This document shows positions 1-64,000 of a stretch of DNA of 64,000 nt, one piece after another. The translations under genes and the position numbers were made by a program. Numbering within the stretch: the stretch's first letter is position 1; each line of letters begins with the position of its first letter. This DNA is from Halorhabdus rudnickae. Its GTDB lineage: Archaea; Halobacteriota; Halobacteria; Halobacteriales; Haloarculaceae. Location of the stretch: NCBI RefSeq assembly GCF_900880625.1, contig NZ_CAAHFB010000005.1, forward strand, positions 1-64,000, read 5' to 3'. The notes below the pieces were generated by a model, which worked only from the letters and a program-made list of their open reading frames with translations, ran no database searches and was not told where the DNA came from.

Positions 1-88
1 CAGCGAGAGCGGGACGATCGTTTCCCAGTAGTAGCCGTGGCCGGCCGTCCACGGCTACTACTGGGAAACGATCGTCCCGCTCTCGCTG
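1..88. repeat. Perfect 40-bp inverted repeat with 8-nt spacer at the window edge
   Basis: Bases 1-40 are the exact reverse complement of bases 49-88, separated by an 8-nt GC-rich spacer (41-48). The right arm is coding: in the frame of the membrane protein that follows it reads as the upstream part of that protein, and the frame meets a stop (32-34) only inside the left arm. The palindrome therefore cuts the gene. It is either a fold-back assembly or library artefact at a contig end, or a true hairpin or inversion end. Confidence 0.95.
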
Positions 89-1300
89 TCGCTGTGGGGG
101 CTTGCGATCGGCGTGGTCATCCTGCTGGAATCGACGAGCCACCTGTTCAGCAACTACCACCGCTCGAAGCTCAAGAAGCGCGCCTTCTCCGGACTGATCG
201 GGATCCTCTCGTGGTGGTGGCTGGCGGCGCTGTCCCTGCGATTTATGGACGCGCTGGCGAAGTTCCTGCTGCCCTCACTCGAGGAGATCGCGCTGTTCGA
301 GACCGCGTCCTTCGCGGCCATCGGCGTCATCGGGCTGGTCATCTCGCTGTCGGTCGATCTCGCCCTCTTCGTCATCATCGGGCTGATCTACCTGATTCGA
401 CAGCTGGTGCTGTACCTGTTCGTCCTGCTGATGCCGATCCTGATCGTCCTCTGGGTGCCTGGCGTCGGGCCGTTCACGCTGGTCTCGCGGTTCATGAAGA
501 AGCTCGCGGGATTCTACGTGCCGTTCCTGTTCATGTCGGTCCCGGTCGCGCTGCTCTTTCGCGTCGGGGGCCTGCTCGGCCAGAGCGCCAGTCTCTCGGC
601 CGGCGGGATCGGTACCTGGCTGACGGCGCTGGTTGTGCCGTTCGCGGCGGTACTCTCGCCGTTCGTGCTGTTCTGGCAGGCCGGCGCGATCATGTTCATG
701 GCCGACCGGGCGGCTCGCCACGTCTCGGCACAGCGAGCACGCCGGCGCTCGACGACCGGTAAGGAACAGGTCCAGCGCGCCGGCCACGCCGGTCGGAACT
801 TCGTCCGCGGCGTTCGCGACGAACCGGCGGTCAGGACCGACGGCCAGACAGTGTTCGGTTCGGGCGACTCGACGGCCCACGCGGCCGGTCGGCGGGTGAA
901 CCGGACCGGCTCACGACTCGGCGAACGGTTCCGTCGCGGCGGTGACGACGGAGATGGTGGCGGATCGGGGCGGCGGAGCAACGGCGGATCTGATCGACGA
1001 AGCAACGGCGGAAACCGCGAGTCGAGGACTGACGAGGCCGCCGGACGCGGTGACGCCGGTTCTGGTGACGGCGGCGGTCGCTCGACGACCACGGGCTCAG
1101 GTCGCGACCGCAGTGACGATCGGTCCGGCCGAAGTTCCGACGAAGGTAGCAGTAGCGATTCCAGCGGCGGGACGAGTCGTGACCGCGACACGAGTCGAAG
1201 CGACCGCAGTCGCGACACCCTGCGCGACAGCGACACCACGGGCGAATCGAACGGCGACGCGAGCGACGACAGCGGTTCTGCAGGTGAGAGCAATGAGTAA
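50..1300 (+). CDS. VirB6/TrbL-like polytopic membrane protein, 5' truncated
   Basis: Likely the polytopic inner-membrane component of a conjugation (type IV secretion-like) channel. The open frame runs in from the palindrome arm; no start codon is visible, and GTG at 113 is only an internal in-frame codon. Several long hydrophobic segments follow (roughly bases 180-700), including a stretch with VLYLFVLLMPILIVLW. The last ~190 residues are a disordered tail rich in Gly, Ser, Arg and Asp. The stop overlaps the ATG of the next gene, so the two are translationally coupled. The call rests on topology and on the VirB4 and VirD4 genes downstream rather than on a signature motif. Confidence 0.6.
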   Translation, partial: HGYYWETIVPLSLSLWGLAIGVVILLESTSHLFSNYHRSKLKKRAFSGLIGILSWWWLAALSLRFMDALAKFLLPSLEEIALFETASFAAIGVIGLVISLSVDLALFVIIGLIYLIRQLVLYLFVLLMPILIVLWVPGVGPFTLVSRFMKKLAGFYVPFLFMSVPVALLFRVGGLLGQSASLSAGGIGTWLTALVVPFAAVLSPFVLFWQAGAIMFMADRAARHVSAQRARRRSTTGKEQVQRAGHAGRNFVRGVRDEPAVRTDGQTVFGSGDSTAHAAGRRVNRTGSRLGERFRRGGDDGDGGGSGRRSNGGSDRRSNGGNRESRTDEAAGRGDAGSGDGGGRSTTTGSGRDRSDDRSGRSSDEGSSSDSSGGTSRDRDTSRSDRSRDTLRDSDTTGESNGDASDDSGSAGESNE

Positions 1301-2312
1301 CGGAACGGACCCATCCAAACGCATTCCGAAGTCACTCGGTACCGACACGCAACTCCTCGGGCAGTACTCGCTGACCGACCTCATCGTCGCCGGCATGCCC
1401 GGCGTGATCGTCATCCTGCTGACGCAGGTGGTCCTGCCGACGGACCTCGCGGTCGCCGGTATCTCGGTGACTGTGCTCACGATCCCGCTCGCAGTCGTCG
1501 GGATCGCCGTCGGCGCGACGTTCGTCTACCTGACGCCCGGCTACACCAACAGCCTCGACTGGCTGGAGCAGTTCGTCGGATTCCACCAGAGCGACTCGAA
1601 CCTCGACCACGAGCAAGCGAAGGAATACACGCACGTCGAGCGCGTCCTGCCCGAGCACGACGCCGTCGTGCGGACCGACGGCGCACTCGTGGGCGCGGTC
1701 CACGTCGAACCGGCGACGATGGCGCTGGCGACCGACGACGAATGGCAGTCGAAGGCCGAGGCGTTCCAGGACTTCGTCAACACGACCGTCGAGTTTCCGG
1801 TGCAGTTCTACTCGACGACCCAGTCTTTCCCGGCCGACGAGTACCTCGACGCCTACGAGTCGCGACTCGGCGATCCGGACGTCGAGGCGAACCCGAAGCT
1901 CGAGGCGCTGATCGAACACTACGTCGCCTGGTACGAGGACGAACTCGTCCGCCGGCAGATGACGATCCGGGACCACTACGTTGTCGTGCCGGTCACGCCG
2001 GCGGAGGTCCGCTTCGAGCGCGACGGGATCGTCCAGAAGATCGCCGACCTGCGCGTGATCGGGACGCTCGTCCGGGCGGCGACCTCGCCGCCAAAGGCCG
2101 CCGAGCAGGCCGCGATGGCCGAGGAACTCGACGAGCGTCTCCGACGCGTCGAGCGTGGCCTTCGCGGGATCGAGGACGTGAACGCCAGTCGGATCGACGC
2201 GACGGAGTTCACCCGCGTCATCGGCGAGTTCTGGGCCGGTCGCGACCTCGAACACGGCGATCTGGCCCACCGCATTCGAACCACGCCCCTCGTTGGAGGA
2301 ACTGACTCATGA
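1293..2312 (+). CDS. Membrane-anchored VirB4-N/PrgI-like conjugation protein
   Basis: A 339-aa protein starting at the ATG that overlaps the upstream stop. Two hydrophobic helices sit near residues 30-75, as in PrgI-type proteins that partner VirB4. The rest is a soluble alpha/beta region like the N-terminal domain of VirB4/TraC ATPases. No Walker motif is present; the ATPase is supplied by the next gene, whose ATG overlaps this stop (ATGA). It looks like a VirB4 system split into a membrane half and an ATPase half. The family call is inferred from topology and position. Confidence 0.55.
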   Translation: MSNGTDPSKRIPKSLGTDTQLLGQYSLTDLIVAGMPGVIVILLTQVVLPTDLAVAGISVTVLTIPLAVVGIAVGATFVYLTPGYTNSLDWLEQFVGFHQSDSNLDHEQAKEYTHVERVLPEHDAVVRTDGALVGAVHVEPATMALATDDEWQSKAEAFQDFVNTTVEFPVQFYSTTQSFPADEYLDAYESRLGDPDVEANPKLEALIEHYVAWYEDELVRRQMTIRDHYVVVPVTPAEVRFERDGIVQKIADLRVIGTLVRAATSPPKAAEQAAMAEELDERLRRVERGLRGIEDVNASRIDATEFTRVIGEFWAGRDLEHGDLAHRIRTTPLVGGTDS

Positions 2313-4315
2313 TTCGCGAGAAGCTTCCATTCCCACGAACCGACGACGAACAGCCAGACGAAAACGAACACGGAGCGTCCGACAGTAGCCACAGCGACGA
2401 CGGCGACGAAGGCCGCGAGACGCGAGCGGTCACCGTCGAGTACGACCGGTCGGACGAGGCGGTCGGCACCGTCCCGGAGATCCACCAGTCGCTGGTCGCA
2501 CCCTCGGCCATCGAGCGGACGCCCGCCGCGATCCGGACCGGCGATCGGTGGGCGAAGACGCTGTGGGCCGGCGAGTATCCCGACGCGCCGATGGATGGCT
2601 TCCTTGAGGAAGTCTACGCGGCCGCCGAAACGCGAACGACCGACGTGAGCATTCACCTCGATCCGCGCGACACGCAGGCGACGCTGGACACCCTCGAAAA
2701 CCGGATCGAGGACCTCCAGGCCGACCTCGAGTATCTGACCGAGAAGCACCGCGCGAGTTCCCGCGGCGTCGAGAAGGACCTCGCCGACCACGAGGAGATG
2801 TACGACGTCCTCCGGAACACGCCGATGGAGGCCTTCGACATCTCGACGTATCTCGCCGTTCGGGGCGAGGACCGCGACGACGCGGACGCCAGCGACGTGA
2901 TCACGACTGCGCGGCGAGCGCCAGCGAATCTGACGCCCGTCGCGCCGCGCTGGTCACAGTTGGACGCGCTCACCGCAGCGAGTCCGATCGCGACCGACGA
3001 GTTCGACGAGACGCTGGACGCGACGACGCCCATGCTCGGCGGCGCAGTCGGCGCGATGTTCCCCTTCGTTTCCGGTGCGTTCGCCGAGCCAGGGATCGAA
3101 TACGGCACCTACGCGCTCAACGAGAGCCCGCTGATCCTCGATCGCTTCGCGCGGGAAACCGGCTACTGTACCATGATTATCGGCCGCCTCGGCGCGGGCA
3201 AATCCTTCGCGACGAAGTTGCGACTGGTTCGGCGGGCGATGTACGACGAGGATACGATCGTCGTCATGCTCGACCCGATGCGGGGGTTTGCGGGCGTCAG
3301 CGAGGCCCTCGGCGGCGAGCAGATCACCGTCGGTGGGACGCGCAGGCTGAACCCGCTGGAGATCAAGCCGACGCCCGAGCACGTCCTCAACGCGGTGGAT
3401 GACCTCGACCCGTGGGGCGAGCAGATCACGTGGGTGATGACCTTCTTCGGGACGTTCTTCGAGCACGTCGCGGACAACCCGCTCGGCGAGCGCAGTCAGA
3501 CGCTCCGCCGGGCGACGCAGGCGGCCTACCGCCGGCAGGGAATCACGCGCGATCCGGCGACCCACGCGAAAGCGTCGCCGACGATCCGGGACGTGATCGC
3601 CGTGCTGGAGGACTTCGCCGCCGATCCCGGCGAGTTCGGCTACGAGACCGACGGCGAGAAACAGGCCGTCCGCAAGGACGCCGAGTCGCTGCTGAAGGAC
3701 CTGCGACCGTCGTTCCGTGATGAGGGGGCGTTGGCCAACCTCGCGAAGCCCACCGAGTTCGACCTGGATTCGAAGGTCATCTACCTGGATCTCCACCAGG
3801 AGGAGGGCGCGGAGGGCCGAGCGGAGACGACGCTGACGATGCAGGTGCTGTTCAACAGCGTCTACGAGCGCGTCAAGCAGACCGAGAAGAAGGTCGTGTT
3901 CACCATCGACGAGGCCCACTACCTGATGAACGACGCCTCGTCGCTGGACTTCCTGGAAACGGCCGTCCGGCACAGCCGGCACTTCGATCTGAGTCTGGAG
4001 TTCGTCACGCAGACCGGCGGCGAGTTCGCGCTCACGCCGGAGGCCCGGACCATCGCCAATCTCTGTTCGATCACGCTGCTCCACCGCGTGAACGAGGAGG
4101 ACGACAAGATCGCACAGTGGTTCGACCTGAACGATCGGCAGGCGAGTTGGGTCACGTCGGCGAAGGCCGGCGAGGACGAGGACGGCTACTCCGAGGCGCT
4201 GATCGGGATCGATCAGGAAGGCTGGTTCCCGCTGCGGATCCGCGCGAGCGACTACGAGGCGAGCGTGATCGACGGCGGCGGGGACTTCGACGGAGGTGGC
4301 GAGTCGGGGACATGA
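2309..4315 (+). CDS. VirB4-family conjugation ATPase
   Basis: A 668-aa ATPase expected to power a conjugation-type channel at the membrane. Walker A is GRLGAGKS (about residues 292-299) and Walker B is VFTIDEAH (D534), followed by a histidine and an arginine-rich C-terminal lobe typical of VirB4/TraC. Residues 1-100 are acidic and probably flexible. The start ATG overlaps the previous stop by 4 nt and the stop overlaps the next start by 4 nt, so this is the core of a tightly coupled operon. Confidence 0.82.
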   Translation: MIREKLPFPRTDDEQPDENEHGASDSSHSDDGDEGRETRAVTVEYDRSDEAVGTVPEIHQSLVAPSAIERTPAAIRTGDRWAKTLWAGEYPDAPMDGFLEEVYAAAETRTTDVSIHLDPRDTQATLDTLENRIEDLQADLEYLTEKHRASSRGVEKDLADHEEMYDVLRNTPMEAFDISTYLAVRGEDRDDADASDVITTARRAPANLTPVAPRWSQLDALTAASPIATDEFDETLDATTPMLGGAVGAMFPFVSGAFAEPGIEYGTYALNESPLILDRFARETGYCTMIIGRLGAGKSFATKLRLVRRAMYDEDTIVVMLDPMRGFAGVSEALGGEQITVGGTRRLNPLEIKPTPEHVLNAVDDLDPWGEQITWVMTFFGTFFEHVADNPLGERSQTLRRATQAAYRRQGITRDPATHAKASPTIRDVIAVLEDFAADPGEFGYETDGEKQAVRKDAESLLKDLRPSFRDEGALANLAKPTEFDLDSKVIYLDLHQEEGAEGRAETTLTMQVLFNSVYERVKQTEKKVVFTIDEAHYLMNDASSLDFLETAVRHSRHFDLSLEFVTQTGGEFALTPEARTIANLCSITLLHRVNEEDDKIAQWFDLNDRQASWVTSAKAGEDEDGYSEALIGIDQEGWFPLRIRASDYEASVIDGGGDFDGGGESGT

Positions 4316-7300
4316 CGCGGGAGTACGTCCAGGTCACGCCCTTCCGGAGCGACCTCGCGCCCGGGACGGTCGTCGAACAACTCGGCGCGCTGCATGCGCT
4401 CGATTCGAATAGTGGCGGTTTGCTTGCCGGTCTCGACTCGCTCGGAGACGGCGGGCCACCCACCTTCGAGTTTCTCACGATCAGCGCCGGCAGCGACGAA
4501 CCGGTCGAGTTCTACTACGGCGCCGACCGGCGTCTCGACGCATTCGAGGAGCGACTCCGGACGCTGTATCCCTCGACGTTCGTCGTCGAGCGCGCGCAGG
4601 TCGATCCGATGGCCCGCCTCGTTCCTGACGGCGAAGTCGAGGACCGCGAGAGCGACGTGATCGACGAATTCGAGCCCCGGGGCGTCCGGTGGGTCGGCGA
4701 CGCGATACGCACGCGGGACTGGATGACCACGATTCCGGCGTTTACCGACACAGTCGGGCAGGGCGATGACCACTCCCGCGCGCCGCTGGCACCGCTGATC
4801 GATCGACTCACCGCTGCCGACCATCCGGTCGCGTTCCAGGTACTCTTCGAGCGCAAGCCCGACTGGACGGCAGACGCTCGGGCCCGCGAACGACGCCTGC
4901 GCGACGGCGAAGATCGTCTCCTCGATCGATTCCTGAGCGAACTCTTCGTCGGGGCCGGCGCCGACCGCAATGCGGTCGATGCGGACGAGTTCCAGGACCC
5001 CGGCGGTCGCGAGCGTGTGACTTCGATCGAGAACAAACGGCCCGGACGGACGTTCACCGCGAACCTGCGAGCGCTCGCTCTCGTTCCTGACGAAGAGAAG
5101 GGTGAAGACGACGAAGACAGCGAGGCAATCGATCGGCTACTCGAGGACCTCGTGCCTACCTTCGATCACCTTTCGGGAACGCACTACGGCGTGACGGGGC
5201 GGCGACTTAGCGATGGCTGGCTGGAGGAGCGCCGCGCCACCCGCGCATTCGCTCGCTTTCGCGAGCGCGAGATCACCACCGGTCGATGGGGATCGATTCG
5301 GCCCGACCTCGTACTCAACGCCGACGAACTCGCGAACGTGACGGTCGTCCCGCCCTCGACACAGCTCACGACCGAGGGCGGTCGCGGTGCCGAGGCGAAC
5401 CCCGAGAGTCGGTCGCCGCTTCCCCGGCCGACGGCCGACCACATGGACCAGTTCCGCGAGGGGATGGCGATCGGGTACGCCCTCGACGAGAACGGCGAAC
5501 CCGAAGATGAACCCACGCGCGTCCCGCCAGGCTTGCTCACGACGCACTACCTCCGGGCGGCGACGACCGGCGCCGGCAAGTCCAAGGCCCTGGTCAACGA
5601 CGCGCTCTCGCTATACGAGGCAACCGACGGTCCGGTTGTGCTGATCGACCCGAAGGGCGACGGCATGAGCGAGAACTACATGCGCGCCCACGCCGCCCGC
5701 TTCGGGGCCGACGACCTCGCGGCGAACGTCCTGCACTTTCCCGTGCCGGACGTGCTGCCGGGCTTTTCGTTCTTCAATATCGAGCGCGACCTCGATGCCG
5801 GCCGAGCGCGGGTGGACGCCGTCCAGAACGTCGCCGATCACTACGAGGAGATCCTGAAACTCGCGATGGGCGAAAACCGTTACGAGCAGGCTATCGTCGC
5901 GCCGAACCTGATCAAGTACCTCGTCAAGGCGCTGTTCGACGAGGAGTACGGACGCGAGAACGGCCTCTACCGCGAGTCCGTCGATTACTTCGCCCACACG
6001 CAACTCGAGCACGTCCTCGATCAACTGTGGGCCGCGGGCCCGCCGGACGGTGACATCAGCGAAGCCCCGCAGGCCAGTCAGAACGAGGTCCAGCGGAAGA
6101 TCAATCGCCAGCTCGAACTCGATTCGAACACCTTCGCGACGGTCATGGGCGGGGTAAGCAACCGCCTCGATTACGTCACTCAGGACGCCCACCTGCGGCG
6201 GATCTTCGACAACACCGAGCCCCGCTTCGACTTCCGGGACGTCCTCGACGAGAACACGGTCGTCCTCTTCGACCTCGGCGACCTCCGCGACGAGGCCGCC
6301 CGACTGATGACCGGCGTGATCCTGACGAACCTCGAGGATGCCCTGGAGACCCGCGATCGGACCGTCGATGAACTTCCAGAGGACTACGCGGTGAACCTGC
6401 TCGTTGACGAGGCGGCGTCGGTCGTCGTCTCGGACGTGATGAACGACCTGCTGGAGAAAGGCCGGAGTTTCGGGCTCTCGGTCGGTCTCTCCCTGCAGTT
6501 CCCCGAGCAGATCGAGGCTGAGGGCGACCATCAGGTGTATCTCAACGTGCTCAACGACGTGGCGACGACGCTCGTCGGCAAGATCGCCGTCGATCGCGAG
6601 ATCGCGCGGGCGATGGCCCACGAGGAGATGGACCCCGCAGCGTTCGCCAACCGGATCCGGTCGCTCCCGCGCGGCGAGTGGATCGCCCAACTCCCGAGTC
6701 CGACCTTCGGCGAGACCGGGCCCGAACCGTTCAGTCTCGAACCGCTGCCGATCCCGGATGGTCATCCCGAAAGCGACGACCCGCTCGACCGCCGCCAGGA
6801 GCGGCAGTTCGCGGACGCCCTCGAACGGGTCCACGAGCGAACGGCGGCCGAGTACGGCGTGCCCGAAGACGACGATCTGCCGGTCGATCGAACGCCCGAC
6901 GCCGTCCGGGAGATCCTCGGCGCGGACGATAGCGGTCTGGATCGAGCGCTGGCGAGCGCGATCCGGATCGTCCAGATGCGGACTGGCGAGCACGAGACCA
7001 ACGGTTGGGTGCCGGTCGCCGACGTGGACGACGAACTCCGGGCCTGTTACGACGCCGCCGACGTAGAAGAGCCACCGCCGGAGTACGAGACTCTTGCCGA
7101 CGTGCGCGAGCGGTCGCGACTCATCAACGTAGATCTCGACGATTCGGGCGAGACGGTCGTCGCCCGGTTGACCGACGCGGGCGAGGACGCCGTCGCCATC
7201 GACACCGGCGACGTTCGAGCGGCCGGCGGGGATCGCCACGACGCCATGCTCGCCGAGATCGAGCAGGCGCTGACGCCGCTCGGATTCACCGTCACGATCG

Positions 7301-8343
7301 AGGAGCAGGACGGCGCCGATCGCCCCGACGCGACGGCGTTCCACCCGGACCTGGACGTCGAATTTTACGTCGAGGCCGAGACGACCACGCCCGACAAGCC
7401 GGCGAAGGTGCTCCGGAACTTCCGCCGAGCGCAGGACGACGGGTGCATCCCGCTGTTCGTCGTCGAGACTGGCGTCGAGTCGGTGACCCACTGGGCCGAG
7501 CGCCTCGACGGCATTCTGAATCCGCCCGTCAAGCGACGGACGGGCGGCGAGACCCACTTCTACATCACCGACGAGTCGATCACGTTCGGTGGCGGGGCCC
7601 GAGCGGAAGGTGGCGCTACTGCCGTCCGGCCGGTAACCGATGGATCGCGACGGACCGTCTGGGTCGAGGATGGCGACGAGTTTGTGCTTCGCGACGGCAA
7701 GGGGACCGATCACGCTCGCGTTGACGATCCAACCGACCCGTCGAAGGACCGATTCCCCGCGCTCTACAGCTACGACCCCGGATCGGGCGAGTTCACCGTT
7801 CGCGAGCACGGCGAGACACACGTCTACGACTCCCGGGACGCCTTCGAGGCGGACTGGGTTCGCGTGCGCCGGCCGTTCGTTCCCGCAATCGAGTTGGGCG
7901 ACTCGGCGTTCGGGGCCGAAGCGTACGCGACCGTGATCGTTCCCGGCGATAGCGGGGACCTGGACGAACCGGTCGTCTTCGAGGACGGGGCGATCCGATC
8001 GCTCGACACCCTGACCGAGTTCGAGACTGGAACGGCGGACTCCACCGAGGAAGCTGATCGATGGGCCGACCTCGCAGATGACCCGGACGCAGCGATCGGC
8101 GTGTTCGCGGCCGAGCGTCTCCGGGAGGACGGTGACGCCACAGTCACGACGGCCGCCGTCTATGATGCCTACTGCGAGTGGGCCGAGGACCGTGGCTTGC
8201 CCGTCGAGTCGAAGAACTGGTTCGCCCGGCGATTGAGCAATCACGTCAGCTTCGAGCGGACGGCGGAGAACCGCGATGGTACGACAGTCCGGTGTTACGC
8301 GGGGATCGACCTTCAGGGGGGATCCGGCAATGACAGTGCCTGA
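4312..8343 (+). CDS. VirD4/TraG-like coupling ATPase with nuclease-like C-terminal domain
   Basis: A 1,343-aa protein from the ATG at 4312 (ATGA overlap with VirB4). Walker A is TTGAGKSK (near S424) and Walker B is NLLVDEA (D699-E700), with a VLIDPKGD strand just after Walker A, as in VirD4-type coupling proteins that feed DNA to the channel. Far longer than usual: after the ATPase a region at about 1000-1050 reads RPDATA (D1006), then YVEAET (E1021, E1023) and KPAKVLRNFRRAQ. This resembles a PD-(D/E)XK-fold nuclease core with E-x-E in place of E-x-K. No clear transmembrane helix is seen at the N terminus. Confidence 0.8.
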   Translation: MTREYVQVTPFRSDLAPGTVVEQLGALHALDSNSGGLLAGLDSLGDGGPPTFEFLTISAGSDEPVEFYYGADRRLDAFEERLRTLYPSTFVVERAQVDPMARLVPDGEVEDRESDVIDEFEPRGVRWVGDAIRTRDWMTTIPAFTDTVGQGDDHSRAPLAPLIDRLTAADHPVAFQVLFERKPDWTADARARERRLRDGEDRLLDRFLSELFVGAGADRNAVDADEFQDPGGRERVTSIENKRPGRTFTANLRALALVPDEEKGEDDEDSEAIDRLLEDLVPTFDHLSGTHYGVTGRRLSDGWLEERRATRAFARFREREITTGRWGSIRPDLVLNADELANVTVVPPSTQLTTEGGRGAEANPESRSPLPRPTADHMDQFREGMAIGYALDENGEPEDEPTRVPPGLLTTHYLRAATTGAGKSKALVNDALSLYEATDGPVVLIDPKGDGMSENYMRAHAARFGADDLAANVLHFPVPDVLPGFSFFNIERDLDAGRARVDAVQNVADHYEEILKLAMGENRYEQAIVAPNLIKYLVKALFDEEYGRENGLYRESVDYFAHTQLEHVLDQLWAAGPPDGDISEAPQASQNEVQRKINRQLELDSNTFATVMGGVSNRLDYVTQDAHLRRIFDNTEPRFDFRDVLDENTVVLFDLGDLRDEAARLMTGVILTNLEDALETRDRTVDELPEDYAVNLLVDEAASVVVSDVMNDLLEKGRSFGLSVGLSLQFPEQIEAEGDHQVYLNVLNDVATTLVGKIAVDREIARAMAHEEMDPAAFANRIRSLPRGEWIAQLPSPTFGETGPEPFSLEPLPIPDGHPESDDPLDRRQERQFADALERVHERTAAEYGVPEDDDLPVDRTPDAVREILGADDSGLDRALASAIRIVQMRTGEHETNGWVPVADVDDELRACYDAADVEEPPPEYETLADVRERSRLINVDLDDSGETVVARLTDAGEDAVAIDTGDVRAAGGDRHDAMLAEIEQALTPLGFTVTIEEQDGADRPDATAFHPDLDVEFYVEAETTTPDKPAKVLRNFRRAQDDGCIPLFVVETGVESVTHWAERLDGILNPPVKRRTGGETHFYITDESITFGGGARAEGGATAVRPVTDGSRRTVWVEDGDEFVLRDGKGTDHARVDDPTDPSKDRFPALYSYDPGSGEFTVREHGETHVYDSRDAFEADWVRVRRPFVPAIELGDSAFGAEAYATVIVPGDSGDLDEPVVFEDGAIRSLDTLTEFETGTADSTEEADRWADLADDPDAAIGVFAAERLREDGDATVTTAAVYDAYCEWAEDRGLPVESKNWFARRLSNHVSFERTAENRDGTTVRCYAGIDLQGGSGNDSA

Positions 8344-8660
8344 GGCGTCGGTTCTTCCGAGGTTACGGTATCGAAACGAGGTGTGGAGAGTCAATCGGCG
8401 GCTCTACGCCCTGAATCGATCGATAGCGACGGGTTACAGTACTCCCTCGAATGCTGAAACACGACCACGAGGGGTGCGCCATCGCGTAATGCCGTCACAT
8501 CTTGCGATTGTCGCTGTCTCGTTTCGCCAGTTACGCCAGAAACCGACCAATAATAGGTGGGGCAAGAGCGTCGGAACGGAGGGAACTATCCAGGGAGTAA
8601 GAGAGCGAACGATCGAGCGCGGAGGCGAGTGTCTATCTCGGCAGGCGAGGGGTGGCTGCC
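8344..8660. other. Intergenic region with one doubtful small open frame
   Basis: A + strand frame from ATG 8330 to TGA 8668 (112 aa) overlaps both neighbours in ATGA style, which fits an operon gene. However, its composition is Arg-rich, unlike the acidic neighbours, and no domain is visible. I do not call it a gene. Nothing else is recognised here. Confidence 0.3.
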
Positions 8661-9794
8661 ATGAGTGAGCGTAGTGAACCGGCGATCGAACCGGCGGCGA
8701 TCCCCGAGAGATTGCGCGATCGAGAGCAGTGGATCTGCTGGCGGGAAGAGACGCGAGACGGGAAAGCGACAAAGGTGCCGGTCCAACCGGCTACGGACGA
8801 GTTCGCCTCGACTACTGACGCGGAGACGTGGACGGCCTTCGAGACGGCCTGGCAGGAGATCAATCGCGAAGACATCGAAGGAGTCGGGTTCGTTTTCAGC
8901 GAAGCGGGGCCGTTCGTCGGCGTCGATCTCGATGACTGTCGGGATCCGGACGGACAACTCGACGAGACGGCGCGAGATATCGTCGAGCGCCTCGACTCCT
9001 ACACGGAGGTCTCTCCATCGGGGACCGGGGTACACGTCATCGTCGAAGGGGAGTTGCCGGACGGTCGAAACCGGCGTGGAAGCGTCGAACTCTACGATAC
9101 GGCCCGGTTCTTCACCGTCACTGGCGAGCATATCGACGAGACGCCGACTCGAGTGGCCCATCGAAAAGACGCACTCGAAGCGGTCCATCACGTGTACGTT
9201 CGAGAGGACGACTCGAATTCGGAGAGGATAGACGATTCGGTCTCTGTATCGCCATCACAGCGAGAAGCGTCGGGGGCCGAGGCACAGTTGGACGACGCGG
9301 AGGTCCTGGAGAAAGCTCGGAGCGCCGAGAACAACCGGAAGTTCGAGGACCTCTGGAACGGACGGACGGCGGGCTACGAGAGCCACTCCGAGGCCGACAT
9401 GGCGCTGTGCTGTCTGCTGGCGTTCTGGACGGGTGGCGATCGCTCGCAGATCGACCGTCTCTTCCGCCAGTCAGGGTTGATGCGCGAGAAGTGGGACGCA
9501 GTCCACTACGCCGACGGCAGCACCTACGGCGAGAAGACGATCGAACGAGCGATCGGGACTGTCGACGAGTTCTACGATCCGACTGGCGGAGCGGACGCTG
9601 GCGCGTCTCCGACTGACCTCGAGGGCCAGCGCCGCCGGACTCATCTCATCGAACAGAATCGCCTGCTGAAGGAGCGGATCGCCAACCTGGAGACACGACT
9701 GGCGGAGAAAAACGAGCGGATCGAGCAATTGGAGGGCAAACTTCAGCGACTCGGGCGTGGCTCCGATCTGTCTGCGGAACGGTCGAGCGAGTGA
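8661..9794 (+). CDS. NrS-1-type primase-polymerase (PrimPol-like)
   Basis: A 377-aa protein from ATG 8661 (an in-frame GTG lies 9 nt upstream). The N-terminal half has the primase-polymerase pattern: WICWREE, then GVGFVFSE, then PFVGVDLDDC carrying the metal-binding acidic cluster, then SPSGTGVHV. The C-terminal half contains SHSEADMALCCLLAFW and a DRLFRQSGL segment typical of phage NrS-1 polymerase-like proteins, and ends in a coiled coil (about 320-360). No helicase domain follows, so a separate helicase would be needed. It would prime or copy DNA for plasmid or virus replication. Confidence 0.75.
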   Translation: MSERSEPAIEPAAIPERLRDREQWICWREETRDGKATKVPVQPATDEFASTTDAETWTAFETAWQEINREDIEGVGFVFSEAGPFVGVDLDDCRDPDGQLDETARDIVERLDSYTEVSPSGTGVHVIVEGELPDGRNRRGSVELYDTARFFTVTGEHIDETPTRVAHRKDALEAVHHVYVREDDSNSERIDDSVSVSPSQREASGAEAQLDDAEVLEKARSAENNRKFEDLWNGRTAGYESHSEADMALCCLLAFWTGGDRSQIDRLFRQSGLMREKWDAVHYADGSTYGEKTIERAIGTVDEFYDPTGGADAGASPTDLEGQRRRTHLIEQNRLLKERIANLETRLAEKNERIEQLEGKLQRLGRGSDLSAERSSE

Positions 9795-10290
9795 CGATCC
9801 GATCGAAGATTTGTTTTTCCGAATTGGGTAGCGAACTCCTCGTGGACACTGTCCACGATAGAACCTGGTAAGCGGTGATTTTCTGTGTAATCGGTTGGTG
9901 ATTAGGGCGGACTGAATATGGCTCGCCACGCTCGCCGCTGCCACCCTACGCGTCACTCGGCACCGACCGTTCCGGGCGGGCTTCCGCTCCAGTGGGTGCG
10001 GGTCCTGCCGGGCGTCCGGTTTGCCGCCAGCGGGTAAGCGCGGGGGATTGCGCTCCGGTCGGTGCTCATCCCGCCACGCTTACTCCGCTGGACGTTCGCT
10101 CCAGGCGGGTCAGCGCGCGCGGCTGTTTGTGCACGTCCCTCGGGCGCTCTCGCTCGCGCCCAAAGGGGCGCTCGCGAAGGCGCGAGCGAGAGCGCAGAGA
10201 CGGTTCTGTCGGTCGTCATCGTGGAAAACCGCGATGCTGGAACATCGCGGTGGTGGCGCGTGAGCGCCTTCGGAATCTGGTGTGATTCCA
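9795..10290. other. 496-nt non-coding region with GC-rich palindrome
   Basis: No convincing gene. Several overlapping open frames exist but are Arg/Gly/Ala-rich, as expected for GC-rich non-coding DNA. The left third is AT-richer; the right part carries the inverted repeat listed separately. Lying between a primase-polymerase and an RPA-like gene, it is a candidate replication-origin or regulatory region (inference from position only). Confidence 0.4.
10144..10195. repeat. 17-bp perfect inverted repeat
   Basis: Bases 10144-10160 are the reverse complement of 10179-10195, with an 18-nt loop. The arms are rich in gcgag/ctcgc. It could be a transcription stop, a protein-binding site or part of an origin. 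Confidence 0.9.
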
Positions 10291-11139
10291 ATGTCAGGTA
10301 AACAGCTATCGACTAATGAAGTTTCGGTCGATGCACAGGCACTCGAACCAACGCGCGAGCGGAGCGGAAATGACGGAGTCGGTGAAGTCGTCGAGGACAC
10401 GCCGGAGTTCAGGCCGTCGGTCCAACAGGAGACGCAGGCCAAGGTGGATTCAAATCACCCGGACGGAATGGTGCAGGACTTCTCGCACCTTACGCTGGAA
10501 CAGGAAGAGCGGATCAAGGCCCGGGAGGCCGAACTCGAGCACATTAGCGCGCAGGCGGAACTCACGTCTCAGGACGGGCGAGCACGACGGACGCGTGAGG
10601 TCGTCATCGAAGATCGGCGGGAGTTGCGACGCGAGCGACAGAGGTCGGACCCACGAGAGCGACTGTCGCAGGACGAACTGGCGTCGGTGAATCGGGAGGC
10701 TGATCGGATCGCGAAGCGGTTCGACGGTGGGCCTCGACGAGCGGCCATCGCCCGGGTCCTGGCCGAGCGGGTGGTCCGTGGACAGGATCTCACGGAGGCA
10801 GTCTTCGAGACGATCGACGAGTGGAAAGCCGAACCCGGTGTGATCTGCCCGATCGCAGACGTGCCGGACGTGCAGTCGAACGAGGTGGACATCGAGGGTG
10901 AGGTGATCGAGCTGTGGGCTCCCTCCGACCCAGCCATAGCCCAGGTCGGCCTTATCGTGGACGAAACGAGCACGATCAAGTTTACGAGCTGGAAAAAATC
11001 AGATCCGAAGATCGTTCAGGAGGGCGAGACCGTTCGGATGTACGGTGTCAAGAAGAACTGGTACGACGGACGGTGTTCGGTCGCTGTGACCTACCACAGT
11101 CGGATCGAGTTCCCCGAACGGGACTGCTGGTGGGAGTAG
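10291..11139 (+). CDS. RPA-like single-stranded DNA-binding (OB-fold) protein
   Basis: A 282-aa protein from ATG 10291. Residues 1-190 are charged and mostly helical. The last ~90 residues form an OB-fold: the strand pattern VDIEGEVIELW, then IAQVGLIVDETSTIKFTSW, then GETVRMYGVKKNWYDGR and CSVAV resembles haloarchaeal replication factor A domains. It probably protects or presents single-stranded DNA for replication or transfer, working with the primase-polymerase upstream. No zinc finger is visible. Confidence 0.65.
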   Translation: MSGKQLSTNEVSVDAQALEPTRERSGNDGVGEVVEDTPEFRPSVQQETQAKVDSNHPDGMVQDFSHLTLEQEERIKAREAELEHISAQAELTSQDGRARRTREVVIEDRRELRRERQRSDPRERLSQDELASVNREADRIAKRFDGGPRRAAIARVLAERVVRGQDLTEAVFETIDEWKAEPGVICPIADVPDVQSNEVDIEGEVIELWAPSDPAIAQVGLIVDETSTIKFTSWKKSDPKIVQEGETVRMYGVKKNWYDGRCSVAVTYHSRIEFPERDCWWE

Positions 11140-11277
11140 CCGGTTTTGACAACAGGCCCATCTTTTTGTCGTTCTTTCTCTCTGCTATTAGTGTCGACCG
11201 CAATTGCCTGCAGTAACGTTTGTGTACTCCCGAAAAGGGTGCGGGAGCCACGGTCTGACGTGGCTTCGCATCCAACG

Positions 11278-11412
11278 ATGTGTTCGACGAACCGATGCCC
11301 CGAATGTGGCAGTACCGACGTCAATCACCTGCGAATGCGCGTCGACGGCATGGATCCTTCGATCACGGTCTGTGTCATGATGTCCTGTACCAACTGTAAG
11401 CACGAGTGGTAA
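11278..11412 (+). CDS. 44-aa zinc-ribbon protein
   Basis: Starts at ATG 11278. Two CxxC knuckles, CPECGS near the N terminus and CTNCKHEW at the very end, frame a short beta hairpin. The C-terminal CxxCxxxW ending resembles the zinc ribbon of TFS/RPB9-type transcription proteins cut down to the ribbon alone. The frame continues upstream of this ATG, but that part is not protein-like. Function unknown. Confidence 0.6.
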   Translation: MCSTNRCPECGSTDVNHLRMRVDGMDPSITVCVMMSCTNCKHEW

Positions 11413-11599
11413 GAACGACCAGACAGAGACAAAAGAACTGAAAATCGTCTCTTATCACTTCTGTGCCGCCTCGCCCCACGGCCCACCTCCCCACCCTCCG
11501 CTCCGTGCTCGCTCCCTCCGGTCGCTGCGCGCGCAGCCACAACCCAATCCTTGAATTTTATACAAGAAAATCGGTTTAGCAGGAGGTCTACTATATGCT
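11413..11599. other. Intergenic region between converging genes
   Basis: No gene seen. It contains a C/T-rich stretch typical of haloarchaeal intergenic DNA, then an AT-rich segment (about 11548-11595) next to the stop of the minus-strand operon, where transcription of both converging units may end. Confidence 0.4.
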
Positions 11600-11893
11600 C
11601 TATCTCGAATAGCTCACGACTGTCAGAAAGAATGCAACTCCTCCGGAAGCTAATACGAAACCACCAAGTCCTGAGAATGCTTCAGAAAGAAATTCTGAGA
11701 CAGCCGTTGTTGTAAACGCCGCTACGATCGTAACCATAGAGAAGAATACAAACCCCGGCCAGAATGGTAACAGTCGCCCGTCTCGACGATGAACCCCTAT
11801 CGAACTGCGTCTCCCTCCGAATATCTCATTAATCCCATATCCGATGAGTACTCCAATCATAGCCGAAATTCCAACCGTCGTGATCGTTGTCAC
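11600..11893 (-). CDS. Small three-helix membrane protein of the ubiquitin-like operon
   Basis: A 97-aa protein, last gene of the ubiquitin-like operon; its ATG overlaps the E1 stop by 4 nt. Three hydrophobic stretches are visible (about residues 3-22, 43-68 and 74-95), separated by a short positively charged loop (GGRRSSIGVHRRDGR). No catalytic motif. Tight coupling suggests it acts with the conjugation enzymes, perhaps as membrane anchor, target or effector; this is inference. Confidence 0.6.
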   Translation of the reverse strand: MTTITTVGISAMIGVLIGYGINEIFGGRRSSIGVHRRDGRLLPFWPGFVFFSMVTIVAAFTTTAVSEFLSEAFSGLGGFVLASGGVAFFLTVVSYSR

Positions 11894-13503
11894 TGCTCAT
11901 CACCTCCGTTCAGGTCTCGACGAATTTTCGCGTACTTTGGATCATTAGAGAGGGTCAGTTGGTGAGTATCGCCGTCAGCTAAGAGTGATTTCATCGGGCA
12001 GCCTGGTTTACAGCTACTAATGCCCTCCTCCATCGACCATGTGCCGGGCATAAACCGCCGAATCCCACGCTGGCCGCCGGCGACACCGAGTACGTAATCC
12101 TGTAGCCGGAGCGTTACCATCCCAGCGACGATGAGATTGACTGCATTTGTACTAGGCTCCCGATCCTCGCCAGTGGTCTCATCAGCACCCTCTGCGCCTT
12201 CATCCAACCCATAGTCCCCAGGCCCCGTCGCGTCGGGATTGTTCATTTCGTCATTAGCAGCCGTCTCGCGCCAGTGACGGGCACAGTTCTGGCATGGCTG
12301 CCCTGGACCTGCGATAGTTGCCTGTGCATAGGCGTTCTCGTCTAGTACCCCACCCGTGTTGTGAAGGTGCGATCCGCCGCTAATTACCGGCACAAGGTGA
12401 GCGTGAGCCATTTCGTCAAGAACTCGGGTGGGCCACTCACCTTCGGCAGCATGAATAACAACATCGCAATCAAGCAGCCGGTCAATAGCGCCGTACTGTA
12501 GTCGGGCTTCAACAACACTTGCTTCGTAGACGTCCACGGAAAATCCGGGTGCAGTCCCACCAAGTTGGGCGAGGCGCTCGGCTATATCGACCTTGGGACG
12601 TCGCGCATCTGCGTCTGCCCGACTCGCACCCTGGGCACGATTAAGATTCGCTGGCTCAACTCTGTCGAAATCAACGACGACGAGTTCACCGATACCCATC
12701 CGAGCGAGGTGCTCAGCGAGAATTGAGCCACCCCCACCAGCGCCGACAAGACCAACACGAAGTGAATTCAACTGCCGCTGTCCATCCTCACCCCACAATT
12801 CAATAGTGCTATCTTGTGTATCCAGTGAGATAGCTGCCGCCGCACCTGCAACGCCATCGGTTTTTTTAGACGTCGGGTATTCACGCAGTGATTCGCCCAC
12901 GACACGTACACAATCCGCGTCGAAAGTCCGGGCTGATGACGGTGAATACGCCGCCTTCCCGACGTCATCAGCCGTATCTGGAGTATCGAACTCGTAGCCG
13001 ATGACTCGCCACTGACGCGAGGTGTCTTTCACGATAGCAATTCCGAGCGGTGCCTCATCTCCAAGACGATTGGCGTCTTCAAAGAGGTCTTTCTCAGCTG
13101 TGTTTAGATCACCTACAGACGGGTTTGGAAAAGCCGTCTCGTCCCCTGTCAGGTTCGGATGGGTGTGAATATATAAAAGTCCAGCTGCGTCGCCAACTTC
13201 CCGGGCGCGAGCGACTGCCTCGTACCGGTAGTCAGCATCGAATTGAACACTCCCACCGTAATTGATGTCGCCATCAGCCGGATCGAGGATGTCGTGTACT
13301 AGAAAAGACACCCGGTCCTGGCCACTACTGCGTGTGATGACACAGATAACGCCTCGTTCCCATTCGTGCTCGGTTCGAGCATCCTCAAAGAGAATACGCT
13401 CAAGTTCGGTCTGCTGTTCCTCAGATAAAGCCAAATGGAACTCGTCCGCAGATTGTAGCAAATAGCTACGGTCCGTAAGCCGGTCTGGACGGTTGGTGGA
13501 CAT
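11890..13503 (-). CDS. JAB peptidase fused to ThiF/E1-like adenylyltransferase
   Basis: A 537-aa fusion from the ATG at 13503; the frame extends further upstream but overlaps the E2 gene. Residues ~20-200 form a JAB/MPN isopeptidase domain with IHTHP (H113, H115) and SVGD (S129, D132), the metal site of JAMM enzymes though with a longer spacer. Residues ~235-500 are a ThiF/E1 domain: nucleotide loop GLVGAGGGGS (251-260), VVDFDRVEPANLNR (276-289), and two cysteine pairs CQNC (404-407) and CKPGC (498-502) likely to bind zinc. Expected to adenylate the ubiquitin-like protein, pass it to the E2-like protein, and trim or remove it. Confidence 0.85.
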   Translation of the reverse strand: MSTNRPDRLTDRSYLLQSADEFHLALSEEQQTELERILFEDARTEHEWERGVICVITRSSGQDRVSFLVHDILDPADGDINYGGSVQFDADYRYEAVARAREVGDAAGLLYIHTHPNLTGDETAFPNPSVGDLNTAEKDLFEDANRLGDEAPLGIAIVKDTSRQWRVIGYEFDTPDTADDVGKAAYSPSSARTFDADCVRVVGESLREYPTSKKTDGVAGAAAAISLDTQDSTIELWGEDGQRQLNSLRVGLVGAGGGGSILAEHLARMGIGELVVVDFDRVEPANLNRAQGASRADADARRPKVDIAERLAQLGGTAPGFSVDVYEASVVEARLQYGAIDRLLDCDVVIHAAEGEWPTRVLDEMAHAHLVPVISGGSHLHNTGGVLDENAYAQATIAGPGQPCQNCARHWRETAANDEMNNPDATGPGDYGLDEGAEGADETTGEDREPSTNAVNLIVAGMVTLRLQDYVLGVAGGQRGIRRFMPGTWSMEEGISSCKPGCPMKSLLADGDTHQLTLSNDPKYAKIRRDLNGGDEQ

Positions 13504-13505
13504 CG

Positions 13506-14042
13506 TTACTGCCCCTCCACTGGCGTACGCAGCACTTGTTTCATCCACGGAACCGCGGCCTGCATCTGGTCGGGACTCCCCTGCTCGTTGATATTCATAT
13601 AGTCCCACCGTCGACTCCAATACAGAACCTGATCGACATCGAGAGCGCGACAAAGTGGTTCCGCGTGATCTCGATCGGTCTGTGTGTTGGTCGGGAGTTG
13701 GCCATCGATGCGTAAAACTGGATCAGTGGCGAATCCGTACTTTTGACCCGCTGGGAACGTGTCGGGTACTCGGATGAACACTTCGGCCCTATCGTGGTTG
13801 TAGTTGGCAAATCGACCAACGTTGACAATGCCCAAGCTAATGAATACAAAGTTACCCCCGCCTGGGTCATCGTCATTGGTGACCGTCACCAACTTCGGAG
13901 TTACTTCCGGGTGGGCCTGAAGCGTCTCAAATCCGTCCTGGAACCGATCTGAACGGTCGCGTAGAAGCTCATCGTGCTGGGAGTAGGTTCGGATGGTAGG
14001 AACCGCGTCAGCGCTCCCAGTTGCAGAGTCGTCCGTCGCCAT
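13506..14042 (-). CDS. Prokaryotic E2/UBC-like conjugating protein
   Basis: A 178-aa protein, 2 nt before the JAB-E1 gene and 3 nt after the ubiquitin-like gene. The middle reads like a UBC fold: a strand with GNFVFISLGIVNVGRF, then AEVFIRVPDTFPAGQKYGF (the proline-rich YPxxxP-type turn), then a histidine, and the only cysteine, C131 in HAEPLCRALD, followed by tryptophans in YWSRRWD. This matches E2 families found with multi-ubiquitin proteins in bacteria. C131 is the candidate catalytic residue. Confidence 0.7.
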   Translation of the reverse strand: MATDDSATGSADAVPTIRTYSQHDELLRDRSDRFQDGFETLQAHPEVTPKLVTVTNDDDPGGGNFVFISLGIVNVGRFANYNHDRAEVFIRVPDTFPAGQKYGFATDPVLRIDGQLPTNTQTDRDHAEPLCRALDVDQVLYWSRRWDYMNINEQGSPDQMQAAVPWMKQVLRTPVEGQ

Positions 14043-14045
14043 ATC

Positions 14046-14345
14046 TTACACGTAGTTCCGTCCGTCGCCCTTCGTGTCGAAGTGCTTGCGGTGTTGTTCG
14101 TCGAGGTGAACCGTGTCGCCCGGTGCGAATACTGCTTCTTCCGGACCGCCTTCGCCGCGGAGCGCCACGAGGTCATACGCGTCAGCACCATCGGGGAAGA
14201 CGATCGCGATCAAGTCGCGGGCATCCACGGTCGAATCTTCGAATTTGGCCTTCGTCCCGTCAACGAAGACCACGTACTGCTTGTTGTTTCGGGGGGCGTT
14301 ACCGTCGTCGTTCCGGCTTTCGCCGGGGTTGGAATCCTCACTCAT
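14046..14345 (-). CDS. Ubiquitin-like (Multi_ubiq-type) protein, single domain
   Basis: A 99-aa protein starting at ATG 14345 (an earlier in-frame ATG at 14376 is possible). After ~20 flexible residues comes a beta-grasp pattern: QYVVFVDGTKAKFEDSTV, then ARDLIAIV, then DAYDLVAL, then AVFAPGDTVHLDE, and a closing KHFDT. This is the layout of prokaryotic multi-ubiquitin domains, here only once. The tail ends GDGRNYV, without a terminal Gly-Gly, so processing or a different attachment mode is possible. First gene of the four-gene operon. Confidence 0.7.
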   Translation of the reverse strand: MSEDSNPGESRNDDGNAPRNNKQYVVFVDGTKAKFEDSTVDARDLIAIVFPDGADAYDLVALRGEGGPEEAVFAPGDTVHLDEQHRKHFDTKGDGRNYV

Positions 14346-14698
14346 GTATGTGGGACGCCACACGGAGGAGTGGAGCAACGCTTAACACCCGGCCAGACTG
14401 ATAGTAGTCTAGTCCGGGTGACCCCAGCACCTCGGGGAGCCTAATCCCCGGTGGCTTCGCTGGCTGGTCATCGGGGCGATGCATCGACCTGCTCCGTGCG
14501 CCAACACCATCGCAGGTCGAGCGCGTCTTTCGTGGCGGCATGTACCAAGTCGGGAGGACCGACAGGTTACTGACGAATCGTTGTTGAAGGATATTAAAGC
14601 TATTGGGTAGATATCGCGCCTACAATCAGAATGCCATCGCTCTGTTGGCAAAGATTTTTATAGTAGTTGTACTAAACCATGTGATATGGTGTTGTTCA
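14346..14698. promoter_or_regulatory. Divergent promoter region of ubiquitin-like operon and regulator
   Basis: 353 nt between divergent genes. For the + strand gene, a TATA-like box (14655-14662) lies about 40 nt before its ATG. For the minus strand the box is less clear; an AT-rich segment around 14590-14602 is a candidate. A short GC stem (about 14430-14452) is also present. The neighbouring winged-helix protein is the obvious candidate to bind here. Confidence 0.5.
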
Positions 14699-15253
14699 AT
14701 GTCAGAAAATAACCGTCGCGATGATGAAGATGGAGAGATATCGGCATTGGAACTCGGTTCGGAATTACAGGACCCACTCGAAGACCTATCGGATGATGAC
14801 CCGGATATAAAGGGGTTTGGCGATAATGAAAGCGACACGTTATCACAGGACAAAGTTCGACGTGCAGTCCGAAAGTTTGGCGAGGATGGGATCACGGTGA
14901 GCGAGATAATGGAGGTTACTGGGCTCGCGCGCAATACTGTTGATAAACATTTGACTCGGTTGCGACAGCTCCGTGAAGTGTACCGGCAAAAGCGTGACAA
15001 GCAGACCTACTTCTATTATCCAAACGGAAAGCCCCTACATTCGTTTGGGAAAAAGCGAATTGAGGACGGGGACACCATTTTGGATATTCAGCTGGCAAAA
15101 GGGAAGAATGACGACTTGTATTTCCACTTGACAGAGAAGCGCTTCTCGTTGATGGAAGGTGAAACCACAGAAGGAGCGGTCATCTTCCCGATGTCGTCAC
15201 TTGATGAAGTCTTCCAAAAGATGCAAGAATTTGCTGAGGAGGCTGAAGAATAA
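14699..15253 (+). CDS. Winged helix-turn-helix transcriptional regulator
   Basis: A 184-aa protein from ATG 14699. Residues ~1-45 are acidic. Residues ~55-115 form a winged helix: DKVRRAVRKFGEDGITVSE, recognition segment GLARNTVDKHLTRLRQL, and a wing with TYFYYPNGK. A C-terminal strand-rich domain (~125-184) may sense a ligand or dimerise. It faces the ubiquitin-like operon across a shared promoter region and overlaps the next gene by one base (TAATG), so it probably regulates one or both units. Confidence 0.7.
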   Translation: MSENNRRDDEDGEISALELGSELQDPLEDLSDDDPDIKGFGDNESDTLSQDKVRRAVRKFGEDGITVSEIMEVTGLARNTVDKHLTRLRQLREVYRQKRDKQTYFYYPNGKPLHSFGKKRIEDGDTILDIQLAKGKNDDLYFHLTEKRFSLMEGETTEGAVIFPMSSLDEVFQKMQEFAEEAEE

Positions 15254-16656
15254 TGCAAGATATCAAATTCATCCAAAAGAACGAGCAAGGCCTTGATGAG
15301 GTCCGGATTAGTGAAGTCACAGGGATTGAGGCACCGTTCTACACCCCAGAAGTAAGCGGTCCAGAGGGTCTCCAATCATTACTTTTCGCACGTGACGCTT
15401 TGGAGTCCCACAGTCCGGTGATGGTAGCGGGACATAGGTGGCAAGATATTCGATCAAAGCCACGCTTCAAACAGGTTCGAGAGGACATTCGAGAGCTAGT
15501 AACCGAGCACCCGTTCTTCTATTACGAACCTGTTGAACTATTCCGTTATACTCGCCCTCAGAATTTGGTTACTTACGCGTTCCGCGGCGATCAGGCTCGT
15601 TCACGCGATTTCTACAGTGAACTACGGGATGGCAACTACAAAGACGCAATTGAGAAACTACCCCGCTTTTTCCAGCCTTTCATAGAAGCTCAAATGAAGG
15701 CCTTGCTGAAGAGCAAGGACCTCGCTGTCCCTATGAAATATCAGTCCCAAAATAGTGGCAAAGTCCACGAAGCCTGGCGGGACAAACGAGCGGATTCAGG
15801 GTTTACAGAGTACTTCGAGACGCTCGCTCAGGACGCAGGGAACGCACCTAATACTGCCCTCATTCCACCTGTACCCCCAGTGATGAAATCGACCGGGAAA
15901 GACGTCATCAGCCGCACACTGGGACTTAATAGCTATATGAGACAGCTGGCTGAGACAAAATGGAATGAACCCTCAAGTGGGTCAGTAACGGTATATCTCC
16001 ACTTCTACATCGATCAGGGGGTTTTCGAGCCAAGTGATAATGGCAACGCCCAGCGGATCAAACAAGCCATTAAATCAGAAATACAGAGCGCATCCTACGC
16101 CGGCGTGGCCCTCACCATCTCAAATCTAGGTCGGGTATGGAACAAAGGGAATGAAAAAGCACTCGAGAGCTTCGTTACGGAAGTCGTCAATCTGGCACGT
16201 CAAGAGCATCTTCCGGTCATTCTCCCGCGGTCGGGCTATTACGGAATGTATCTAACTGATCACGGTGTTCAGACATTCTCCAGCCTGATGAATGGCAATC
16301 TCGAATATAATCGCCGAGGGGGAGGGATTGATGAACGTTCGAAGTACGGTACTATCCCAATATATGGTGCTGCACGGGAAGTGAATGCAGAAGAGTTAGA
16401 CCAAGTGCTGGCACGCAATGGGGGCGAACTTCATGATATCTCCGGCATTCCGAGCTCGCCGCCAACATATAATCACTCTGCTGGATCATATAAAGCAAAG
16501 TACGGAAAAGCAATCCAGTTCCGAACTAGATTCGGAAAAGCCCGACGGATGGTCCATATCAAGGAAGCTCAAGAACTACGCGATGGACTCAGACGAGGGA
16601 CAGCGCGACCTGCTCAACGTTACTTTGAGCGTTCAGATCATCCGGACCTCAGTTAG
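15253..16656 (+). CDS. Unknown 467-aa protein coupled to the regulator
   Basis: The start ATG shares its first base with the upstream stop (TAATG), so it is co-translated with the winged-helix protein. I do not recognise the family. Visible features are alternating hydrophobic strands and helices in the second half (SVTVYLHFYID, YAGVALTISNLGRVW, LPVILPRSGYYGMYLTDHG, GTIPIYGAAREVN), which could be a TIM-barrel-like fold, and a basic C terminus. No transmembrane helices or Cys clusters. The moderate base composition differs from the GC-rich left end. It may be the effector or target of the adjacent ubiquitin-like system. Confidence 0.6.
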   Translation: MQDIKFIQKNEQGLDEVRISEVTGIEAPFYTPEVSGPEGLQSLLFARDALESHSPVMVAGHRWQDIRSKPRFKQVREDIRELVTEHPFFYYEPVELFRYTRPQNLVTYAFRGDQARSRDFYSELRDGNYKDAIEKLPRFFQPFIEAQMKALLKSKDLAVPMKYQSQNSGKVHEAWRDKRADSGFTEYFETLAQDAGNAPNTALIPPVPPVMKSTGKDVISRTLGLNSYMRQLAETKWNEPSSGSVTVYLHFYIDQGVFEPSDNGNAQRIKQAIKSEIQSASYAGVALTISNLGRVWNKGNEKALESFVTEVVNLARQEHLPVILPRSGYYGMYLTDHGVQTFSSLMNGNLEYNRRGGGIDERSKYGTIPIYGAAREVNAEELDQVLARNGGELHDISGIPSSPPTYNHSAGSYKAKYGKAIQFRTRFGKARRMVHIKEAQELRDGLRRGTARPAQRYFERSDHPDLS

Positions 16657-16772
16657 AGAGCTGAGTCTATTTCAGTCTCACTTACTCTCGTTTTTTGAAA
16701 TATGTTTCATATCTCCATTGATGGGTGAAGGGGTCGCGACGACAGCGAGTTCCGAGTACATCGGCGATGACT

Positions 16773-17190
16773 ATGGCAATTAGAGACGTCTACGGGACTG
16801 GATTCGATGAGGACGTCAAAAACAGATTCGAGTACCAATCAGTGCCCGGAGTGTGACCGCCACGTCACCACAAACGTCAAGGAAACCGTCTTCGAGGACT
16901 GCGGCCTCGTCATCGAAGAGCAACGCCTCGATAATGGGTCGGAGTGGCGAGCGTACGATGAGGACGAGCGGGAACGGACGGGCGCTCCGCTGATAGCAGC
17001 GCGTCACGACCGAGGGCTCTCGACCGAACTCGGGCGCAGAACAGGTGCGAACGGGAACGAACTCTCCGCACAGAAGCGCCGGCGACTCGCCCGGATGCGG
17101 CGCGAACAGACCCGTGGCCGGTGGCAATCGAAGGCCGAACAGAACCTCGCCCCCGGGTTCGGCGGGCCGGTTGGCCTCCAGTTGGACTAG
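16773..17190 (+). pseudogene. Broken transcription factor B (TFB) fragment
   Basis: A decayed copy of the TFB gene that follows. The ATG at 16773 begins a TFB-like leader (MAIRDVYGTGFDEDV), but the frame is lost at an A5 run (about 16817-16821) and the zinc-ribbon part continues in another frame. The ribbon has CPEC but the third ligand is Phe (ETVFEDCG versus ETVCEDCG in the neighbour). The B-finger part (ERTGAPLIAARHDRGLSTELGR) is preserved. The gene stops before the cyclin folds, at the point aligning with NLAHGLSEVS of the intact copy. Confidence 0.75.
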
Positions 17191-17334
17191 ATTCTCGTAG
17201 ATCCACGTAGTGGAGACCCTCATTGGCGGATTAGAACGTGTTGATGCCATCATATTCCCGGTTCGGTTTTTCTGCCCCTGCGATGGGCGAGGGGCTCGAG
17301 ACACACTGAGTCCCTCGTGAATTCGGTGATTCGC

Positions 17335-18261
17335 ATGGCGACCAGCGATAGCTACGACCATCGATTCGACGAAGACGTACCGAGCGGATCAAACACCGGC
17401 TGTCCGGACTGTGGTGGCCAGGTTCGAACGAATTCGATCGAGACAGTCTGTGAGGACTGTGGTCTGGTTCTCCACGAAGAACCGATCGATCATGGGCCGG
17501 AATGGCGATCCTTCGAGGACGACCGAACGAATCCAGAACGCACTGGTGCTCCCCTCACGCCGACGAGGCACGATCGCGGCATTTCGACGGAGATCGGCCG
17601 GAAGACCGACGGAAAGGGCAACGATCTCTCGGGATCGAAGCGCAGGCAACTCGGTCGGTTCCGACGTGAGCACAGTCGAGCGCGTTTCCGTTCGAAGAGC
17701 GAGCGAAATCTGGCCCACGGCCTCTCCGAAGTCAGTCGGATCGTGAGTGCACTCGACGTTTCGAACGTGATCGACGACCAGGCGTGTGATCTCTTCCGGA
17801 GCGCTCAGAGCGAGGACCTGTTTCACGGGCGATCGATCGAGGCGATGGCAGCCGGCAGTGTCTACGCAGCCTGTCGGTGCAATCGGCTTCCGTGGACGCT
17901 CGACGAGGTGAGCGCGGTCGCACGGGTGAACAAGGACCGAGTCGAGAACGCCTATCGGGCGTTGAATCGGGAACTGAGGCTGCCCACGGTCCCGCCGTCA
18001 CCGCAGCAGTACGTGCCTCGGCTGGCGTCAGAACTGGGTATCTCCCAAGAGGTGCGTCAAGAGGCGGAGCGATTGGCGAAGAAGGCGGAGAACCATCGTC
18101 TTGCGAACGGTCGCAATCCCATCGGAGTGGCAGCCGGTTGTCTGTACGAAGCGATTCAGCGAGGTGACGAAAGCGTGACGCAGTGTGCCCTTGGAGAGTG
18201 TGCAGACGTCTCACCGAACACAGTACGTGACCGCTGGCAAGAGCTCCAGCGACTCGAATAG
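17335..18261 (+). CDS. tfb: Transcription initiation factor IIB (TFB)
   Basis: A 308-aa protein from ATG 17335. It has the zinc ribbon CPDCGG...CEDCGLV (about 22-45), the B-finger/linker WRSFEDD...RTGAPLTPTRHDRGISTEIGR, then two cyclin-like repeats (about 120-205 and 215-305) with SIEAMAAGSVYAACR and NPIGVAAGCLYEA. It recruits RNA polymerase to TBP-bound promoters. Haloarchaea carry many TFBs; a divergent copy within an accessory island is likely to serve specific promoters. The leader resembles that of the broken copy upstream, indicating a tandem duplication. Confidence 0.9.
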   Translation: MATSDSYDHRFDEDVPSGSNTGCPDCGGQVRTNSIETVCEDCGLVLHEEPIDHGPEWRSFEDDRTNPERTGAPLTPTRHDRGISTEIGRKTDGKGNDLSGSKRRQLGRFRREHSRARFRSKSERNLAHGLSEVSRIVSALDVSNVIDDQACDLFRSAQSEDLFHGRSIEAMAAGSVYAACRCNRLPWTLDEVSAVARVNKDRVENAYRALNRELRLPTVPPSPQQYVPRLASELGISQEVRQEAERLAKKAENHRLANGRNPIGVAAGCLYEAIQRGDESVTQCALGECADVSPNTVRDRWQELQRLE

Positions 18262-18361
18262 ACCCCAAATAGTGTCTATGGTGTTGTACAGCGGAAAAAT
18301 AGATCTTTCAATAGGTGCTTATAACTCTCTTTCCAGGGTCCTGAAGACTAATCCCTGAGAC

Positions 18362-19195
18362 TCATGACGAGAGGTTTTCGAGACAACTCTCAAGAGTCGT
18401 ATACGTTTGTTCTACAGTACCGATCGTTCGCCCCTCCCCTAATCCACCTTCGGTGTTCTGGATGACCTGTTGGGAATGTGCAACCGCATTTCGCAACTCG
18501 GTCAAGTCATCAAGTTGGCTCGACGCCCGATGATCGCTCGAAAATCCACAGGCTTTCCAACACGCTTCGATATCGCTGACGATCGTCGCGAGTGTCGAAA
18601 ACTGTGCGTAGTGAATTTCGTCGAGTTCAATATTCGATCGACGGGCCTCAGCGTGTCGCTCTTTGATGTCCTCAACCACGTTCTGATTGAGTGCAACTCG
18701 CTCTTTCCAGTCGGGCGCTACGTCGACGATGAGTTCACGGAACCGATCCTCGAGTAACGTGATTCGATCGAACAGGCGCATCCTCGCTGGGGATGTATTC
18801 AGATCCGCTCGCGTCAATATCCCTGTCAAGCGATTTTGACCACCGAGGAAATAGAACGGTTCCTCGTAGAGCGCCGCTAGCACTTCTTCGAACGTGGCGT
18901 CAGCTGAGATGATCTCTTCGATCGTTATCGGATTTGTATGATCCACAATGCGGTCGTCGGACGGAGCAACCTGTAGCTCCTCCAAAACGACATATCCTCG
19001 AATGTCTTCCCCATCACTTACTGGTGCCGCGTCGAAGCCTTCAGCTTCGAGCCACTCGCTCGTCTCAGCAACGGACGCGTCGGGAGGTTTTGTCGCGATC
19101 GTTTGCGTCGCGAGGTCGTCTGCTGTACAGACGTACCGATCCTGAACCATCGCTTCGAATCGGTGCCGCTCCGAGTATAACAGTTTGGTCGCCAC
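18362..19195 (-). CDS. CBS-domain protein with HEPN-like C-terminal domain
   Basis: A 277-aa protein starting at GTG 19195 (ATG at 19150 is the alternative). Residues ~20-135 contain two CBS motifs (FDAAPVSDGEDIRGYV and PFYFLGGQNRLTGILTRADL), usually nucleotide sensors. Residues ~140-277 are helical and include LRNAVAH (R235, H240), an RxxxxH pattern as in HEPN RNases and related toxins. Possibly a nucleotide-sensing ribonuclease or abortive-infection protein; the RNase activity is inference. Divergent from the next gene. Confidence 0.6.
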   Translation of the reverse strand: MATKLLYSERHRFEAMVQDRYVCTADDLATQTIATKPPDASVAETSEWLEAEGFDAAPVSDGEDIRGYVVLEELQVAPSDDRIVDHTNPITIEEIISADATFEEVLAALYEEPFYFLGGQNRLTGILTRADLNTSPARMRLFDRITLLEDRFRELIVDVAPDWKERVALNQNVVEDIKERHAEARRSNIELDEIHYAQFSTLATIVSDIEACWKACGFSSDHRASSQLDDLTELRNAVAHSQQVIQNTEGGLGEGRTIGTVEQTYTTLESCLENLSS

Positions 19196-19228
19196 AAGAA
19201 ATAAGTTAAAGTAATCATTAACCTAGGA

Positions 19229-19579
19229 ATGATGAGTGTAGGGCATTTCACCGATGCAGGTGGATACATTGACCACGGAGATGCGTCCGTCCTGTTTCCG
19301 GTCGAAGAGATCGATGCCGTCGTTCACACCCACCGCGACGCGGAACTCGCACTCAAGGACGCATCAGCCGATTCCGTCCTCGTTGTTCGCCCCACGGGAT
19401 TTGCCAGCAGTTACGCACTCACCCAGCGACCGTTGACGGCGATCGAGGTCCTGTCACTGGATGATGAACTTCGGGAACTACTCGGAGAAGGTGTTGATGG
19501 CGACCTTTCGAACTTCGAACTCATCCAGGTGGGGAAAGCGGTAGCGCCGACGAAAAATCGCAGTCTCGCGGAGTTTTGA
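19229..19579 (+). CDS. Unknown 116-aa acidic protein
   Basis: Start at ATG 19229 or the adjacent ATG 19232, transcribed divergently from the CBS-HEPN gene across 33 nt, so their promoters must overlap. The sequence is acidic and globular (DAGGYIDHGDASVLFPVEEIDAVV near the start), with no recognised motif. It converges on the Mrr-like gene. The shared promoter would fit a regulatory or neutralising partner of the HEPN-like protein, but nothing in the sequence proves it. Confidence 0.5.
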   Translation: MMSVGHFTDAGGYIDHGDASVLFPVEEIDAVVHTHRDAELALKDASADSVLVVRPTGFASSYALTQRPLTAIEVLSLDDELRELLGEGVDGDLSNFELIQVGKAVAPTKNRSLAEF

Positions 19580-19597
19580 CGAATTGCTACACGCCGA

Positions 19598-20962
19598 CTA
19601 AATTACGCCCAGGGCGACAAGAAGACCGACAATCGCGAGGATCGTCATCACGAATCCGCCCCCGATCAGCGGTTTGTTCTCCATGGCTTTCTCGTGGATC
19701 GGCATGGTTTCATACTCCTCGCGGAACGCTTGGAGGTTCTCTTCGTCGTAGAAGTACTTCGTCTTCAGCGCGAACCGCTCGGTGACCGCACAGCCCGTAC
19801 AGACTGGCTCACCTTCCACCCGTTCGGTCTTACTGTGGCTGTCGCAGGCGATCGCCCCGCAGTTGGGACAGTACGTGTAGGTTTCCTCCACACCACTGGT
19901 CTCGCAGTGAACGCAACGATGGATGCCGTCCTCACGAGTCGTCCGTGAGGGGCCGGCGGCGTAGTACTCGTAGGGGTAGGAATACTGCCCCAGATCGGTC
20001 ACCTGGCGAACTTCAGGGAGGTAAACCGGTTCGATCGACTGGACCGAGATGTCCGAGAGATTCGGCTCGCAGGTTTTGTTGTACGTGACGTTGTTGTCGC
20101 CGGTGTAGGTCACCGTCGTCGTGTGATAGTCCTGCAACCGGTCGACAGCCCAGTCCTTGTACTCAGTCTGGGTCTGGCCGAACCGCCGCTGCTCGATTTC
20201 GTCGAAGATCTCCGCAAAGCGATCCTCCTCGAGATCAACCGTCGCGTGGAGATTCTCCGTGACCAGCGTCGCGACATCGTCGTCAGCCACTTGCGGATGG
20301 CCCCGCTCGGCGTGCACGACGAATCGCGTCCGATCGTTGATCCGGTGGATCTCGCCGACAGATGTCTCGAAGACGGCGTTGGTATCGGCCGTAATGGCAA
20401 CAACCGGCCGAAACAGCACCTGTGAGTGCGGCGGCGGAAGGTCGCCGGCGTCGATATTCTCGATATTACGGAATGCTTCCCGGACGGGTGCCTCGACATC
20501 GGCTGCCGGGTCGTACGGGCGGAGGGCTTCATCACAAAGAATCTCGATGCGGCCGTTGTAGAGGTCCAGGCCGATCTCGTCGGCGATCTCCCGGAGGTCT
20601 TCGCCATCGAGGAGTTCGATGGGATGGGGATCGTCGTTCTCCCGGAGACGCTGGACGTACTCCTCGGCCGGGTTCGTAAATCGCCCCGTCGTGACGACCA
20701 TCCCGCGCCTGGGTCCGTCGAAGTCGAAAGTGGCGACGGCCGAGTGGAGTTTCTGGACGACTGGTCGACCGACCGTTCCGGTGTGCTTGCACTCGACGAC
20801 GATCGCCCGGCGAGTTCCGTCGACGACCTCCTCCATAATGACGTCTCGACCCTCGTCGGCCGTCCGCTCGGCCTGCCGGACGTCCTCGTACCCGAGGTTT
20901 CGGAAGACGTCCTCTATCAGGTCCTCAAACTCGAACCCCGAGAGGTCGTCCAGGACAGCCAT
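19598..20962 (-). CDS. Mrr-like restriction endonuclease with zinc fingers and C-terminal membrane anchor
   Basis: A 454-aa protein. Residues 8-110 are an Mrr/RE_cat-type PD-(D/E)XK nuclease: FEDLIEDVFRNLGY, then DEGRDVI (D40), then VVECKH (E57, K59), then Q70 and MVVTTGRFTNPA. A long middle region follows. Near 350-400 there are cysteine pairs (CVHC, CPNCG, CTGC) forming one or two zinc ribbons. The last ~22 residues are a single hydrophobic helix (MTILAIVGLLVALGVI). The active site looks intact, so it may cut foreign or modified DNA near the membrane. Confidence 0.75.
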   Translation of the reverse strand: MAVLDDLSGFEFEDLIEDVFRNLGYEDVRQAERTADEGRDVIMEEVVDGTRRAIVVECKHTGTVGRPVVQKLHSAVATFDFDGPRRGMVVTTGRFTNPAEEYVQRLRENDDPHPIELLDGEDLREIADEIGLDLYNGRIEILCDEALRPYDPAADVEAPVREAFRNIENIDAGDLPPPHSQVLFRPVVAITADTNAVFETSVGEIHRINDRTRFVVHAERGHPQVADDDVATLVTENLHATVDLEEDRFAEIFDEIEQRRFGQTQTEYKDWAVDRLQDYHTTTVTYTGDNNVTYNKTCEPNLSDISVQSIEPVYLPEVRQVTDLGQYSYPYEYYAAGPSRTTREDGIHRCVHCETSGVEETYTYCPNCGAIACDSHSKTERVEGEPVCTGCAVTERFALKTKYFYDEENLQAFREEYETMPIHEKAMENKPLIGGGFVMTILAIVGLLVALGVI

Positions 20963-21043
20963 ACAGTGTAACTGCTTTTGTTCCCACTCTCAAATGTGTT
21001 CCCAGTTCTTGTTGGTCTTGCGTCGCAGATAGCGACAGCTCAT

Positions 21044-21373
21044 TTAGATTTCCTTAATCCAACCAATATCGTCTGAACGCTCCTCGAAGCCCTCTGTTTC
21101 GAGGATATATTCCATAGCAGGATGCACAGCATTGTTCGTCGTGAGTGTCGAGTGACCATGTGCTTGACTCAGTTCGATAAACGCATTCACCGCTGCTCGG
21201 GCAACTCCTTTCCCTTCCCAGTACGGGCGTATCTCGATATACTCAAGTTGGCCCGGGATCCCCTCGATATTCCCCGCGCGTTCCCCCGCAACCAAGATGT
21301 CGTATCCCAGCATCGCTTCGGTGAGGAGGATATCCTGTCGCTGGACCTCTTCAATATCGTCCGCACGGCTCAT
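21044..21373 (-). CDS. GNAT-family acetyltransferase-like protein
   Basis: A 109-aa protein, shorter than typical GNATs (~150). The central part matches the acetyl-CoA-binding core: LEYIEIRPYWEGKGVARAAV, followed by LTTNNAVHPAMEYILETEGF. The N-terminal strands are abbreviated, so it may be a minimal or truncated enzyme. The substrate cannot be read. It stands alone, with a start 175 nt from the divergent gene on the right. Confidence 0.6.
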   Translation of the reverse strand: MSRADDIEEVQRQDILLTEAMLGYDILVAGERAGNIEGIPGQLEYIEIRPYWEGKGVARAAVNAFIELSQAHGHSTLTTNNAVHPAMEYILETEGFEERSDDIGWIKEI

Positions 21374-21547
21374 AGTTCCCCTTCTATTCGAGCGATCTTA
21401 AACGTCTGATCCTGATCCGGGCGTCATTCTGAGAGGGATTTCTCGGTGTTCTCCTGCACGATATCGTTTGTTGTGCCCTCAAGAGGGGCGCAGGGCGCGC
21501 GAGATGAGCTGGCCGACGACGAGCGTCCTTCGCGAGGTGACTACGAG

Positions 21548-22708
21548 ATGAAAGACCCAGAAACCCGTACCGTGTTCGCGGGTCTCGACGGCCGATCGGA
21601 TGCACAGCTTCCCAACTGGTACGCGGAACAGAAACTCGTCGACGAGCCAGTGACGTTCACCGAGGCGATTCGTGATCTGCCCCAGGCGATCGAGACGACG
21701 GTGGCCTACCGGAATCCCTACAGCGACGAGTGGGTCGAAACCGAACGCTTCAACGCGGTCGTCGAGCCGTCGCGGCTTCGAGAGCAGGGGCGTGGTGGGG
21801 ACGATGTCGAGCCGCTGTTCCACATCCCGACGGACAGTTACGCGATCATCAATCCCGTCGACGTGTACGGCCCGCTGGAGGAGGTGCTGCGCGAGGAGAC
21901 CATCGACGGGCAGTCACTCGGCGACGTGATGTTCGGCGAGATTCGTCGGTATCGTGGCGGTGGCGAGGTCCACATGGACGTCATGTTCGACGGCCTCGAA
22001 GTGACGCTCCCGGATCGGGAAAGCGACCCGATCACGATGGGTGTGACGTCGGGGTACGACTTCTTCGGCGAACATGCGGTGTACGTGGAAGGGTTCGCCC
22101 AGGACGGCTACTGTTCGAACACGATGCGCTCGCTCACCGACAAGGAGGTCGTCAAGCACGTCGGCGACGTGGGAAACTTCCAGACCTGGTGGGAGGGCAT
22201 ACTCGAACAGGTCGAACTCGTCGCGAACGACCTCTTCGAGTTCATCCGGGACGCCCAGGAGATCGATCTCGATTTCTCGGACCTCCCGTTCACCACCACG
22301 GAGTTCTACACGCTGCTCGGCTTCCCGGAGTATCTCGCGGAGCGGGCGGCGGGCGACGCCGAGGCCAATGCTCCGAATCCCCTCGAGATCGATATGTGGA
22401 CGCTACACTCCGGAGCGACGTACGCGCTGACGCACTTCTTCAAGGGGAAGGAAGGCGGCTCTCTCGATCAGTACGTCCGCATTGCGAACGACATTCTGTT
22501 CAATCCCGAGCGGACGATCGAGCGGGTCCATCAAGAGTACGAGAATCAGTTGGACGCCGGGAGTGACGGAGAGTCACAGACGTCACTCGACGGAGAGCGC
22601 GCACTCGCGAGTATCGAACACATCAGCGATGATCTGCAGGATGATGTCGAACAATTCGAAGAGCGGGAAGAAGTACTCCGGGAGCGGTTCCAAACGGCGT
22701 CGGACTAA
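21548..22708 (+). CDS. DUF932-like phage/plasmid protein
   Basis: A 386-aa protein if the ATG at 21548 is used; the frame stays open to 21446, but that leader is not protein-like. The pattern FHIPTDSYAIINP, then GVTSGYDFFGEHAVYVEGFAQDGYCSNTM, then a long helical half, recalls the DUF932/phage-plasmid-like family of mobile elements. The C terminus (about 350-386) is a charged coiled coil. Function of the family is not established. Confidence 0.55.
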   Translation: MKDPETRTVFAGLDGRSDAQLPNWYAEQKLVDEPVTFTEAIRDLPQAIETTVAYRNPYSDEWVETERFNAVVEPSRLREQGRGGDDVEPLFHIPTDSYAIINPVDVYGPLEEVLREETIDGQSLGDVMFGEIRRYRGGGEVHMDVMFDGLEVTLPDRESDPITMGVTSGYDFFGEHAVYVEGFAQDGYCSNTMRSLTDKEVVKHVGDVGNFQTWWEGILEQVELVANDLFEFIRDAQEIDLDFSDLPFTTTEFYTLLGFPEYLAERAAGDAEANAPNPLEIDMWTLHSGATYALTHFFKGKEGGSLDQYVRIANDILFNPERTIERVHQEYENQLDAGSDGESQTSLDGERALASIEHISDDLQDDVEQFEEREEVLRERFQTASD

Positions 22709-22872
22709 TGATCTTTCGAGTGTGTTCTTCCATTCTTTGTAGTTCCCTTCTCGCTGTCTTAGATCTCCATGCGTTCGATATCCTCCATTGAGATGCAAAA
22801 TCCTATCATTTAATTAATATTCCGTCAAACGACTACAGAACGCTAATCAGACACGTCTGCGATACGTCGAAT

Positions 22873-23106
22873 ATGGTAGACGACAAAACCGAAGGCGTGA
22901 TCGTCCACCTCGTGGACAAGCACGGCGAAAGCGAGATAGAGCGCAAATTTGACCACTGGGAGATTGTGGACGAGGGATGGATCAGATGTATCGGCCCGTC
23001 ACACGGCAGCGAACTCGAGGGTGGTCACGTACCCGTCTCGTACTATCCACCTGAGCGGGTGGTCTCCGTTGACGTTTATGAGAAGCCCTCACGGAAGTCA
23101 GTCTGA
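22873..23106 (+). CDS. Unknown 77-aa protein
   Basis: Starts at ATG 22873. An AT-rich promoter-like segment (about 22809-22822) lies 50-60 nt upstream. The protein is beta-rich (GVIVHLVDKHG, HWEIVDEGWIRCIGPSH, VPVSYYPPERVVSVDVYE) and could be a small SH3-like or other barrel; no family is recognised. It converges on the BREX helicase gene. Confidence 0.5.
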   Translation: MVDDKTEGVIVHLVDKHGESEIERKFDHWEIVDEGWIRCIGPSHGSELEGGHVPVSYYPPERVVSVDVYEKPSRKSV

Positions 23107-23147
23107 GGCGGATAAAGGAAACCGCTCTCAGCCCATCCGGGAGCCGA

Positions 23148-26054
23148 TCAGACCGGGAAAGCTAAGCAAACGTTTTCGACTTCAGGCGCGAGTGAGATGA
23201 CCTGAGCCTTCCGCTGCAGTTCTTGGTGCCTGTCTTCAATACGTTGTTCAAGTTTGTTCAGCCGCTCTTGTTGAGATCGGATCGCGATATCCATATCCGA
23301 TCCAGCCGCTGCTTTCCGCTCGTACTCATCGATAAACTCCTCAATCCGTTGGCGTTCGGATTCAGCATACTCTTCAAGGTCATCCAATTCTTGCTGGGTT
23401 TCCTCTCGACGGCGTTCGTATAATTCCTCCTTCAAGGATGCGACCTGCTGACTGATGTATCGGTCGGCCGCTTCTCGCAGCTGCTCCTGACTTTGAATCA
23501 CCGATCGAACACGGTCAGCGTCGGGTGACCCTTTGATACTGTTTCCCTGGACAACACGCTGACCGAGTTGCTGTCGTGGGTCTTGGTGGCGAGCATCGAC
23601 ATAGACGGGGATCATCTCTTCGCGGATGAGCTCGTTCGTTCCATCCTCGAACGTAACCCGGTAGTTGTAGACAATACCGGGCTCGTCCACGAACGGGAGG
23701 AGCTTCAGGCCGACATCGCCGTGGTCACTATCCAGGATTTGCTGCATGAGTCGCTGGACCAGATCGTCATCCGGCGAGACGTAGTCGATACCCTCGTGAT
23801 CCATCGCGAAGTCTCGGCTGAACGTGAACGGCCCGTACTCCTCGTCTGTTCCCTGTCGAAGGGAGCGAGGCAATTTTGCCCTGTAGAGATGGTCCCCGGA
23901 TTTCTCGACATCACCACCGAGTGCCTCGACGCCGCGCTCGACGAACTCGTGGATATCTGCCTCCGTTCCGTAGACTTCCTCGGACTCGTCCATCACTTCC
24001 TGGATCTTCTCTCGGCTCTCTTGATCGAACGTACTCGTATCGATGAGGCTTCGTTCGTACCACTCTTGGAGCGTGCGTTGACGCTCGTCAATGAGCTCCT
24101 CGAGTTCTTCCTTGGTCGCGCTCGCCGGTTCGTCGTTCTGGATAGACTCCATGATGAGCGAGTCGACGTTGATGTCGTCGAGCATCCCCAGCACGTCAGC
24201 CGTGTTGCCGAGTTTATCGCGAATGTTCTCGACCTTGTTCTGGAGCATCTCGAAGATCTCGCCTTCGCGGGTGTCCTCGAAGGTAAAGTTCCAGACTTTG
24301 ACCTCCTTGTCCTGCCCGTAGCGGTGAAGCCGGCCGATTCGCTGCTCGAGGCGATTCGGATTCCACGGCAGCTCGTAGTTCACCATGATGTGGCAACTGT
24401 GCTGGAGGTCAATCCCCTCGCTCGCTGCGTCGGTTGCGAACAGCAGTCGGGACTGGCCGTGGTTGAATTCCTCCTCGATGCGAGCACGTTCCTCCTTGTC
24501 GACGTCACCGTGGATGACGAGAATCTCGTCGGCCCAGGGTTCGTTCTTCACGAGGTCAAGGAGGTAGTCCAATGTGTCCCGGTACTCGGTGAACAGGAGG
24601 AGTTTCTCGTCGGGTTGCTCTTCTAGCAGCTGCTGGATGTAGCGTCGGACCTTCTGGGCCTTTGAATCGACGGAGATGCCCTCGGCGAGCGAAACGAGGT
24701 CTCGGAGGGTTTCGATCTCTTCTTCGAGTTGCGCATCGCTCTCGGTGACGGTCAGCGCGGAGAGTTCTTCTTCGGCTCGTTGTTTGTCCGTTTCGTCGAG
24801 ATCTTCACCGTCGAGATATGCGGAGGCTTCTTCCGAGAGACTAGTGGAGGTTGACTGCTCATCGACGAGGTCCGCCAAGCGACGACTCAGCGTCGCTCGG
24901 ATGGCGCCGATGCTGCTGACGAGGCGTTTTTGCATTAGTGCCATCGCAAATCCGACCGCTGGCTCGTTCAGCTTCTCGGAGCGATTGTAGACGTTCTGGA
25001 CGTATTCAGTAACGGCCTGATAGAACTGCCGCTCGTCGTGAGTCATCTCCACGGGCACAGTGTTGACCTCACGGTCTGGGAAAATGCGCTCGCCGTGATC
25101 GTCGTACAACGTTTGCTTCCCGCGACGAATCATCACGCGGTCGACGGCATCCGTCGAGAGGTCTTGATCCTCGGCCACGAGGAACGGATCGATATACTCG
25201 ACGAGTGAACGGAACGCTTCGCCTTTACCGTCATGGGGGGTTGCGCTGAGGAGTAACAGGGAGTCAGAGTTGCCGGCGATTCGTTCGACCATCTTCGACG
25301 TCTTACTGGGGGACTCGCCTCGTTTGGCGGCCTTGTGCGCTTCGTCGACCACTACGACGTCCCAGAACGCTTCCTCGAGGGGGGGCTGGAACTCGTCCTG
25401 TCGGAGGAAAGCCTGGCTCGTGACCAACTGCTGGTGTTCCTGGTCCCAGATGTTGGCTTCCTCGCCGAGTCGGCGGCGTTCCCCGTCGACCCACTGCCGG
25501 TCGGCAGGCACGAGGTCGAGATCAAAGAAGCGGTCCATGTCTCGGATCCACTTCTTCTGGAGGTGGGCCGGAACGACGAACAGAACACGGTCCGCGCGGT
25601 TGCGAGCGGCGAGTTCCTTGAGGATGAGGCCGGCCTCGATGGTCTTGCCGAGGCCGACGTCGTCGGCGATGAGTGCACGCTGGCGAAGTTTTTGCATGAC
25701 CCAGTTGACCGCGTCGAGCTGGTAGGGTTCGAGGCGGACCAGCGAGTTCGAGATACTCAGCAACTGGCCCTGTTCGTGAGCGATCTGGAGACGGAGCGCC
25801 TGTGATCGCAAGTCGAACCACTCTGCCGAGACGGCGTCGTGGTCTGGATGCAACTGGTCAGCTGACGCCGCGCTCAACTCCCCCATTTGATCGCGTTTCG
25901 ATTCGACTTCTATGTCGTCGATACAGACGGTCTTGACGCCCTCGTCTTCGACGTATGCCCGGAGATAGTCCAGATCTCCGACGGAGTAGGTCTTGATGAC
26001 CTCGGCGGTTACCCCGTTGAGCAGAATCCGGTCACCGGGATCGAAGTCATCCAT
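23148..26054 (-). CDS. brxHII: BREX SNF2-type helicase (BrxHII-like)
   Basis: A 968-aa SF2 ATPase, last gene of the BREX locus. Motif I is DDVGLGKT, motif II VVVVDEAHK, motif III LLSATPHDGK; the C-terminal helicase lobe has LLFATDAASEGIDLQ and ERRIGR-like arginines (EQRIGRLHRYGQ). A charged coiled coil follows (about 880-960). ATG 26054 is preferred over GTG 26063 because an aggag ribosome site sits 8 nt before the ATG, inside the end of pglZ. In BREX, such helicases are needed for phage restriction or modification. Confidence 0.85.
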   Translation of the reverse strand: MDDFDPGDRILLNGVTAEVIKTYSVGDLDYLRAYVEDEGVKTVCIDDIEVESKRDQMGELSAASADQLHPDHDAVSAEWFDLRSQALRLQIAHEQGQLLSISNSLVRLEPYQLDAVNWVMQKLRQRALIADDVGLGKTIEAGLILKELAARNRADRVLFVVPAHLQKKWIRDMDRFFDLDLVPADRQWVDGERRRLGEEANIWDQEHQQLVTSQAFLRQDEFQPPLEEAFWDVVVVDEAHKAAKRGESPSKTSKMVERIAGNSDSLLLLSATPHDGKGEAFRSLVEYIDPFLVAEDQDLSTDAVDRVMIRRGKQTLYDDHGERIFPDREVNTVPVEMTHDERQFYQAVTEYVQNVYNRSEKLNEPAVGFAMALMQKRLVSSIGAIRATLSRRLADLVDEQSTSTSLSEEASAYLDGEDLDETDKQRAEEELSALTVTESDAQLEEEIETLRDLVSLAEGISVDSKAQKVRRYIQQLLEEQPDEKLLLFTEYRDTLDYLLDLVKNEPWADEILVIHGDVDKEERARIEEEFNHGQSRLLFATDAASEGIDLQHSCHIMVNYELPWNPNRLEQRIGRLHRYGQDKEVKVWNFTFEDTREGEIFEMLQNKVENIRDKLGNTADVLGMLDDINVDSLIMESIQNDEPASATKEELEELIDERQRTLQEWYERSLIDTSTFDQESREKIQEVMDESEEVYGTEADIHEFVERGVEALGGDVEKSGDHLYRAKLPRSLRQGTDEEYGPFTFSRDFAMDHEGIDYVSPDDDLVQRLMQQILDSDHGDVGLKLLPFVDEPGIVYNYRVTFEDGTNELIREEMIPVYVDARHQDPRQQLGQRVVQGNSIKGSPDADRVRSVIQSQEQLREAADRYISQQVASLKEELYERRREETQQELDDLEEYAESERQRIEEFIDEYERKAAAGSDMDIAIRSQQERLNKLEQRIEDRHQELQRKAQVISLAPEVENVCLAFPV

Positions 26055-26059
26055 AGGAG

Positions 26060-28219
26060 TCACTCCTGCGTGATCGTTACGAAGTTGAGCACGAATTCTT
26101 GTGGGAGGGCCCCACCGTGGAGGAACCGGGCATCGGGTAGTCCCTGATTGCGGAACCGCTGAATCGGATCCGCGAGTGCGCTTATTTTCGTGTCGTCATC
26201 GAGATAGCCGAGGTGAGCTTTTTCATCGAGGAGGACACCAGGTGCATCTTCGTCGAGGGTGCTGCCGGCAACCCACCGACGCGTCACTTCCTCAGCCTCG
26301 TCCGGCGGATAGATGTCATCGATATCGACGCTCTGCGGGAGAGAAACGAAGCCGTGATCGGCGAGGATGTATGCCCGATCGAAGCTCTCGTTTCCGAGTT
26401 TCTCACAGATGATCCCGGCAATTGCATCGATCCGATCGCTGAACACGCCCTCGAAATCGGTCAATTCCTCCTCACCAGCCTTGTCGAGATCGTTCCAATA
26501 GAACGCGACACGTGGATTGCTCCACCCCAAGGCATCGTCCTCGCTCTGCATGATGTAACTCCATCCATCGTCCTTCAGCATCTTCTCGCGCTGGTAGTTC
26601 GTGATCTCCCGACCGTTTCGTTCGGGACTCAGCTCCCCATCCTCGAGTTCGATGTTGAAACTGAACTTACTGCCGGGTGTGAGTGCTGCTTTACCGAACT
26701 CGGTGTCCGAGGGGAGCGTACCGACCCAGGTGGTCTCGTCGACCTCGAGGCTGGATAGTTGATTACGGACGGATTCAGCCAGTTCGTGCGCGAGATCGAA
26801 GCGGAGCGCATCGACGACGAACAAGGCCACGCTCTGGCCACTCTGGAGGTGATCTTGTTCCTGGTCGAAAAACTGATGCACGTGGTTTTCACCGACGAAC
26901 GGTGACCCCGCCTCGATCTGGTCGGCGACGAGATCCCCAAGGTCGCTGAGGTAATCGAGGTATCGCGACTCAGTCAGCGACGTGCGCAGGTCGTTCAGGG
27001 TAGCAGTCGCAGGATGCTCTTCAGGGAGGTCATGCTCCGGCTCACCCGAGATGATGAGGTTGAAGACGGCATTATCGATCTGCCAGGTGCCGTCGTCGAT
27101 GTCGCCGTAGAGGTCGACAACGTCGGTCGTATCGCCGCGTTCTTCCCACGTCTCGAGTTCCTGTGCGAGTTTGGCGACCTCGACTGCCTGTTCCCAGACG
27201 TGCGTCCACGGAACGTCACCGTAGGTCTGTTCAAGCCGTTGCTGACGGCGGGAGGCACGAGTTGCACACGTCTCGTAGTCGCCGGCACCGAACGAGCCAG
27301 TCCAGTCGTCCCACAGTTCGTGTTCCAGTGAAGCATCGACCGGACAGTCGGCGATTTCCCACGGATCGTCATACGTGCGCAGGATGTCGTGCCAAAAGCG
27401 AGCGTTCGGATCGAGATACGTCAGGGCCAGCTCTGCTGGACGTTCAGTCTTGCTCAGTACAGCCTGGAGTTTCGGTCTGGAAATTCCGAGGCTGGAACTC
27501 TGTTTGGGCTGGTATGCTGAATCGAGGAGTGACTTCTCAAGCCCTTCGTCGACGAGCCACTCGGCAACGGCCCACCGCCGTGTGCGCTCGACGAGCGTCT
27601 GCTCGTCGGTGACGCCCTCGACGGCTGCGACGCCTTCGTCCACGAGGAGGTCCCGGATCTCGGCCAGTTTGTCGGTTTCCTCGGAGAGGTTCTCGACACC
27701 GTGTTCCAGGACGAACGCCACGGGATCGTCGTGACCATCCAACACGATCTGGGTCTGGAGGCTCTGGAGGTCCGGCAACCCGCCGTCGCCGTTGAGGGCT
27801 TCGAAAAGGATGTCAGCGACTTGCTCGCGTTCGACGCCTTCAGCGTCTCCGTAGGCCGTCCGAACCGTGCCCGCCTGCAAGCGATCGTTCCCGAAACAGC
27901 GGGCCGCGAGTTTGCCGATGTGCGCCTCAACGACACCGCCGGTGTTCTCGACGTCGCGGAACCAATCGACGTCGTCGGTCCGGGCTTGCGGGACGTACCA
28001 GACGGTCGTCTCGCGTGGAGCGTCGGCACGGAGTTCGAGCGGCGTGTGTTCTGCCGCGTGGAAGTCACAGCCGAGGTCACGGCTGATGGGTTCAACGATT
28101 TCTCGGAGGTCACCGCCGTCGTCCCACCAGATGATGACCGGATCGTCGTCGGGAGCCTCCTCGATAGCGTTCTCGATGGTGTCGCGGGCCGCCTGGTGAA
28201 GAGTTTTCGTTGCTGGCAT
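26060..28219 (-). CDS. pglZ: BREX alkaline-phosphatase-fold protein PglZ
   Basis: A 719-aa protein. The C-terminal half has the PglZ phosphatase-like signature: VALFVVDALRFDLAHEL, then TWVGTLPSDTEFGKAALTPG, then YILADHGFVSLP. The N-terminal ~350 residues are helical. PglZ is a defining BREX protein that works with the PglX methyltransferase to methylate host DNA and block phage replication. Its stop lies 5 nt before the helicase ATG. It is separated from pglX by an inserted toxin-antitoxin pair. Confidence 0.88.
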   Translation of the reverse strand: MPATKTLHQAARDTIENAIEEAPDDDPVIIWWDDGGDLREIVEPISRDLGCDFHAAEHTPLELRADAPRETTVWYVPQARTDDVDWFRDVENTGGVVEAHIGKLAARCFGNDRLQAGTVRTAYGDAEGVEREQVADILFEALNGDGGLPDLQSLQTQIVLDGHDDPVAFVLEHGVENLSEETDKLAEIRDLLVDEGVAAVEGVTDEQTLVERTRRWAVAEWLVDEGLEKSLLDSAYQPKQSSSLGISRPKLQAVLSKTERPAELALTYLDPNARFWHDILRTYDDPWEIADCPVDASLEHELWDDWTGSFGAGDYETCATRASRRQQRLEQTYGDVPWTHVWEQAVEVAKLAQELETWEERGDTTDVVDLYGDIDDGTWQIDNAVFNLIISGEPEHDLPEEHPATATLNDLRTSLTESRYLDYLSDLGDLVADQIEAGSPFVGENHVHQFFDQEQDHLQSGQSVALFVVDALRFDLAHELAESVRNQLSSLEVDETTWVGTLPSDTEFGKAALTPGSKFSFNIELEDGELSPERNGREITNYQREKMLKDDGWSYIMQSEDDALGWSNPRVAFYWNDLDKAGEEELTDFEGVFSDRIDAIAGIICEKLGNESFDRAYILADHGFVSLPQSVDIDDIYPPDEAEEVTRRWVAGSTLDEDAPGVLLDEKAHLGYLDDDTKISALADPIQRFRNQGLPDARFLHGGALPQEFVLNFVTITQE

Positions 28220-28531
28220 TGTTATCCGTCCCAGTTGTGCGCAGAATATTCCGTCTTCAGGCCCGTTACGAGCTGATAAACAAATCGCGTCTCAGTCGAA
28301 AGAGAGAACTGTTTCGCTTGAATGGCACATACCATGGCTGGTGGGTTCGTATACAAACACACCCACACAATTGCCTTTAATGTGTCTCAAAAACGAGGCC
28401 AACAGAGTCTCCCGCATATCGGGCGGGTCATCTCTGCAGTCGAATGAATAGTCCTGCAGGAGGGGACCACTGGCAGCTCTGTCGTACTATTCTGGGAGAG
28501 CTGGTCTGCGCCTTTGGACACGATCCGAGGG
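28220..28531. promoter_or_regulatory. 312-nt region upstream of pglZ
   Basis: No gene is seen. It probably carries the minus-strand promoter of pglZ-helicase; an AT-rich attaaagg-like segment on the minus strand (about 28375-28386) is a candidate TATA box. Downstream it follows the toxin stop, so pglZ can be transcribed independently of pglX. Confidence 0.35.
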
Positions 28532-29113
28532 TCAAAACAGCGTGCTATCGTCGTATTCGATAGTTGCAGCGTCCGGGAGTATGTCATCAAATACGTCTCT
28601 GTCGTCCGGATCGGCCTCACCAGTCATCAGTACGTATTCGTCTTTCCACTCCTGTTCGGCAACACAGATGCTGTCGTACTCTTTTGCAGCTTCGTGGACG
28701 GTGTGAATTACCTTTTCAACATCGAAGGGGCCGCCGTAATACGGGATTCGAATCTCGAACTCGTTCTCCTGATCTGCGGGACTCCGACGTGTCAGTGCTG
28801 AATCGTAGTTGTCCCAGTGGGTAATGAAATGAAAATACAGCTCCTCGATATCGCTTTGCTGTGACTCGTCGTTGATGCCGGGGGTTATCTCAAAGCAGAT
28901 TATGTCTTGGCGGTTCCCTGGGACGTGGGCTGTTTTGAGTCCTTTCAGGTTTTCAGACTTGTACGATCCTTCGCGAACTGGATTGCGCATGATCCGGATG
29001 ATCTGCTTCCGGTATGCGTCGAACGAGCCGCTCTGTTTGAGTTCTTCGACGGTCGCTTCGAAGTCTCTATCCCAGTTAATCTCCCACGGAGTGTCCGTTG
29101 GAATCTCGCACAT
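28532..29113 (-). CDS. RelE/ParE-like toxin paired with Panacea antitoxin
   Basis: A 193-aa protein from ATG 29113, 4 nt after the antitoxin gene. The N-terminal part reads like a RelE-type mRNA interferase: INWDRDFEATVEELK, then KSENLKGLKTAHVPGNRQDIICFEI, then ELYFHFITHWDNYD. A C-terminal ~75-residue acidic extension is unusual for RelE. The toxic activity is inferred from fold and pairing. Confidence 0.65.
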   Translation of the reverse strand: MCEIPTDTPWEINWDRDFEATVEELKQSGSFDAYRKQIIRIMRNPVREGSYKSENLKGLKTAHVPGNRQDIICFEITPGINDESQQSDIEELYFHFITHWDNYDSALTRRSPADQENEFEIRIPYYGGPFDVEKVIHTVHEAAKEYDSICVAEQEWKDEYVLMTGEADPDDRDVFDDILPDAATIEYDDSTLF

Positions 29114-29117
29114 CCGA

Positions 29118-29678
29118 TTACGAAAGGAGTCGTTCGGGATCCGGGTCCTCAACAGGGTCCCGATCGGGGTCTTCCAAACGGTGACGGAGTTCCGGCGACA
29201 TGATCACCTCGTCGATATACGTCGCAAAATCCATCTCCTCTGCGTATTCGAAGTTCTTCCAGAGCCAGGTGTCCTTCGCACGTTCGACTAACTCGTCGGT
29301 ACTCATTCGCTTCGTTTCCTCGTGGAAGCGTTCGATCAGGTACTTCTTTTTCGGAGATAGGTCTCCACCTTCGAGCGCAGTCGCGTACTGCCCGTTGTCC
29401 CGAATCGAGATTCGGCCCTCCTCAGACAACTCCTCGAGGGCGTCGGTCACCGTTCTGGAATAGGGGCCATAATCGTACGGCATGAACGTCGCATCCGTCA
29501 GCCGCTGTCCGGTTTTGACGGCAGTCTTGATTTCGCCGTAGAAGATCAGCTTCTGCACTCGCTTTTCATAGAGCGCGTCGTACTTGGAGAGGAACTCCAG
29601 GATTATCTCCTTCAGTTCCGCCCAATCATCCTCATCGAGATCGATAGAACGATCCGTAGAGGATTCTGGTGTGGACAT
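29118..29678 (-). CDS. Panacea-domain (DUF4065-like) antitoxin
   Basis: A 186-aa protein. Residues ~25-120 match the Panacea/SocA pattern: YEKRVQKLIFYGEIK, then GQRLTDATFMPYDYGPYSRTVTDALEEL. Panacea domains are known hyper-promiscuous antitoxin modules that neutralise varied toxins. It comes first in the pair, directly followed by the RelE-like gene, the normal antitoxin-toxin order. It sits between pglX and pglZ on the same strand. Confidence 0.72.
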   Translation of the reverse strand: MSTPESSTDRSIDLDEDDWAELKEIILEFLSKYDALYEKRVQKLIFYGEIKTAVKTGQRLTDATFMPYDYGPYSRTVTDALEELSEEGRISIRDNGQYATALEGGDLSPKKKYLIERFHEETKRMSTDELVERAKDTWLWKNFEYAEEMDFATYIDEVIMSPELRHRLEDPDRDPVEDPDPERLLS

Positions 29679-29761
29679 TACTCTCTATGCTAGTTCACAC
29701 TGGGATGGGCATAAGTTTGGTGTATAACAGATCTGAGGGCTAAATCGGATTTTTGGGCCGG

Positions 29762-32700
29762 CTACAGGACCTGATCATCGACAGTTTTCGGAACGATCTC
29801 GGCGTCGGCCAGCGGCGTGATATTGATCTCGACGCCGTGTTTGTGGTTGGGCTGGTAGCCCGCGGTCGTGATCTCCGACAGCGCTCGGTCACTCCATTCG
29901 GATGAGATATCGCTCGCCATCGAATCACAGACGCCCTTGATTTCATCTGCAAGATCCTGGTAGTCCTCGATCCCGCTCGCCAATTCGGATTTGAACGTCT
30001 GACGACGGGATGCACCCCCATCTCCGAGATTCGTCTGGTCCACCTCCTCGAAGTTGTCGAAGTAGTAGGTCATGAACAGGATGCCGTTGCTGGCGTAGTG
30101 ACTCGAGCCGACCAGATCCTCGTAGTACTCGAAGAGGTCGTACAGGTGGGCCTCGACTGGCTCGGAGCCATCATTCGCGTAGGCCTCGAAGGCGGTTTCG
30201 AGATCCTCAAGGGCGTCGATCCACTCCTCGCGGTTCTCCTCGACCGTCTCGTAGAACGAGGGGCTGAACAGATCCTCCATGTCCACGTCCTCGAGAGCAG
30301 CGAGTTGATCCAGTGTCTCGAGTCGCTCGGTCGTCTGTTCCCTGAAGTCGGCCACCAACTCGGCGGCCTCCGCGGCGCGGTCCTGATTCGCCGCGGGCCA
30401 CTCGCGGGGGTCGGGTTGGGCGAGGTCGGCCAGTCGATCTTCGAAGACGGCGATCTGCTCCAGCCCGCTTTCACAGCGGGCGTACTCTGCGGCGGCTTCG
30501 GACTGTTCGGAGGGCGACAGGGAGTCGTCGCTCCGGCGGCGGTTGGCCGCACTCCGGCGTTCCCGGAGCAGGGCCTTCCGCGGTTCCAGATACCGGTTCT
30601 GGAGGCGGTCGAAGACGTTCGCATCGAGTTGGTGGTAGTCCACCAGGCAAGCGAAGCCCTCCCCCTCAGGATCGGAGACGAGTCGCTCGGTGGTGAACCG
30701 CCAGAGGATCGGCGTCCGGTCGAACTTTGAGACGTGGTACTCGAAGAGATCGTCTTCGAGCCACTGTCGAAGATTCGGATACGCCTCTTCGTCTGCGGTC
30801 TGATTTCCAAGGACTTGATCGACTTCCGCGAGGCGGGCGTCGGCGTGCTCGCCCCAGATGCGTTCGAACTCGCTCTCGATGTGGGTGAGGAGGTTGGCTT
30901 GGTCTTCGACATTGGAGATTGGGACAACGCCGTCGTCGGACTTGTGGACGGTTTTAAGTGTGAGATGGAGGAGAAGATCTTTCACCATCTCCGGGAAGTC
31001 GTCCGGGGTACCGCTAACCGAATCCGGATCTGAAACTTCCCTATCTTCTGGCTTCTCGACGGTCCTTAGGAAGATCTCTTCTCTGACTTTCTCAAGGCTC
31101 GATGAACTTAGACCGAGTGCGTTACCGACAATATTCGTAATCTCCTCTGCGAGGGTTTGGATTCGATTCTGTCGATGGCGACGAATTTTCTCTGCTTCTT
31201 GAGCAACTTCTGTGAGAGTCTGGTCCGCATCGCCCGTGTTGAATAACTCCGAGGCTTCAAACGAAATTTCCTCGGTGTGTGGGTGTGTGTAGAAAAATCC
31301 GGAAATGGCACTCTCGGGGAGGAGTTCCGGGCCGACGTAGTAGGGACTTCCCATGTTGTGCACGTTCTGTTTGACGAAAAGGTCGTATTGTTCCCTTGTA
31401 TTGTCGCGGAGTTTGTCGTTACCTTCCAGATCGGGAAACCAGGGGAGCATACCGATGTAGCCAGACTCCCACTTCCTTTCTGGCGTTAAACAGAGCATCA
31501 ACCCGTGGAAAACATCGGAGTTCACTGCTCCGAGGAGGAGCCACGGGTCGATATCACCTGTGAATAGCATATTGCTCGCATGGCCAAACAGTCCTCCAGG
31601 GGGGTAATATCCGAATCGACGACCGGTTCGCTTTATGTACGCCCAGGTTAATCCCTCCTGAGTCTGGTATTCCATATTACGGAGGACAGAGTTCGGAGCT
31701 CGATCGACTTCGGCGCCACCATTAGTCCAGTTGATGACCTCGTCAACCTCAGGCAACGTCCAAACATCACCCCCCGCATTCGTGAATGGTTTGAAAGCGT
31801 CGTTTTTAGCCTCCCACTGTTTTCGAAGGAACCGATCATTGTCGGCTGTCGCAAGTCCCTGCTTCACGTCGCCGATTCCTTCTCCAGGGATGCCCGGAAC
31901 GTCCGGATCGATTTTCAGGTCTGTGTCGTGGAGGCTTCGGACCTCAGGCGGCAACGAGTAGCAGATTGGGGTTCCTGGGACCTGATCGAACTCGTTTAGC
32001 TCAACTTCGAAGTACCTGTTAACAGAATCCCCTATCTCTCCGAAGGCAGTATTCAGGTAAGTTGCCTCTTTCTCTTCTTTATTACGGTCATGAAGTCGGA
32101 TGAATGTTCCAGTCGTACTTCTCCGTTTTCCGGTTCGGACGACTGTACCAACGGTTCCGACCGTCGCATTATCCAAAACCCCGTATCCGAACTCAGAAAG
32201 GAAGTCGAATGAACCGCGCTCACCCACAAAGTCGGAGCGGAACGATTCGAACGTTTGATTGAACAGGAACGACCAAGGCACGAGCATACCGATCCGGCCG
32301 TCCGTAGAGACAAGACGATCACACGCCTCGAAGAAGTTGATGTAGTACTCTTGAGTGTAGTCGTAGTGGTCTTCTGAGTACTCACGCACCGGCTTTGGCA
32401 TCCTTCCCCGAGACCCGTACGGCGGATTCATCAACGCAACGTCATATTCCTGTGTCAACACCACCAGCAGGTGCAGGAAACTCCGGAGGTTCTGCTCGCC
32501 AAACGAGTCCGACGTCTGCTCTTCGACGGCCCGTTGCAGCGCTTTCAAAAAGGAGTGCAGCGACTGGTGAGCGCGATCGTGGTAGTCGGTGAGTTCGGAC
32601 TGGGTCTTACTCGCGTCGAAGGCCTCCTCGAGCGTTCCCTGCACGTCGAGCAGACTCCCCAGGGCCTCGGTCGTCTGGAACGTCTCGATGATGTCCTCTA

Positions 32701-33958
32701 AGGCGTCCCAGAGGTCGGTCCCCTCGCCGGTGATCTCGTTGAGCACTGCCTCGGCTTCCTCGATCTCTGCGACGCGGTTATCCGCGGTGACGATCCCGAC
32801 GTTCGGCATCTGGAACGCATCAGAACCCTCGGCTTCGGCACGCCCGCGGGCCTTCAGATAGAGATTGAACGCCGCGAGCTGTGCTGCCCGGAGGTCGATA
32901 TCGACGCCGTAGAGGTTGTGCTCGAGGATCTTCGCCGGGACTTCCTCACGGGGAACGTCGGGCCGTTCGGTCCACCAGATGCGCTCGAAGATGTCAAAGG
33001 CATACAGCAGGAAGTGCCCGCTGCCACAGGCCGGGTCGATGACCCGGAGCTCGGACGGATCGTCGAACTCCGGGGCCGCCTGGTCCTCGTCGTCTGGGAT
33101 GAGGTACGTGGCGATGCTGGGGACGTCCGGGGCGGCGTCGGGCGTCGTGGCTCGTTCCTTGCGCTCGTCGATAGAGAGCGCCTCGGGTTCCGGAACGGTG
33201 TCTTCCTTGCCCGTGGCTTCGAGATAGAGCTTCCCCAGGGAGTTGTCGGTGAGCATCCGGACGACCCAGTGGGGCGTATAGAACTGGTTCGCCGGGCCGA
33301 CGTCTCCCGGCTCGAGCGTGTTCTTGGCATCGAGGGCCTCGACGACAGGCCGGTTGTAGTATTCGTAGACCCACCCGAGCACGTCGTCCGCCCGCCAGAC
33401 TTCGTCGGGGATCTCATCGAGCATTCCAGCGAGGTCTTCGTAGGTATCGACGTCCGGATCGACGAGACTGTACGGCGTGTCGGTATCGAACAGGATCTCG
33501 ATGTCCTTTCCCAGTTCCTCGCACTTGTTCTGGTAAGCCGTCAGAATCGCCTCGTCCTCCAGCAGAAATTCCTCGTGGACGAGCGTCTCGGCGGCAGGTG
33601 TCAGGCCGTTCTCCTTGAAGACGGTGACCTCCTCGTCGATGAAGTCCCGGACTTCCATCGTCCGGAGGGCGGCGAGTCGATTGACGATCGTGTAGCCGAC
33701 GCCTGTGACGTACTCCGCGAACGCCTCGTCCCAGGTGTGGCCATCGACCGCTTCGAGTTGAATGGCCTCGACAAGTTCCTGGATGTCCTCGTCCAGTGCT
33801 TCAGGCTCGTCCGGTTTCTCGTCGAGACCTTTCTGCGTGAGCTGGAAATCGACGTTGTCCTCGACGCGCTCGCGCATCTCGGTGACGACGTCTTCGAGGT
33901 GTTCGCGCTCTTCCTTGTCCAATTGGGCCTTTCGCTGGGAGATAGAATCGCCTGACAT
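29762..33958 (-). CDS. pglX: BREX adenine-specific DNA methyltransferase PglX
   Basis: A 1,398-aa protein, a little longer than typical PglX (~1,200). The SAM-binding motif is VIDPACGSGHFLLYAFDIFERI-type (DPACGSGHF) and the catalytic motif ALMNPPYGSRG (NPPY), both in the first half with a large helical insertion between. The C-terminal half should recognise the BREX target site. It methylates host DNA so that BREX spares it. Separated from the brxA-brxC part of the locus by the TBP genes. Confidence 0.9.
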   Translation of the reverse strand: MSGDSISQRKAQLDKEEREHLEDVVTEMRERVEDNVDFQLTQKGLDEKPDEPEALDEDIQELVEAIQLEAVDGHTWDEAFAEYVTGVGYTIVNRLAALRTMEVRDFIDEEVTVFKENGLTPAAETLVHEEFLLEDEAILTAYQNKCEELGKDIEILFDTDTPYSLVDPDVDTYEDLAGMLDEIPDEVWRADDVLGWVYEYYNRPVVEALDAKNTLEPGDVGPANQFYTPHWVVRMLTDNSLGKLYLEATGKEDTVPEPEALSIDERKERATTPDAAPDVPSIATYLIPDDEDQAAPEFDDPSELRVIDPACGSGHFLLYAFDIFERIWWTERPDVPREEVPAKILEHNLYGVDIDLRAAQLAAFNLYLKARGRAEAEGSDAFQMPNVGIVTADNRVAEIEEAEAVLNEITGEGTDLWDALEDIIETFQTTEALGSLLDVQGTLEEAFDASKTQSELTDYHDRAHQSLHSFLKALQRAVEEQTSDSFGEQNLRSFLHLLVVLTQEYDVALMNPPYGSRGRMPKPVREYSEDHYDYTQEYYINFFEACDRLVSTDGRIGMLVPWSFLFNQTFESFRSDFVGERGSFDFLSEFGYGVLDNATVGTVGTVVRTGKRRSTTGTFIRLHDRNKEEKEATYLNTAFGEIGDSVNRYFEVELNEFDQVPGTPICYSLPPEVRSLHDTDLKIDPDVPGIPGEGIGDVKQGLATADNDRFLRKQWEAKNDAFKPFTNAGGDVWTLPEVDEVINWTNGGAEVDRAPNSVLRNMEYQTQEGLTWAYIKRTGRRFGYYPPGGLFGHASNMLFTGDIDPWLLLGAVNSDVFHGLMLCLTPERKWESGYIGMLPWFPDLEGNDKLRDNTREQYDLFVKQNVHNMGSPYYVGPELLPESAISGFFYTHPHTEEISFEASELFNTGDADQTLTEVAQEAEKIRRHRQNRIQTLAEEITNIVGNALGLSSSSLEKVREEIFLRTVEKPEDREVSDPDSVSGTPDDFPEMVKDLLLHLTLKTVHKSDDGVVPISNVEDQANLLTHIESEFERIWGEHADARLAEVDQVLGNQTADEEAYPNLRQWLEDDLFEYHVSKFDRTPILWRFTTERLVSDPEGEGFACLVDYHQLDANVFDRLQNRYLEPRKALLRERRSAANRRRSDDSLSPSEQSEAAAEYARCESGLEQIAVFEDRLADLAQPDPREWPAANQDRAAEAAELVADFREQTTERLETLDQLAALEDVDMEDLFSPSFYETVEENREEWIDALEDLETAFEAYANDGSEPVEAHLYDLFEYYEDLVGSSHYASNGILFMTYYFDNFEEVDQTNLGDGGASRRQTFKSELASGIEDYQDLADEIKGVCDSMASDISSEWSDRALSEITTAGYQPNHKHGVEINITPLADAEIVPKTVDDQVL

Positions 33959-34043
33959 AGGGTATCTGTGTAGTCTCTTCGAGTAACAGCAGGGTCTTCA
34001 ATGTTGGCTAATAAATGACGGTACACCTACTCGCTGGAGCTCG

Positions 34044-34628
34044 CTATATCTGAGATAGCTTCTCCTGGACTCCCAGAAACGCGGAACGAACCTCACGATA
34101 CGTAAGAACTGAGGTGATTACTACTTTCCCCGACGAGAATATCAGGACGACACCCTCTTCTGTACGGTATGTTGCGCCCGGGAATTGCTCTGGCTCGTAC
34201 TCTGTAGACTCCAGTCCCAGAGCAATGACTGCCGCATTTAGATCGACGGTTTGTCCAACATCTCCAGTGGCGACGACGTTCTCGATTCGAATATCTCTAT
34301 AATCGTCGTTAAGTCCTAAAGAATCTAACTCAGAAACGAATTCTTGAACACCTCTTTTAATCTCATGTTCGCTCTTTGCTCCAGCTATACTGACTCTTCC
34401 TCTGGGTGGAAGGAGAACTGTGAAACTACCGACGTTGGGTGATCTGTAGATAAGGCTTCGGTGGTGATCTGGTTCGTATTCACTATTTACTAGGTCCTCG
34501 GAAAGTCGTTCTAAATCATACTCTCCGTCAAGTTCGAAGGAGGCCGAGATATTGGATACTTCAAGAGAATATTCCTCTAACTCGGCTGGTGTTACCTCCT
34601 CATCCAACCGTGCGAGTTTAACGCCCAT
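34044..34628 (-). CDS. tbp: Divergent TATA-binding protein (TBP)
   Basis: A 194-aa protein with the two-repeat TBP saddle. The second repeat is near canonical (IRIENVVATGDVGQTVDLNAAVIALGL, EYEPEQFPGATYR, VVLIFSSGKVVIT), keeping both DNA-intercalating Phe positions. The first repeat is degenerate: EPDHHRSLIYR replaces the PEQFPG loop and FTVLLPPRGRVSIAG replaces the IFxSGK strand, so its Phe pair is missing. An extra ~35-residue N terminus is present. It may bind different promoter elements or act as a competitor. Confidence 0.82.
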   Translation of the reverse strand: MGVKLARLDEEVTPAELEEYSLEVSNISASFELDGEYDLERLSEDLVNSEYEPDHHRSLIYRSPNVGSFTVLLPPRGRVSIAGAKSEHEIKRGVQEFVSELDSLGLNDDYRDIRIENVVATGDVGQTVDLNAAVIALGLESTEYEPEQFPGATYRTEEGVVLIFSSGKVVITSVLTYREVRSAFLGVQEKLSQI

Positions 34629-34830
34629 TATCCTCGTAGTTCATACTAACCCGGGGATTCCACAAGGGTAAGAATTACTTTGAAGTTCACGAACCATGGC
34701 AAGTGCTCTTCATTAGTAGATGGTCGCAGGACTTTGAAAAGGTATTTTAACGACTCTGACCTCCTCTTCACCTAACTAAACGCAATCCGATCCACCAGAG
34801 TAATCTTTACTGGACCGGTGTATTCGAGCG
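34629..34830. promoter_or_regulatory. Divergent region between two TBP genes
   Basis: 202 nt between the minus-strand TBP and the plus-strand broken TBP. AT-rich stretches near 34665-34680 and 34738-34752 are candidate TATA boxes. No coding feature. Confidence 0.35.
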
Positions 34831-35380
34831 ATGGGTGAACTGGCGGTTGAAGTTGTGAACATTGCGGCAGTAGGCGATTTAGGGGTTGAAGTAGACATTG
34901 AGCAACTTGCCAGTAACTCAGAGTTGCCCGTTGCTCGTTACGATCCCGAGAACAACGCTGCGTTTTTTTTTTTGATTCGAAGAGGATGGCAAGCTCGTAA
35001 TTCTGTATACGTCTGGGAAATACATTCTCCGAGGTGGTGATGACTTCGACAAAATGCACCAGGTCAACGATCGGTACTTGTCCTATCTCACAGAGACGGG
35101 ACTGGACTTCAGCGACCCCTCGCTCGAGGTCAAGAACGTGGTCTCGGTTGGGAATCTACAGAAGGATATTGAACTCAATGCATTGATGATCGCATTAGGG
35201 TTAGAAGATACAGAATACGAACCTGAGCAATTCCCCGGTTTGATTTATCGACCTGACTCTACTCGTTGTGTCTTGTTGGTCTTCTCCAGCGGAAAAGTAG
35301 TCGTCACGGGCGGACGTACTGCTGAAGAAGACGAAGAAGCCTTTCTCCATCTCCAGGATCAGGTCGATAAACTCCTGTGA
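34831..35380 (+). pseudogene. Broken second TATA-binding protein gene at an 11-T run
   Basis: Begins MGELAVEVVNIAAVGDLGVEV, the start of a TBP, and loses frame at an 11-T run (34963-34973). In another frame the repeat continues (FEEDGKLVILYTSGK, then YILRGGDDFDK) and joins a full second repeat from about 35040: EVKNVVSVGNLQKDIELNALMIALGL, PEQFPGLIYR, VLLVFSSGKVVVTGG. Changing only the number of Ts does not restore an open frame (TGA or TAA follows), so at least one more change has occurred. The second repeat could still be made from ATG 35054. Confidence 0.8.
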
Positions 35381-35449
35381 TTCGAGACCGTCAGTGCCGA
35401 GTTTCCTTTCGGGAAAACAATCATAGAGCTTTCTGACGAATGCTGAGCC

Positions 35450-35731
35450 ATGCCTGAGGACGAGTCATCGGGATTGTCTGCCGACAGACGCGAATGGGAA
35501 GCGATGTATCCCAATCAGGGGTACGTCCTCGTTCGTTTTGACTACAACAGTCCACCGGGAGACGCTCTCGAAAAGCTGGCTACCCACGAGTCTCTCGATG
35601 AGATCGATGGCATTCCTTCAGACACGAACTGGAGGGGTACGTCGTCTACGCTAGTGAGGGGAACACGTACTCCAACGAAGACCTTTGAGCTCTCGCTTAG
35701 GCGCGCTCACTCCTCCAGTTCAGTCGTGTGA
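35450..35731 (+). CDS. Small acidic unknown protein, possibly frameshifted
   Basis: A 93-aa frame from ATG 35450. The first ~65 residues are protein-like (REWEAMYPNQGYVLVRFDYNSPP). The end turns Ser/Thr/Arg-rich, whereas another frame over about 35620-35689 gives a better-looking tail (ELEGYVVYASEGNTYSNEDL) with its own stop. A frameshift near 35600-35620 is likely. Function unknown. Confidence 0.35.
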   Translation: MPEDESSGLSADRREWEAMYPNQGYVLVRFDYNSPPGDALEKLATHESLDEIDGIPSDTNWRGTSSTLVRGTRTPTKTFELSLRRAHSSSSVV

Positions 35732-36702
35732 CGTGGGTTCTCTCGGAGCGTCGATAATGACACGTACCGGTGACCCTGTACGAACGCGACAGTTCGGTTC
35801 GAGTCGCTGGCTGTCTTATCGTTCTGGATTGCTCTATCCAGTTCGAGAACAGGTTCGAGAAACAGGACCTTCTGCGTGTCCCCATACCGCTCTGACTCGT
35901 TCTCACTCATTTTCTCCACTGACTCGAGCAACGACTGCTCCTGGTGGTTGGAGAGATCCGGATGGTCCTCAACCGTTTCCTCGTCCAGGGTGATGCTCTC
36001 GATGCTTCCGGTTACCCGCGGGACTTCGGCCTTGATCTCGCCGTCCTTGTAGAACGCAAGGTGGGACACCGGTTTGAACGAGCGGTTGGGCTGACAGAAG
36101 TAGTGGTCGTAGGTGTGGTATTCGTCCCACGCCCGTCGTGCACCTACGACGAGGACACGGTCTTCCTTCCCACTCACGAGCTGCTCGTCGTAGATGAACC
36201 GCATCAGTTCCCGCAACAGGAATGCCTCGCGCTCGGTCGGAACATACATACTCGCCTCAGCACTCCCCACGTCGCGTTCGAGCACCGATTCGAGGGTACC
36301 GACCAGCGTATCGAAACTCGCCCATACGAGGCGATCATCGTCGATCGCCTGGACTTCGCTGGGGACACGCTCGTCGGGTGTGAGCACAATCAAGCGCTGG
36401 AGGTCTGACGGATTTTGATCCAAGGCCTCAAGATGGTCTTCGAGCTGGCTTTGTCGGACGGCGTTTCGGCTCGTCTTGGTTTCGAACCAGAGGGCTGTCG
36501 ACCCCCGAATAGCCGCGTCCGGGACGGATTCCACGCCTGTCACCTGGTTGTCAAATGCCACGAGTGAGAGGTCAGATTCGTCGACGAGTGCCTCAAGGAT
36601 GTCTTCGCCCAGACGGCTGTTGACGTGTTCGAGCACCGCGAGTAAGGTCGACGTCACGCGGTTCTCCCCCTGCGTATACGTCGAGAAGAGCGGGTTCGTC
36701 AT
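35707..36702 (-). CDS. PD-(D/E)XK nuclease-like protein in the BREX locus
   Basis: A 331-aa protein. The N terminus has a PD-(D/E)XK core: GENRVTSTLLAVL (E14), then VPDAAIRG (D62), then ALWFETKTSRNA (E74, K76), then Q84. All catalytic positions of the fold look present. The C-terminal half (about 150-331) has no recognised domain. It lies between the membrane coiled-coil gene and the TBP genes on the BREX strand and is probably an accessory nuclease of this BREX variant. Confidence 0.65.
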   Translation of the reverse strand: MTNPLFSTYTQGENRVTSTLLAVLEHVNSRLGEDILEALVDESDLSLVAFDNQVTGVESVPDAAIRGSTALWFETKTSRNAVRQSQLEDHLEALDQNPSDLQRLIVLTPDERVPSEVQAIDDDRLVWASFDTLVGTLESVLERDVGSAEASMYVPTEREAFLLRELMRFIYDEQLVSGKEDRVLVVGARRAWDEYHTYDHYFCQPNRSFKPVSHLAFYKDGEIKAEVPRVTGSIESITLDEETVEDHPDLSNHQEQSLLESVEKMSENESERYGDTQKVLFLEPVLELDRAIQNDKTASDSNRTVAFVQGHRYVSLSTLRENPRHTTELEE

Positions 36703-36799
36703 GCTGGCTGACTATTCGTACGCATTACAAAGTCCTTTCCTCGACCAATCGAATGTATCACCAATAGAATTGTAATGTCCCGTGTGCGACAGAGGCTAA

Positions 36800-37762
36800 T
36801 CAGTCATCGAACCGGAGTCCAGGAGTCTCGAACCCGACCATCGCCGCCCTGCGCATGTTCATCTTCGAGGATTCTTCCCGGGCAAGCAGGTTGGAGATAG
36901 GGGTCTCTCCATCGGCCTGGAAGGTTCGGGGGTGAAGGTAGAGTCTCCCTTTGCCGATTGTTGTGAGCAAGTGGTCGAAAACCACCTCTTCCTGGTAGAT
37001 AATTTCTATGTCGCTCTGCACGTGGTCTCTCACGAGTCCGTCAATCCCTCTGGCCCTGGAGTCAGGAGGGAGTTCCAGTGTCCGGTTCGGACCGTAGGTG
37101 TACACTTCTGCCGACATAACCCCCGTCTGCCCATCGGTCAGGCTCGATATTTCAGACATTTCTGTATCAGAGAATTCGGCCATCGATTCAGTGGGCTCAA
37201 TGTCACCCAGTCCCTCAATATGTGTGAGGCTGTCCGGGCCTGTGGCAAAGGAAACGTTCTCTTCGGGGACCTTGATGTGCACCCGCAACTTCAGGTCGGT
37301 AGCTGGACCTCTACCGATATTCCTCAGCTTATAAGCAACAAAAGCATCGTATGTTTCGGCCCCGACAACCTCGAGCAGAGGCTGGTGGCTCTTCTCCATC
37401 AGTTCTTGTTGTTTCTCCATTAATTCTGTCTGTTGATCTTGTATATCCCCGAGCTCATCCTGTAACTCTCGCTCTTGTCGAAGCTCGGCAACTTGATTTT
37501 CCTGAGTTTCGGCCATATCCCTGTAGACCGTAAAGAGGGCGAATGTGAGTATGATCGAGGACCAGATTCCGGTCAACCGTAGCTGGTTGCCTGTATTCAT
37601 GGGGGAGATTCCCGGTACGATCGACGGGAGAATCGTGATTCCTGAATGGAATATTCCGACAGCAAATACGATTCCAGCGAGGCGACTTACTCTCCAGTAG
37701 TAGGTCCTCATCTCATCCTCAGTCCAGCTCTCAGGGAGATGCTTTTTCTCAATTTCCAACAT
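36800..37762 (-). CDS. Membrane protein with coiled coil in the BREX locus
   Basis: A 320-aa protein from ATG 37762 (GTG 37822 would add 20 residues). Two transmembrane helices come first (about residues 25-50 and 65-90), then a Gln/Glu-rich coiled coil (TQENQVAELRQERELQDEL and following, about 90-130), then a soluble beta-rich domain (~135-320). It resembles membrane sensors or anchors seen in defence loci. Same strand as brxC, about 100 nt downstream of it. No enzymatic motif. Confidence 0.6.
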   Translation of the reverse strand: MLEIEKKHLPESWTEDEMRTYYWRVSRLAGIVFAVGIFHSGITILPSIVPGISPMNTGNQLRLTGIWSSIILTFALFTVYRDMAETQENQVAELRQERELQDELGDIQDQQTELMEKQQELMEKSHQPLLEVVGAETYDAFVAYKLRNIGRGPATDLKLRVHIKVPEENVSFATGPDSLTHIEGLGDIEPTESMAEFSDTEMSEISSLTDGQTGVMSAEVYTYGPNRTLELPPDSRARGIDGLVRDHVQSDIEIIYQEEVVFDHLLTTIGKGRLYLHPRTFQADGETPISNLLAREESSKMNMRRAAMVGFETPGLRFDD

Positions 37763-37860
37763 GGTGAAGTTGAAGCCCCATCGCTGACAGATATTATTCA
37801 GTTTGTGTAAATTAAACCCCACTCCCTCGGAAAGAAGTAGGAAGGGTAGTATTCTTCAGT

Positions 37861-40800
37861 TCATTTCTCAAGTAGTACGATATTCCCTTCCTCCAAATCG
37901 TCAAGACGACCCTTCACACCCTGCATCCGCTCCAACACAGCCTTCGATTCCGAGAGCAGTTCACTCACGTGCTCTTCACTCGGCCGACTTTCGGCATCAA
38001 CAGCTGACGTAACTTCATCGGTCACGTCGGCGTTCGGAAGCTCTTGGCGCAACTCTTCGGCGACCATCTGAAGTTCGGCCCACGCATCGTCGTCCGCACC
38101 TGGCGGCCTAGGGTCCTTTGCATGCTCGATGAGCTGGCGCACTCGTCGCTCTGAGGGCGGCCGTGAAGCGGCGAGTATAGTCTCGACGGACTCGGTCGTT
38201 GGTGACTCTGGGTGTTCCTCACGCAGCTCTTCGCCTGCTGCCCGTAGCTGCGACCAAAGAGCCGAACCGTCAGAGTCGTCGAAGAGGTCGCGAACCTGCT
38301 CGTACGTCTCGGCCTGTTGGACGACAGCGGAGTCGACGACATCACCTTCCGACAGATCCTCACCGGCCCACACAGCTTCGAAGACGTCCTCTAGGTCGCC
38401 AAGTACGATGTCGTCGAACTCATCAGTAGCACCATCGACGATTCCTCGAACGTCGTCCTCGTTCGATCGGAGCCACGCGCTCAAATCGTCACAGATGGCT
38501 TCCGGGTCAGAGTCAGCGACGGTCTCACCTGTGATTCGACGGAACTGTGCGGAGGTTTCGTCGACGCGATGTCCCTTCGCGTCCTCAAGCCGTGACTCGA
38601 CCGTCGAAACGCTGGGGACAGTCTCGCCTTCCGCTGTTGCTCGCATACTGGCAGTGATCGACGCGTTCGGATAGAGCGAGGTCATCGTGTCGAGCTCGTC
38701 GCTGAAGCGTTCCCAGAGTGTCGTCCCGTCTTCGCTGACGCCGAAGAGTTCACGAGCGTTCGCGAAGATCTTCGCCTCCTCGAGTACCGTTTCGAGATCA
38801 TCCTCACTTTCGAGGTCGGACGTGGAAAGCTCGTCCTCGTCGAGGGCTGGATCGACCGTTGCCTCGAAGGCGCTGAGCGGCACATCGAACTCACGGCTGG
38901 CGCCTTTCAGCGTCCGCTTGACAGTCGCACTGTTCTCGTTGACCCACTGGCCGAGCTCGCCCAACCATTCGTCTGGTCCGTCACCCGACGGCTGCTCACC
39001 GAGCACCGTCGAAACGAGGTCTTTTACCTTATTTGGCGGGAGAATATTTGCATTGAAGCGGATTTGGAGTGACGTCAGTCCCCCTTTGGTCCGCACTTGT
39101 CGACCGATGGCGGCGGGATCAGACACGTACTCGGTATCCTGTTTGAGTGCGACTGACTCATTCGAAGTCGCAAGTGTGATGAGTAGCGCCGCGATCGACT
39201 CCTGTGGCGTCCCGCGGTAGTCGCCGTTGGCAGTCTGAGTCTGCTGGAGGAGTGTCTCGACGTCGACGGATTTCTGTGCCTCGTACGTCTCGATGAACTC
39301 GCGACACCAGCCCGTATCTGCGACTTCCCCGCTGGCTGTGTCGACGCCGAGCATCGCTGCGTCCGCGCTTGAGAGCGGCCACTCACCGCTACCGCGGAAG
39401 AACGTTGCCATCGCCTTCGCGTCGTCGACTTCGACGAGCGGCCGCGAGAGCGTCTTTCGAGACGATCCGAAGACAGCGTTGACCTGGTCTTCGACGACGG
39501 TGTCAAGCACGCTCGAGCGTGCCCCACGGTGTTGGTTTACCGTGTACACCGACGCATCTTCGAGTATCTCCGTCACCGATGATTCGAGGCGGCGTTTGTC
39601 GGCACGGTGTTCGCGTTCGAGTTCCTCGTGGGATTCGGTCTCCTCGTCCAACACCTGTCCCATACCGATGACGTTCCGAATCCGCTCCAGCATCGTCTCC
39701 GGAACGTCGACGGTAATCAGGATGTGCTCCCCACCGTCGCGACCGTTGTTCACGTCCTGCCACGTCTCGATCTGCTCCGATACGGTATCGTGATCATCGG
39801 CCAGCACACGAACGCGAAGCGCGTCGTACTCGGGTGACGGCGCTCGGTCGACCGGTTCGAGGATGGAGTACTCGTACCGTAGTGGGACGAGGCGCTCGTC
39901 GCCAACATCGACCTCGTGGCGGCTGCCGTCACTCCTGAAGAACGCATCGTTCTCCCGTAGCCGCGTTTCCACCCACGCCGACAGCTGATGCGGCGAGATC
40001 TTTGCGGCCTTGTCCTGGGCACGACTGAGGATGCTCTCCTGTTCCTCGGAGACGAGCGTGTACACCTCGTCGCCCTGGTCGTTCGTCTCGGTGAGGGCCT
40101 TCTGCTTGTCGACGAGCGTCTCCAGTCCCGATTCGGTTCGCTCGACGACATCGTCAACAGACGCTGTGACGTCGTCGACCATCAACCGACCGAGGTTTGC
40201 TGGCGTCGAGGGGACAGCGGGCGTCTGGTTCAGAAGGTAGAGTCCTTTCGCGAGGCGGACTTCCCACGCATCCTCCTCACCGTCGAACGTCGGAACGAGC
40301 GTGTTGTCGATCATCTCCTGGACCCAGAGCGGGAGGTACGTGGTCTCTTCGACCAACAGGTCGAACAGGACGTCCCACGTGACGAGCGAGCCCTCCTCCT
40401 TCGACGCCCACCCGAACTTCGTGAACAGCGACCGAACGAGGACGAGCAGTGCTCGACCCTGAATGTAGTCGCGATCGGTCGAGCGACCCTGCGTGATGAG
40501 TTCCTGCATCACCGCCCGCAGGAGCGACAGATCGTACTCGCGGAACGGATAGGCCTCGACTGGGTCCGGATCCGCGCTCGTCACCGACGAGTACGTCTCG
40601 AGTGAGAGATCGGGCATCGACGCCACCAGCGACTCGACACGTTTGCGTCCCTCGGGGTCCGACTTCTGGAGCCATCGCTTCCGAACGATGATCTCGGTGT
40701 CCGCTCCTTCAAGCCGTACCTGTTGATACGTCCAGTGATCTTCGGGCGGCTCGCCGATGAGACTCTCCCGAGTATCCGGGAGGGAGTACTGTCCGGTGGT

Positions 40801-41694
40801 GACCACGACCGTGTTGGGCCCACGCTGCAGTGCCTCCATCGTCTCCTCGAACTCACGATAGCGATGGCGACTGTCGCCGACGAAGAGTGCCACCTCGTCT
40901 AAGCCGAGCAGCAGTTCGGTCCGTTTGCTGCCGTCGTTGAGAGCCTCCGTTGCAGTCTCGACCCGTGAGACGAGGTCCTCGGGATCGAATTCTTCTGGAT
41001 CGACATCCGCTTCTGCGGCCTCGATGGAGGCTTTCACGCCCGAACGACTGTTGAGCTCCGTTCCGGACGTTTCTTCCATCGCCGGCAACGCTTCGTAGAG
41101 CCAGCTGCGGAGGGACGCCCGTTCGGCGAGAACGTCGTCGAATGTCTTCCCGTCATGCTCGAACGTTTGAAGGGGCTCCCAGACCCCATCGTACTCCATA
41201 TCCAGCGTCCAGGCCCACTCGAGCAGCCAGTTCGGGTCGGTCGGATATCCGAGATCCCGACCAATCGCCTCGAAGATGAGGAACGGCAGCGGCGGCTCTT
41301 TCGACGCATCGCGGTCAAGCAGGTTGAGGAAAACTGGCTTGAGGCGGTCCACGTGAGAGTCTGTGATTGACTGCTGGAGTTCGTCGAACCCCGGCCACTG
41401 TTCGGCCAGTCGATCACCCAGGTAGGCGAACTCGGATTCGTCGTCAGCGAGGAGGCCGACCAGCTTCAGGAGGTGGGTCTTCCCGGAACCGAACGTCGCG
41501 TGGATGTAGAGGAACCGCGCGGCCTCACCGGGATGGGTCTGGATACCTTCGCCGAGCGTTTCGAGGACCTGCTCGGCACTGTCAGTTTCATAGAACTCTC
41601 TCACGTCAGTCTCGGCTCGTTCGCGAGCGTTGACTTTCTGTACTTCTTCGAGCTGTCGCGTCGGATCGCTGTGGAAGAGATCGTCGATACTCAT
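37861..41694 (-). CDS. brxC: BREX ATPase BrxC/PglY (second copy)
   Basis: A 1,277-aa AAA+-type ATPase. Walker A is IHATFGSGKTHLLKLV (around residue 70-80), with LLGLDEVALFVGDSRH as the likely Walker B region. The long C-terminal part is helical and acidic. BrxC/PglY proteins are core BREX ATPases. The ATG overlaps the BrxB stop by 4 nt. It differs from the other BrxC of the locus in length and sequence, so the two are not a recent duplication and may form a mixed complex. Confidence 0.85.
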   Translation of the reverse strand: MSIDDLFHSDPTRQLEEVQKVNARERAETDVREFYETDSAEQVLETLGEGIQTHPGEAARFLYIHATFGSGKTHLLKLVGLLADDESEFAYLGDRLAEQWPGFDELQQSITDSHVDRLKPVFLNLLDRDASKEPPLPFLIFEAIGRDLGYPTDPNWLLEWAWTLDMEYDGVWEPLQTFEHDGKTFDDVLAERASLRSWLYEALPAMEETSGTELNSRSGVKASIEAAEADVDPEEFDPEDLVSRVETATEALNDGSKRTELLLGLDEVALFVGDSRHRYREFEETMEALQRGPNTVVVTTGQYSLPDTRESLIGEPPEDHWTYQQVRLEGADTEIIVRKRWLQKSDPEGRKRVESLVASMPDLSLETYSSVTSADPDPVEAYPFREYDLSLLRAVMQELITQGRSTDRDYIQGRALLVLVRSLFTKFGWASKEEGSLVTWDVLFDLLVEETTYLPLWVQEMIDNTLVPTFDGEEDAWEVRLAKGLYLLNQTPAVPSTPANLGRLMVDDVTASVDDVVERTESGLETLVDKQKALTETNDQGDEVYTLVSEEQESILSRAQDKAAKISPHQLSAWVETRLRENDAFFRSDGSRHEVDVGDERLVPLRYEYSILEPVDRAPSPEYDALRVRVLADDHDTVSEQIETWQDVNNGRDGGEHILITVDVPETMLERIRNVIGMGQVLDEETESHEELEREHRADKRRLESSVTEILEDASVYTVNQHRGARSSVLDTVVEDQVNAVFGSSRKTLSRPLVEVDDAKAMATFFRGSGEWPLSSADAAMLGVDTASGEVADTGWCREFIETYEAQKSVDVETLLQQTQTANGDYRGTPQESIAALLITLATSNESVALKQDTEYVSDPAAIGRQVRTKGGLTSLQIRFNANILPPNKVKDLVSTVLGEQPSGDGPDEWLGELGQWVNENSATVKRTLKGASREFDVPLSAFEATVDPALDEDELSTSDLESEDDLETVLEEAKIFANARELFGVSEDGTTLWERFSDELDTMTSLYPNASITASMRATAEGETVPSVSTVESRLEDAKGHRVDETSAQFRRITGETVADSDPEAICDDLSAWLRSNEDDVRGIVDGATDEFDDIVLGDLEDVFEAVWAGEDLSEGDVVDSAVVQQAETYEQVRDLFDDSDGSALWSQLRAAGEELREEHPESPTTESVETILAASRPPSERRVRQLIEHAKDPRPPGADDDAWAELQMVAEELRQELPNADVTDEVTSAVDAESRPSEEHVSELLSESKAVLERMQGVKGRLDDLEEGNIVLLEK

Positions 41695-42311
41695 TGGAGA
41701 TGCACCCCCCGGATCTGGCCGTCAATCTGGTGAGCGGGGTAGTAATGGCGTGATTCACCGCCGAAGAAGCTCAGCTTCCCGCCGACGATGTCCCCCGGGA
41801 ACGGGATTCCGATGGTGGACTTTACGTTCCGACGGTCAAGCTCGTCCAGCAGTTCCGATGCACGGGTGAACGGATACAGACTGCCGAGATTGAGCAAGAG
41901 AACCACATGGCTCTGGGTCTCCAGCTGGGCTTCGCTGAGCTCGTGGTCGACAATTTGCTGAACGAGTTCTACAGCAAGCCGGTCCTGCATCGTCTCTTCG
42001 ATACGCTCATCTGGCGACGTATCTCCCTCGAGTTCAGCCAGGGGTTCACCCAGGTCGACGAGGAGTTTGTACACATCGGTCCGTGGAAGGAGTTCGTCAA
42101 GCCAGATCGGCTGGACGGTTACGTTGTCTGGGATTTCTGGGGCTTTCGTTCGTCCATCGGACCAGGTCGCGAGCCTATCTGCGACCCGATGCTCGACTGC
42201 TGGGTCGACAGCAGCGATAACGAACGGATTACGAATCCCGTGTTGCCCCTGAGCGAACGTCCGTAGTTTCTCCTTGAATTCACGATACGGCGACGAACTC
42301 GTCTGGCTCAT
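41691..42311 (-). CDS. brxB: BREX protein BrxB (DUF1788)
   Basis: A 206-aa protein. The C-terminal half carries the DUF1788 pattern: VVLLLNLGSLYPFTRASELLDEL, then STIGIPFPGDIVGGKLSFFGG, then YYPAHQI. BrxB is a conserved small BREX component. It overlaps both flanking brxC genes by 4 nt (ATGA), placing it exactly between the two ATPases, which suggests balanced synthesis of the three subunits. Confidence 0.85.
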   Translation of the reverse strand: MSQTSSSPYREFKEKLRTFAQGQHGIRNPFVIAAVDPAVEHRVADRLATWSDGRTKAPEIPDNVTVQPIWLDELLPRTDVYKLLVDLGEPLAELEGDTSPDERIEETMQDRLAVELVQQIVDHELSEAQLETQSHVVLLLNLGSLYPFTRASELLDELDRRNVKSTIGIPFPGDIVGGKLSFFGGESRHYYPAHQIDGQIRGVHLQ

Positions 42312-45300
42312 CGAATGATCACCCCTTCGTCAGTCTCCTCGATCTCAAGATCTTGCTGTTCCACGAGACGCTCCAGCCGGCGATTCAGTTTCTGCCGATC
42401 GTCAGGAACGATGCCGATTTGATCGACATCGTCCGGCGTTCGATCCCCAACGATAGACGACAGTTCATCGAGCCGGCCATCCAGCTCACTCGGATTGTAC
42501 TCGATAGTTTCAGCGAGCGGCTCTAACTGCGCCACGTCGTCAGTAATCTCGACGATGGCGTCTGAATCAGCATCGGTAGACAACACCGTGATCGCGCTCT
42601 CGATGGTTTCGTACCACTGCTGGAGGTGGCGCATCGGAGTGATGTATTCGCCTTCGAAGGCGACGTGGACGCCTGCGGGGAGATCAGTAGCTGAAAGAAT
42701 CCATGGATGCTCCTCAATACGACGGACTAGTTCACGCAGGCCTCGTTCGTCAACGAACGCGTTCCACGACCTCTCAAGTTCGGGTGCGAGGTCGGGAACG
42801 AATTCTCCGGAGAGTGTACTCCACCCATCGGTCGTCCACCACTCACCATCGAACGATGAGACCGCAGATGAGCGGGACTCGATAGAAGCTTGAGCGTCCT
42901 CGTCAACCCAGTCGAACTGACGGTTTCGAACCGTCAGTACCGCGTCGAGCTGTTGTAGTGTCGAAAGACGCCGGTTCCAGACGTCGGTTACCTCTTCGAC
43001 CCACTCTTGGGCCTCGTTGGTCTCGTCGATGACATCCTCGATACCGCCATCTTGTGACTTGACGGCTGAAATCCGGTTTTCGGTAGCATTGCTTCGTTCC
43101 GCCAGCTCATCAGCAAACGCATTGAGTAAGCCAGCGACTTCGTTGGTTCGCACGTCAGTGTCGACCACTAGCGTGACGTCTTCACGAAGTCCGGTCAGCT
43201 TCGAGCGAATCTGCTGGTTAGTTTCTTGGAGGTGAATGAGACCATCCGCAACTGTTTCAGTCGTCTCCTTGAATCCGCCTTCCTCCAGTAGCTTGCCCAA
43301 GTTAGTCCGTGGAAGGAGTTTCAGTCTCGTCGTCGAAAGGCTGTCGAGGTCCAAGACGGATTCGTCTTCCAGCGTGTTTCCGTCCTCGTCGATTGGCACT
43401 AGTCTCCCCTCGCGGCAGAATCCCCAAATGATCGCACAGAGTGCAGGCCGGGCCTCGTCGTAGAATGGCTTCTCCTCGACGATCCCGTCCAGAACGGTGT
43501 TCATATTGAGTCCGTCGTCGCGGTCTTTCAGCTGCCGACCAGTGAGAGACATAACGTTTCGCTGAATGGTTTGTTGGCCCTGCGCACCATTCTGGTTCGA
43601 CGAGGGGACTTGAATCGTCCGTGCCCACGGCGGGAGCGGTGCATCGCTGTCGAGTTCGCGTAATTCTCGCAGCCGACTTTCGTCGACCTGGAGCATCATC
43701 GGGTGGAAGTCGTCGGGATAGGCGACGTCGACAGTGGCTTGGATCGCCTTCGAGAGACCACCGATGTCCGTCCGATCTTTCACGGTATAGGAGCCACTCA
43801 TCATTGCGCTCGTCAGCTTACTTCGAACGGTGTTGGCACGCTGTTCGAGGTCACGCTCGACGGCTGGTGGGGCGTCACGCGTAGCAATTGCGTCGCGAAG
43901 CGCCCACCACTCAATCATTCGTTTGCGAAGATCTTGGAGGCCATCCGTGTCGATCTCCCAATAGAGCGTGTCCTCGTCAGTTTGCTCTGGTTCTTTGTCT
44001 GGGCGGACGCCCTGCACATCGATGTCGATGTCCAGCCCACCTTCAGCTTCAATACTGCTCTCGAAGGTTGTCCCGTCGAGTCCGAAGTGATACGAAACGG
44101 GGTACTCGTCACTGGACTCTCCGTAGGGGACTGACTCTGGTAGCGATAGGTCCTGAGTGATGCGATTCCAGAGATGTTCGTCCAAAGTGTCGATGACGTC
44201 GTCCCAGTCGGGGTCGGCTTCATTCTCCCCGGTCTCGTCGTAGATGAGGCGTTCTTCCTGTGTCGCGAACCGATAGCGAGCCCCACTTTCGTCTTGTGTC
44301 GGTCGAATGAACTTCTGCAGTCGATCCAGTGAATCCTCGACCCGATTGGTCGTGCTAATCCACGATTGGCCGTTCAGGTCGTCCATGACGGCGACCGCAA
44401 TATTCCCCTCGTTCAGGGGAACGATTTCGTGGACGTGCTGGAGTAGGAGGACCGCCTTCGCTACATCGAGGTCGAACTCTTGAAGCTCACTTTCGTCGTC
44501 ACCTACCTCGTCAGCGATGCCGGTCGTCTCTTCAGCGCCCTCGACAACCCGCATATCCTGCGGTAAAATCTCACGTAGTTCAGGCTCAATCAACTCGAAG
44601 AAATCGACCAGCGAGACGATATGGTCTTCCTTGCCCTCGTCGATCCAGTCGTCCAGCAACCCGTGCATAAGCGCGAGAATGGCACGGGCAGTCCCCGAGA
44701 AGATGGACTTCGCCGGGTCGTTTGCCTCTCGGCGGAGGTTGAACAGGATTTCCAGGAACAGCGGGGCGTGATACGGCAAGAAGGGATAGAACTCTACGAG
44801 ATCCTCAGCATCAACCACATCGAGTGCCGGCTTCGTGTTCTGTTTGATTTCGTTGTACACGAGCGACTCAGCCGGTTTCACGTCGGCGTCAGCCAAGATG
44901 CGCCGAACCTCATCTTCGCCCGCGTCAGACTTCTGGAAGAGCCGACGTTTGGCGATCTCCCCGACATGCTTGCTTGGGAGCTGATACCGATGAGGGAACC
45001 GATCTTTGACGATACTGAAATCGGCCCCGTGGGCCGCGAATTTGGGTTGGACGTCTTCGATTTTTGCCTGCGCCGTCGCAACGAGCTGAATGTCGCCGTC
45101 TCCGATGTCGTCGACGTTTTCCGCGAGCGTCTGCAGCTCTGTGAGCCGCTCGAAGTCGGTTCCGATGAAGAGGCTCACCTCGTCGAGCAGGAGAACGAGC
45201 CTGACTGGCTCCTCAAGCTCCGATTCACGTTCCTGACGCAATGATTCCAACCGACTGACAACCTCTTCTGGGTCAATATCCGAGGGTTGGAGGTCGGTGT

Positions 45301-46057
45301 AGCCGTCACGTGTACCCGTTACGCCCTCGAACAACTCCGGGAGCACCACATCGGACAGCGCACTGTACTGCTGGATGTCGGTCCAGAGCTCATCAGTTCT
45401 CCACTCGTACTGTGATTGGTCTGGCGTCACTCCTTCGACGACTGATGCTGCTCTATCCTGTCGTTCCGGCCAGGATTCGGTCGTTTGATACCAATCTTCG
45501 AAGTATGCGACATCAAGCTGGGAGGACAAGCCAGTTGAGATATTGTCTTCGACGCCCGTGAGAGCCGGATTCTGATGGGCATGCCGAAGAACGATCTCAC
45601 TAAAGCTGCGTTGCTTCTGGCCCTGATACTTCAGTAGGTTGACGGAGACAGGGATGACGTGATACTTGGAATGAACGGCTTTCCACTGGGTACGGAGCGA
45701 ATCGAGGTCTTCGCTCGTTGACCCATCCGGAACGAGGTTTTTCCAAACCTCGTCGGAGCGGCCTTGGAGCCAGTGGGTATCCATCAGCCCGTCCAAAACT
45801 GTTAACAGATGGCTCTTTCCGCTCCCGTAATAACCATACAGCCAGTAGTTCGATCCCGACCGCATATCTTCGGCTTCGCCGAGAAGTCGGTTGACGAAGT
45901 CCTCAAGGAAGCGTTGGGAGTCAGCCGTGACGTGATATGACTCGATGGCCTGTTTCCTGTGCTGCATTTCGTCTGCAGACTGGTTCTTGCGGTCGATACG
46001 TACCGATTCCTCGAAGTCCTCTGGTAAATCTTCAAACCATGTTGTGTCTACCATCAT
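42308..46057 (-). CDS. brxC: BREX ATPase BrxC/PglY (first copy)
   Basis: A 1,249-aa protein. Walker A is LYGYYGSGKSHLLTVL (around residue 70-85), a probable Walker B is VLLLDEVSLFIG, and a long helical C terminus follows. The ATG at 46057 overlaps the BrxA stop (ATGA); a second ATG follows immediately. With the second copy it gives this BREX locus two complete BrxC-type ATPases, which I recall as typical of the haloarchaeal BREX subtype. Confidence 0.87.
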   Translation of the reverse strand: MMVDTTWFEDLPEDFEESVRIDRKNQSADEMQHRKQAIESYHVTADSQRFLEDFVNRLLGEAEDMRSGSNYWLYGYYGSGKSHLLTVLDGLMDTHWLQGRSDEVWKNLVPDGSTSEDLDSLRTQWKAVHSKYHVIPVSVNLLKYQGQKQRSFSEIVLRHAHQNPALTGVEDNISTGLSSQLDVAYFEDWYQTTESWPERQDRAASVVEGVTPDQSQYEWRTDELWTDIQQYSALSDVVLPELFEGVTGTRDGYTDLQPSDIDPEEVVSRLESLRQERESELEEPVRLVLLLDEVSLFIGTDFERLTELQTLAENVDDIGDGDIQLVATAQAKIEDVQPKFAAHGADFSIVKDRFPHRYQLPSKHVGEIAKRRLFQKSDAGEDEVRRILADADVKPAESLVYNEIKQNTKPALDVVDAEDLVEFYPFLPYHAPLFLEILFNLRREANDPAKSIFSGTARAILALMHGLLDDWIDEGKEDHIVSLVDFFELIEPELREILPQDMRVVEGAEETTGIADEVGDDESELQEFDLDVAKAVLLLQHVHEIVPLNEGNIAVAVMDDLNGQSWISTTNRVEDSLDRLQKFIRPTQDESGARYRFATQEERLIYDETGENEADPDWDDVIDTLDEHLWNRITQDLSLPESVPYGESSDEYPVSYHFGLDGTTFESSIEAEGGLDIDIDVQGVRPDKEPEQTDEDTLYWEIDTDGLQDLRKRMIEWWALRDAIATRDAPPAVERDLEQRANTVRSKLTSAMMSGSYTVKDRTDIGGLSKAIQATVDVAYPDDFHPMMLQVDESRLRELRELDSDAPLPPWARTIQVPSSNQNGAQGQQTIQRNVMSLTGRQLKDRDDGLNMNTVLDGIVEEKPFYDEARPALCAIIWGFCREGRLVPIDEDGNTLEDESVLDLDSLSTTRLKLLPRTNLGKLLEEGGFKETTETVADGLIHLQETNQQIRSKLTGLREDVTLVVDTDVRTNEVAGLLNAFADELAERSNATENRISAVKSQDGGIEDVIDETNEAQEWVEEVTDVWNRRLSTLQQLDAVLTVRNRQFDWVDEDAQASIESRSSAVSSFDGEWWTTDGWSTLSGEFVPDLAPELERSWNAFVDERGLRELVRRIEEHPWILSATDLPAGVHVAFEGEYITPMRHLQQWYETIESAITVLSTDADSDAIVEITDDVAQLEPLAETIEYNPSELDGRLDELSSIVGDRTPDDVDQIGIVPDDRQKLNRRLERLVEQQDLEIEETDEGVIIR

Positions 46058-46890
46058 TCACCTCCCTCTCTAGTAATCGATGAGTACGGCTCCTCATTCG
46101 GCCGTAGTTGCAGATTTCCATGGAGTTCAACGAATTCCCAGGACTTCGTATCCGCTGCCCTGTTGTAGAGTTCTTCCCAACGAGCACTCGGCTGGAAGAG
46201 GTACTGAAGACCGATTGGTGATTCAAACCACTCATCTTCGCCTTCCCCGTACGAATAGCCCATTGCGACGAGAAGTGGCGTCTCTCCGAGCGATGGCGGA
46301 TCGCCGACGATCGTTTGCTGATTCTTCAAGACGCCGATTTCACGCATTACCGACCGGAATCCTTCGCACCATCGCTCCGTTGTCGAGTCGGCGTAGTCAA
46401 ACGATGTCCCGTCAGCGTATTCAAACTGGTTCAGGATAGTTCTAAGCGTCTCATCAGAGAAGTCAAGTGGTTCGGAATACTCCCCGGAGAGCCGTCGGAC
46501 GTATTCATGAACGACATATCTAACGAGCGTGTCGTCGGCGACGAGATAGGGGTAGAGAACTTGCGCTTTGTCTTGTGAAGACGAACATGTATTCAGCACA
46601 GCTGGGAGGTCACTCGGGTTGGGAAGGCGAGCTGGTGTATTTTTGAGTCGTGATGAGAGAATACGATATATTTTCTGGGAACTCCCTCTCGTGCTGCGGT
46701 TCGAACGTCGTTCCTCGAACCAGATGTCTTTGACATCGTTCCAGTTCCCATGTACACGGTACAACTCAGCAATCTCTTCCGTTCGATCAGGGAAGAGGCC
46801 GCACATGGTCAAATCCATGTTGACTTCCTCGGGAGAGAACGTACGGGAAAGAGACGGCAGTCCGTCATTGCCCTCTGGCTTCCTCTTCAT
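46054..46890 (-). CDS. brxA: BREX protein BrxA (DUF1819)
   Basis: A 278-aa protein, first gene of the BREX locus. The N-terminal pattern (LFPDRTEEIAELYRVHGNW, then a Ser/Arg loop and KIYRILSSRLKN) and the following helical region match DUF1819/BrxA, a small helical protein of BREX operons. The family is usually ~200 aa, so this one has a C-terminal addition. ATG 46890 is used; an internal ATG at 46818 is possible. The promoter should lie in the 142-nt gap to the right. Confidence 0.75.
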   Translation of the reverse strand: MKRKPEGNDGLPSLSRTFSPEEVNMDLTMCGLFPDRTEEIAELYRVHGNWNDVKDIWFEERRSNRSTRGSSQKIYRILSSRLKNTPARLPNPSDLPAVLNTCSSSQDKAQVLYPYLVADDTLVRYVVHEYVRRLSGEYSEPLDFSDETLRTILNQFEYADGTSFDYADSTTERWCEGFRSVMREIGVLKNQQTIVGDPPSLGETPLLVAMGYSYGEGEDEWFESPIGLQYLFQPSARWEELYNRAADTKSWEFVELHGNLQLRPNEEPYSSITREGGE

Positions 46891-47032
46891 AGCATGGTGA
46901 AGTCAACCAACCCACTTTACTATTTGTCATCGCTAGGTATCCACTCCGAGACAGCCGGGAACTGCATTAGATAAGAGGGCGAGGACTACATACTCGATGT
47001 GAGTTTTGCGACAGTCATTGTTGGTGCGTCAG

Positions 47033-49915
47033 CTATCTGATCCGCGAGTCATCAATGTCATCAGTCGTAGCAGATTCACGTTCGACATCGATCAATGCCG
47101 AGAGTTCCGCTGTCGATAGTGCCTCCACCTCAACGCGATCCCCTCGTGACGTATAAAACAGACTCGCCGAGACCGTCCGATCGGGATACAACTGCCGGAC
47201 GACGTGATAATAGACGCTTAGCTGTTTGCGATACTCCCCATGGGCGTCCCGCGTGAGATCAGTCTTGTAGTCCACGATCTCGACACGCTCCTCAGAAACA
47301 CAGAGGAGGTCGATCACGCCGGAGATCGTCACCTGCTGATCGCCGACCGACACCGGAAGATACGCGTCCTCTTCAACATACAACTCCCCCTCCAGCCCAT
47401 CGATAAACTCTCGCACCTGCCGTTCGTCATCACTCGCGGGCTCGATCTCCTCACCGGCAGCGTACCGCTCGGCAAACTCGTGAACCTGATTCCCGAACTC
47501 GATCCCGCGACCGTCCGCACGCTCCTCGAACACGCGGTCGTCCATCAGGGCGTGGGGCGTCTGGCCCGCCGGCACGTCGGGCTCGGGGATCGACACCTGC
47601 AATCGCGTCTGTTCGGTCCGGTCGATCCCGGCCGCCTCGAGGTCCGGCTCGACAGACTCCGGTTCCAGCGGCAGGTTCTCGAACAGTGGACTCGGCTCCG
47701 CGCCCGCCGAAAAGAGCAGGTGATCCTGGGCTCGCGTCATCGCGACGTAGAGCAGACGGCGCTCTTCGTCGTAGTCACGACCCAGACACGCCGAGAGCAC
47801 GCGATACCGCCAGTTGTCGTAGAGGTGCGGCCGGCCGTGTGCCGTCGCGGAGATCTTCGTCTGGCGCAGGCCGATCGGATCCTCGTAGCGAATCCGGTCG
47901 TCGCCGCCACCCGATGGCGGGAAGCTGTACCGGTTGACGTTCGCGACGATCACGATCGGATGTTCCAGCCCCTTGGCCGCGTGGATCGTCTGGACGGTGA
48001 TCGAGTCGCCGCCCGGGTTGTCGTCGATCTCGTGAGTCGCCTCGGCCTCCAGACTCCGCTCGATGAAGCGGATCATCCCGCCGAGATTCCGCGTCGTTCC
48101 GTCCGAGACGTCCTGCAGGAGGGCGACGAGCGAACTCGCGTAGGCGTCCTCAAATCCGTAGCGCTCGAAGACCTGGCGGGCGATCGCCCCGATCGACTCC
48201 ATCGCCGCGAGTCGCTCTCGGAATGTGACTATCGCGTCGGGATACGCTCGCTCGTCGAGAATCTGCTCGACCTCCGCGAGCGTATACCCTGCCCGCTCGA
48301 GGACGACCGCCCAGCCACGTCGCGAGTGTTCGTCGGCGAGAATCCGGAGCCACGCGAGCAACAGGATCGCCTGATCGGTCTCGAAAAGCTTCACGCCGCC
48401 CTCGTAGGCGACTGGCACGTCGAACTCGTCGGCCGTGGTCTGCAACTCCCGCCCGAAGCGTCGCGTCCGGGTGAGGACGGCGATGTCGTCGTAGCTCGGC
48501 GGGCGAAGATCACCGTTCTCGTCCCCCACTGCGTAGGCGTCGTTGCCGACGATCGTCTCGATCCGGTCGAGGATCGCCTCGTGTTCGGTCGCGCTCGCGA
48601 ACGCCTCGATCGTCGAGTGGTCCCGATCAGTCGCCGCCTCGAGTCCGTCAATATCCTCGACAGTCAGATCGACCGACTCGCTGCCTGTCGCGGGCACCGT
48701 CAGCGCGTGCCGCGAGAGGTCCAGGATCGACTGTGTCGAGCGGTAGTTCCGCCGAAGCGGGATCGTGTTCACCTCTTCGACGGGAAAGCCGACGCGTTCG
48801 TGCTCGCCGTTGAGTTCGCGTTTGTACGCCCGCAGTCGACGTTCGAACGAGCGAATGTTCTCGACTGAGGCGTACTGAAAGCCGTAGATCGACTGTTTCC
48901 AGTCCCCGACGACACAGAGGTTGTCGGTCCCGGCGAGCAGCAGTGCCAGCTTGAACTGGATCTCGCTGGTGTCCTGGAACTCGTCGACCATCACCTGCTC
49001 GAAGGCGATCGACTCCCGGAGCGCGTGATCCTCACACAATTGGACGAACGCGAACAGCTGGAGGAAGCTGAAGGTGAGGTAGTTCCGCCGGAGCGCGAAC
49101 TGGATGTACTCGACGTAGACATCGTGGACGAAATCCTTCAGTGCCTCGCGATCCTCCGCGAACGCTTCCTCGGCCCACTTCGCGTCGATCGAGGGATAAC
49201 CGTCTCGCAACTCGTCCTCGCTGGGTGCGTCCGGGAGGAAACAGCGATCGCGCTCGAAGCCGCTTAGGGAGTCCCGCAGGTCCGATTGCGTGGCTCCGTT
49301 GACACCCTCGTTCGGCGCGTTCGTCTCGGCGAAGACCTCCTCAAAGGCCTCGAAATCCCCGTCCAGATAAGCCTCGCCGTCGCGATACCAACCGTCCACG
49401 GTGGGGAAGACACCCTTTGCGGCGAGTTCTCTGATCAGCTCGAGCAGGGATGTCGGGTCGTTGAGCACGCGGAACACGGCCTCGTGTTCGGGATGCGTGT
49501 CGACGAACTGCGAGAGGAAGGTCCGGAAGCGGTCGGCCTCGATGACCTCGTTCTCGAGCAGCTGTGTTGAACCGGTAATCTGATCGTCGATGCCCAGATA
49601 CGACGGCGCGTCGGCCCCGTATTCCAGCAGCAGGTCGTGACAGAAGCTGTGGAACGTGCTGATCGGGGCGTCCCGGAGTGCGGACATCGAGTAGTCACAC
49701 CGCGCGACGACGCGTTCTTTCATCTCCGTGGCGGCATTGTTCGTGAACGTGACCAGCAGTACGTCCTCGGGCTCGTAGCCCTCCCGGAGCAGATTCGCAT
49801 ACCGGCGCGTGATGGCGAACGTCTTGCCCGTCCCCGCGCCGGCGTCGACGACGTGAATCCCCTCGGTCGCCTCGATCAGCTCGCGCTGCCGGGCGTTCGG
49901 CGTGGGTTCAGTCAT
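47033..49915 (-). CDS. AddA/UvrD-like helicase-nuclease
   Basis: A 960-aa SF1 helicase. The Q-motif region is NARQRELIEA, Walker A DAGAGTGKTFAI, motif II VMVDEFQDTSE, motif V/VI VQTIHAAKGLEHPIV and LLYVAMTRAQD. The C-terminal ~150 residues are a RecB/Cas4-type nuclease with VEIVDYKTD and QLSVYYHVV. This is the AddA layout, processing DNA ends for repair or degrading foreign DNA. Its start overlaps the AddB-like stop by 8 nt. Confidence 0.85.
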   Translation of the reverse strand: MTEPTPNARQRELIEATEGIHVVDAGAGTGKTFAITRRYANLLREGYEPEDVLLVTFTNNAATEMKERVVARCDYSMSALRDAPISTFHSFCHDLLLEYGADAPSYLGIDDQITGSTQLLENEVIEADRFRTFLSQFVDTHPEHEAVFRVLNDPTSLLELIRELAAKGVFPTVDGWYRDGEAYLDGDFEAFEEVFAETNAPNEGVNGATQSDLRDSLSGFERDRCFLPDAPSEDELRDGYPSIDAKWAEEAFAEDREALKDFVHDVYVEYIQFALRRNYLTFSFLQLFAFVQLCEDHALRESIAFEQVMVDEFQDTSEIQFKLALLLAGTDNLCVVGDWKQSIYGFQYASVENIRSFERRLRAYKRELNGEHERVGFPVEEVNTIPLRRNYRSTQSILDLSRHALTVPATGSESVDLTVEDIDGLEAATDRDHSTIEAFASATEHEAILDRIETIVGNDAYAVGDENGDLRPPSYDDIAVLTRTRRFGRELQTTADEFDVPVAYEGGVKLFETDQAILLLAWLRILADEHSRRGWAVVLERAGYTLAEVEQILDERAYPDAIVTFRERLAAMESIGAIARQVFERYGFEDAYASSLVALLQDVSDGTTRNLGGMIRFIERSLEAEATHEIDDNPGGDSITVQTIHAAKGLEHPIVIVANVNRYSFPPSGGGDDRIRYEDPIGLRQTKISATAHGRPHLYDNWRYRVLSACLGRDYDEERRLLYVAMTRAQDHLLFSAGAEPSPLFENLPLEPESVEPDLEAAGIDRTEQTRLQVSIPEPDVPAGQTPHALMDDRVFEERADGRGIEFGNQVHEFAERYAAGEEIEPASDDERQVREFIDGLEGELYVEEDAYLPVSVGDQQVTISGVIDLLCVSEERVEIVDYKTDLTRDAHGEYRKQLSVYYHVVRQLYPDRTVSASLFYTSRGDRVEVEALSTAELSALIDVERESATTDDIDDSRIR

Positions 49916-52490
49916 CGCTGCCCTCCTCGGTCAACAGCAGGTCGCGATGGGTCACGCGATCCAGGTTGGGATCGCCGACCGGGAACGACGACTCGCGGTA
50001 GTCGTTGATGAGATCGATCTGCTCGTCGAGGAACGACTCGAACGCCTCCAGGTCGTCATGGAAGTAGTTCTCGCCACGGAGATCGAGCAGCGTTTTGAGC
50101 GCGCTCTCGATCCCCGACGTGACGTACTTGTACTCGCCGACGCGGTCGCGAGCGTACCTGACGAACGCGTCCGCAAACTCTGTATCGAGGAGTTCGTCCT
50201 TCTCCTCGACGTCGGGAAACGCGTGCCCGTTGAGAAACCGGGCATACGCGTCGTATCCCAGCTTTTCGAGTGTCTTCCGTCGATCATTACTCTCCGCGAC
50301 GCCCTCACAGAGTGCGTCGAACGCCGTCTGCGTACCCGCCCACTCGTCGAACGTCTCGGGATAGTACGTCACGCGGACGAGCGCGTCCTCGATGTCTGCG
50401 GTCCCGGTAATGGCGTCGTCGACCAGATCCAGGAAGTGATAGAACACAAAGTCGATCGGTTCGCCCGGCTGGACCCGTCGTTGGTGGGCAAGATAGAGGA
50501 GCGCCTGGAAGTCCGGTTTGTCGTGAATCTCCTCGATCGACGAGCGATCCACGACCTGTGACGCGGAGTTCGCCGACCCGCTCTTGTAATCGAGGAGTTG
50601 CGTCGGCGAGTGGACGAGATCGACCTTGCCCTTCCCACCGAGCGAGCGGTTCTCGAACCACTGTTCGGTGATCGGCGAGTCGACGGGCCGGTCGAAGTGC
50701 TCGGCGACCACGTTCTCGAAGGGGAGCGCCGTGTACCCGGCGTAGTCACGCTCGATCGGCGGATTCTCGTCGATGAATCGCTGGATGAGTTCGAGCCCCA
50801 CGGCAAATTCTGTTTCGAGGACGTCACGATCAACCTGATCGACGAATGGCCGGAGTTCGTCGAGAAAAAGATCGGTGAGCTCCGCTCGATCCGCGTCGGC
50901 AATCACGTCGGGATGATTGACGTAGAACTCGGCGAAGTCGTGAAAGCAATTCCCTTTCCGGAAGTAGTCCCGATCGGGTTGTTCGACGAGCTGGTCGAAG
51001 AAGTACTCGCGCGGACAGTTGACGAACGTCGACAGACTCGACTGGCTGATCGTCTCGATCGGTTCGGGCGCTGCGGCGACGGGGTCGTGCTCGAAACCGG
51101 TCGATCCATCCCCTCGCCGATAGGTGTGCGGGATGGTCTCGAAGTCGTCGAACGTCTCGATGTCGTCGTCCAGCAGGTCGTGGAAGTACAGACACGGCCG
51201 GACCGACTCGCCGGCGCTGGTTGCCTGGACGAGATAGTACTGTTCGCGACCGTTCTGGAGGAGCAACTGGAACTGCCGGAGGTGTTCACGGTCTTTCCGT
51301 TCGGTGTCGATCCACGGCCGATCGATGACCCGGTGGGTCCAGTCGGCATCCAGTCCGAGATAGAAGACGGCGGGCCGGTCGACGTACGTCGAGGTGTTCG
51401 CGTCGGCGAGCAGCACGCCGCTGTCCTCGCGGTCGATCGGCACGTCGAACGCACCCAGATAGAATGCGAGGTCGTCGAGTCGGTCGTCCGTGACCGGTTC
51501 GTCCGCCAGCCCGAGCACGTCGAGTTCGTCACGGACGGCGTCCAGCGACCGGTCCGACAGCCCCTCGAATTCCGCGAGCGCTTCGCCGAAGGTCCATTCG
51601 CCGACATTCTCGCAGAACGCCTGGATCGGTTCGGCCGCCGCACTCTCGAGTTCAGCCAGGAGTTTGTCCTCGTCGTCGACGGGGAGGTCGATTCCGAGTC
51701 CGCGAGCGATCGGTCGCACGTCCCCGACGCGCGCTCTCGAATCGGCGTGGGCCAGCCTGAGCAATTCGAGGAACGTCCGCAGTCCCTCGTCGTCGGCGAA
51801 GCCTGGCCCGCCGTAGAAGGGGATATCTCGCGCTTCGAGTGCCGACTCGATCAGCGCGGGGAACGGCCCGCCGCGGTCCATGACGATCGCCACGTCCTCG
51901 GCGTTGTCGCTGGTCACGTTGTCCACGATCGCCTCGACGATCGCCGTCCGGGACGCGAAGCTGTGGAACGGCGGCAGGTCAAACGCTTCGCTCGTGAGCG
52001 GGTCGATCACGTCGTATTCGGCGGGCAGGATCGACCGGTCCAGCTCGCTGAACTGGGATTCGCCGATGACGGCGACCTCACGGTCGTCGTCGATCCGGTA
52101 CTCCTCAAGATCGCGATGCGCACTCTCGACAGACTCGATGACGTCGAGTACTTTACGTGTTGCCGGTGTATCATAGCGTTCGAATTCGAGGATCGCCTGT
52201 CGATCACCTGTCTCCTCCCAGCAACCGAGGATCAGTTCGACCAGATGGGCGGCCTGCTTCCAGGGAAGGGTCGCTTTCTCGATTACCGCAAGAAAGAGCT
52301 CTCGTTGATCCTGTGGACGAAATTCGTCAGCCGCCAGCATCTGTGGCGTGGCCGCGAACCGACCGAGCCGTGGGTGGTCTAACCGTCGATTGAGCGCGAG
52401 ACTGAGCGGCGCGTCGACCGTCAACACGAGATCGTAGCCCGCCACCGCCTCGAAGAGATCGTCGATAGAGCGGGCCCGTTGAATTGGCAT
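49908..52490 (-). CDS. AddB-like nuclease partner
   Basis: An 860-aa protein from ATG 52490; the frame runs further upstream but is implausible there. The N-terminal ~500 residues look like a helicase fold without Walker motifs, as in AddB. The C-terminal nuclease has ISQSSLSTFVNCPREYFF, then GGKGKVDLVHS, then LLDYKSGSA and FQALLYLAH. Only one Cys of the AddB iron-sulphur set is apparent, so the cluster may be absent. Paired and coupled with the AddA-like gene. Confidence 0.72.
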   Translation of the reverse strand: MPIQRARSIDDLFEAVAGYDLVLTVDAPLSLALNRRLDHPRLGRFAATPQMLAADEFRPQDQRELFLAVIEKATLPWKQAAHLVELILGCWEETGDRQAILEFERYDTPATRKVLDVIESVESAHRDLEEYRIDDDREVAVIGESQFSELDRSILPAEYDVIDPLTSEAFDLPPFHSFASRTAIVEAIVDNVTSDNAEDVAIVMDRGGPFPALIESALEARDIPFYGGPGFADDEGLRTFLELLRLAHADSRARVGDVRPIARGLGIDLPVDDEDKLLAELESAAAEPIQAFCENVGEWTFGEALAEFEGLSDRSLDAVRDELDVLGLADEPVTDDRLDDLAFYLGAFDVPIDREDSGVLLADANTSTYVDRPAVFYLGLDADWTHRVIDRPWIDTERKDREHLRQFQLLLQNGREQYYLVQATSAGESVRPCLYFHDLLDDDIETFDDFETIPHTYRRGDGSTGFEHDPVAAAPEPIETISQSSLSTFVNCPREYFFDQLVEQPDRDYFRKGNCFHDFAEFYVNHPDVIADADRAELTDLFLDELRPFVDQVDRDVLETEFAVGLELIQRFIDENPPIERDYAGYTALPFENVVAEHFDRPVDSPITEQWFENRSLGGKGKVDLVHSPTQLLDYKSGSANSASQVVDRSSIEEIHDKPDFQALLYLAHQRRVQPGEPIDFVFYHFLDLVDDAITGTADIEDALVRVTYYPETFDEWAGTQTAFDALCEGVAESNDRRKTLEKLGYDAYARFLNGHAFPDVEEKDELLDTEFADAFVRYARDRVGEYKYVTSGIESALKTLLDLRGENYFHDDLEAFESFLDEQIDLINDYRESSFPVGDPNLDRVTHRDLLLTEEGSDD

Positions 52491-53006
52491 ACTCTGAGTC
52501 CTGCCTGACGTAACAAAAAGGGTCGTCCTCGTCACTAACGGACACCCTGGTGGCGAGAAGATCTGAATGGACCAATCCATCACGAATGGATATGTGATGT
52601 GAATGGAGTTCCACTGAAATGAGAGAAGCAATTAACACGGGTTCCTTCGATATTGCCGTAGAAACATATATTCACTGAGACTGATATTATATCATATCAG
52701 TAACAATTGCTGCGTCGATGGAAAGACATCACAGAGGTGCCAGAGGCCCCCCGTTCCACGATAGATATCATCGAGTATGGGCTGGGGAAACAACAGCGAG
52801 CGAAGTGTATCTGAATCGGCTACTGTGTTGTCTGTTGGACCTTGACCAAACCACATCAAATGGGTACGGACTTTCTCGAGGGATTGCTCGATGCTTGAGT
52901 CTTCGAATTCAATGGATTTGTTGATGACGTCGTCTGAAAGATAGCTTGAAAGCGTGGAAATGGGTGAGAAGATCGTTGTTCATGGTACAACAATCGTTCG
53001 TAAGGC
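52491..53006. other. 516-nt region holding the helicase operon promoter and a gene remnant
   Basis: The left part (to about 52690) is AT-rich and should contain the minus-strand promoter of the AddB-AddA operon. The right part contains the decayed nuclease fragment listed separately. No intact gene. Confidence 0.4.
52708..52913 (+). pseudogene. Decayed fragment of a PD-(D/E)XK nuclease-type gene
   Basis: A continuous protein-like sequence is spread over three frames: EVPEAPRSTIDIIEYGLG then KQQRA; EVYLNRLLCCLLDLDQ in the next frame; then HQMGTDFLEGLLDA ending in a stop. This resembles the N terminus of haloarchaeal PD-(D/E)XK nuclease family proteins as I remember them. The two frame changes and loss of the rest show it is a relic. 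Confidence 0.45.
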
Positions 53007-53903
53007 CTACTCCCAGACTTCTTCGTATTGGCCAACTTCGAGAAAGTATTCGTCGTCGTCAACGACTGGTCGGGGGACGAGACCATCGTCGAAGTCACGG
53101 AGGTGGCCGAGGTGGATTGGGAGGTGGCCGTCTGCGGGGTCGTCTGATTGGCTTGTAGCAACGAGTCGGCGGTTGACGAGGCGGAGTGTGCTTGTATTGT
53201 CGTTGGTTTCGGCGCGTTGTTTCCAGGTGGAGATCGCTTGTTGGACTTCGTTCCCTTTGGCTTGTGTGACGTCGTTATGTGGGACGTTAATCCAGATGTG
53301 GCCGTGTTCAGTGACATAGAGCCGGCCGGGATTCGGGCGGTACTCGTCGTACGCGGCTATGAGTTCGGAGTGGTCGAAAATTGAGGTGAATCGATAGTCA
53401 CGCCACTTCCAGATGAGTTGATCATCGTGGCTGACTGCCCACCGTTCGCCGTGTTTGAACGGGAAGCCCTGCCAGATTGCGATCCCGTTTTCCGGTGGGT
53501 CTGGGTCGGTATCGACGGAGCCGAAATCAAGTGTGCCGTTGAGTTTGCCAAGATAGGCCGGGATCCAGCCGGTGGAAACGGGGGCCTGATCGGTGTTCGC
53601 GTAGTTGTCGGCTTTGACTTTCGTTAGGACTTCTCCCTGGGCGGTGACGCGGAAACTCCCGTAGCCGTCTTCTTTCCCGGCTGTGTTCATAGCGGTCCAG
53701 AGGTCAGTGGGCGGATCCGCGTGGATGGAAAGGTCGCGTTGTTCCCATTTCAGAACAACGTCGTCGCCAAAGTCGTCGTCGCTGACGAGGCTGTATTGTG
53801 AACCACGGTACGCGGACGGCCACGGTTGGCCCGGTGCGACTGAGACGGCTTGGTCCTCGCTGATCGGTACCTTTGTTGGGGTTTGTTCGAATGTAAGTGT
53901 CAT
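53007..53903 (-). CDS. Unknown 298-aa protein, last of the zinc-repeat/Mrr operon
   Basis: The start overlaps the Mrr-like stop (ATGA). Rich in Trp, Asp and beta-strand-like segments (IAIWQGFPFKHGERWAVSHDDQ, LYVTEHGHIWINVPHNDV); no transmembrane helix, Cys cluster or nucleotide-binding motif. Its conserved pairing with the genes upstream cannot be checked here. It may be a structural or binding subunit of the same system. Confidence 0.6.
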   Translation of the reverse strand: MTLTFEQTPTKVPISEDQAVSVAPGQPWPSAYRGSQYSLVSDDDFGDDVVLKWEQRDLSIHADPPTDLWTAMNTAGKEDGYGSFRVTAQGEVLTKVKADNYANTDQAPVSTGWIPAYLGKLNGTLDFGSVDTDPDPPENGIAIWQGFPFKHGERWAVSHDDQLIWKWRDYRFTSIFDHSELIAAYDEYRPNPGRLYVTEHGHIWINVPHNDVTQAKGNEVQQAISTWKQRAETNDNTSTLRLVNRRLVATSQSDDPADGHLPIHLGHLRDFDDGLVPRPVVDDDEYFLEVGQYEEVWE

Positions 53904-54916
53904 TCTGAGTCCTCCGTGAGTTTAGCTGCGAAGCGATCGAATGCGTCGACATCACCGTCTTCATCTGGGTCCGCGTACAGAACGCCATGCTTGCCGTGTT
54001 CTTCTGGGGCAGTGTCTAGTACTGATTCAGTACTGTCTTCGGGCGCCGAGTCGGACTCCGATTGTTGGTCGTCGCGAGACGTGTTTGACCCGGTCGTCTC
54101 GGAGGGTGTTTCGTGGGTAAATTCTCGGTTCAGTGTGCTCGCTGCTGGTTCGATATTCGGGGGCTGCCGATCCAGTGGGTCGATCTCCTGGAGGGTAGAC
54201 GGGAGTGGTGGAAGGTCGTTGAGGATGTCGTCGTATTCCTCCTGGGTTAGGTCATGTTGTTCAACGATTGTGCCGAGAACTTCGTGGGAGAGTTGAACGT
54301 CAGTAAACCACTGGTCGAGTGTCGGTTGCTCGATGAGTGTGATCTCTTGGGCCTCTGCTACCTCGTGGGCGTCATCGGTGAACGACGAGTTGGAAACGAT
54401 CACGGTCGACGAAGCACCGCGGCCCGTCGCCGGAGTGGTATTCCCCTCTGCGACTGTGTGCACGATGTCACTGCCGCGGGTGGACCCCGGGTCGGTGGGT
54501 GCAGTTTTGATTGCGACGGTCGTGTGCTGGCGGTTCCAGAAGAGATCCACGACGACGTCGTCAACTGTTTCTGGTGTCTGGAAGCTTCCCTCGTAGCGGG
54601 AGAGAGTGGCTCCAAGGATCCGAGCGAAATCATGAGCGTTGAGATATGCTATGTCTGCGGTAGACACAATCCGTGATGGCGAGGTTCGTCGCGGGCCCGT
54701 GTCGGTTGGGGACGACGCTGTCTCAATGTTGTCGGGGAGTTGATCGCGAGCATTCTCGACGAGGGTCGTGATCCGGTCACGGGGCGCGTCGAGTTCGTGC
54801 GTTGCAAAGACATCGACGATTTGTTCAGTTGTAATCGCCTTGTCTTCGATTGCGCGTCGAATGGACTCGGTGATCGATCCTGGTTGATACCACTGAGGAT
54901 GTTGCTGTTGACTCAT
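53900..54916 (-). CDS. Mrr-like protein with degenerate active site
   Basis: A 338-aa protein. Residues ~1-65 are helical and may bind DNA. Residues ~90-215 follow the Mrr restriction-fold pattern: HDFARILGATLSRYEG, VVVDLFWNRQH (D124), VAIKTAP (A135, K137), SSTVIVSNSSFTDDAHEVAEA, ITLIEQPTLDQWF. The E/Q of the E/Q-x-K pair is Ala, so cleavage may be lost and DNA binding kept. The last ~110 residues are acidic and disordered. Coupled by ATGA overlaps to genes on both sides. Confidence 0.65.
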   Translation of the reverse strand: MSQQQHPQWYQPGSITESIRRAIEDKAITTEQIVDVFATHELDAPRDRITTLVENARDQLPDNIETASSPTDTGPRRTSPSRIVSTADIAYLNAHDFARILGATLSRYEGSFQTPETVDDVVVDLFWNRQHTTVAIKTAPTDPGSTRGSDIVHTVAEGNTTPATGRGASSTVIVSNSSFTDDAHEVAEAQEITLIEQPTLDQWFTDVQLSHEVLGTIVEQHDLTQEEYDDILNDLPPLPSTLQEIDPLDRQPPNIEPAASTLNREFTHETPSETTGSNTSRDDQQSESDSAPEDSTESVLDTAPEEHGKHGVLYADPDEDGDVDAFDRFAAKLTEDSE

Positions 54917-56389
54917 GTGAACACCCCACGGAGTCGATCGATGACGCCGACATTTCGCCGATGTACAACCTCGTTAGTCGCTCGATCGACGACGACTATC
55001 TGGTTAGCTTTGAGCAGGTGTTTCCCGTATACGATGAGATACGCGCGGTTCGCTGCGCCGCGAACCGATCGGAACTCGTCTACGAGCTCGTCCGGAATGG
55101 AGTGAGTCGTCTCTCCGATCGAGATGCACGTCTCGCAACGGCCGTCCTCTAATGAGGTCGGCGCGTATCGCTGTTCACAAAGTTCGCAAGTCTCGGCGTG
55201 CACGTCACAGATGGGTTGCTGGCTGATTGGGGCAGTAGTGGTGTGTTCGTCACAAAGCTGCTCGTCGCCGACGACACACGTGTTGAGGTGGTCCGTGCAC
55301 AGCTGTGCTGACGGTTCCTCCGTTTTGCTAGCGCAGTGTGCACAGTAATCCAGGTGGCGCTCGCAGAACAGCTCGCCGTCTTCTGCACAGGGGACTGCGT
55401 GTTCGCTACACCGGGGTTCGCCACATGCGGAACAGGTGATTTGGTCGGATTCACAGACTGGTTCGCCGCAGGCTGTACACGCCTGGGTATGGCTGGCAGC
55501 GAACGGCTGGTCACAGTCAGTACAATGAACTGCGTCTGCTTCACAGACAAGGTCATCGCAGCCGGTGCAATCGAGGAAATGGTCAGCACAGAAGGCGTCC
55601 CCGCAGTCGTGGCACTGCACGATATGGTCGGGGCAATACCCAGTGGCGTCACAGATAGTGCAGTTCGTGATGTCATCCGGACAGGTGACGGAGCCGCAGT
55701 CGCTACATTGGCTCGCATGTGATGGGCAGACCGCGCTGCCACAGGTGTCACAAGTCTGGGCGTCTGTGTCACAGCACGGTTGTTCACAGTGTTCGCATTC
55801 AACGATATCGTCAACACAGAATGTTTCCCCGCAGTGTGGACAGTCGCGAGCGTGGTCGGGGCAGACCGTTGTGTCGCAGGCGGTACAGTCGTTCCGGTGG
55901 GTCGAGCATAATGGGTCGTCGCAGTGATCGCAGACGTCGAGATGGAATGGACAGTAGTCGTCCCCGCAGTGCGGGCACTCGGTTGCATGTGTGACGCAGC
56001 GAGTGTCTCCGCACTCGGCACAGGTCGTTGAGTGTGACGAGCAGTGTTGCTCGCCGCATTCGCTGCACATGGTACTGTGGTCGTCACACGTCCAGTTGTG
56101 GCAGTCTGCGCAGTTCGTGAGATCGTCGTAGCAGAACTGCTCGCCGCAGTCTACACACGTAGTGGCGTGATTGGTGCAGAATTGGTCGCCGCAGTCTACG
56201 CAAGTCTCGACGTGGGCTGGACAGACAATGTCGCCGCAGTCAGTACATTCGGTGGCGTGATCTGAGCCGATTGTGTCATTACAGATGTCGCAGACAACCG
56301 TGTGATCCGTACAGTGCCACCCGTCGCAGTGCGCGCACTCGGCGGCGTGCTCAGTACAGACGGTGTCGCTGCACGTCTCACAAGTTTTT
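54913..56389 (-). pseudogene. Tandem 15-residue zinc-finger repeat protein, 5' end cut by ISH6-type element
   Basis: Open without interruption from the IS end to a stop at 54913; an internal ATG at 56070 could still give 385 aa. From the IS inward about 23 consecutive units of 15 residues follow the rule Cx2Cx4Cx2Hx3 (for example CAECGDTRCVTHATE, CPHCGDDYCPFHLDV), then a variable Cys-rich end and a ~90-residue globular tail (ANRAYLIVYGKHLLKANQIVVVDR). Each unit has a full set of zinc ligands. It likely continued into the membrane-protein fragment on the other side of the IS. No family recognised. Confidence 0.8.
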
Positions 56390-57838
56390 GGTCGTGTCGC
56401 AAAGTCCTCTAGAGTTCAGTAGCAACTGGCTCCCGTGAGGAACGGGTCGCCTCTGGTGTCCAACCTGAGAGGTGACCCATGCACGCCACAATCGACGTGC
56501 GGTTGACTGTTAGCATCGACGACGACAAAACGATACCGCTGGCCGCGCTGGCTGAGTTCATCACTGACCAGAACGTCGAGTCAGTTCTTCTCGAAGGACT
56601 GGTCGAGAGCCTCGACGCGAGCCGCGTCGAGGCGCTCTGTGGCGAGAAACACGCTCACGGCAATGGTGATCAGCGATTCCAACGAGCTGGAACCGATACT
56701 CGCACAGCTGTCACAACCGCCGGTGAGCACGAGTTTTCTCTCCACTACGTCGAGGATACCGACGCTGACCACGACGAAGCCAGCTACTTCCGGCCCGTTG
56801 AAGATGTTCTCAGCTTCGACGGGCAAAACCGCTATCAGCAGGACATAGCCGCCAAGAGTGTCGATCTCGCTACCTCGCTCAGCTATCGTGATGCTGCTGA
56901 CCACGGCGACGGCATCCTCTCGGAGATGCCGTCGCCGACCACTATCAACCGCCGCGCGAGAAAGTACGGCAGTAAGCTCAAGCAGTTCCTTCCCGACTGT
57001 GTCGCTGATACAGACGCTGATGCGGTTATTCCTGACGGCACGAAGTGTCACAGTCAAGACGACGACCGTTCGTACCACTCCGTCCAAGCCACGCTCGGCG
57101 AAGATACTGCAGAGGAGTCACGCTCCTTGCTGGATCTTTCGGTGAACGCTGATTGGGACGAGACAGCAGCTGACCTCAATGAGATCGACGCAGTCACTGA
57201 CGACGCGACAGTCGTCAGTGACGCTGATGACGGCATCGTTACGGCCTTTACCGACGAATACAGCGATCACCAACTCGATCTTGTCCACGTCGGCCGAACG
57301 CTGGACTACAACCTCTGGGACGATGGCGTGTTCTCCTTGGATCGACGGAACGAGATCGTCTCGGAGGTGATCGATGAGGTGTTCCATCTGAAAAATTCGG
57401 TCGCCAAGCACCGTTCAGACGAGGAGTTCGCGGCGATCCGCGAGCGGATCGCGCGAACGACCGAGCGTATCGAGAAGACAGCGTGGCAGTTGGATCAGTA
57501 CGGGTCAGAGAAGGCTGCGGGGTATCTACGGCGGTGGCTGCCGTCGATTGTGACGTTTGCCGAGCAGGCTGTCGAGGGGTTCGAGGTGCCGTGGACCTCG
57601 AACCCCGTCGAACGGCTGATGGGAGAAGTCAGCAAGCGCTGCAAGAACCAGTGGATGCGCTGGACAACGGAGGGATTAGAGGCGATACTCCAGCTTCGGC
57701 TGGTGAAGTACGCCGATCCAGAGTACTACCAGTCGTTCCTTGACGAACTGCTCCAGCGATCGACCAAAACAGCAATGAGCTGTGACCTCTCAATTGAGAG
57801 CACCAGAGGCAAACTCTAGATCGCTTTGCGACGCGACC
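56390..57838 (+). mobile_element. ISH6-type insertion sequence, 1,449 bp
   Basis: Bounded by 27-bp imperfect terminal inverted repeats (56390-56416 and 57812-57838; 23 of 27 match, ends ggtcg...cgacc). It encodes a single transposase. The length agrees with ISH6 elements as I recall them. The 8 nt outside the left end (aagttttt) and right end (aaaaactt) are reverse complements, not direct repeats, so no normal target duplication is seen. It separates two truncated minus-strand gene parts. Confidence 0.85.
56479..57819 (+). CDS. ISH6-family transposase
   Basis: A 446-aa intact transposase. It contains SPTTINRRARKYGSKLKQFLPDC, a DGTKCHSQDDD segment and VPWTSNPVERLMGEVSKRCKNQWMRWT near the C terminus, with Asp and Glu residues suited to a DDE active site. 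The family assignment comes from overall resemblance to the haloarchaeal ISH6 transposase. No frameshift or stop is seen, so the element could still be mobile. Confidence 0.85.
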   Translation: MHATIDVRLTVSIDDDKTIPLAALAEFITDQNVESVLLEGLVESLDASRVEALCGEKHAHGNGDQRFQRAGTDTRTAVTTAGEHEFSLHYVEDTDADHDEASYFRPVEDVLSFDGQNRYQQDIAAKSVDLATSLSYRDAADHGDGILSEMPSPTTINRRARKYGSKLKQFLPDCVADTDADAVIPDGTKCHSQDDDRSYHSVQATLGEDTAEESRSLLDLSVNADWDETAADLNEIDAVTDDATVVSDADDGIVTAFTDEYSDHQLDLVHVGRTLDYNLWDDGVFSLDRRNEIVSEVIDEVFHLKNSVAKHRSDEEFAAIRERIARTTERIEKTAWQLDQYGSEKAAGYLRRWLPSIVTFAEQAVEGFEVPWTSNPVERLMGEVSKRCKNQWMRWTTEGLEAILQLRLVKYADPEYYQSFLDELLQRSTKTAMSCDLSIESTRGKL

Positions 57839-58399
57839 AAAAACTTTGAATGCTTCTTCCGTGAGGAGAACAGAGCTATCGGAGGGTAGAACGCCGGCAG
57901 AGAGCCCATTCGGCTTTTGACCGTATTGTCCCGTAACGACCCGATATTTTATATCTGATACGAAACCGTCTCCGCACATTGAGATCTCTTCGTCATTCAG
58001 GGGACGTGTCGCCATAACTCCCTTCAAAATCCAGCCAGATACTAACAGGGTCCCCCCAATGAGAAGGACTCCAGCGGTGTACTCAGTGAACGACCTCCCG
58101 AGAACAATTAGCCCGCCGGCCATCAACATCATCGTCAGGCCGATCACGATGATCACTATCCGTTCGAGAGCATCACCCATTGACTCTTCTTCTTCAATGA
58201 TCTGCTTGACACCAGATCGGGCGCTCTTCCCCACTTCATACAGGAATCCAAGAGAGTACGTGGTGCCAAAAACGATCGGAACCATCCAAAGTACCACGGC
58301 TACCGGATCCATATTGGACTGAGTTAAAAAGAGGCTGACAAGAAGCACATATACAACAACCCCCACCCCCGTCCCCACTCTCACTGTCCGGGAAGCCAT
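57839..58399 (-). pseudogene. Membrane-domain gene fragment truncated by the ISH6-type element
   Basis: 187 codons from ATG 58399 (an earlier in-frame ATG at 58426 exists) to the IS edge; reading on into the IS gives an unrelated tail. Four hydrophobic helices: VGVVVYVLLVSLFL, AVVLWMVPIVFGTTYSLGFL, IVIIVIGLTMMLMAGGLIVL and TAGVLLIGGTLLVSGWIL. It then becomes soluble (CGDGFVSDIKYRVVTGQYG...LTEEAFKV). Same strand as the zinc-repeat fragment beyond the IS and facing it, so it may be its N-terminal half. Confidence 0.65.
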
Positions 58400-58512
58400 A
58401 CATCTCCGTTCTTGTTCCCGGAACAAAATATCACATGTGATTGATTCAGGTGACAGCTGCTAGTGGGGACCGTCTGGTCTAGCGATCTCCAACCCAACCA
58501 CTACCGAAAGAC

Positions 58513-58520
58513 TTTTTATA
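58513..58520 (+). promoter_or_regulatory. TATA-like box
   Basis: tttttata, 59 nt before ATG 58579; consistent with a short leader that includes the ggagg ribosome site at 58566-58570. Confidence 0.5.
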
Positions 58521-58578
58521 CCATCACTCCACGTTCAAGTGAAGGCAAGAACACACTCAACACATGGAGGAACAAAAT

Positions 58579-59481
58579 ATGACTGTGACCGATACTACTG
58601 AATCTGCAAGTGAGGAACCTGGCGCTCGCCTGAAGCTCGAGAACACCCAGAACAATCTTCGGAAGCTACAGAAGGAGGATCGGACGGTATACCTAAATCT
58701 GGGTAAGGTAGCTGAGCAGGCCGGACTCGAGCACAAGGACAAGGTCGTCTATGACTTCGATGAGGAAATCGGGTCGATAGTCCTCATTGAGGCCGAGAAG
58801 GAAGACGGTGAATGGCCTGATGACGCGAATACCGTCATGACTGACTCTCGTGTCAATCTCCCGTCTTCAGTCCTCTCCCTCCTGGGCATCAACCCGTCCG
58901 AGTACGATCCGATGTTCGACCCCTTGGTCTTCTGGCTTGAGCCGTATCCAGATGAAGAAGGGTCCCTGTCTGCGGTCGAGGTCGATCCGCTTGGATTCGC
59001 CAGTGGGATTCTCGACGAAGATGGCCGTCTCCTTCCCGTCGAAGATCGGAACCCTGACGGAGAGGAAGGCGGCTGGAACCCCTCTGAAGAAGGGTTTCCG
59101 ACGATGGAAACCGATAGCGCTCGCTCAGTCTATGAAGTTGGACTGGGTGAAGACGTCGTGCAGATGGTCGCCGACAGTCGCTCCATCGAATTGGACGAGC
59201 TCTGGGAGACTCTCGAAGAAATCGCCACTCTCGATGAAGCGTTCTTCGACGATCGCGAGCAGGACCCGTCGATTACTGGAGATGGCCGGTCTGTGTTCTT
59301 CCCCACGAGTGGTACCTGGGACGAAATTGCCCGACACCTTGATCTGCCGGAGGATCACGTCGCAGCGGCCAAAATGGCTCACAACAAAGAGGCCGATCTG
59401 CTCGTATCTGAACTCGGGCTGGCGAACTATTTCGAAGTCGTAGACCGATCCCAGCCCGTCGTTGTTCCGGCGGATCCGTGA
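58579..59481 (+). CDS. Unknown 300-aa protein, paralogue of the TFB-fusion tail
   Basis: The ATG at 58579 is preferred over 58564 because ggagg lies 8 nt before it. Residues ~35-130 hold two AbrB/SpoVT-like beta units (VYLNLGKVAEQAGLEHKDKVVYDF and SRVNLPSSVLSLLGINPSEY) followed by PLVFWLEP. Residues ~195-300 (GEDVVQMVADSRSIELDELWETLEEIATL; then SVFFPTSGTWDEIARHLDLPEDHVAAA) run parallel to the end of the 799-aa TFB fusion encoded next. Possibly a DNA-binding or assembly module; function unknown. Confidence 0.6.
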   Translation: MTVTDTTESASEEPGARLKLENTQNNLRKLQKEDRTVYLNLGKVAEQAGLEHKDKVVYDFDEEIGSIVLIEAEKEDGEWPDDANTVMTDSRVNLPSSVLSLLGINPSEYDPMFDPLVFWLEPYPDEEGSLSAVEVDPLGFASGILDEDGRLLPVEDRNPDGEEGGWNPSEEGFPTMETDSARSVYEVGLGEDVVQMVADSRSIELDELWETLEEIATLDEAFFDDREQDPSITGDGRSVFFPTSGTWDEIARHLDLPEDHVAAAKMAHNKEADLLVSELGLANYFEVVDRSQPVVVPADP

Positions 59482-59796
59482 CGAGTTGAGGGCAATTGCC
59501 CGTTTCTCCTGGATCTGACAGTGAAGGCGATTCGGTTTGCTTCCAGCTTGGCATAGCTCAACATCGGCGTCGTGTTTTGGGTGTTCATCCTGCTAACCGG
59601 AGCCTTGTCTGGTCCTTACGTACTCGATGAGAACGCGCTTGGTGACACTGACTACCGGAAATCGTAATCTTAGATTCCTACCCCTGCCGGGCTGCCCCTT
59701 CTTCATGTGAGCTTCGGACTGTCCTTAGACAGCGTTCCCCCCCACAACCTAATTTAACCCGTAAGAATTAAGTATAAGACGTTCCGACGCATACAC
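59482..59796. promoter_or_regulatory. Promoter region of the TFB fusion with a coding remnant
   Basis: A TATA-like ttaagtataa (59768-59777) lies about 24 nt before ATG 59797, the spacing of leaderless haloarchaeal transcripts. Between about 59557 and 59667 a 36-codon frame (NIGVVFWVFILLTGALSGPYVLDE and on, ending at 59667) looks like the end of a lost membrane protein. Confidence 0.5.
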
Positions 59797-62196
59797 ATGT
59801 CGACTGATGGCCAGAACGAGGGCGTGGGGTCCCTCTACGGACGGTCGGATGGTGCGCCTAACAGCGCCGACGGGTTGAGCGGCCCGTCGGTTTCCGGAGC
59901 TCCGACTGAAGCGTATCGGGGCAATTCGATGGACGGCTCGGGGTGTCCGGAGTGCGGCGGCGACCTCCGCGAATCTGAGAACGAGCTCGTCTGCGAAGCG
60001 TGCGGGCTAGTTGTCGGTGATCAACGGATTCGCCGTGGGCCTGACTGGCGATCGTTCGACGATGAGGCCAACACGGAACAGAAGAAACGCGTCGGTGCGC
60101 CGATGACTGTCGCCAGGCACGACAAGGGGCTCTCGACGACGTTCGATACCTCCACTGACGGTACGGGCTCGACGCTTTCGTCGAGCAAGAAGCGACGCTT
60201 CAAGCGCTACAAACGCTGGCACAAGCAGGCCCAGACGGATCAAAAACGAGGCCAGAACCGGATTGCTGGCTTCATGGAGATCCGACGTCTCGTCTCGACC
60301 ATCGATCTCCCCAAGAGTGTTCGCGATCGCGCCTGTGAACTGTTCACCCAGGCTCATGAGGACGATCTCCTGATTGGAGGTTCTATCGAACAGTACGCTG
60401 CGGCATCTCTCTACGCGGCGTGTCGTGTAATGGATGTCCCCCGAACACAGGAAGAGGTCGCTAAGCAGACGACGGAAAGTCTCAGCGACGTTCGGACCGC
60501 CTACCTGAAGATGGCTCGCGAGATCGGCCTTGGGGCAGCCCCTCCGGACCCGGTGGAGTTCGTTCCCCGAGTATTCTCTGAGATCGACACCGAGTTGACC
60601 GCTGACGAGCGGAAGGAGGTGCTCTCGCTCGTCAAAGAGGCGCGGGAAAAAACGGTTTCACAGGGCCGCAATCCGTTTTCGTTCGCTGCCAGCGCGGCCT
60701 ATGTGGTGTCCAATCGGCTGACTCAGCGCGAACTCGCGGAGGTTTCCAATTCAACTCCGAACACCATTCGGGAGTCTCGCCGCGATATCGAGGCGATGAT
60801 CGAGGAGCGCGAAAAGGGACCGACCGAGGGGGAGGAAGAAAAGGATGGAAACCACTCGACCGAGCTCGAAGGCCAGAAGTTTGCGGATCCTGTCATCCGG
60901 TCTCCGGTAGAGGAGATGGAGGACCTCGACTCGAACAGGATCTTGGTTTCGTCCCAGACGTCATCTCGAGGTACTCCCCTTGCCGATGGTGGTCAGGTGG
61001 TCGTTCAGAAACCCAACCAGTCGACGAGTCAAGAAAAGGAGTTACCCATGCATAGTTCACAACCTTTGGTAGAGTCAATGTCTGAGTCTGATCCTGCTTC
61101 CACAGATGAAGAAGAGTGTGTCGTTTGTGGTGAGGCCGAATCTCGCCTCTTCAACATCCACGGTGATTGGTATTGTCGGGAATGCGGTTACACTCTCTTA
61201 TACTCGCTACCGCCTGAACAGTGGGAGTCTCTCCGGGAAGTAGAGGAACGCATCGAGGATGGTTACTCTTCGGAGCAGGCTCGTGAGGATGTCGATTCCG
61301 AAATGTACCATCCGCCGTACCCTGGTAGTCACAAACGGCGCCGGTTCAATCAGTTATCGGTATCTCGGTCCGAAGGATATCCGCAATTCAACGTGAATAT
61401 CACCCGCCCGCTGCGAGTCTCACCAGTCGATCCTGGGGACAAAGTCCAGTTCCTCGCGACGACTGACCCGCATGGTATCCCCGTCTTGGATCTCTACTAC
61501 GTCGACGAAGACGAAGACACCTCTTCGACCCCCAATGTTCGGACCATTTCCGGCCAAGAGACTGCCGCTCACATCAATATTCCCGAGTCTATCGCACGGA
61601 GGCTATTGGAATCCAAGTTTTCTGTCCCGCTTGAGAAATACGATGGAACTGATTCGCTAATTTTCTGGCCCCAAGCAATGCCAGACCGGATTCGATTGTA
61701 TGCTGTGGCCTTCGAGTCCGAATGGGAAGCCATGCGTCGCGAATTCGAGGAGGGTAGTGAAGCCGAATCTGGTACGGACAGGTCGGAGGAATCTACGGAG
61801 AGCGAAGAGTCCCAGGAAGATACCATCGCACCCGCAGGCATGGAAATCTTCCAGACAGAACACATCGTCGACGCAGTCTCCGAGAGGAGTGTCACCGTAG
61901 ACGATCTGGTCGATGCCCTTGAGGCGACTCAAGAGGTCGCAGAGCAGAAATCGGAACTCCTCGAGGAACAGAGCACGATGGAACCAGTAGCGCATCAGGA
62001 CCAGGTCGTCTACGTGGTCCCCTCTTCGTTCTGGGGGGAGGATCCGTTGAGTGCCCTTCCGGAAGATCCTGGTCTACGTGAGGCGGTCAGGCAAGTCCAC
62101 TACTACACGGCTGACCAGATGGACGACGACGTCGAGGCTGATCTTTCTACTCAGCTTCTCGCAATGGATGCCTTCGTCGTTAAAAAGACAGAATAG
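59797..62196 (+). CDS. TFB fused to a zinc-finger and AbrB-like C-terminal extension
   Basis: A 799-aa protein, more than twice a normal TFB. Residues 1-45 are flexible; the zinc ribbon CPECGG...CEACGLV spans 50-71; the B-finger WRSFDDE...RVGAPMTVARHDKGLSTTF follows; cyclin repeats lie at about 155-240 and 250-335. After an acidic linker comes a second zinc finger (CVVCGE...YCRECG, about 440-467), then a beta-rich region (about 525-665: DPGDKVQF, AAHINIPESIARRLLES, DSLIFWPQ). A final domain (690-799) resembles the neighbouring 300-aa protein. It could direct RNA polymerase to special promoters while binding extra DNA or protein. Confidence 0.85.
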   Translation: MSTDGQNEGVGSLYGRSDGAPNSADGLSGPSVSGAPTEAYRGNSMDGSGCPECGGDLRESENELVCEACGLVVGDQRIRRGPDWRSFDDEANTEQKKRVGAPMTVARHDKGLSTTFDTSTDGTGSTLSSSKKRRFKRYKRWHKQAQTDQKRGQNRIAGFMEIRRLVSTIDLPKSVRDRACELFTQAHEDDLLIGGSIEQYAAASLYAACRVMDVPRTQEEVAKQTTESLSDVRTAYLKMAREIGLGAAPPDPVEFVPRVFSEIDTELTADERKEVLSLVKEAREKTVSQGRNPFSFAASAAYVVSNRLTQRELAEVSNSTPNTIRESRRDIEAMIEEREKGPTEGEEEKDGNHSTELEGQKFADPVIRSPVEEMEDLDSNRILVSSQTSSRGTPLADGGQVVVQKPNQSTSQEKELPMHSSQPLVESMSESDPASTDEEECVVCGEAESRLFNIHGDWYCRECGYTLLYSLPPEQWESLREVEERIEDGYSSEQAREDVDSEMYHPPYPGSHKRRRFNQLSVSRSEGYPQFNVNITRPLRVSPVDPGDKVQFLATTDPHGIPVLDLYYVDEDEDTSSTPNVRTISGQETAAHINIPESIARRLLESKFSVPLEKYDGTDSLIFWPQAMPDRIRLYAVAFESEWEAMRREFEEGSEAESGTDRSEESTESEESQEDTIAPAGMEIFQTEHIVDAVSERSVTVDDLVDALEATQEVAEQKSELLEEQSTMEPVAHQDQVVYVVPSSFWGEDPLSALPEDPGLREAVRQVHYYTADQMDDDVEADLSTQLLAMDAFVVKKTE

Positions 62197-62215
62197 CATC
62201 CCGTCTCTGACCACC

Positions 62216-62527
62216 ATGTCCAGTAGCAACACAGAAGAAGAGCAACATGACTTGGAGCGCCGACTAATTACAATAGAACGTGCCCTCAAACGGGCAGCTG
62301 AGGACCCATCTACAGACCCCGATCCAGGAAACGCTGGATATCATGCGACTGTGGTCGCGGAATTCGATCCTGAGTGCCGAACGGAACGGAGTGTGAGATC
62401 TCTCCTAGATGATCTCGCCGAACGAGGCCGGGCCAGGAAGCGAACGGGTTTCAGCCCTGTGGACAGTCGTCCCCGCCCCTCATATCTCCCTGTCGAGGAC
62501 GACTCATCTGGAGAACCCAATCACTGA
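62216..62527 (+). CDS. Small charged protein, possible winged-helix remnant
   Basis: 103 aa from ATG 62216, 19 nt after the TFB fusion stop. A charged N-terminal helix (QHDLERRLITIERALKRAA) is followed by YHATVVAEFDPECRTERSVRSLLDDLAERGRARKR, which could be a small helical DNA-binding unit. No family is recognised. Likely co-transcribed with the TFB fusion. Confidence 0.5.
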   Translation: MSSSNTEEEQHDLERRLITIERALKRAAEDPSTDPDPGNAGYHATVVAEFDPECRTERSVRSLLDDLAERGRARKRTGFSPVDSRPRPSYLPVEDDSSGEPNH

Positions 62528-62575
62528 CACCTCGGACCCTCGAGGTCAGAGAGACGATCACTTTTACTCGATGAT

Positions 62576-63697
62576 ATGCAACGTAGGCATATGATGGGTG
62601 GTCCAGGTCTACATCGGAGGCAGTGGCGTGTGATCCTTGCGGTGGGGGTCGCGATTCTAATCACTCTATCTGGGTGTGGTCAGTATGTTCCGGGGACGTA
62701 TACAGAAGAGAAGTCCTTCGAGGATATCATGTCTGGCCCGGACATTAATGTCTCACTGTCGGGGGATCAGAATTCTGGCTCCACTCCCAAAGCACTCGAA
62801 GATCTTCAGATCCATCATATCGATGTGGGTGACGGGTCGTCGACATTGGTGATAGCACCGAATGGAGAGACGATGTTGATCGACTCAGGTCCCCGAGAGG
62901 CAAACGGATCTGAGGTTATCAGCTACTTAGAGGAGGTTAACGTCAGTCGTATCGATCATCTCGTGGCGACAAACCCGGATCCCAGCCATATCGGCGGCCA
63001 CGCTGCGGTGATTCACCACTTCGAAACAAATCATGACGGCATCGGTCAAGCATATGGATCAGGTGTTTCCACGAGCTCCGAAACGTACACTGAATACACC
63101 AGCGCCCTCAGGGAACACGATCTTGCCCGATACAACGTTGCTTCAGGTTACCAGCTACCTTTCGGCGCCGAAACACGGGTTGCAGTAATCAACCCGCCCA
63201 GGACCGGCACTGACAGCAATGGACCAGAGACGAATAGTGTGGCCCTCTCCATCCACTACGACGACTTCACGTACCTGATCACGAGTGATGCAGGACGGCA
63301 GGCAGAACGACGAATGGCCAACCAGTACCCCGATCAGATAAACGCCGACGTGTACCAGGTCGGCAATCATGGAGAGTCTACGAGCTCGACTGATCTGTTC
63401 TTCGAGATGGTCGCCCCTTCAGCCACGATCATTTCTAGCGGTCAGAACGGCGAGCATGGCTCTCCCTCGAGAGAGGTAATGCAGCGTCTCGAATCGACTG
63501 GCGTCGAAACGTATTGGACTGCTACCCACGGCGATACAGTGATCATATCGAACGGCACCGATTTTCAAGTACGAACACAGATGAATCATACAACGGATGC
63601 AGGAGAAATCGGGTCGATCTCGATTGGAGCAACAGAGATGGTCGTCCCTGCGGGACAGGTGGATACTCGCCGACCCCACACCGAACTTGGCCTATGA
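62576..63697 (+). CDS. ComEC-type metallo-beta-lactamase-fold lipoprotein, degenerate metal site
   Basis: A 373-aa protein from ATG 62576 (62591 and 62594 also possible). The N terminus is an exported lipoprotein signal: twin Arg (HRRQW), a hydrophobic stretch, then lipobox LSGC with Cys34. The mature part follows the ComEC/Rec2 hydrolase layout: IHHIDVGDGSSTLVIAP, MLIDSGP, YLITSDAG, VYQVGNHGES, ATIISSGQNGEHGSPS. The zinc motif is altered: TNPDPSHIGG replaces THxHxDHIGG, and NHG replaces HHG. It probably lies on the outer face of the membrane as a non-catalytic or changed enzyme. Confidence 0.7.
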   Translation: MQRRHMMGGPGLHRRQWRVILAVGVAILITLSGCGQYVPGTYTEEKSFEDIMSGPDINVSLSGDQNSGSTPKALEDLQIHHIDVGDGSSTLVIAPNGETMLIDSGPREANGSEVISYLEEVNVSRIDHLVATNPDPSHIGGHAAVIHHFETNHDGIGQAYGSGVSTSSETYTEYTSALREHDLARYNVASGYQLPFGAETRVAVINPPRTGTDSNGPETNSVALSIHYDDFTYLITSDAGRQAERRMANQYPDQINADVYQVGNHGESTSSTDLFFEMVAPSATIISSGQNGEHGSPSREVMQRLESTGVETYWTATHGDTVIISNGTDFQVRTQMNHTTDAGEIGSISIGATEMVVPAGQVDTRRPHTELGL

Positions 63698-63840
63698 GTA
63701 AAAATACAGCCTTAGAGACCTTCACGTGTCCGGAATGTGACGAAGAGATCAAGTCTGACCCGATTCATGAGGGTGAAATTCAGCGATCGACGATCTGCCC
63801 TAATTGTGGGAACTGGGTCACCGTCTACGAGGCAAAGTAG
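63694..63840 (+). CDS. 48-aa zinc-ribbon protein
   Basis: ATG 63694 overlaps the lipoprotein stop (ATGA). Two CxxC knuckles, TFTCPECDEEI and STICPNCGNWVTVYEAK, make a simple two-stranded zinc ribbon. Very small and coupled, so it may be a partner or regulator of the upstream genes. Function unknown. Confidence 0.65.
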   Translation: MSKNTALETFTCPECDEEIKSDPIHEGEIQRSTICPNCGNWVTVYEAK

Positions 63841-64000
63841 CTCAGAGATCGAAGCCTATCCTCGAGGTAGCTGCCTAGATTCTGACCTCCGAAGTGTTCG
63901 ACCGACCCCCTCGCATTCAAATAGAGAGCCGGGAAAATCTTAGATGCCTGGTGAGGGCCAGGCTGGAAACGTCACCTGGACCGTCGTAGCGCCGCCGAGT
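63841..64000. other. Window end, no feature seen
   Basis: 160 nt without a supported gene. The last ~60 nt return to high GC and could be the start of a coding region beyond the window. Confidence 0.3.

Follow-up and report, generated by a model that had tools for sequence, protein, structure and literature searches.

In haloarchaea, TATA-binding proteins (TBPs) without the intercalating Phe pair of repeat 1 (half-TBPs) were linked to genes of BREX and restriction-modification (R-M) systems, and one of them was encoded inside a BREX type 5 (BREX-5) locus of the window analysed, which was the first 64 kb (64,000 nucleotides) of contig C5 (295 kb) in a haloarchaeal genome of 3.36 Mb. This focal TBP (34044..34628, minus strand; ATG start, 194 aa) is read, with about an even chance of the reading being right, as a TBP re-specified as the controller of a defence operon and still recruiting TFB.

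Both PF00352 repeats were matched in the focal TBP (121.6 bits in two stretches, cut-off 22.9), and a genome scan with PF00352 scored repeat 2 at 73.6 bits and repeat 1 at 51.2 bits. In alignment with the chromosomal TBP of its own genome and with archaeal TBPs of the PDB, repeat 1 had DHHRS at canonical EQFPG and VLLPPRGR at canonical ALIFRSGK, with His56 and Pro74 at the two intercalating Phe positions; both Phe were lost, as the initial annotation had claimed. Repeat 2 retained its intercalating F149 and F164, also as claimed, and the Phe pair that a TATA-binding protein has in both repeats was missing from repeat 1 only. Phe at shifted positions, the check that had been proposed for this claim, were not found: the nearest Phe, F69, lay five residues upstream of Pro74 and aligned to neither lost position. 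A shifted alignment in the initial annotation was ruled out by the sequence alignments and by structure superposition. In the AlphaFold model (mean pLDDT 93.3, with most strands of repeat 1 over 90) both halves of the saddle were complete, and the model superposed on human TBP (1cdw) with Z 21.2 and an rmsd of 1.4 over 174 residues. The repeat-2 stirrup, EYEPEQFPG, was invariant in 10 of the 10 half-TBPs of alignment A1; two Glu of this stirrup contact TFIIB/TFB in eukaryotic structures.

The focal gene was flanked by pglX and by a second, divergent TBP gene. All BREX genes of the locus were on the minus strand: those of the PglX methyltransferase (29762..33958, 1398 aa; NCBIfam BREX-5 PglX 2327 bits, cut-off 900), PglZ (26060..28219, 719 aa; NCBIfam BREX-5 PglZ 1081 bits, cut-off 250) and BrxA (46054..46890, 278 aa; PF08849, 27 bits, cut-off 23), and, by PADLOC match, those of the SNF2-type helicase BrxHII (23148..26063, 971 aa), the first (42308..46057, 1249 aa) and second (37861..41694, 1277 aa) copies of BrxC/PglY, and BrxB (41691..42311, 206 aa). 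BREX-5 PglX and PglZ, BrxB, two BrxC, BrxHII and BrxA, which define BREX type 5, were all present, and the earlier placement of the TBP inside a BREX locus was upheld by the two BREX-5 models and the other Brx genes.

Several other features of the locus were recorded. Positions 34000-34999 had the lowest G+C of any kilobase between 20 and 50 kb (46.7%), which fits a recent insertion of the TBP pair. A 331-aa ORF (35707-36702, minus strand), with no Pfam or PADLOC match, was conserved in five further BREX-5 loci (L155, L158, L159, L166 and L167). Between pglX and pglZ (28532-29678, minus strand), a SocA/Panacea-domain gene overlapped a 206-aa ORF, possibly as a toxin-antitoxin pair, and L183 had homologs of both. 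A UvrD-type helicase with a nuclease domain and a second PD-(D/E)XK protein were encoded just upstream of the BREX operon (47033-52631, minus strand). TFB genes and a TFB fragment lay on the same contig stretch (16819-18261 and 59944-60801, plus strand), and a similar TFB was within 12 kb of the BREX genes of L154, from the same genus.

The second half-TBP gene, of a family termed TBP-prime and overlooked in the initial annotation, was broken (34831..35380, plus strand), and the intergenic region 34629..34830 was common to both divergent TBP genes. A T11 run (34963-34973) shifted the frame of TBP-prime and a TGA (34973-34975) ended the downstream frame. Phase variation through the T11 run was considered and rejected, the codon before TTC being TGA at any run length in the downstream frame; because this TGA persists whatever the length of the run, two lesions are needed in the gene. 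A sequencing error in the run is a possible origin of the T11 lesion. Intact TBP-prime relatives adjoined BREX-5 genes (L159/L268, L168, L204, L208, L244, L290 and L305), and two other copies were damaged, by a frameshift in L177 and by truncation in L206. Half-TBP genes were often paired, both in the window (34044-35380) and elsewhere (L349, L247, L347, L278, L352 and L040). The pairs, some of them divergent, commonly consisted of one TBP of the YYFF or NYFF type and a more changed one, and the two could be partners.

The feature was not peculiar to the focal locus. In a census of every TBP with an E value of 1e-15 or lower in 35 genomes, sampled evenly across the class, the 78 TBP ORFs comprised 52 with all four intercalating Phe (FFFF), 20 full-length non-FFFF TBPs and 6 fragments, which were shorter than 140 aa and were left out of the main count. 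A BREX or R-M gene was found within 3 kb of 18 of the 20 full-length non-FFFF TBPs vs none of the 52 FFFF TBPs (Fisher p 4.6e-15, a value that overstates independence because Phe loss and linkage map to two old lineages). The panel of neighbour genes was fixed before the census regions were fetched, and covers only the system types from which it was built, so that a TBP with no panel gene nearby may still adjoin a defence system of another type; without the three census loci that had supplied panel sequences (the window, L258 and L276), 15 of 17 non-FFFF TBPs were linked. Such a neighbour was also present for four of the six fragments, and was missing from two full-length non-FFFF TBPs of the census (L348 and L358). 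No defence gene was detected by PADLOC or Pfam at the partnerless L249 and L348, or in the gene after a VWA-domain protein of L282 that is described below. In the discovery set, which was chosen by similarity score and BREX linkage, is therefore unusable for rates, and leaves out gapped or short rows, a panel gene was within 3 kb of 44 of 50 non-FFFF and 0 of 26 FFFF TBPs.

A plasmid check gave R-M or BREX linkage in 5 of 6 non-FFFF vs 0 of 14 FFFF TBPs, in 20 further regions that were hand-picked against near-copies among the 60 matches listed, with product names visible and not at random. The neighbours of the linked non-FFFF TBPs were BREX-5 (L290 and L305), type I R-M (L302 and L308) and an Eco57I-type methylase in an unannotated record (L304); the sixth (L300) had no R-M or BREX neighbour. 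No annotated R-M or BREX gene was within 6 kb of the 14 plasmid FFFF TBPs, one of which (L298) was borderline, with a DEAD helicase, a small SAM methyltransferase and NucS nearby. On the pooled list of full-length non-FFFF TBPs, which counts two genes twice (L351 = L302, L352 = L308), 51 of 59 had a partner within 3 kb, and 54 of 59 kept both Phe in repeat 2. The partner ORF was at 150 bp or less in 38 of the 51, on the same strand in 27 and on the opposite strand in 11.

Outside BREX, the neighbours of TBPs without repeat-1 Phe were type IIG-like methyltransferases of the Eco57I type, R-M genes of type I, or a methyltransferase with a SNF2 helicase, the last on pNRC200 of Halobacterium NRC-1 and pHLAC01 of Halorubrum lacusprofundi. 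The partner systems (BREX-5, type I, type IIG-like and methylase-helicase) were unrelated to one another. Half-TBPs were encoded beside R-M or BREX genes, as controller proteins are, and may control them. The idea of a TFB partner gene travelling with half-TBPs was rejected, because a TFB query located a TFB near few of them. DUF262 genes flanked the TBP in pHLAC01 (L267), L053, L256 and L262, and a TBP-family gene together with DUF262 is described for a haloarchaeal provirus in the accessible text of PMC7230728.

Of the 391 genomes sampled from the class, 64 matched in a BrxB search, and 65 BREX regions, none longer than 20 kb and together 1.18 Mb (some cut by contig ends), were taken, the two weakest matches (G298 and G396) being left out. 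Half-TBP genes were found in 10 of the 65 regions, the focal one included (11 genes; 0.27 expected from the census density). Their placement varied between the brxC-pglX gap, the position after pglX, the pglZ-helicase gap and the position after pglZ. Further half-TBPs of BREX loci were upstream of brxC1 (L244), beside pglZ and a helicase on another G348 contig (L246), and in a BREX-5 context on two plasmids (L290 and L305). A TBP as a core gene of BREX-5 was rejected on these counts: BREX-5 does not need one, because 55 of the 65 regions, some cut by contig ends, had none. The earlier suggestion that the focal TBP has to do with control of BREX is plausible, because half-TBPs recur beside both BREX and R-M genes.

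In a tree of 125 TBPs, built by a quick method with the four Phe columns masked, the FFFF TBPs formed one group (69 rows, plus L300), and the non-FFFF TBPs formed two, one of 46 rows that included the NRC-1 protein and TBP-prime and one of 9 rows that included the focal TBP. The clade of the focal TBP was placed apart from the NRC-1 protein, tentatively, with an SH-aLRT of 90 on a quick tree with long branches. Linkage of half-TBPs is an old lineage trait and not the outcome of many independent gains, and the count of independent pairs on the tree was only one to two. Within these lineages, the type of the linked system changed at least nine times among the 46 labelled rows, which speaks against a single operon having simply been inherited together with its TBP.

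When the 391 genomes were searched with the focal clade, 8 members were found, scoring 242-266 bits (the next match scored 190) and about 40% identical to one another. Four of the eight were in BREX-5 loci (G000, G006, G046 and G348), and two were beside R-M genes (a type IIG-like gene in G120, type I R-M genes in G381). For the remaining two (G171 and G262), the surrounding 3 kb held no panel gene; the TBP of G171 adjoined a 1439-aa VWA protein, and G262, taken as the L265 plasmid from its matching place, had a DNA methyltransferase about 3 kb away. Closest to the focal TBP (54% identity in the aligned part) was the one preceding the 1439-aa VWA-domain protein (L282:8970-14553, plus strand), perhaps part of an undescribed system. 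In another BREX-5 locus, the focal-clade TBP was extended at its N terminus by about 100 aa, a stretch that gave a weak PqqD/winged-helix-like match (L186:13085-13981, plus strand). The second Phe site of the clade held Pro in six members and Thr in two.

The initial annotation had called repeat 1 degenerate and the protein half-functional, a description at odds with the complete predicted fold and with the sister families. In a rough comparison of two sister families, with synonymous sites near saturation in many pairs and the focal clade left out as too divergent and because its L282 member had been given a wrong start, the median pN/pS was 0.23 in repeat 1 and 0.28 in repeat 2 of the TBP-prime family, and 0.29 and 0.28 in the methylase-helicase family (canonical TBPs: 0.18 and 0.20). 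Repeat 1 appears to be as constrained as repeat 2 in these two well-sampled families, and, judged by the model of its fold, "degenerate" would be the wrong word for repeat 1 of the focal TBP. Decay, in which an accessory TBP would have lost the function of repeat 1 under relaxed selection and hitch-hiked in mobile defence islands, could account for the broken TBP-prime of the window and its frameshifted and shortened copies (L177 and L206), and loss of function is one of the possibilities in Becker et al. (2014; accessible text of PMC4230888). It is nonetheless very unlikely in view of the equal constraint on the two repeats in both families, the uninterrupted reading frame of the focal TBP and its intact predicted fold, the recurrence of Pro at one Phe site across a clade of about 40% identity, and the lack of R-M or BREX linkage in plasmid four-Phe TBPs (0/14).

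In the reading favoured here, the focal TBP would be a general transcription factor put to the use that restriction systems make of their controller proteins. With its Phe pair and stirrup retained, the repeat-2 half would dock TFB, and the repeat-1 half, with its fold kept, would read DNA without the Phe kink. From the sequence, the predicted fold, the linkage and the sister-family constraint we infer TFB recruitment, an altered choice of promoters and control of BREX: the protein would bring TFB and RNA polymerase exclusively or by preference to non-standard promoters within its operon, those of pglX and of the TBP gene itself, or, in the alternative sense, would hold those promoters down. 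Because efficient bending by an archaeal TBP required both sets of Phe (accessible text of PMC4041446), a TBP that has only one of them should be a poor bender by itself and need either TFB or a special promoter. The controller reading is weighed against by the absence of a TBP from 55 of the 65 BREX regions, by the two focal-clade members of eight (G171 and G262) that had no panel gene in the surrounding 3 kb, and by the NRC-1 tbpC gene, whose deletion, according to the accessible text of PMC2121645, had no apparent phenotype.

An effector or accessory subunit also fits, because 27 of the 38 close neighbours were on the same strand and the half-TBP was often the last gene of the operon. As a dominant-negative effector, a half-TBP would bind TFB without forming a productive bent complex, and would sequester TFB or occupy promoters, stopping viral or host transcription when the defence fires. 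The invariant TFB-side stirrup next to lost repeat-1 kink residues agrees with such an effector, yet the gene was divergent from its partner in L159, L168, L177 and L290, an arrangement usual for regulators, and in two families repeat 1 appears to be maintained as a specific surface. We know of no sign of toxicity or killing by half-TBPs, which also counts against an effector. The need for both Phe sets in archaeal bending (PMC4041446, accessible text) is in its favour and the silent tbpC knock-out (PMC2121645, accessible text) is not, and this explanation is held to be unlikely.

The promoter of pglX gave a further point in favour of the controller reading. The pglX promoter region (33959..34043, minus strand) had CAACATTGAAG some 48 bp upstream of the pglX start, and the conserved pglX promoter core of this BREX-5 subtype was GGCAACATTAAAG, which lay about 50 bp upstream of the start codon. 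Where a TBP gene adjoined pglX, four of the five loci had the ATTGAAG core (the window, L168, L177 and L290; not L159); it was present, among 21 other loci of the same promoter type, counted by eye, in L167 alone. The contrast had a Fisher value of 0.002, entered as 4/5 vs 1/20, post hoc and with related loci. This difference in the core may serve as a lead only.

A role outside transcription, in which the altered saddle would bind single-stranded, mismatched or RNA-DNA hybrid structures and serve the defence machinery directly, has parallels in other TBP folds. The accessible text of PMC12209930 reports that Giardia TBP, with three of the four Phe missing, prefers single-stranded DNA, and that of PMC3710099 discusses TBP-like domains, both those that are fused to HEPN RNases and those of RNase HIII, as binders of DNA-RNA hybrids. 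Linkage of half-TBPs to methylase and helicase systems would suit such a role, but a near-canonical repeat 2 and the TFB-side stirrup are unneeded by a mere binder of DNA structures, and the explanation is considered quite unlikely.

Why haloarchaea have many TBPs is a long-standing question, and tbpC-like TBPs have been suspected to be dead. It is tentatively proposed, at somewhat below an even chance, that a class of controllers for R-M and BREX systems arose in haloarchaea from a general transcription factor by way of duplication, with a re-specified first half, travelling with unrelated operons and giving each its own promoter code through the host TFB. To our knowledge, this could be the first general transcription factor captured as a defence regulator. 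If true, such a class would give tbpC-like TBPs a function and account in part for the surplus of TBPs in halophilic archaea; the strong and simple R-M/BREX linkage gives these TBPs a testable role. Half-TBPs would also provide a natural series with one kinking half for studies of promoter bending, and loss of the repeat-1 Phe may be used as a sequence marker to spot archaeal defence operons.

Phe loss was not new as a sequence feature, halves without the N-terminal Phe being on record as tbpC-like TBPs: in the accessible text of Becker et al. (2014; PMC4230888), 18 of 21 tbpC-like homologs from 18 species were without the N-terminal Phe pair, and both non-function and a specialised role were held possible. 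A literature search, with subscription papers mostly outside it, gave no paper joining a TBP with BREX or R-M in haloarchaea, and a word search of the main text of an archaeal R-M survey (PMC10609329) found neither TATA nor TBP. The N-terminal Phe loss was thus already known, and the linkage to BREX and R-M seems, on a search of this scope, to be without a source in print.

Among known systems, the focal TBP resembled tbpC-like TBPs in having two repeats with the N-terminal Phe pair lost and the C-terminal pair kept, and in being accessory; these genes are often on plasmids. On the tbpC-like model NF001593 (cut-off 181), the focal TBP fell below with 147.7 bits and the L264 TBP of the NRC-1 methylase-helicase operon, which is tbpC, passed with 254.9. 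A difference is that a link to defence systems is undescribed for tbpC-like TBPs in the accessible text of PMC4230888. Giardia TBP is similar in having a TBP fold without most of the intercalating Phe, but it is the sole TBP of a eukaryote and prefers single-stranded DNA, and a defence link is unmentioned in the accessible text of PMC12209930. With BREX type 5 of Halobacteria, the focal locus shared BrxA, BrxB, two BrxC, PglX, PglZ and BrxHII, the TBP being a non-core gene. The C proteins of bacterial type II R-M systems have an HTH fold, unlike that of the focal TBP, and BrxR is described as having a WYL fold. C proteins and BrxR are close in setting to the focal TBP, a small putative DNA-binding protein beside or within R-M or BREX operons, and the job proposed for it would be the same as theirs.

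Follow-up and report, generated by a model that had tools for sequence, protein, structure and literature searches.

Cross-brace zinc fingers, BR helicases and Mrr nucleases are all known. The cross-brace (binuclear treble-clef) fingers include the RING, FYVE, PHD and B-box domains, often bind proteins and, to our knowledge, stop at two zincs and eight ligands. The zinc sites in the CHY domain of Pirh2/RCHY1 are interleaved. This domain holds six zinc sites in one continuous N-terminal stretch (PMC10148881), and in cross-brace fingers the half-sites of two zincs interleave along the chain (PMC4999995). BrxHII and BR helicases are composed of TUDOR, SNF2 and inactive REase domains and, after these, an alpha/beta domain of five strands in which two long coiled-coil helices separate strands 4 and 5, and in the Type-1 BR helicase the SNF2, inactive REase, alpha/beta and nuclease parts are found in one chain (PMC12839542).

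Here, we describe a zinc array in a 64,000-nt stretch of Halorhabdus rudnickae DNA (hereafter the window) and its relatives in other archaea. We give a probability of roughly 0.5 to the reading that the array is the tail of a protein, B, of a haloarchaeal BR-like defense locus, in which a zinc-locked rod couples a split helicase (gene A and the N-domain of B) to an Mrr module (gene C).

A zinc array at the 3´ end of gene B

The features of the window that bear on the array are the following.

53,007 to 53,903, minus strand: gene D, encoding 298 aa without a known family and always found after C in large loci
53,900 to 54,916, minus strand: gene C, Mrr-like, 338 aa (PF04471, E 4.2e-6, above cut-off)
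54,913 to 55,125, minus strand: non-repeat domain of 70 residues that closes B, plus the stop codon, conserved in all intact B proteins
54,913 to 56,415, minus strand: open frame of the gene B fragment, 500 codons without internal stop
54,916 to 56,070, minus strand: longest ATG-started in-frame ORF left in the broken B, 385 codons, a putative coding sequence
55,126 to 56,382, minus strand: zinc array, ~23 regular 15-residue units and ~4 degenerate ones, 3´ part of truncated gene B
56,382 to 57,846, plus strand: ISH6-family insertion sequence (terminal inverted repeats and transposase) breaking gene B
56,382 to 56,416 and 57,812 to 57,846: ISH6 terminal inverted repeats (TIRs), 35 nt, 89% complementary
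56,479 to 57,819, plus strand: ISH6 transposase, 446 aa (NF041731, E 8.7e-116, above cut-off)

The original prediction of about 23 tandem 15-residue Cys/His units is confirmed on the minus strand, where the strict pattern C..C-x4-C..[HD] found 19 units in the window protein compared to a mean of 0.32 and a maximum of 3 in 2000 shuffles. The looser pattern C..C/C..D-x4..5-[CA]..[HD] fit 22 units in the window frame, and our own segmentation script, with which the unit boundaries were set, gave 28 when degenerate units near the C end were counted. The near-invariant unit length also held, with nearly all units 15 residues apart, and the reported swaps of His for Asp and losses of ligands are real (ligand 4 was H in 345, D in 120 and C in 64 cases across 19 relatives and the window). 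Inter-unit identity outside the ligands was ~14% in the window array. A young, expanding tandem repeat was ruled out by the conserved unit register and the missing DNA repeat, as TRF detected no DNA-level tandem repeat across the array.

The 500 residues of the window fragment include 77 Cys and 34 His, which could correspond to at least 25 zinc ions per protein. The array could thus be a device that stores or senses metal or oxidants and has no mechanical role. We consider this very unlikely, given that A, C and D are the constant neighbors of the array and metal-transport or redox genes were not seen next to it.

Intact relatives and the broken copy in the window

A whole B of 1095 aa is found on the Halorhabdus tiamatea plasmid pHTIA, is 89% identical to the window fragment across the shared part and consists of an N-domain, ~40 units and the 70-residue C-domain. 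In a scan of the order, B profile matches were detected in 74 of 392 genomes. Roughly one quarter of the 74 have an array-bearing B (675-1185 aa among those extracted), while the remaining matching genomes have B´, a homologue of 390-450 aa with the N-domain that, in the B´ sequences read, ends C-terminally in a single zinc ribbon. The array loci fall into three types.

Large locus: A, B, C and D; 9 of 10 such loci also have the divergent genes X and Y
Small locus: A, B (675 aa) and C
Intermediate locus: B of ~890-950 aa

In most large loci, the genes A to D are directly adjacent or overlapping, and in the window the start of C overlaps the stop of B (ATGA). X (~285 aa, no family) and Y (~970 aa, a ResIII helicase, PbeA/Dnd-restriction-like) form a divergent pair, as at 3579-7388 of one large locus (L053) and in its orthologues. 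On Haloferax lucentense pSVX82-3 (L078, 12,001-15,720), B is unannotated and is overprinted by short antisense ORF annotations.

Against these relatives, the window copy is a remnant, since the 5´ part of B, A, X and Y are all missing next to ISH6. No in-frame start codon is present upstream of array unit 1 in the window, and an intact short gene with an internal start was ruled out by the homologues of 675-1185 aa in a continuous frame. The 54,913-56,389 extent given in the original prediction holds for the array itself (~55,126-56,382), but 54,916-55,125 is the C-domain and 56,389 lies inside the ISH6 TIR, so that the first unit is the breakpoint of B and not its start; the truncation by ISH6 from 56,382 had been missed. 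The 5´ half of B is absent from the genome as assembled, and for the upstream genes A and Y the assembly has distant paralogues but no orthologues. By eye, the bases outside the TIRs showed no matching direct repeat that could be a target duplication. A membrane-protein-like ORF on the minus strand (57,629-58,426) has a 3´ end that enters ISH6 and appears truncated as well. The missing duplication and this second truncated ORF would fit deletion or recombination between ISH6 copies. An assembly gap at ISH6 is an alternative to deletion of the 5´ half of B, since copies that are 99-100% identical are located at the ends of four contigs of the same assembly (C3, C4, C5 and C6). Values of dN/dS relative to pHTIA were 0.24 for the B fragment, 0.25 for C and 0.09 for D, and may mostly reflect the history before B was broken.

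The proteins of the loci diverge at different rates. B (identity 0.40-0.43) and C (0.36) evolve alike and fastest, while A (0.70) and D (0.61) are slow; identity was 0.28 at the non-Cys positions of the array, and the mean pairwise identity of the B C-domain was 0.38 across ten large loci. The speed of B and C raises the possibility that the fast-evolving array surface recognizes a viral protein and thereby activates the helicase and nuclease components, as protein binding is common among cross-brace domains. Such an invader sensor seems unlikely to us: close relatives keep the register and number of the units without swapping or expansion (identity of orthologous units 0.86, 0.60 and 0.35 compared to 0.14 between units), and no viral partner is known. 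Phage records and viral contigs yielded no relatives of the array, B or the array-Mrr fusions described below, in scans that for the contigs detect close relatives only.

Zinc sites probably shared between neighboring units

We numbered the ligands of each unit C1, C2, C3 and L4 and examined their co-loss in 446 units from relatives, after removal of near-duplicate proteins, with 300 shuffles for comparison. Within a unit, C1 was lost together with C2 (phi 0.52) and C3 with L4 (phi 0.64), while C2 and C3 were anticorrelated (phi -0.13). Between units, loss of C1 or C2 in unit n was correlated with loss of C3 or L4 in unit n+1 (phi 0.39-0.47, as high in 0 of 300 shuffles), and the six pairs among these four ligands were the top six correlations overall (phi 0.39-0.64; next best 0.14). 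In core units C1 was lost 11 times, and each time the next unit lacked C3. Ten diverged arrays showed the co-loss as well (Fisher p at most 4e-11); for them, an inter-unit scheme left 57 half-filled sites compared to 102 ± 6 after shuffling and 119 with a within-unit scheme.

The co-loss of CxxC in one unit with CxxH in the next, together with the anticorrelation of C2 and C3 within a unit, points to one zinc joining neighboring units, with each zinc probably bound by the CxxC of unit n and the CxxH/D of unit n+1. The same rule explains lone half-sites at both array ends, seen most clearly in the fusion protein L080, whose array consists of CNKH, six units and CKKC. One finger per 15-residue unit was rejected on the co-loss, and the "15-residue zinc-finger unit" of the original prediction is therefore probably wrong. 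Adjacent pairing of CxxH in unit n with CxxC in unit n+1 was also rejected (phi ~0.10, no better than other offsets). With zincs held between neighbors, the units would lock into a continuous rod.

The array has the CxxC-x4-CxxH core of the cross-brace fingers, and its successive half-sites probably interleave as theirs do, judged indirectly by evolutionary co-loss across units. At its shortest, the rule gives a RING finger. In contrast to the known fingers, the array repeats the middle unit ~6-40 times, each unit probably sharing one site with each neighbor. The CHY domain of Pirh2/RCHY1 likewise has several zinc sites in one continuous domain, but belongs to a eukaryotic E3 ligase, has a different motif and lacks the 15-residue period. 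If the rule is correct, the array would be a new repeat architecture in which metal sites, not a hydrophobic core, link successive repeats, following a pattern as simple as the CxxC of one unit plus the CxxH of the following unit.

The intact haloarchaeal B array opens in a RING-like manner (CxxC-x12-CxxGHxVCxxCxxxCxxC), which could be taken as a sign of a scaffold for a RING-type ubiquitin-like ligase. This is highly improbable, as the remaining array is not RING spaced and no ubiquitin-like, E1 or E2 gene was noticed in a non-systematic look at neighborhoods of roughly 20 kb. The suggested "ubiquitin-type binder" thus has no support in the gene neighborhood despite the RING-like start.

Comparison with known families and structures

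None of the models in Pfam, NCBIfam, PHROGs or PADLOC matched the array above its cut-off, the best library match being Zn_ribbon_3 with 16 bits against a cut-off of 27 (Pfam, NCBIfam and PHROGs). No solved structure matched at E<0.01, and the weak PDB profile matches were to a FYVE domain (1vfy, E 0.01) and to the piggyBac CRD (5lme, E 0.057), both of which are cross-brace. Treble-clef comparison gave local matches to 1y02 and 3t7l at E>1 and no PDB match at E<0.001; the fold match to the FYVE-type 1y02 had an rmsd of 1.1 over 33 residues (prob 0.92, E 2.2). The profile matches and the short FYVE-type fold matches lend weak, independent support to zinc sites shared between units. PDB fold searches with both AF2 models returned nothing significant, and the confidence of these models (pLDDT 85 and 89, pTM 0.43-0.48) should be read knowing that AF2 is over-confident on repeat solenoids (PMC11795689). 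The original claim that the array belongs to no known family stands after these searches, as do its readings as a "rod of zinc sites" and a "scaffold", and no described zinc-repeat family in these libraries matched above cut-off. Neither an end-to-end cross-brace array nor a split array-bearing helicase was found in the literature covered; the survey of prokaryotic binuclear treble clefs by Burroughs et al. (2011) was outside this scope and may contain an earlier mention of the array.

In BFVD, the predicted array fold matched giant-virus proteins with low TM-scores (Edafosvirus, E 1.9e-10; Hyperionvirus; Bodo saltans virus). The entries A0A3G4ZUD0, A0A3G5AAD6 and A0A2H4UVQ9 (E 1e-10 to 1e-6) could have similar arrays.

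A helicase split between gene A and the N-domain of B

Gene A (~590 aa), which precedes B, encodes the motor half of an SNF2 helicase. In HHalign, A aligned with the BrxHII of the window itself over residues 85-628 (E 1e-54), and the N-domain of B aligned with it over residues 702-952 (E 1.7e-10). Without the coiled coil, the B N-domain still matched at E 1e-6, compared to 0.017 or worse for shuffles and for other proteins of the window. Since the two cover successive regions of BrxHII, the profile alignments show A and B together to be one BrxHII/DrmD-type helicase split over two genes, and they likewise show the B N-domain to be the predicted inactive-REase region plus the alpha/beta domain with its long coiled coil. 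The secondary structure predicted by AF2 for B (strands 117-141, 148-156, 316-339 and 344-352; helices 192-263 and 267-312) resembles the BR helicase alpha/beta domain. The split SNF2 helicase, the Mrr-like partner and the defense island were absent from the original prediction and could not be seen from the fragment.

The loci share with BR systems an SNF2 domain, an inactive REase and a C-terminal alpha/beta domain with a long coiled coil, followed on the C-terminal side by the nuclease. They differ from BR in having the helicase in two genes, a zinc array behind it and the Mrr partner as a separate gene. Moreover, no DUF499 ATPase or DUF1156 methyltransferase was found near array loci; both were detected only in three loci with B´, the zinc-less homologue (L065-L067), which by the DUF499/DUF1156 definition are BR systems with a split helicase. 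The SNF2 helicase was seen as two genes, A and B´, in four haloarchaeal DUF499/DUF1156 BR systems (L065, L066, L067 and L108). In one genome (G167), A and B´ are separate genes with a DUF1156-type methyltransferase directly after them, and no fused A-B protein was found. The text of the BR study does not contain "split", "Mrr" or "haloarch" (PMC12839542).

Membership in DISARM was rejected, as A scored 265 bits against the DrmD equivalog cut-off of 610. A search of 117 haloarchaeal genomes for the DrmD_b family gave zero matches, with controls likewise at zero. Zorya ZorD combines SNF2 with an Mrr-like nuclease, and PADLOC reported ZorD matches for both A and C; unlike Zorya, the array loci have the SNF2 and Mrr-like parts as separate genes, a zinc array and no ZorA/B that we noticed. 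If correct, our assignment defines a group of array-bearing loci in archaea whose core is a split BrxHII/BR-type helicase, and gives an identity to the N-domain of proteins labeled only "hypothetical" or missed in annotation.

Association of the array with Mrr and its proposed role

The Mrr_cat domain that gene C shares with Type IV/Mrr endonucleases keeps its catalytic motif in small loci (GDxGVD...QAK), whereas the catalytic D...(E/Q)xK is lost in the window and in large loci. Because the catalytic QxK is not conserved, the C of the window is probably a pseudo-nuclease, and with the motif degenerate no nuclease is identified in the window or large loci. In another class of the phylum (which we guess to be methanogens and label "methanogen-class"; L080-L094), zinc ribbons, Mrr and the array are found in one polypeptide of ~550 aa. 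In these fusions, for whose zinc array Pfam has no domain model, the Mrr ECK motif is intact and the array consists of six units with lone half-site caps. The array is like that of haloarchaeal B, but the fusions lack the A/B helicase part. Gene order and this one fusion family lead us to infer that B and C are in physical contact.

The fusions, together with the equally fast divergence of B and C, suggest a model in which the rod is a coupler. A supplies the SNF2 motor half and the B N-domain the C-terminal half of the helicase; B then bears the zinc array and the small C-domain, C is the Mrr-type partner, and D with the divergent X and Y completes the large loci. Zinc sites would tie the units end to end, continuing the cross-brace of RING and FYVE domains into a continuous rod that would fix the spacing between the Mrr module and the helicase or couple the two. 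The gene order A-B-C repeats the Type-1 BR chain, with the array in the position of the linker.

Given its helicase and Mrr company, the array could also be a DNA reader that uses its interlocked zinc sites to hold DNA, perhaps of viral origin and modified, and passes it on to the helicase and to the Mrr module. The piggyBac CRD, to which the array has its weak profile match, is a DNA-binding cross-brace finger (PMC8086355), and the methanogen-class arrays carry a net positive charge (+3 to +11 per ~124 residues). However, the haloarchaeal arrays are strongly acidic (net charge of -0.10 to -0.16 per residue, beyond that of their own N-domain), and the related cross-brace of Pgm does not bind DNA (PMC8086355). 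We thus consider a DNA reader unlikely and infer a tethering role for the array in preference to DNA reading or invader sensing. Its likeliest role would be that of a zinc-stiffened docking rod between the split helicase and the Mrr module of an archaeal DNA-defense complex. We put about even odds on the fuller reading, in which archaeal defense machines use an open-ended cross-brace of up to ~40 linked sites to join a split SNF2 motor rigidly to an Mrr-type module.

Other defense genes in the window

The window also has a complete-looking BREX locus on the minus strand (23,148-46,890), with BrxHII, PglZ, PglX, two BrxC/PglY-type genes, BrxB and BrxA, whose composition is type-5-like. Between this locus and the array remnant, an AddA/UvrD-like helicase-nuclease and a PD-(D/E)XK (AddB-like) protein are encoded on the minus strand (47,033-52,631).

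Follow-up and report, generated by a model that had tools for sequence, protein, structure and literature searches.

The window analysed here, 64 kb in all, comprises bases 1-64000 of a 295-kb contig of Halorhabdus rudnickae, one of six in the assembly. It holds two adjacent genes on the same strand, which we call P1 and P2. P2 encodes a transcription factor B (TFB) with a long C-terminal extension, and P1 encodes a stand-alone relative of that extension. Their features are as follows.

58513..58520, + strand: candidate TATA box of P1, TTTTTATA, picked out by inspection
58579..59481, + strand: P1 (300 aa), stand-alone member of a putative family with an MraZ-like part and a C-terminal domain
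58648..59010, + strand: predicted tandem AbrB/MraZ-like half-barrels of P1 (P0001 residues 29-149), from AlphaFold elements and fold matches
59119..59469, + strand: predicted C-terminal helical domain of P1 (P0001 residues 186-302), of an undescribed family widespread in the order
59768..59777, + strand: candidate TATA box of P2, TTAAGTATAA, picked out by inspection
59797..62196, + strand: P2, the 799-aa TFB fusion, a single open frame
59944..60057, + strand: N-terminal zinc ribbon of the TFB, with the beginning of its reader region (PF08271, E 4.7e-12)
60259..60816, + strand: first and second cyclin repeats of the TFB, helix-turn-helix included (PF00382, two stretches)
60817..61086, + strand: linker from TFB core to extension, low-complexity, acidic and Ser-rich (net charge -11 over 90 aa)
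61117..61194, + strand: second zinc-ribbon-like motif, CVVC-x16-CREC (residues 441-466), read from the sequence
61339..61713, + strand: predicted tandem AbrB/MraZ-like half-barrels of P2 (residues 515-639), from the AlphaFold model and family profile
61855..62184, + strand: predicted C-terminal helical domain of P2 (residues 687-796), from the profile and AlphaFold model

The longest open reading frame of P1 opens at 58564, and the preliminary description of this DNA had placed the start at 58579. The ATG at 58579 appears to be the better start, because a GGAGG (58566-58570) sits 8 nt ahead of it. A 15-nt direct repeat, GGAACAAAATATSAC, occurs before and across this start, at 58420-58434 and 58569-58583 (149 bp apart). 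The TATA-like box of P2 stands about 25 nt upstream of the ATG at 59797, a spacing that fits leaderless transcription in haloarchaea. Between the two genes lies a 315-bp gap, which suggests that P1 and P2 are transcribed separately; given this gap and the TATA-like box just ahead of P2, a P1-P2 operon is less likely.

The TFB identity of the 799-aa protein, already proposed in the preliminary description, was confirmed by PF08271, by PF00382 (E 5.5e-21 over two stretches) and by alignment with the other TFBs of the host. The TFB core occupies residues of about 45 to 340 and spans the zinc ribbon and both cyclin repeats. Aligned with the host TFBs, P2 conserves all four zinc-ribbon cysteines, has a B-reader/linker (RVGAP...HDKGLST) and keeps the TIR of the last helix-turn-helix. 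P2 scored 219 bits against NF001658, under that model's own cut-off of 384, and its second cyclin repeat is diverged enough to have been missed at E 0.001 in a genome-wide TFB search. The recognition helix reads TIRESRRD in P2 versus TIRNRYHE, with TIRNRY in most chromosomal TFBs of the host. Codon-position GC is coding-like in every part of P2 and the frame is intact over 799 codons; judged from its sequence, the core looks complete, with nothing broken. A second zinc finger had also been claimed for the fusion, and a CxxC...CxxC (441-466) is indeed visible there; it gave no significant Pfam match, just weak sub-threshold ribbons, and the stretch has no relative among the 391 genomes of the class.

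At least nine TFBs, P2 included, are encoded in the host cell. The open frames of its other full-length TFBs run to 306-378 aa versus 812 for P2. Longer TFB frames elsewhere in the genus (573-626 aa) were not accepted as fusions, as they extend upstream in GC-rich DNA and their starts are unchecked, nor was a frame of 733 aa (G000:C1:1440544) whose TFIIB match was borderline and which the TFB profile did not confirm. Within the window, a truncated TFB remnant (16771-17187, + strand; a 139-aa frame with one ribbon Cys changed to Phe) immediately precedes an intact TFB (17317-18261).

DNA of the window matches haloarchaeal plasmids, transfer-complex genes among them. An ISH6-family transposon at 56375-57841, which shares 94-95% identity with copies in Haloarcula, borders a block that is 92.7% identical to Halorhabdus tiamatea pHTIA, and a Cys-rich open reading frame at 54913-56070 corresponds to part of a longer annotated pHTIA gene (3288 bp). 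By these matches the junction just upstream of P1 appears to be mosaic. Farther off, a large BREX-like block (23148-46057, - strand) contains a PglZ-domain protein at 26060-28219, with helicase-, methyltransferase- and ATPase-like frames around it by inspection. A 587-aa protein (11890-13653, - strand) carries a ThiF (E1-like) domain, with a JAB-like stretch ahead of it on visual inspection, and downstream of P2 a metallo-beta-lactamase-fold protein with a lipoprotein-like start is encoded at 62576-63697 (+ strand).

The preliminary description held that the tail of the TFB fusion has a stand-alone homologue next door, with a similarity of ~110 residues. Direct BLASTP of P1 against P2 returned one match (P1 93-130 with P2 589-630, E 0.016), and the matched piece is the AbrB-like strand region, not the far C-terminus; we set this comparison aside as an inadequate test of tail similarity. 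A bridging protein, G447:C5, matched both in separate searches (P2 tail, E 1.6e-8; P1, E 2.6e-8), and with a C-terminal-domain profile made without P2 the P2 tail scored 31.5 bits, where 2000 shuffles reached 10.7 at most. The homology was borne out by a full-length profile lacking both proteins, which scored P2 at 61 bits and P1 at 51 bits, compared with 7.2 for the best of 3000 shuffles; no other open reading frame of the window rose above shuffles. Aligned by profile as had been proposed, the two tails are significantly similar. The claimed length did not hold: the profile covers residues 31-301 of P1 and about 515-796 of P2, or about 280 aa. P1 and the P2 tail are co-linear over their entire common length, with a similarity that we consider remote and real, and on these profile scores they fit an undescribed haloarchaeal family of MraZ-like plus helical-domain proteins. 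No Pfam, NCBIfam or PHROG model matched P1 or the P2 tail.

Structure prediction, with the chains modelled singly, agreed with this picture. AlphaFold gave a pLDDT of 76 for P1 and 78 for P2 431-799, and in both models two beta-beta-alpha-beta-beta units lead into helices, a small beta hairpin, further helices and a final strand, the P1 model being without one short strand of the second half-barrel. The AbrB-like strands that had been noticed ahead of the common tail are predicted in both proteins, in the same element order. The fold is supported chiefly by this agreement between separately made models, though their alignments share sequences. In fold comparison the top five matches of P1 were all MraZ, at Z 6.4-7.1 against 3.5 for the next unrelated entry, and MraZ was likewise the best match of the P2 tail, at Z 6.3 and 5.2 against 3.4; these values are under the tool's safe level of 8. 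Foldseek alone returned nothing significant for either model, a sequence search of the PDB returned just a designed protein (E 0.04), and the weak fold matches of the C-terminal domain (aIF2-alpha, gyrase and CRP, Z about 3) were set aside. A DXXXR motif is expected in each half of MraZ. It is absent from P1 and P2, and no MraZ or AbrB Pfam family was among their matches at E<=1, so neither protein was filed as MraZ.

Regulators of the MraZ and AbrB types are oligomeric, and MraZ binds promoter DNA. DNA binding by the MraZ/AbrB-like module described here seems doubtful because the module is acidic and without the MraZ DXXXR motif. Its net charge is -7 in P2, -17 in P1 and -17 to -28 in the chromosomal relatives. 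Of the 31 members compared, P2 has the module with the lowest acidity, and KRRRF stands ahead of it; by charge, DNA binding is possible for P2 and doubtful for P1 and the chromosomal relatives.

A four-row profile of the family found matches in 158 of the 391 genomes of the class. About 30 of these are full-length and free-standing, and the others mostly cover just the helical domain; in a sample of the phylum all matches fell in Halobacteriales. The full-length gene has common flanks in 17 of 19 neighbourhoods, serine hydroxymethyltransferase-like (glyA-like) and FolD-like (folD-like) by names read from translations. These free-standing proteins of about 310 aa between glyA-like and folD-like genes (L052-L076; L095-L113) form an undescribed family, and no TFB lies within about 9.5 kb of the 19 chromosomal members. 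A plasmid-like member on a 130-kb contig (G447, L040), which encodes a TFB 2.3 kb away, is the only other member so placed; a second plasmid-like member (G166) has no TFB in the segment that was read. Elsewhere the helical domain is joined to a LuxR/Sigma70-r4-type helix-turn-helix (L046:4617-5240), a partner that links it to transcription control, and it is present in proteins of about 520 aa with a GIY-YIG-like stretch by inspection (L045:871-2460 and L084:3834-5378). With partners as varied as MraZ-like, helix-turn-helix, GIY-YIG-like and TFB parts, this undescribed domain family deserves a name.

Exactly two copies of the domain exist in the 3.36-Mb genome of H. rudnickae, P1 and the P2 tail, and they are adjacent and on the same strand. 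Two sites placed at random in 3.36 Mb would be 3 kb or less apart with a chance of about 0.2%. The tree puts P1 and the P2 tail on very long branches (3-5; 3.1 and over 4), neither joining them as recent sisters nor firmly setting them apart; we regard the two as paralogues in a wide sense and not as the product of a recent duplication. The suggestion that the factor evolved together with its partner was not upheld, given these deep separate branches and the 19 chromosomal relatives with no TFB nearby. GC3 along P2 is 0.70 in the TFB part, about 0.5 after the linker and 0.51-0.63 over the tail, a drop expected from joining two genes of different history, and Met427 (MSESDPASTDEEEC) could be the former start of the second gene. 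No relative of the fused form came up among the genomes, plasmids and phages screened, which sample part of known diversity outside metagenomes. Queries with P1 and the P2 tail found no close relatives in IMG/VR, GTDB contigs, plasmids or phages, and searches of the open-access literature turned up no account of a TFB joined to a module of this kind.

Our preferred reading, which we hold tentatively and with somewhat less than even confidence, is that the plasmid encodes in P2 an alternative TFB, one to which a regulatory or oligomerization module is fused and which P1 modulates. The P2 core, with its zinc ribbon, B-reader and two cyclin repeats, would most likely join TBP and RNA polymerase as archaeal TFBs do, and the flexible acidic linker would tie it to a module made of the second zinc ribbon, the double half-barrel and the helical domain. 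P1 is a free relative of this module without TFB. The MraZ/AbrB-like and helical domains may self-associate or pair with P1, which could thereby tune the site or timing of initiation by the fused TFB, probably on plasmid promoters. P2 has the features of a TFB core, P1 and P2 have a common two-part architecture, and they are adjacent as the sole two copies in the genome; PIC function, association and promoter choice are inferred. These features argue for this reading, together with the profile homology, the matching models with MraZ as their top fold match, the helix-turn-helix joined to the helical domain in L046, the TFB 2.3 kb from the G447 member and the precedent of TFB-RF1 (PMC5937170); against it, the chromosomal relatives live without a TFB nearby and the fusion was seen once. 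P1 and the P2 tail need not still recognize each other, because they are highly diverged (branches 3-5).

The P2 module might instead bind specific DNA and tether the TFB to private promoters, with P1 competing or cooperating at the same sites. The fold match to MraZ, a promoter-DNA binder, points this way, as do the low acidity of the P2 module (net -7) and the KRRRF ahead of it. TFB-RF1 of Pyrococcus furiosus exerts its control through recruitment of TFB (PMC5937170), which shows that such recruitment is a working route of activation. We nevertheless think this self-recruitment unlikely, since P1 and P2 lack DXXXR, the P1 module has a net charge of -17, the Z scores of 5-7 are under the tool's safe level, and no operator-like repeats or inverted repeats occur within 400 bp upstream of P2. 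P1 could also act as a negative partner, occupying or titrating the P2 tail like an anti-factor and so holding a harmful extra TFB off; it is a stand-alone copy of the regulatory part without TFB, and by inspection its Shine-Dalgarno-like start, versus the apparently leaderless P2, would allow separate regulation. The free-standing relatives without TFB must have another role, however, and this option strikes us as improbable.

The TFB might, on the other hand, have read through into an unrelated regulator by chance on a mosaic plasmid, the halves being uncoupled and P1 a second member of a mobile family. The GC3 step in P2 (0.70 in the TFB part, 0.51-0.63 in the tail), the plausible old start at Met427, the adjoining ISH6 copy and homology break, and the finding of the fused form in one genome only among those searched are all consistent with such an accident. 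It sits less well with an intact frame of 799 codons that is coding-like in composition throughout and with the chance of about 0.2% that the sole two copies in 3.36 Mb would fall within 3 kb, and we rate it unlikely. That the fusion is an assembly or sequencing artefact joining two genes in one frame, a thought also raised by its presence in one genome only, is very improbable indeed, as it lies on a 295-kb contig of a six-contig assembly and shows no stop or frame change, with GC3 codon-like throughout.

The private promoter set suggested in the preliminary description would be compatible with the diverged recognition helix and the at least nine TFBs in the cell. A further step, which we consider somewhat unlikely, is that a TFB fused to a gene-specific module and accompanied by a free partner makes a plasmid-borne, sigma-factor-like two-protein switch that redirects archaeal RNA polymerase to selected promoters. 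Promoter choice among the many haloarchaeal TFBs is a standing question, and a fused module permits domain-deletion tests. What is new at this locus would be a known kind of protein, TFB, in a new form, together with one undescribed domain family.

Among known systems, P1 and the P2 tail resemble MraZ/AbrB (SpoVT-AbrB) proteins in the predicted tandem half-barrel, the best fold match in both models, but differ in having no Pfam-level match or DXXXR, in being strongly acidic and in carrying a helical domain after the barrels, an arrangement that to our knowledge does not occur in MraZ. The glyA-folD family of haloarchaeal group f3 (L052-L076) has the whole architecture of P1 (E 1e-31 to 1e-44), whereas its members are chromosomal, occupy a conserved place with no TFB nearby and are unstudied. 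TFB-RF1 (PMC5937170) likewise couples a regulator to TFB, but as a separate protein that recruits it, while the candidate regulator of P2 is fused; the likeness is one of idea. The haloarchaeal TFB paralogues, such as TfbA-G of Halobacterium NRC-1 (PMC4230888, PMC2121645), share with P2 the zinc ribbon, B-reader and two cyclin repeats with helix-turn-helix, and they differ in their contribution to fitness under stress (PMC4230888). H. rudnickae, like Halobacterium NRC-1 with its TfbA-G set, carries many TFBs, and P2 stands apart from the others in its host by more than twice the length, about 460 extra residues and a diverged second repeat and recognition helix.
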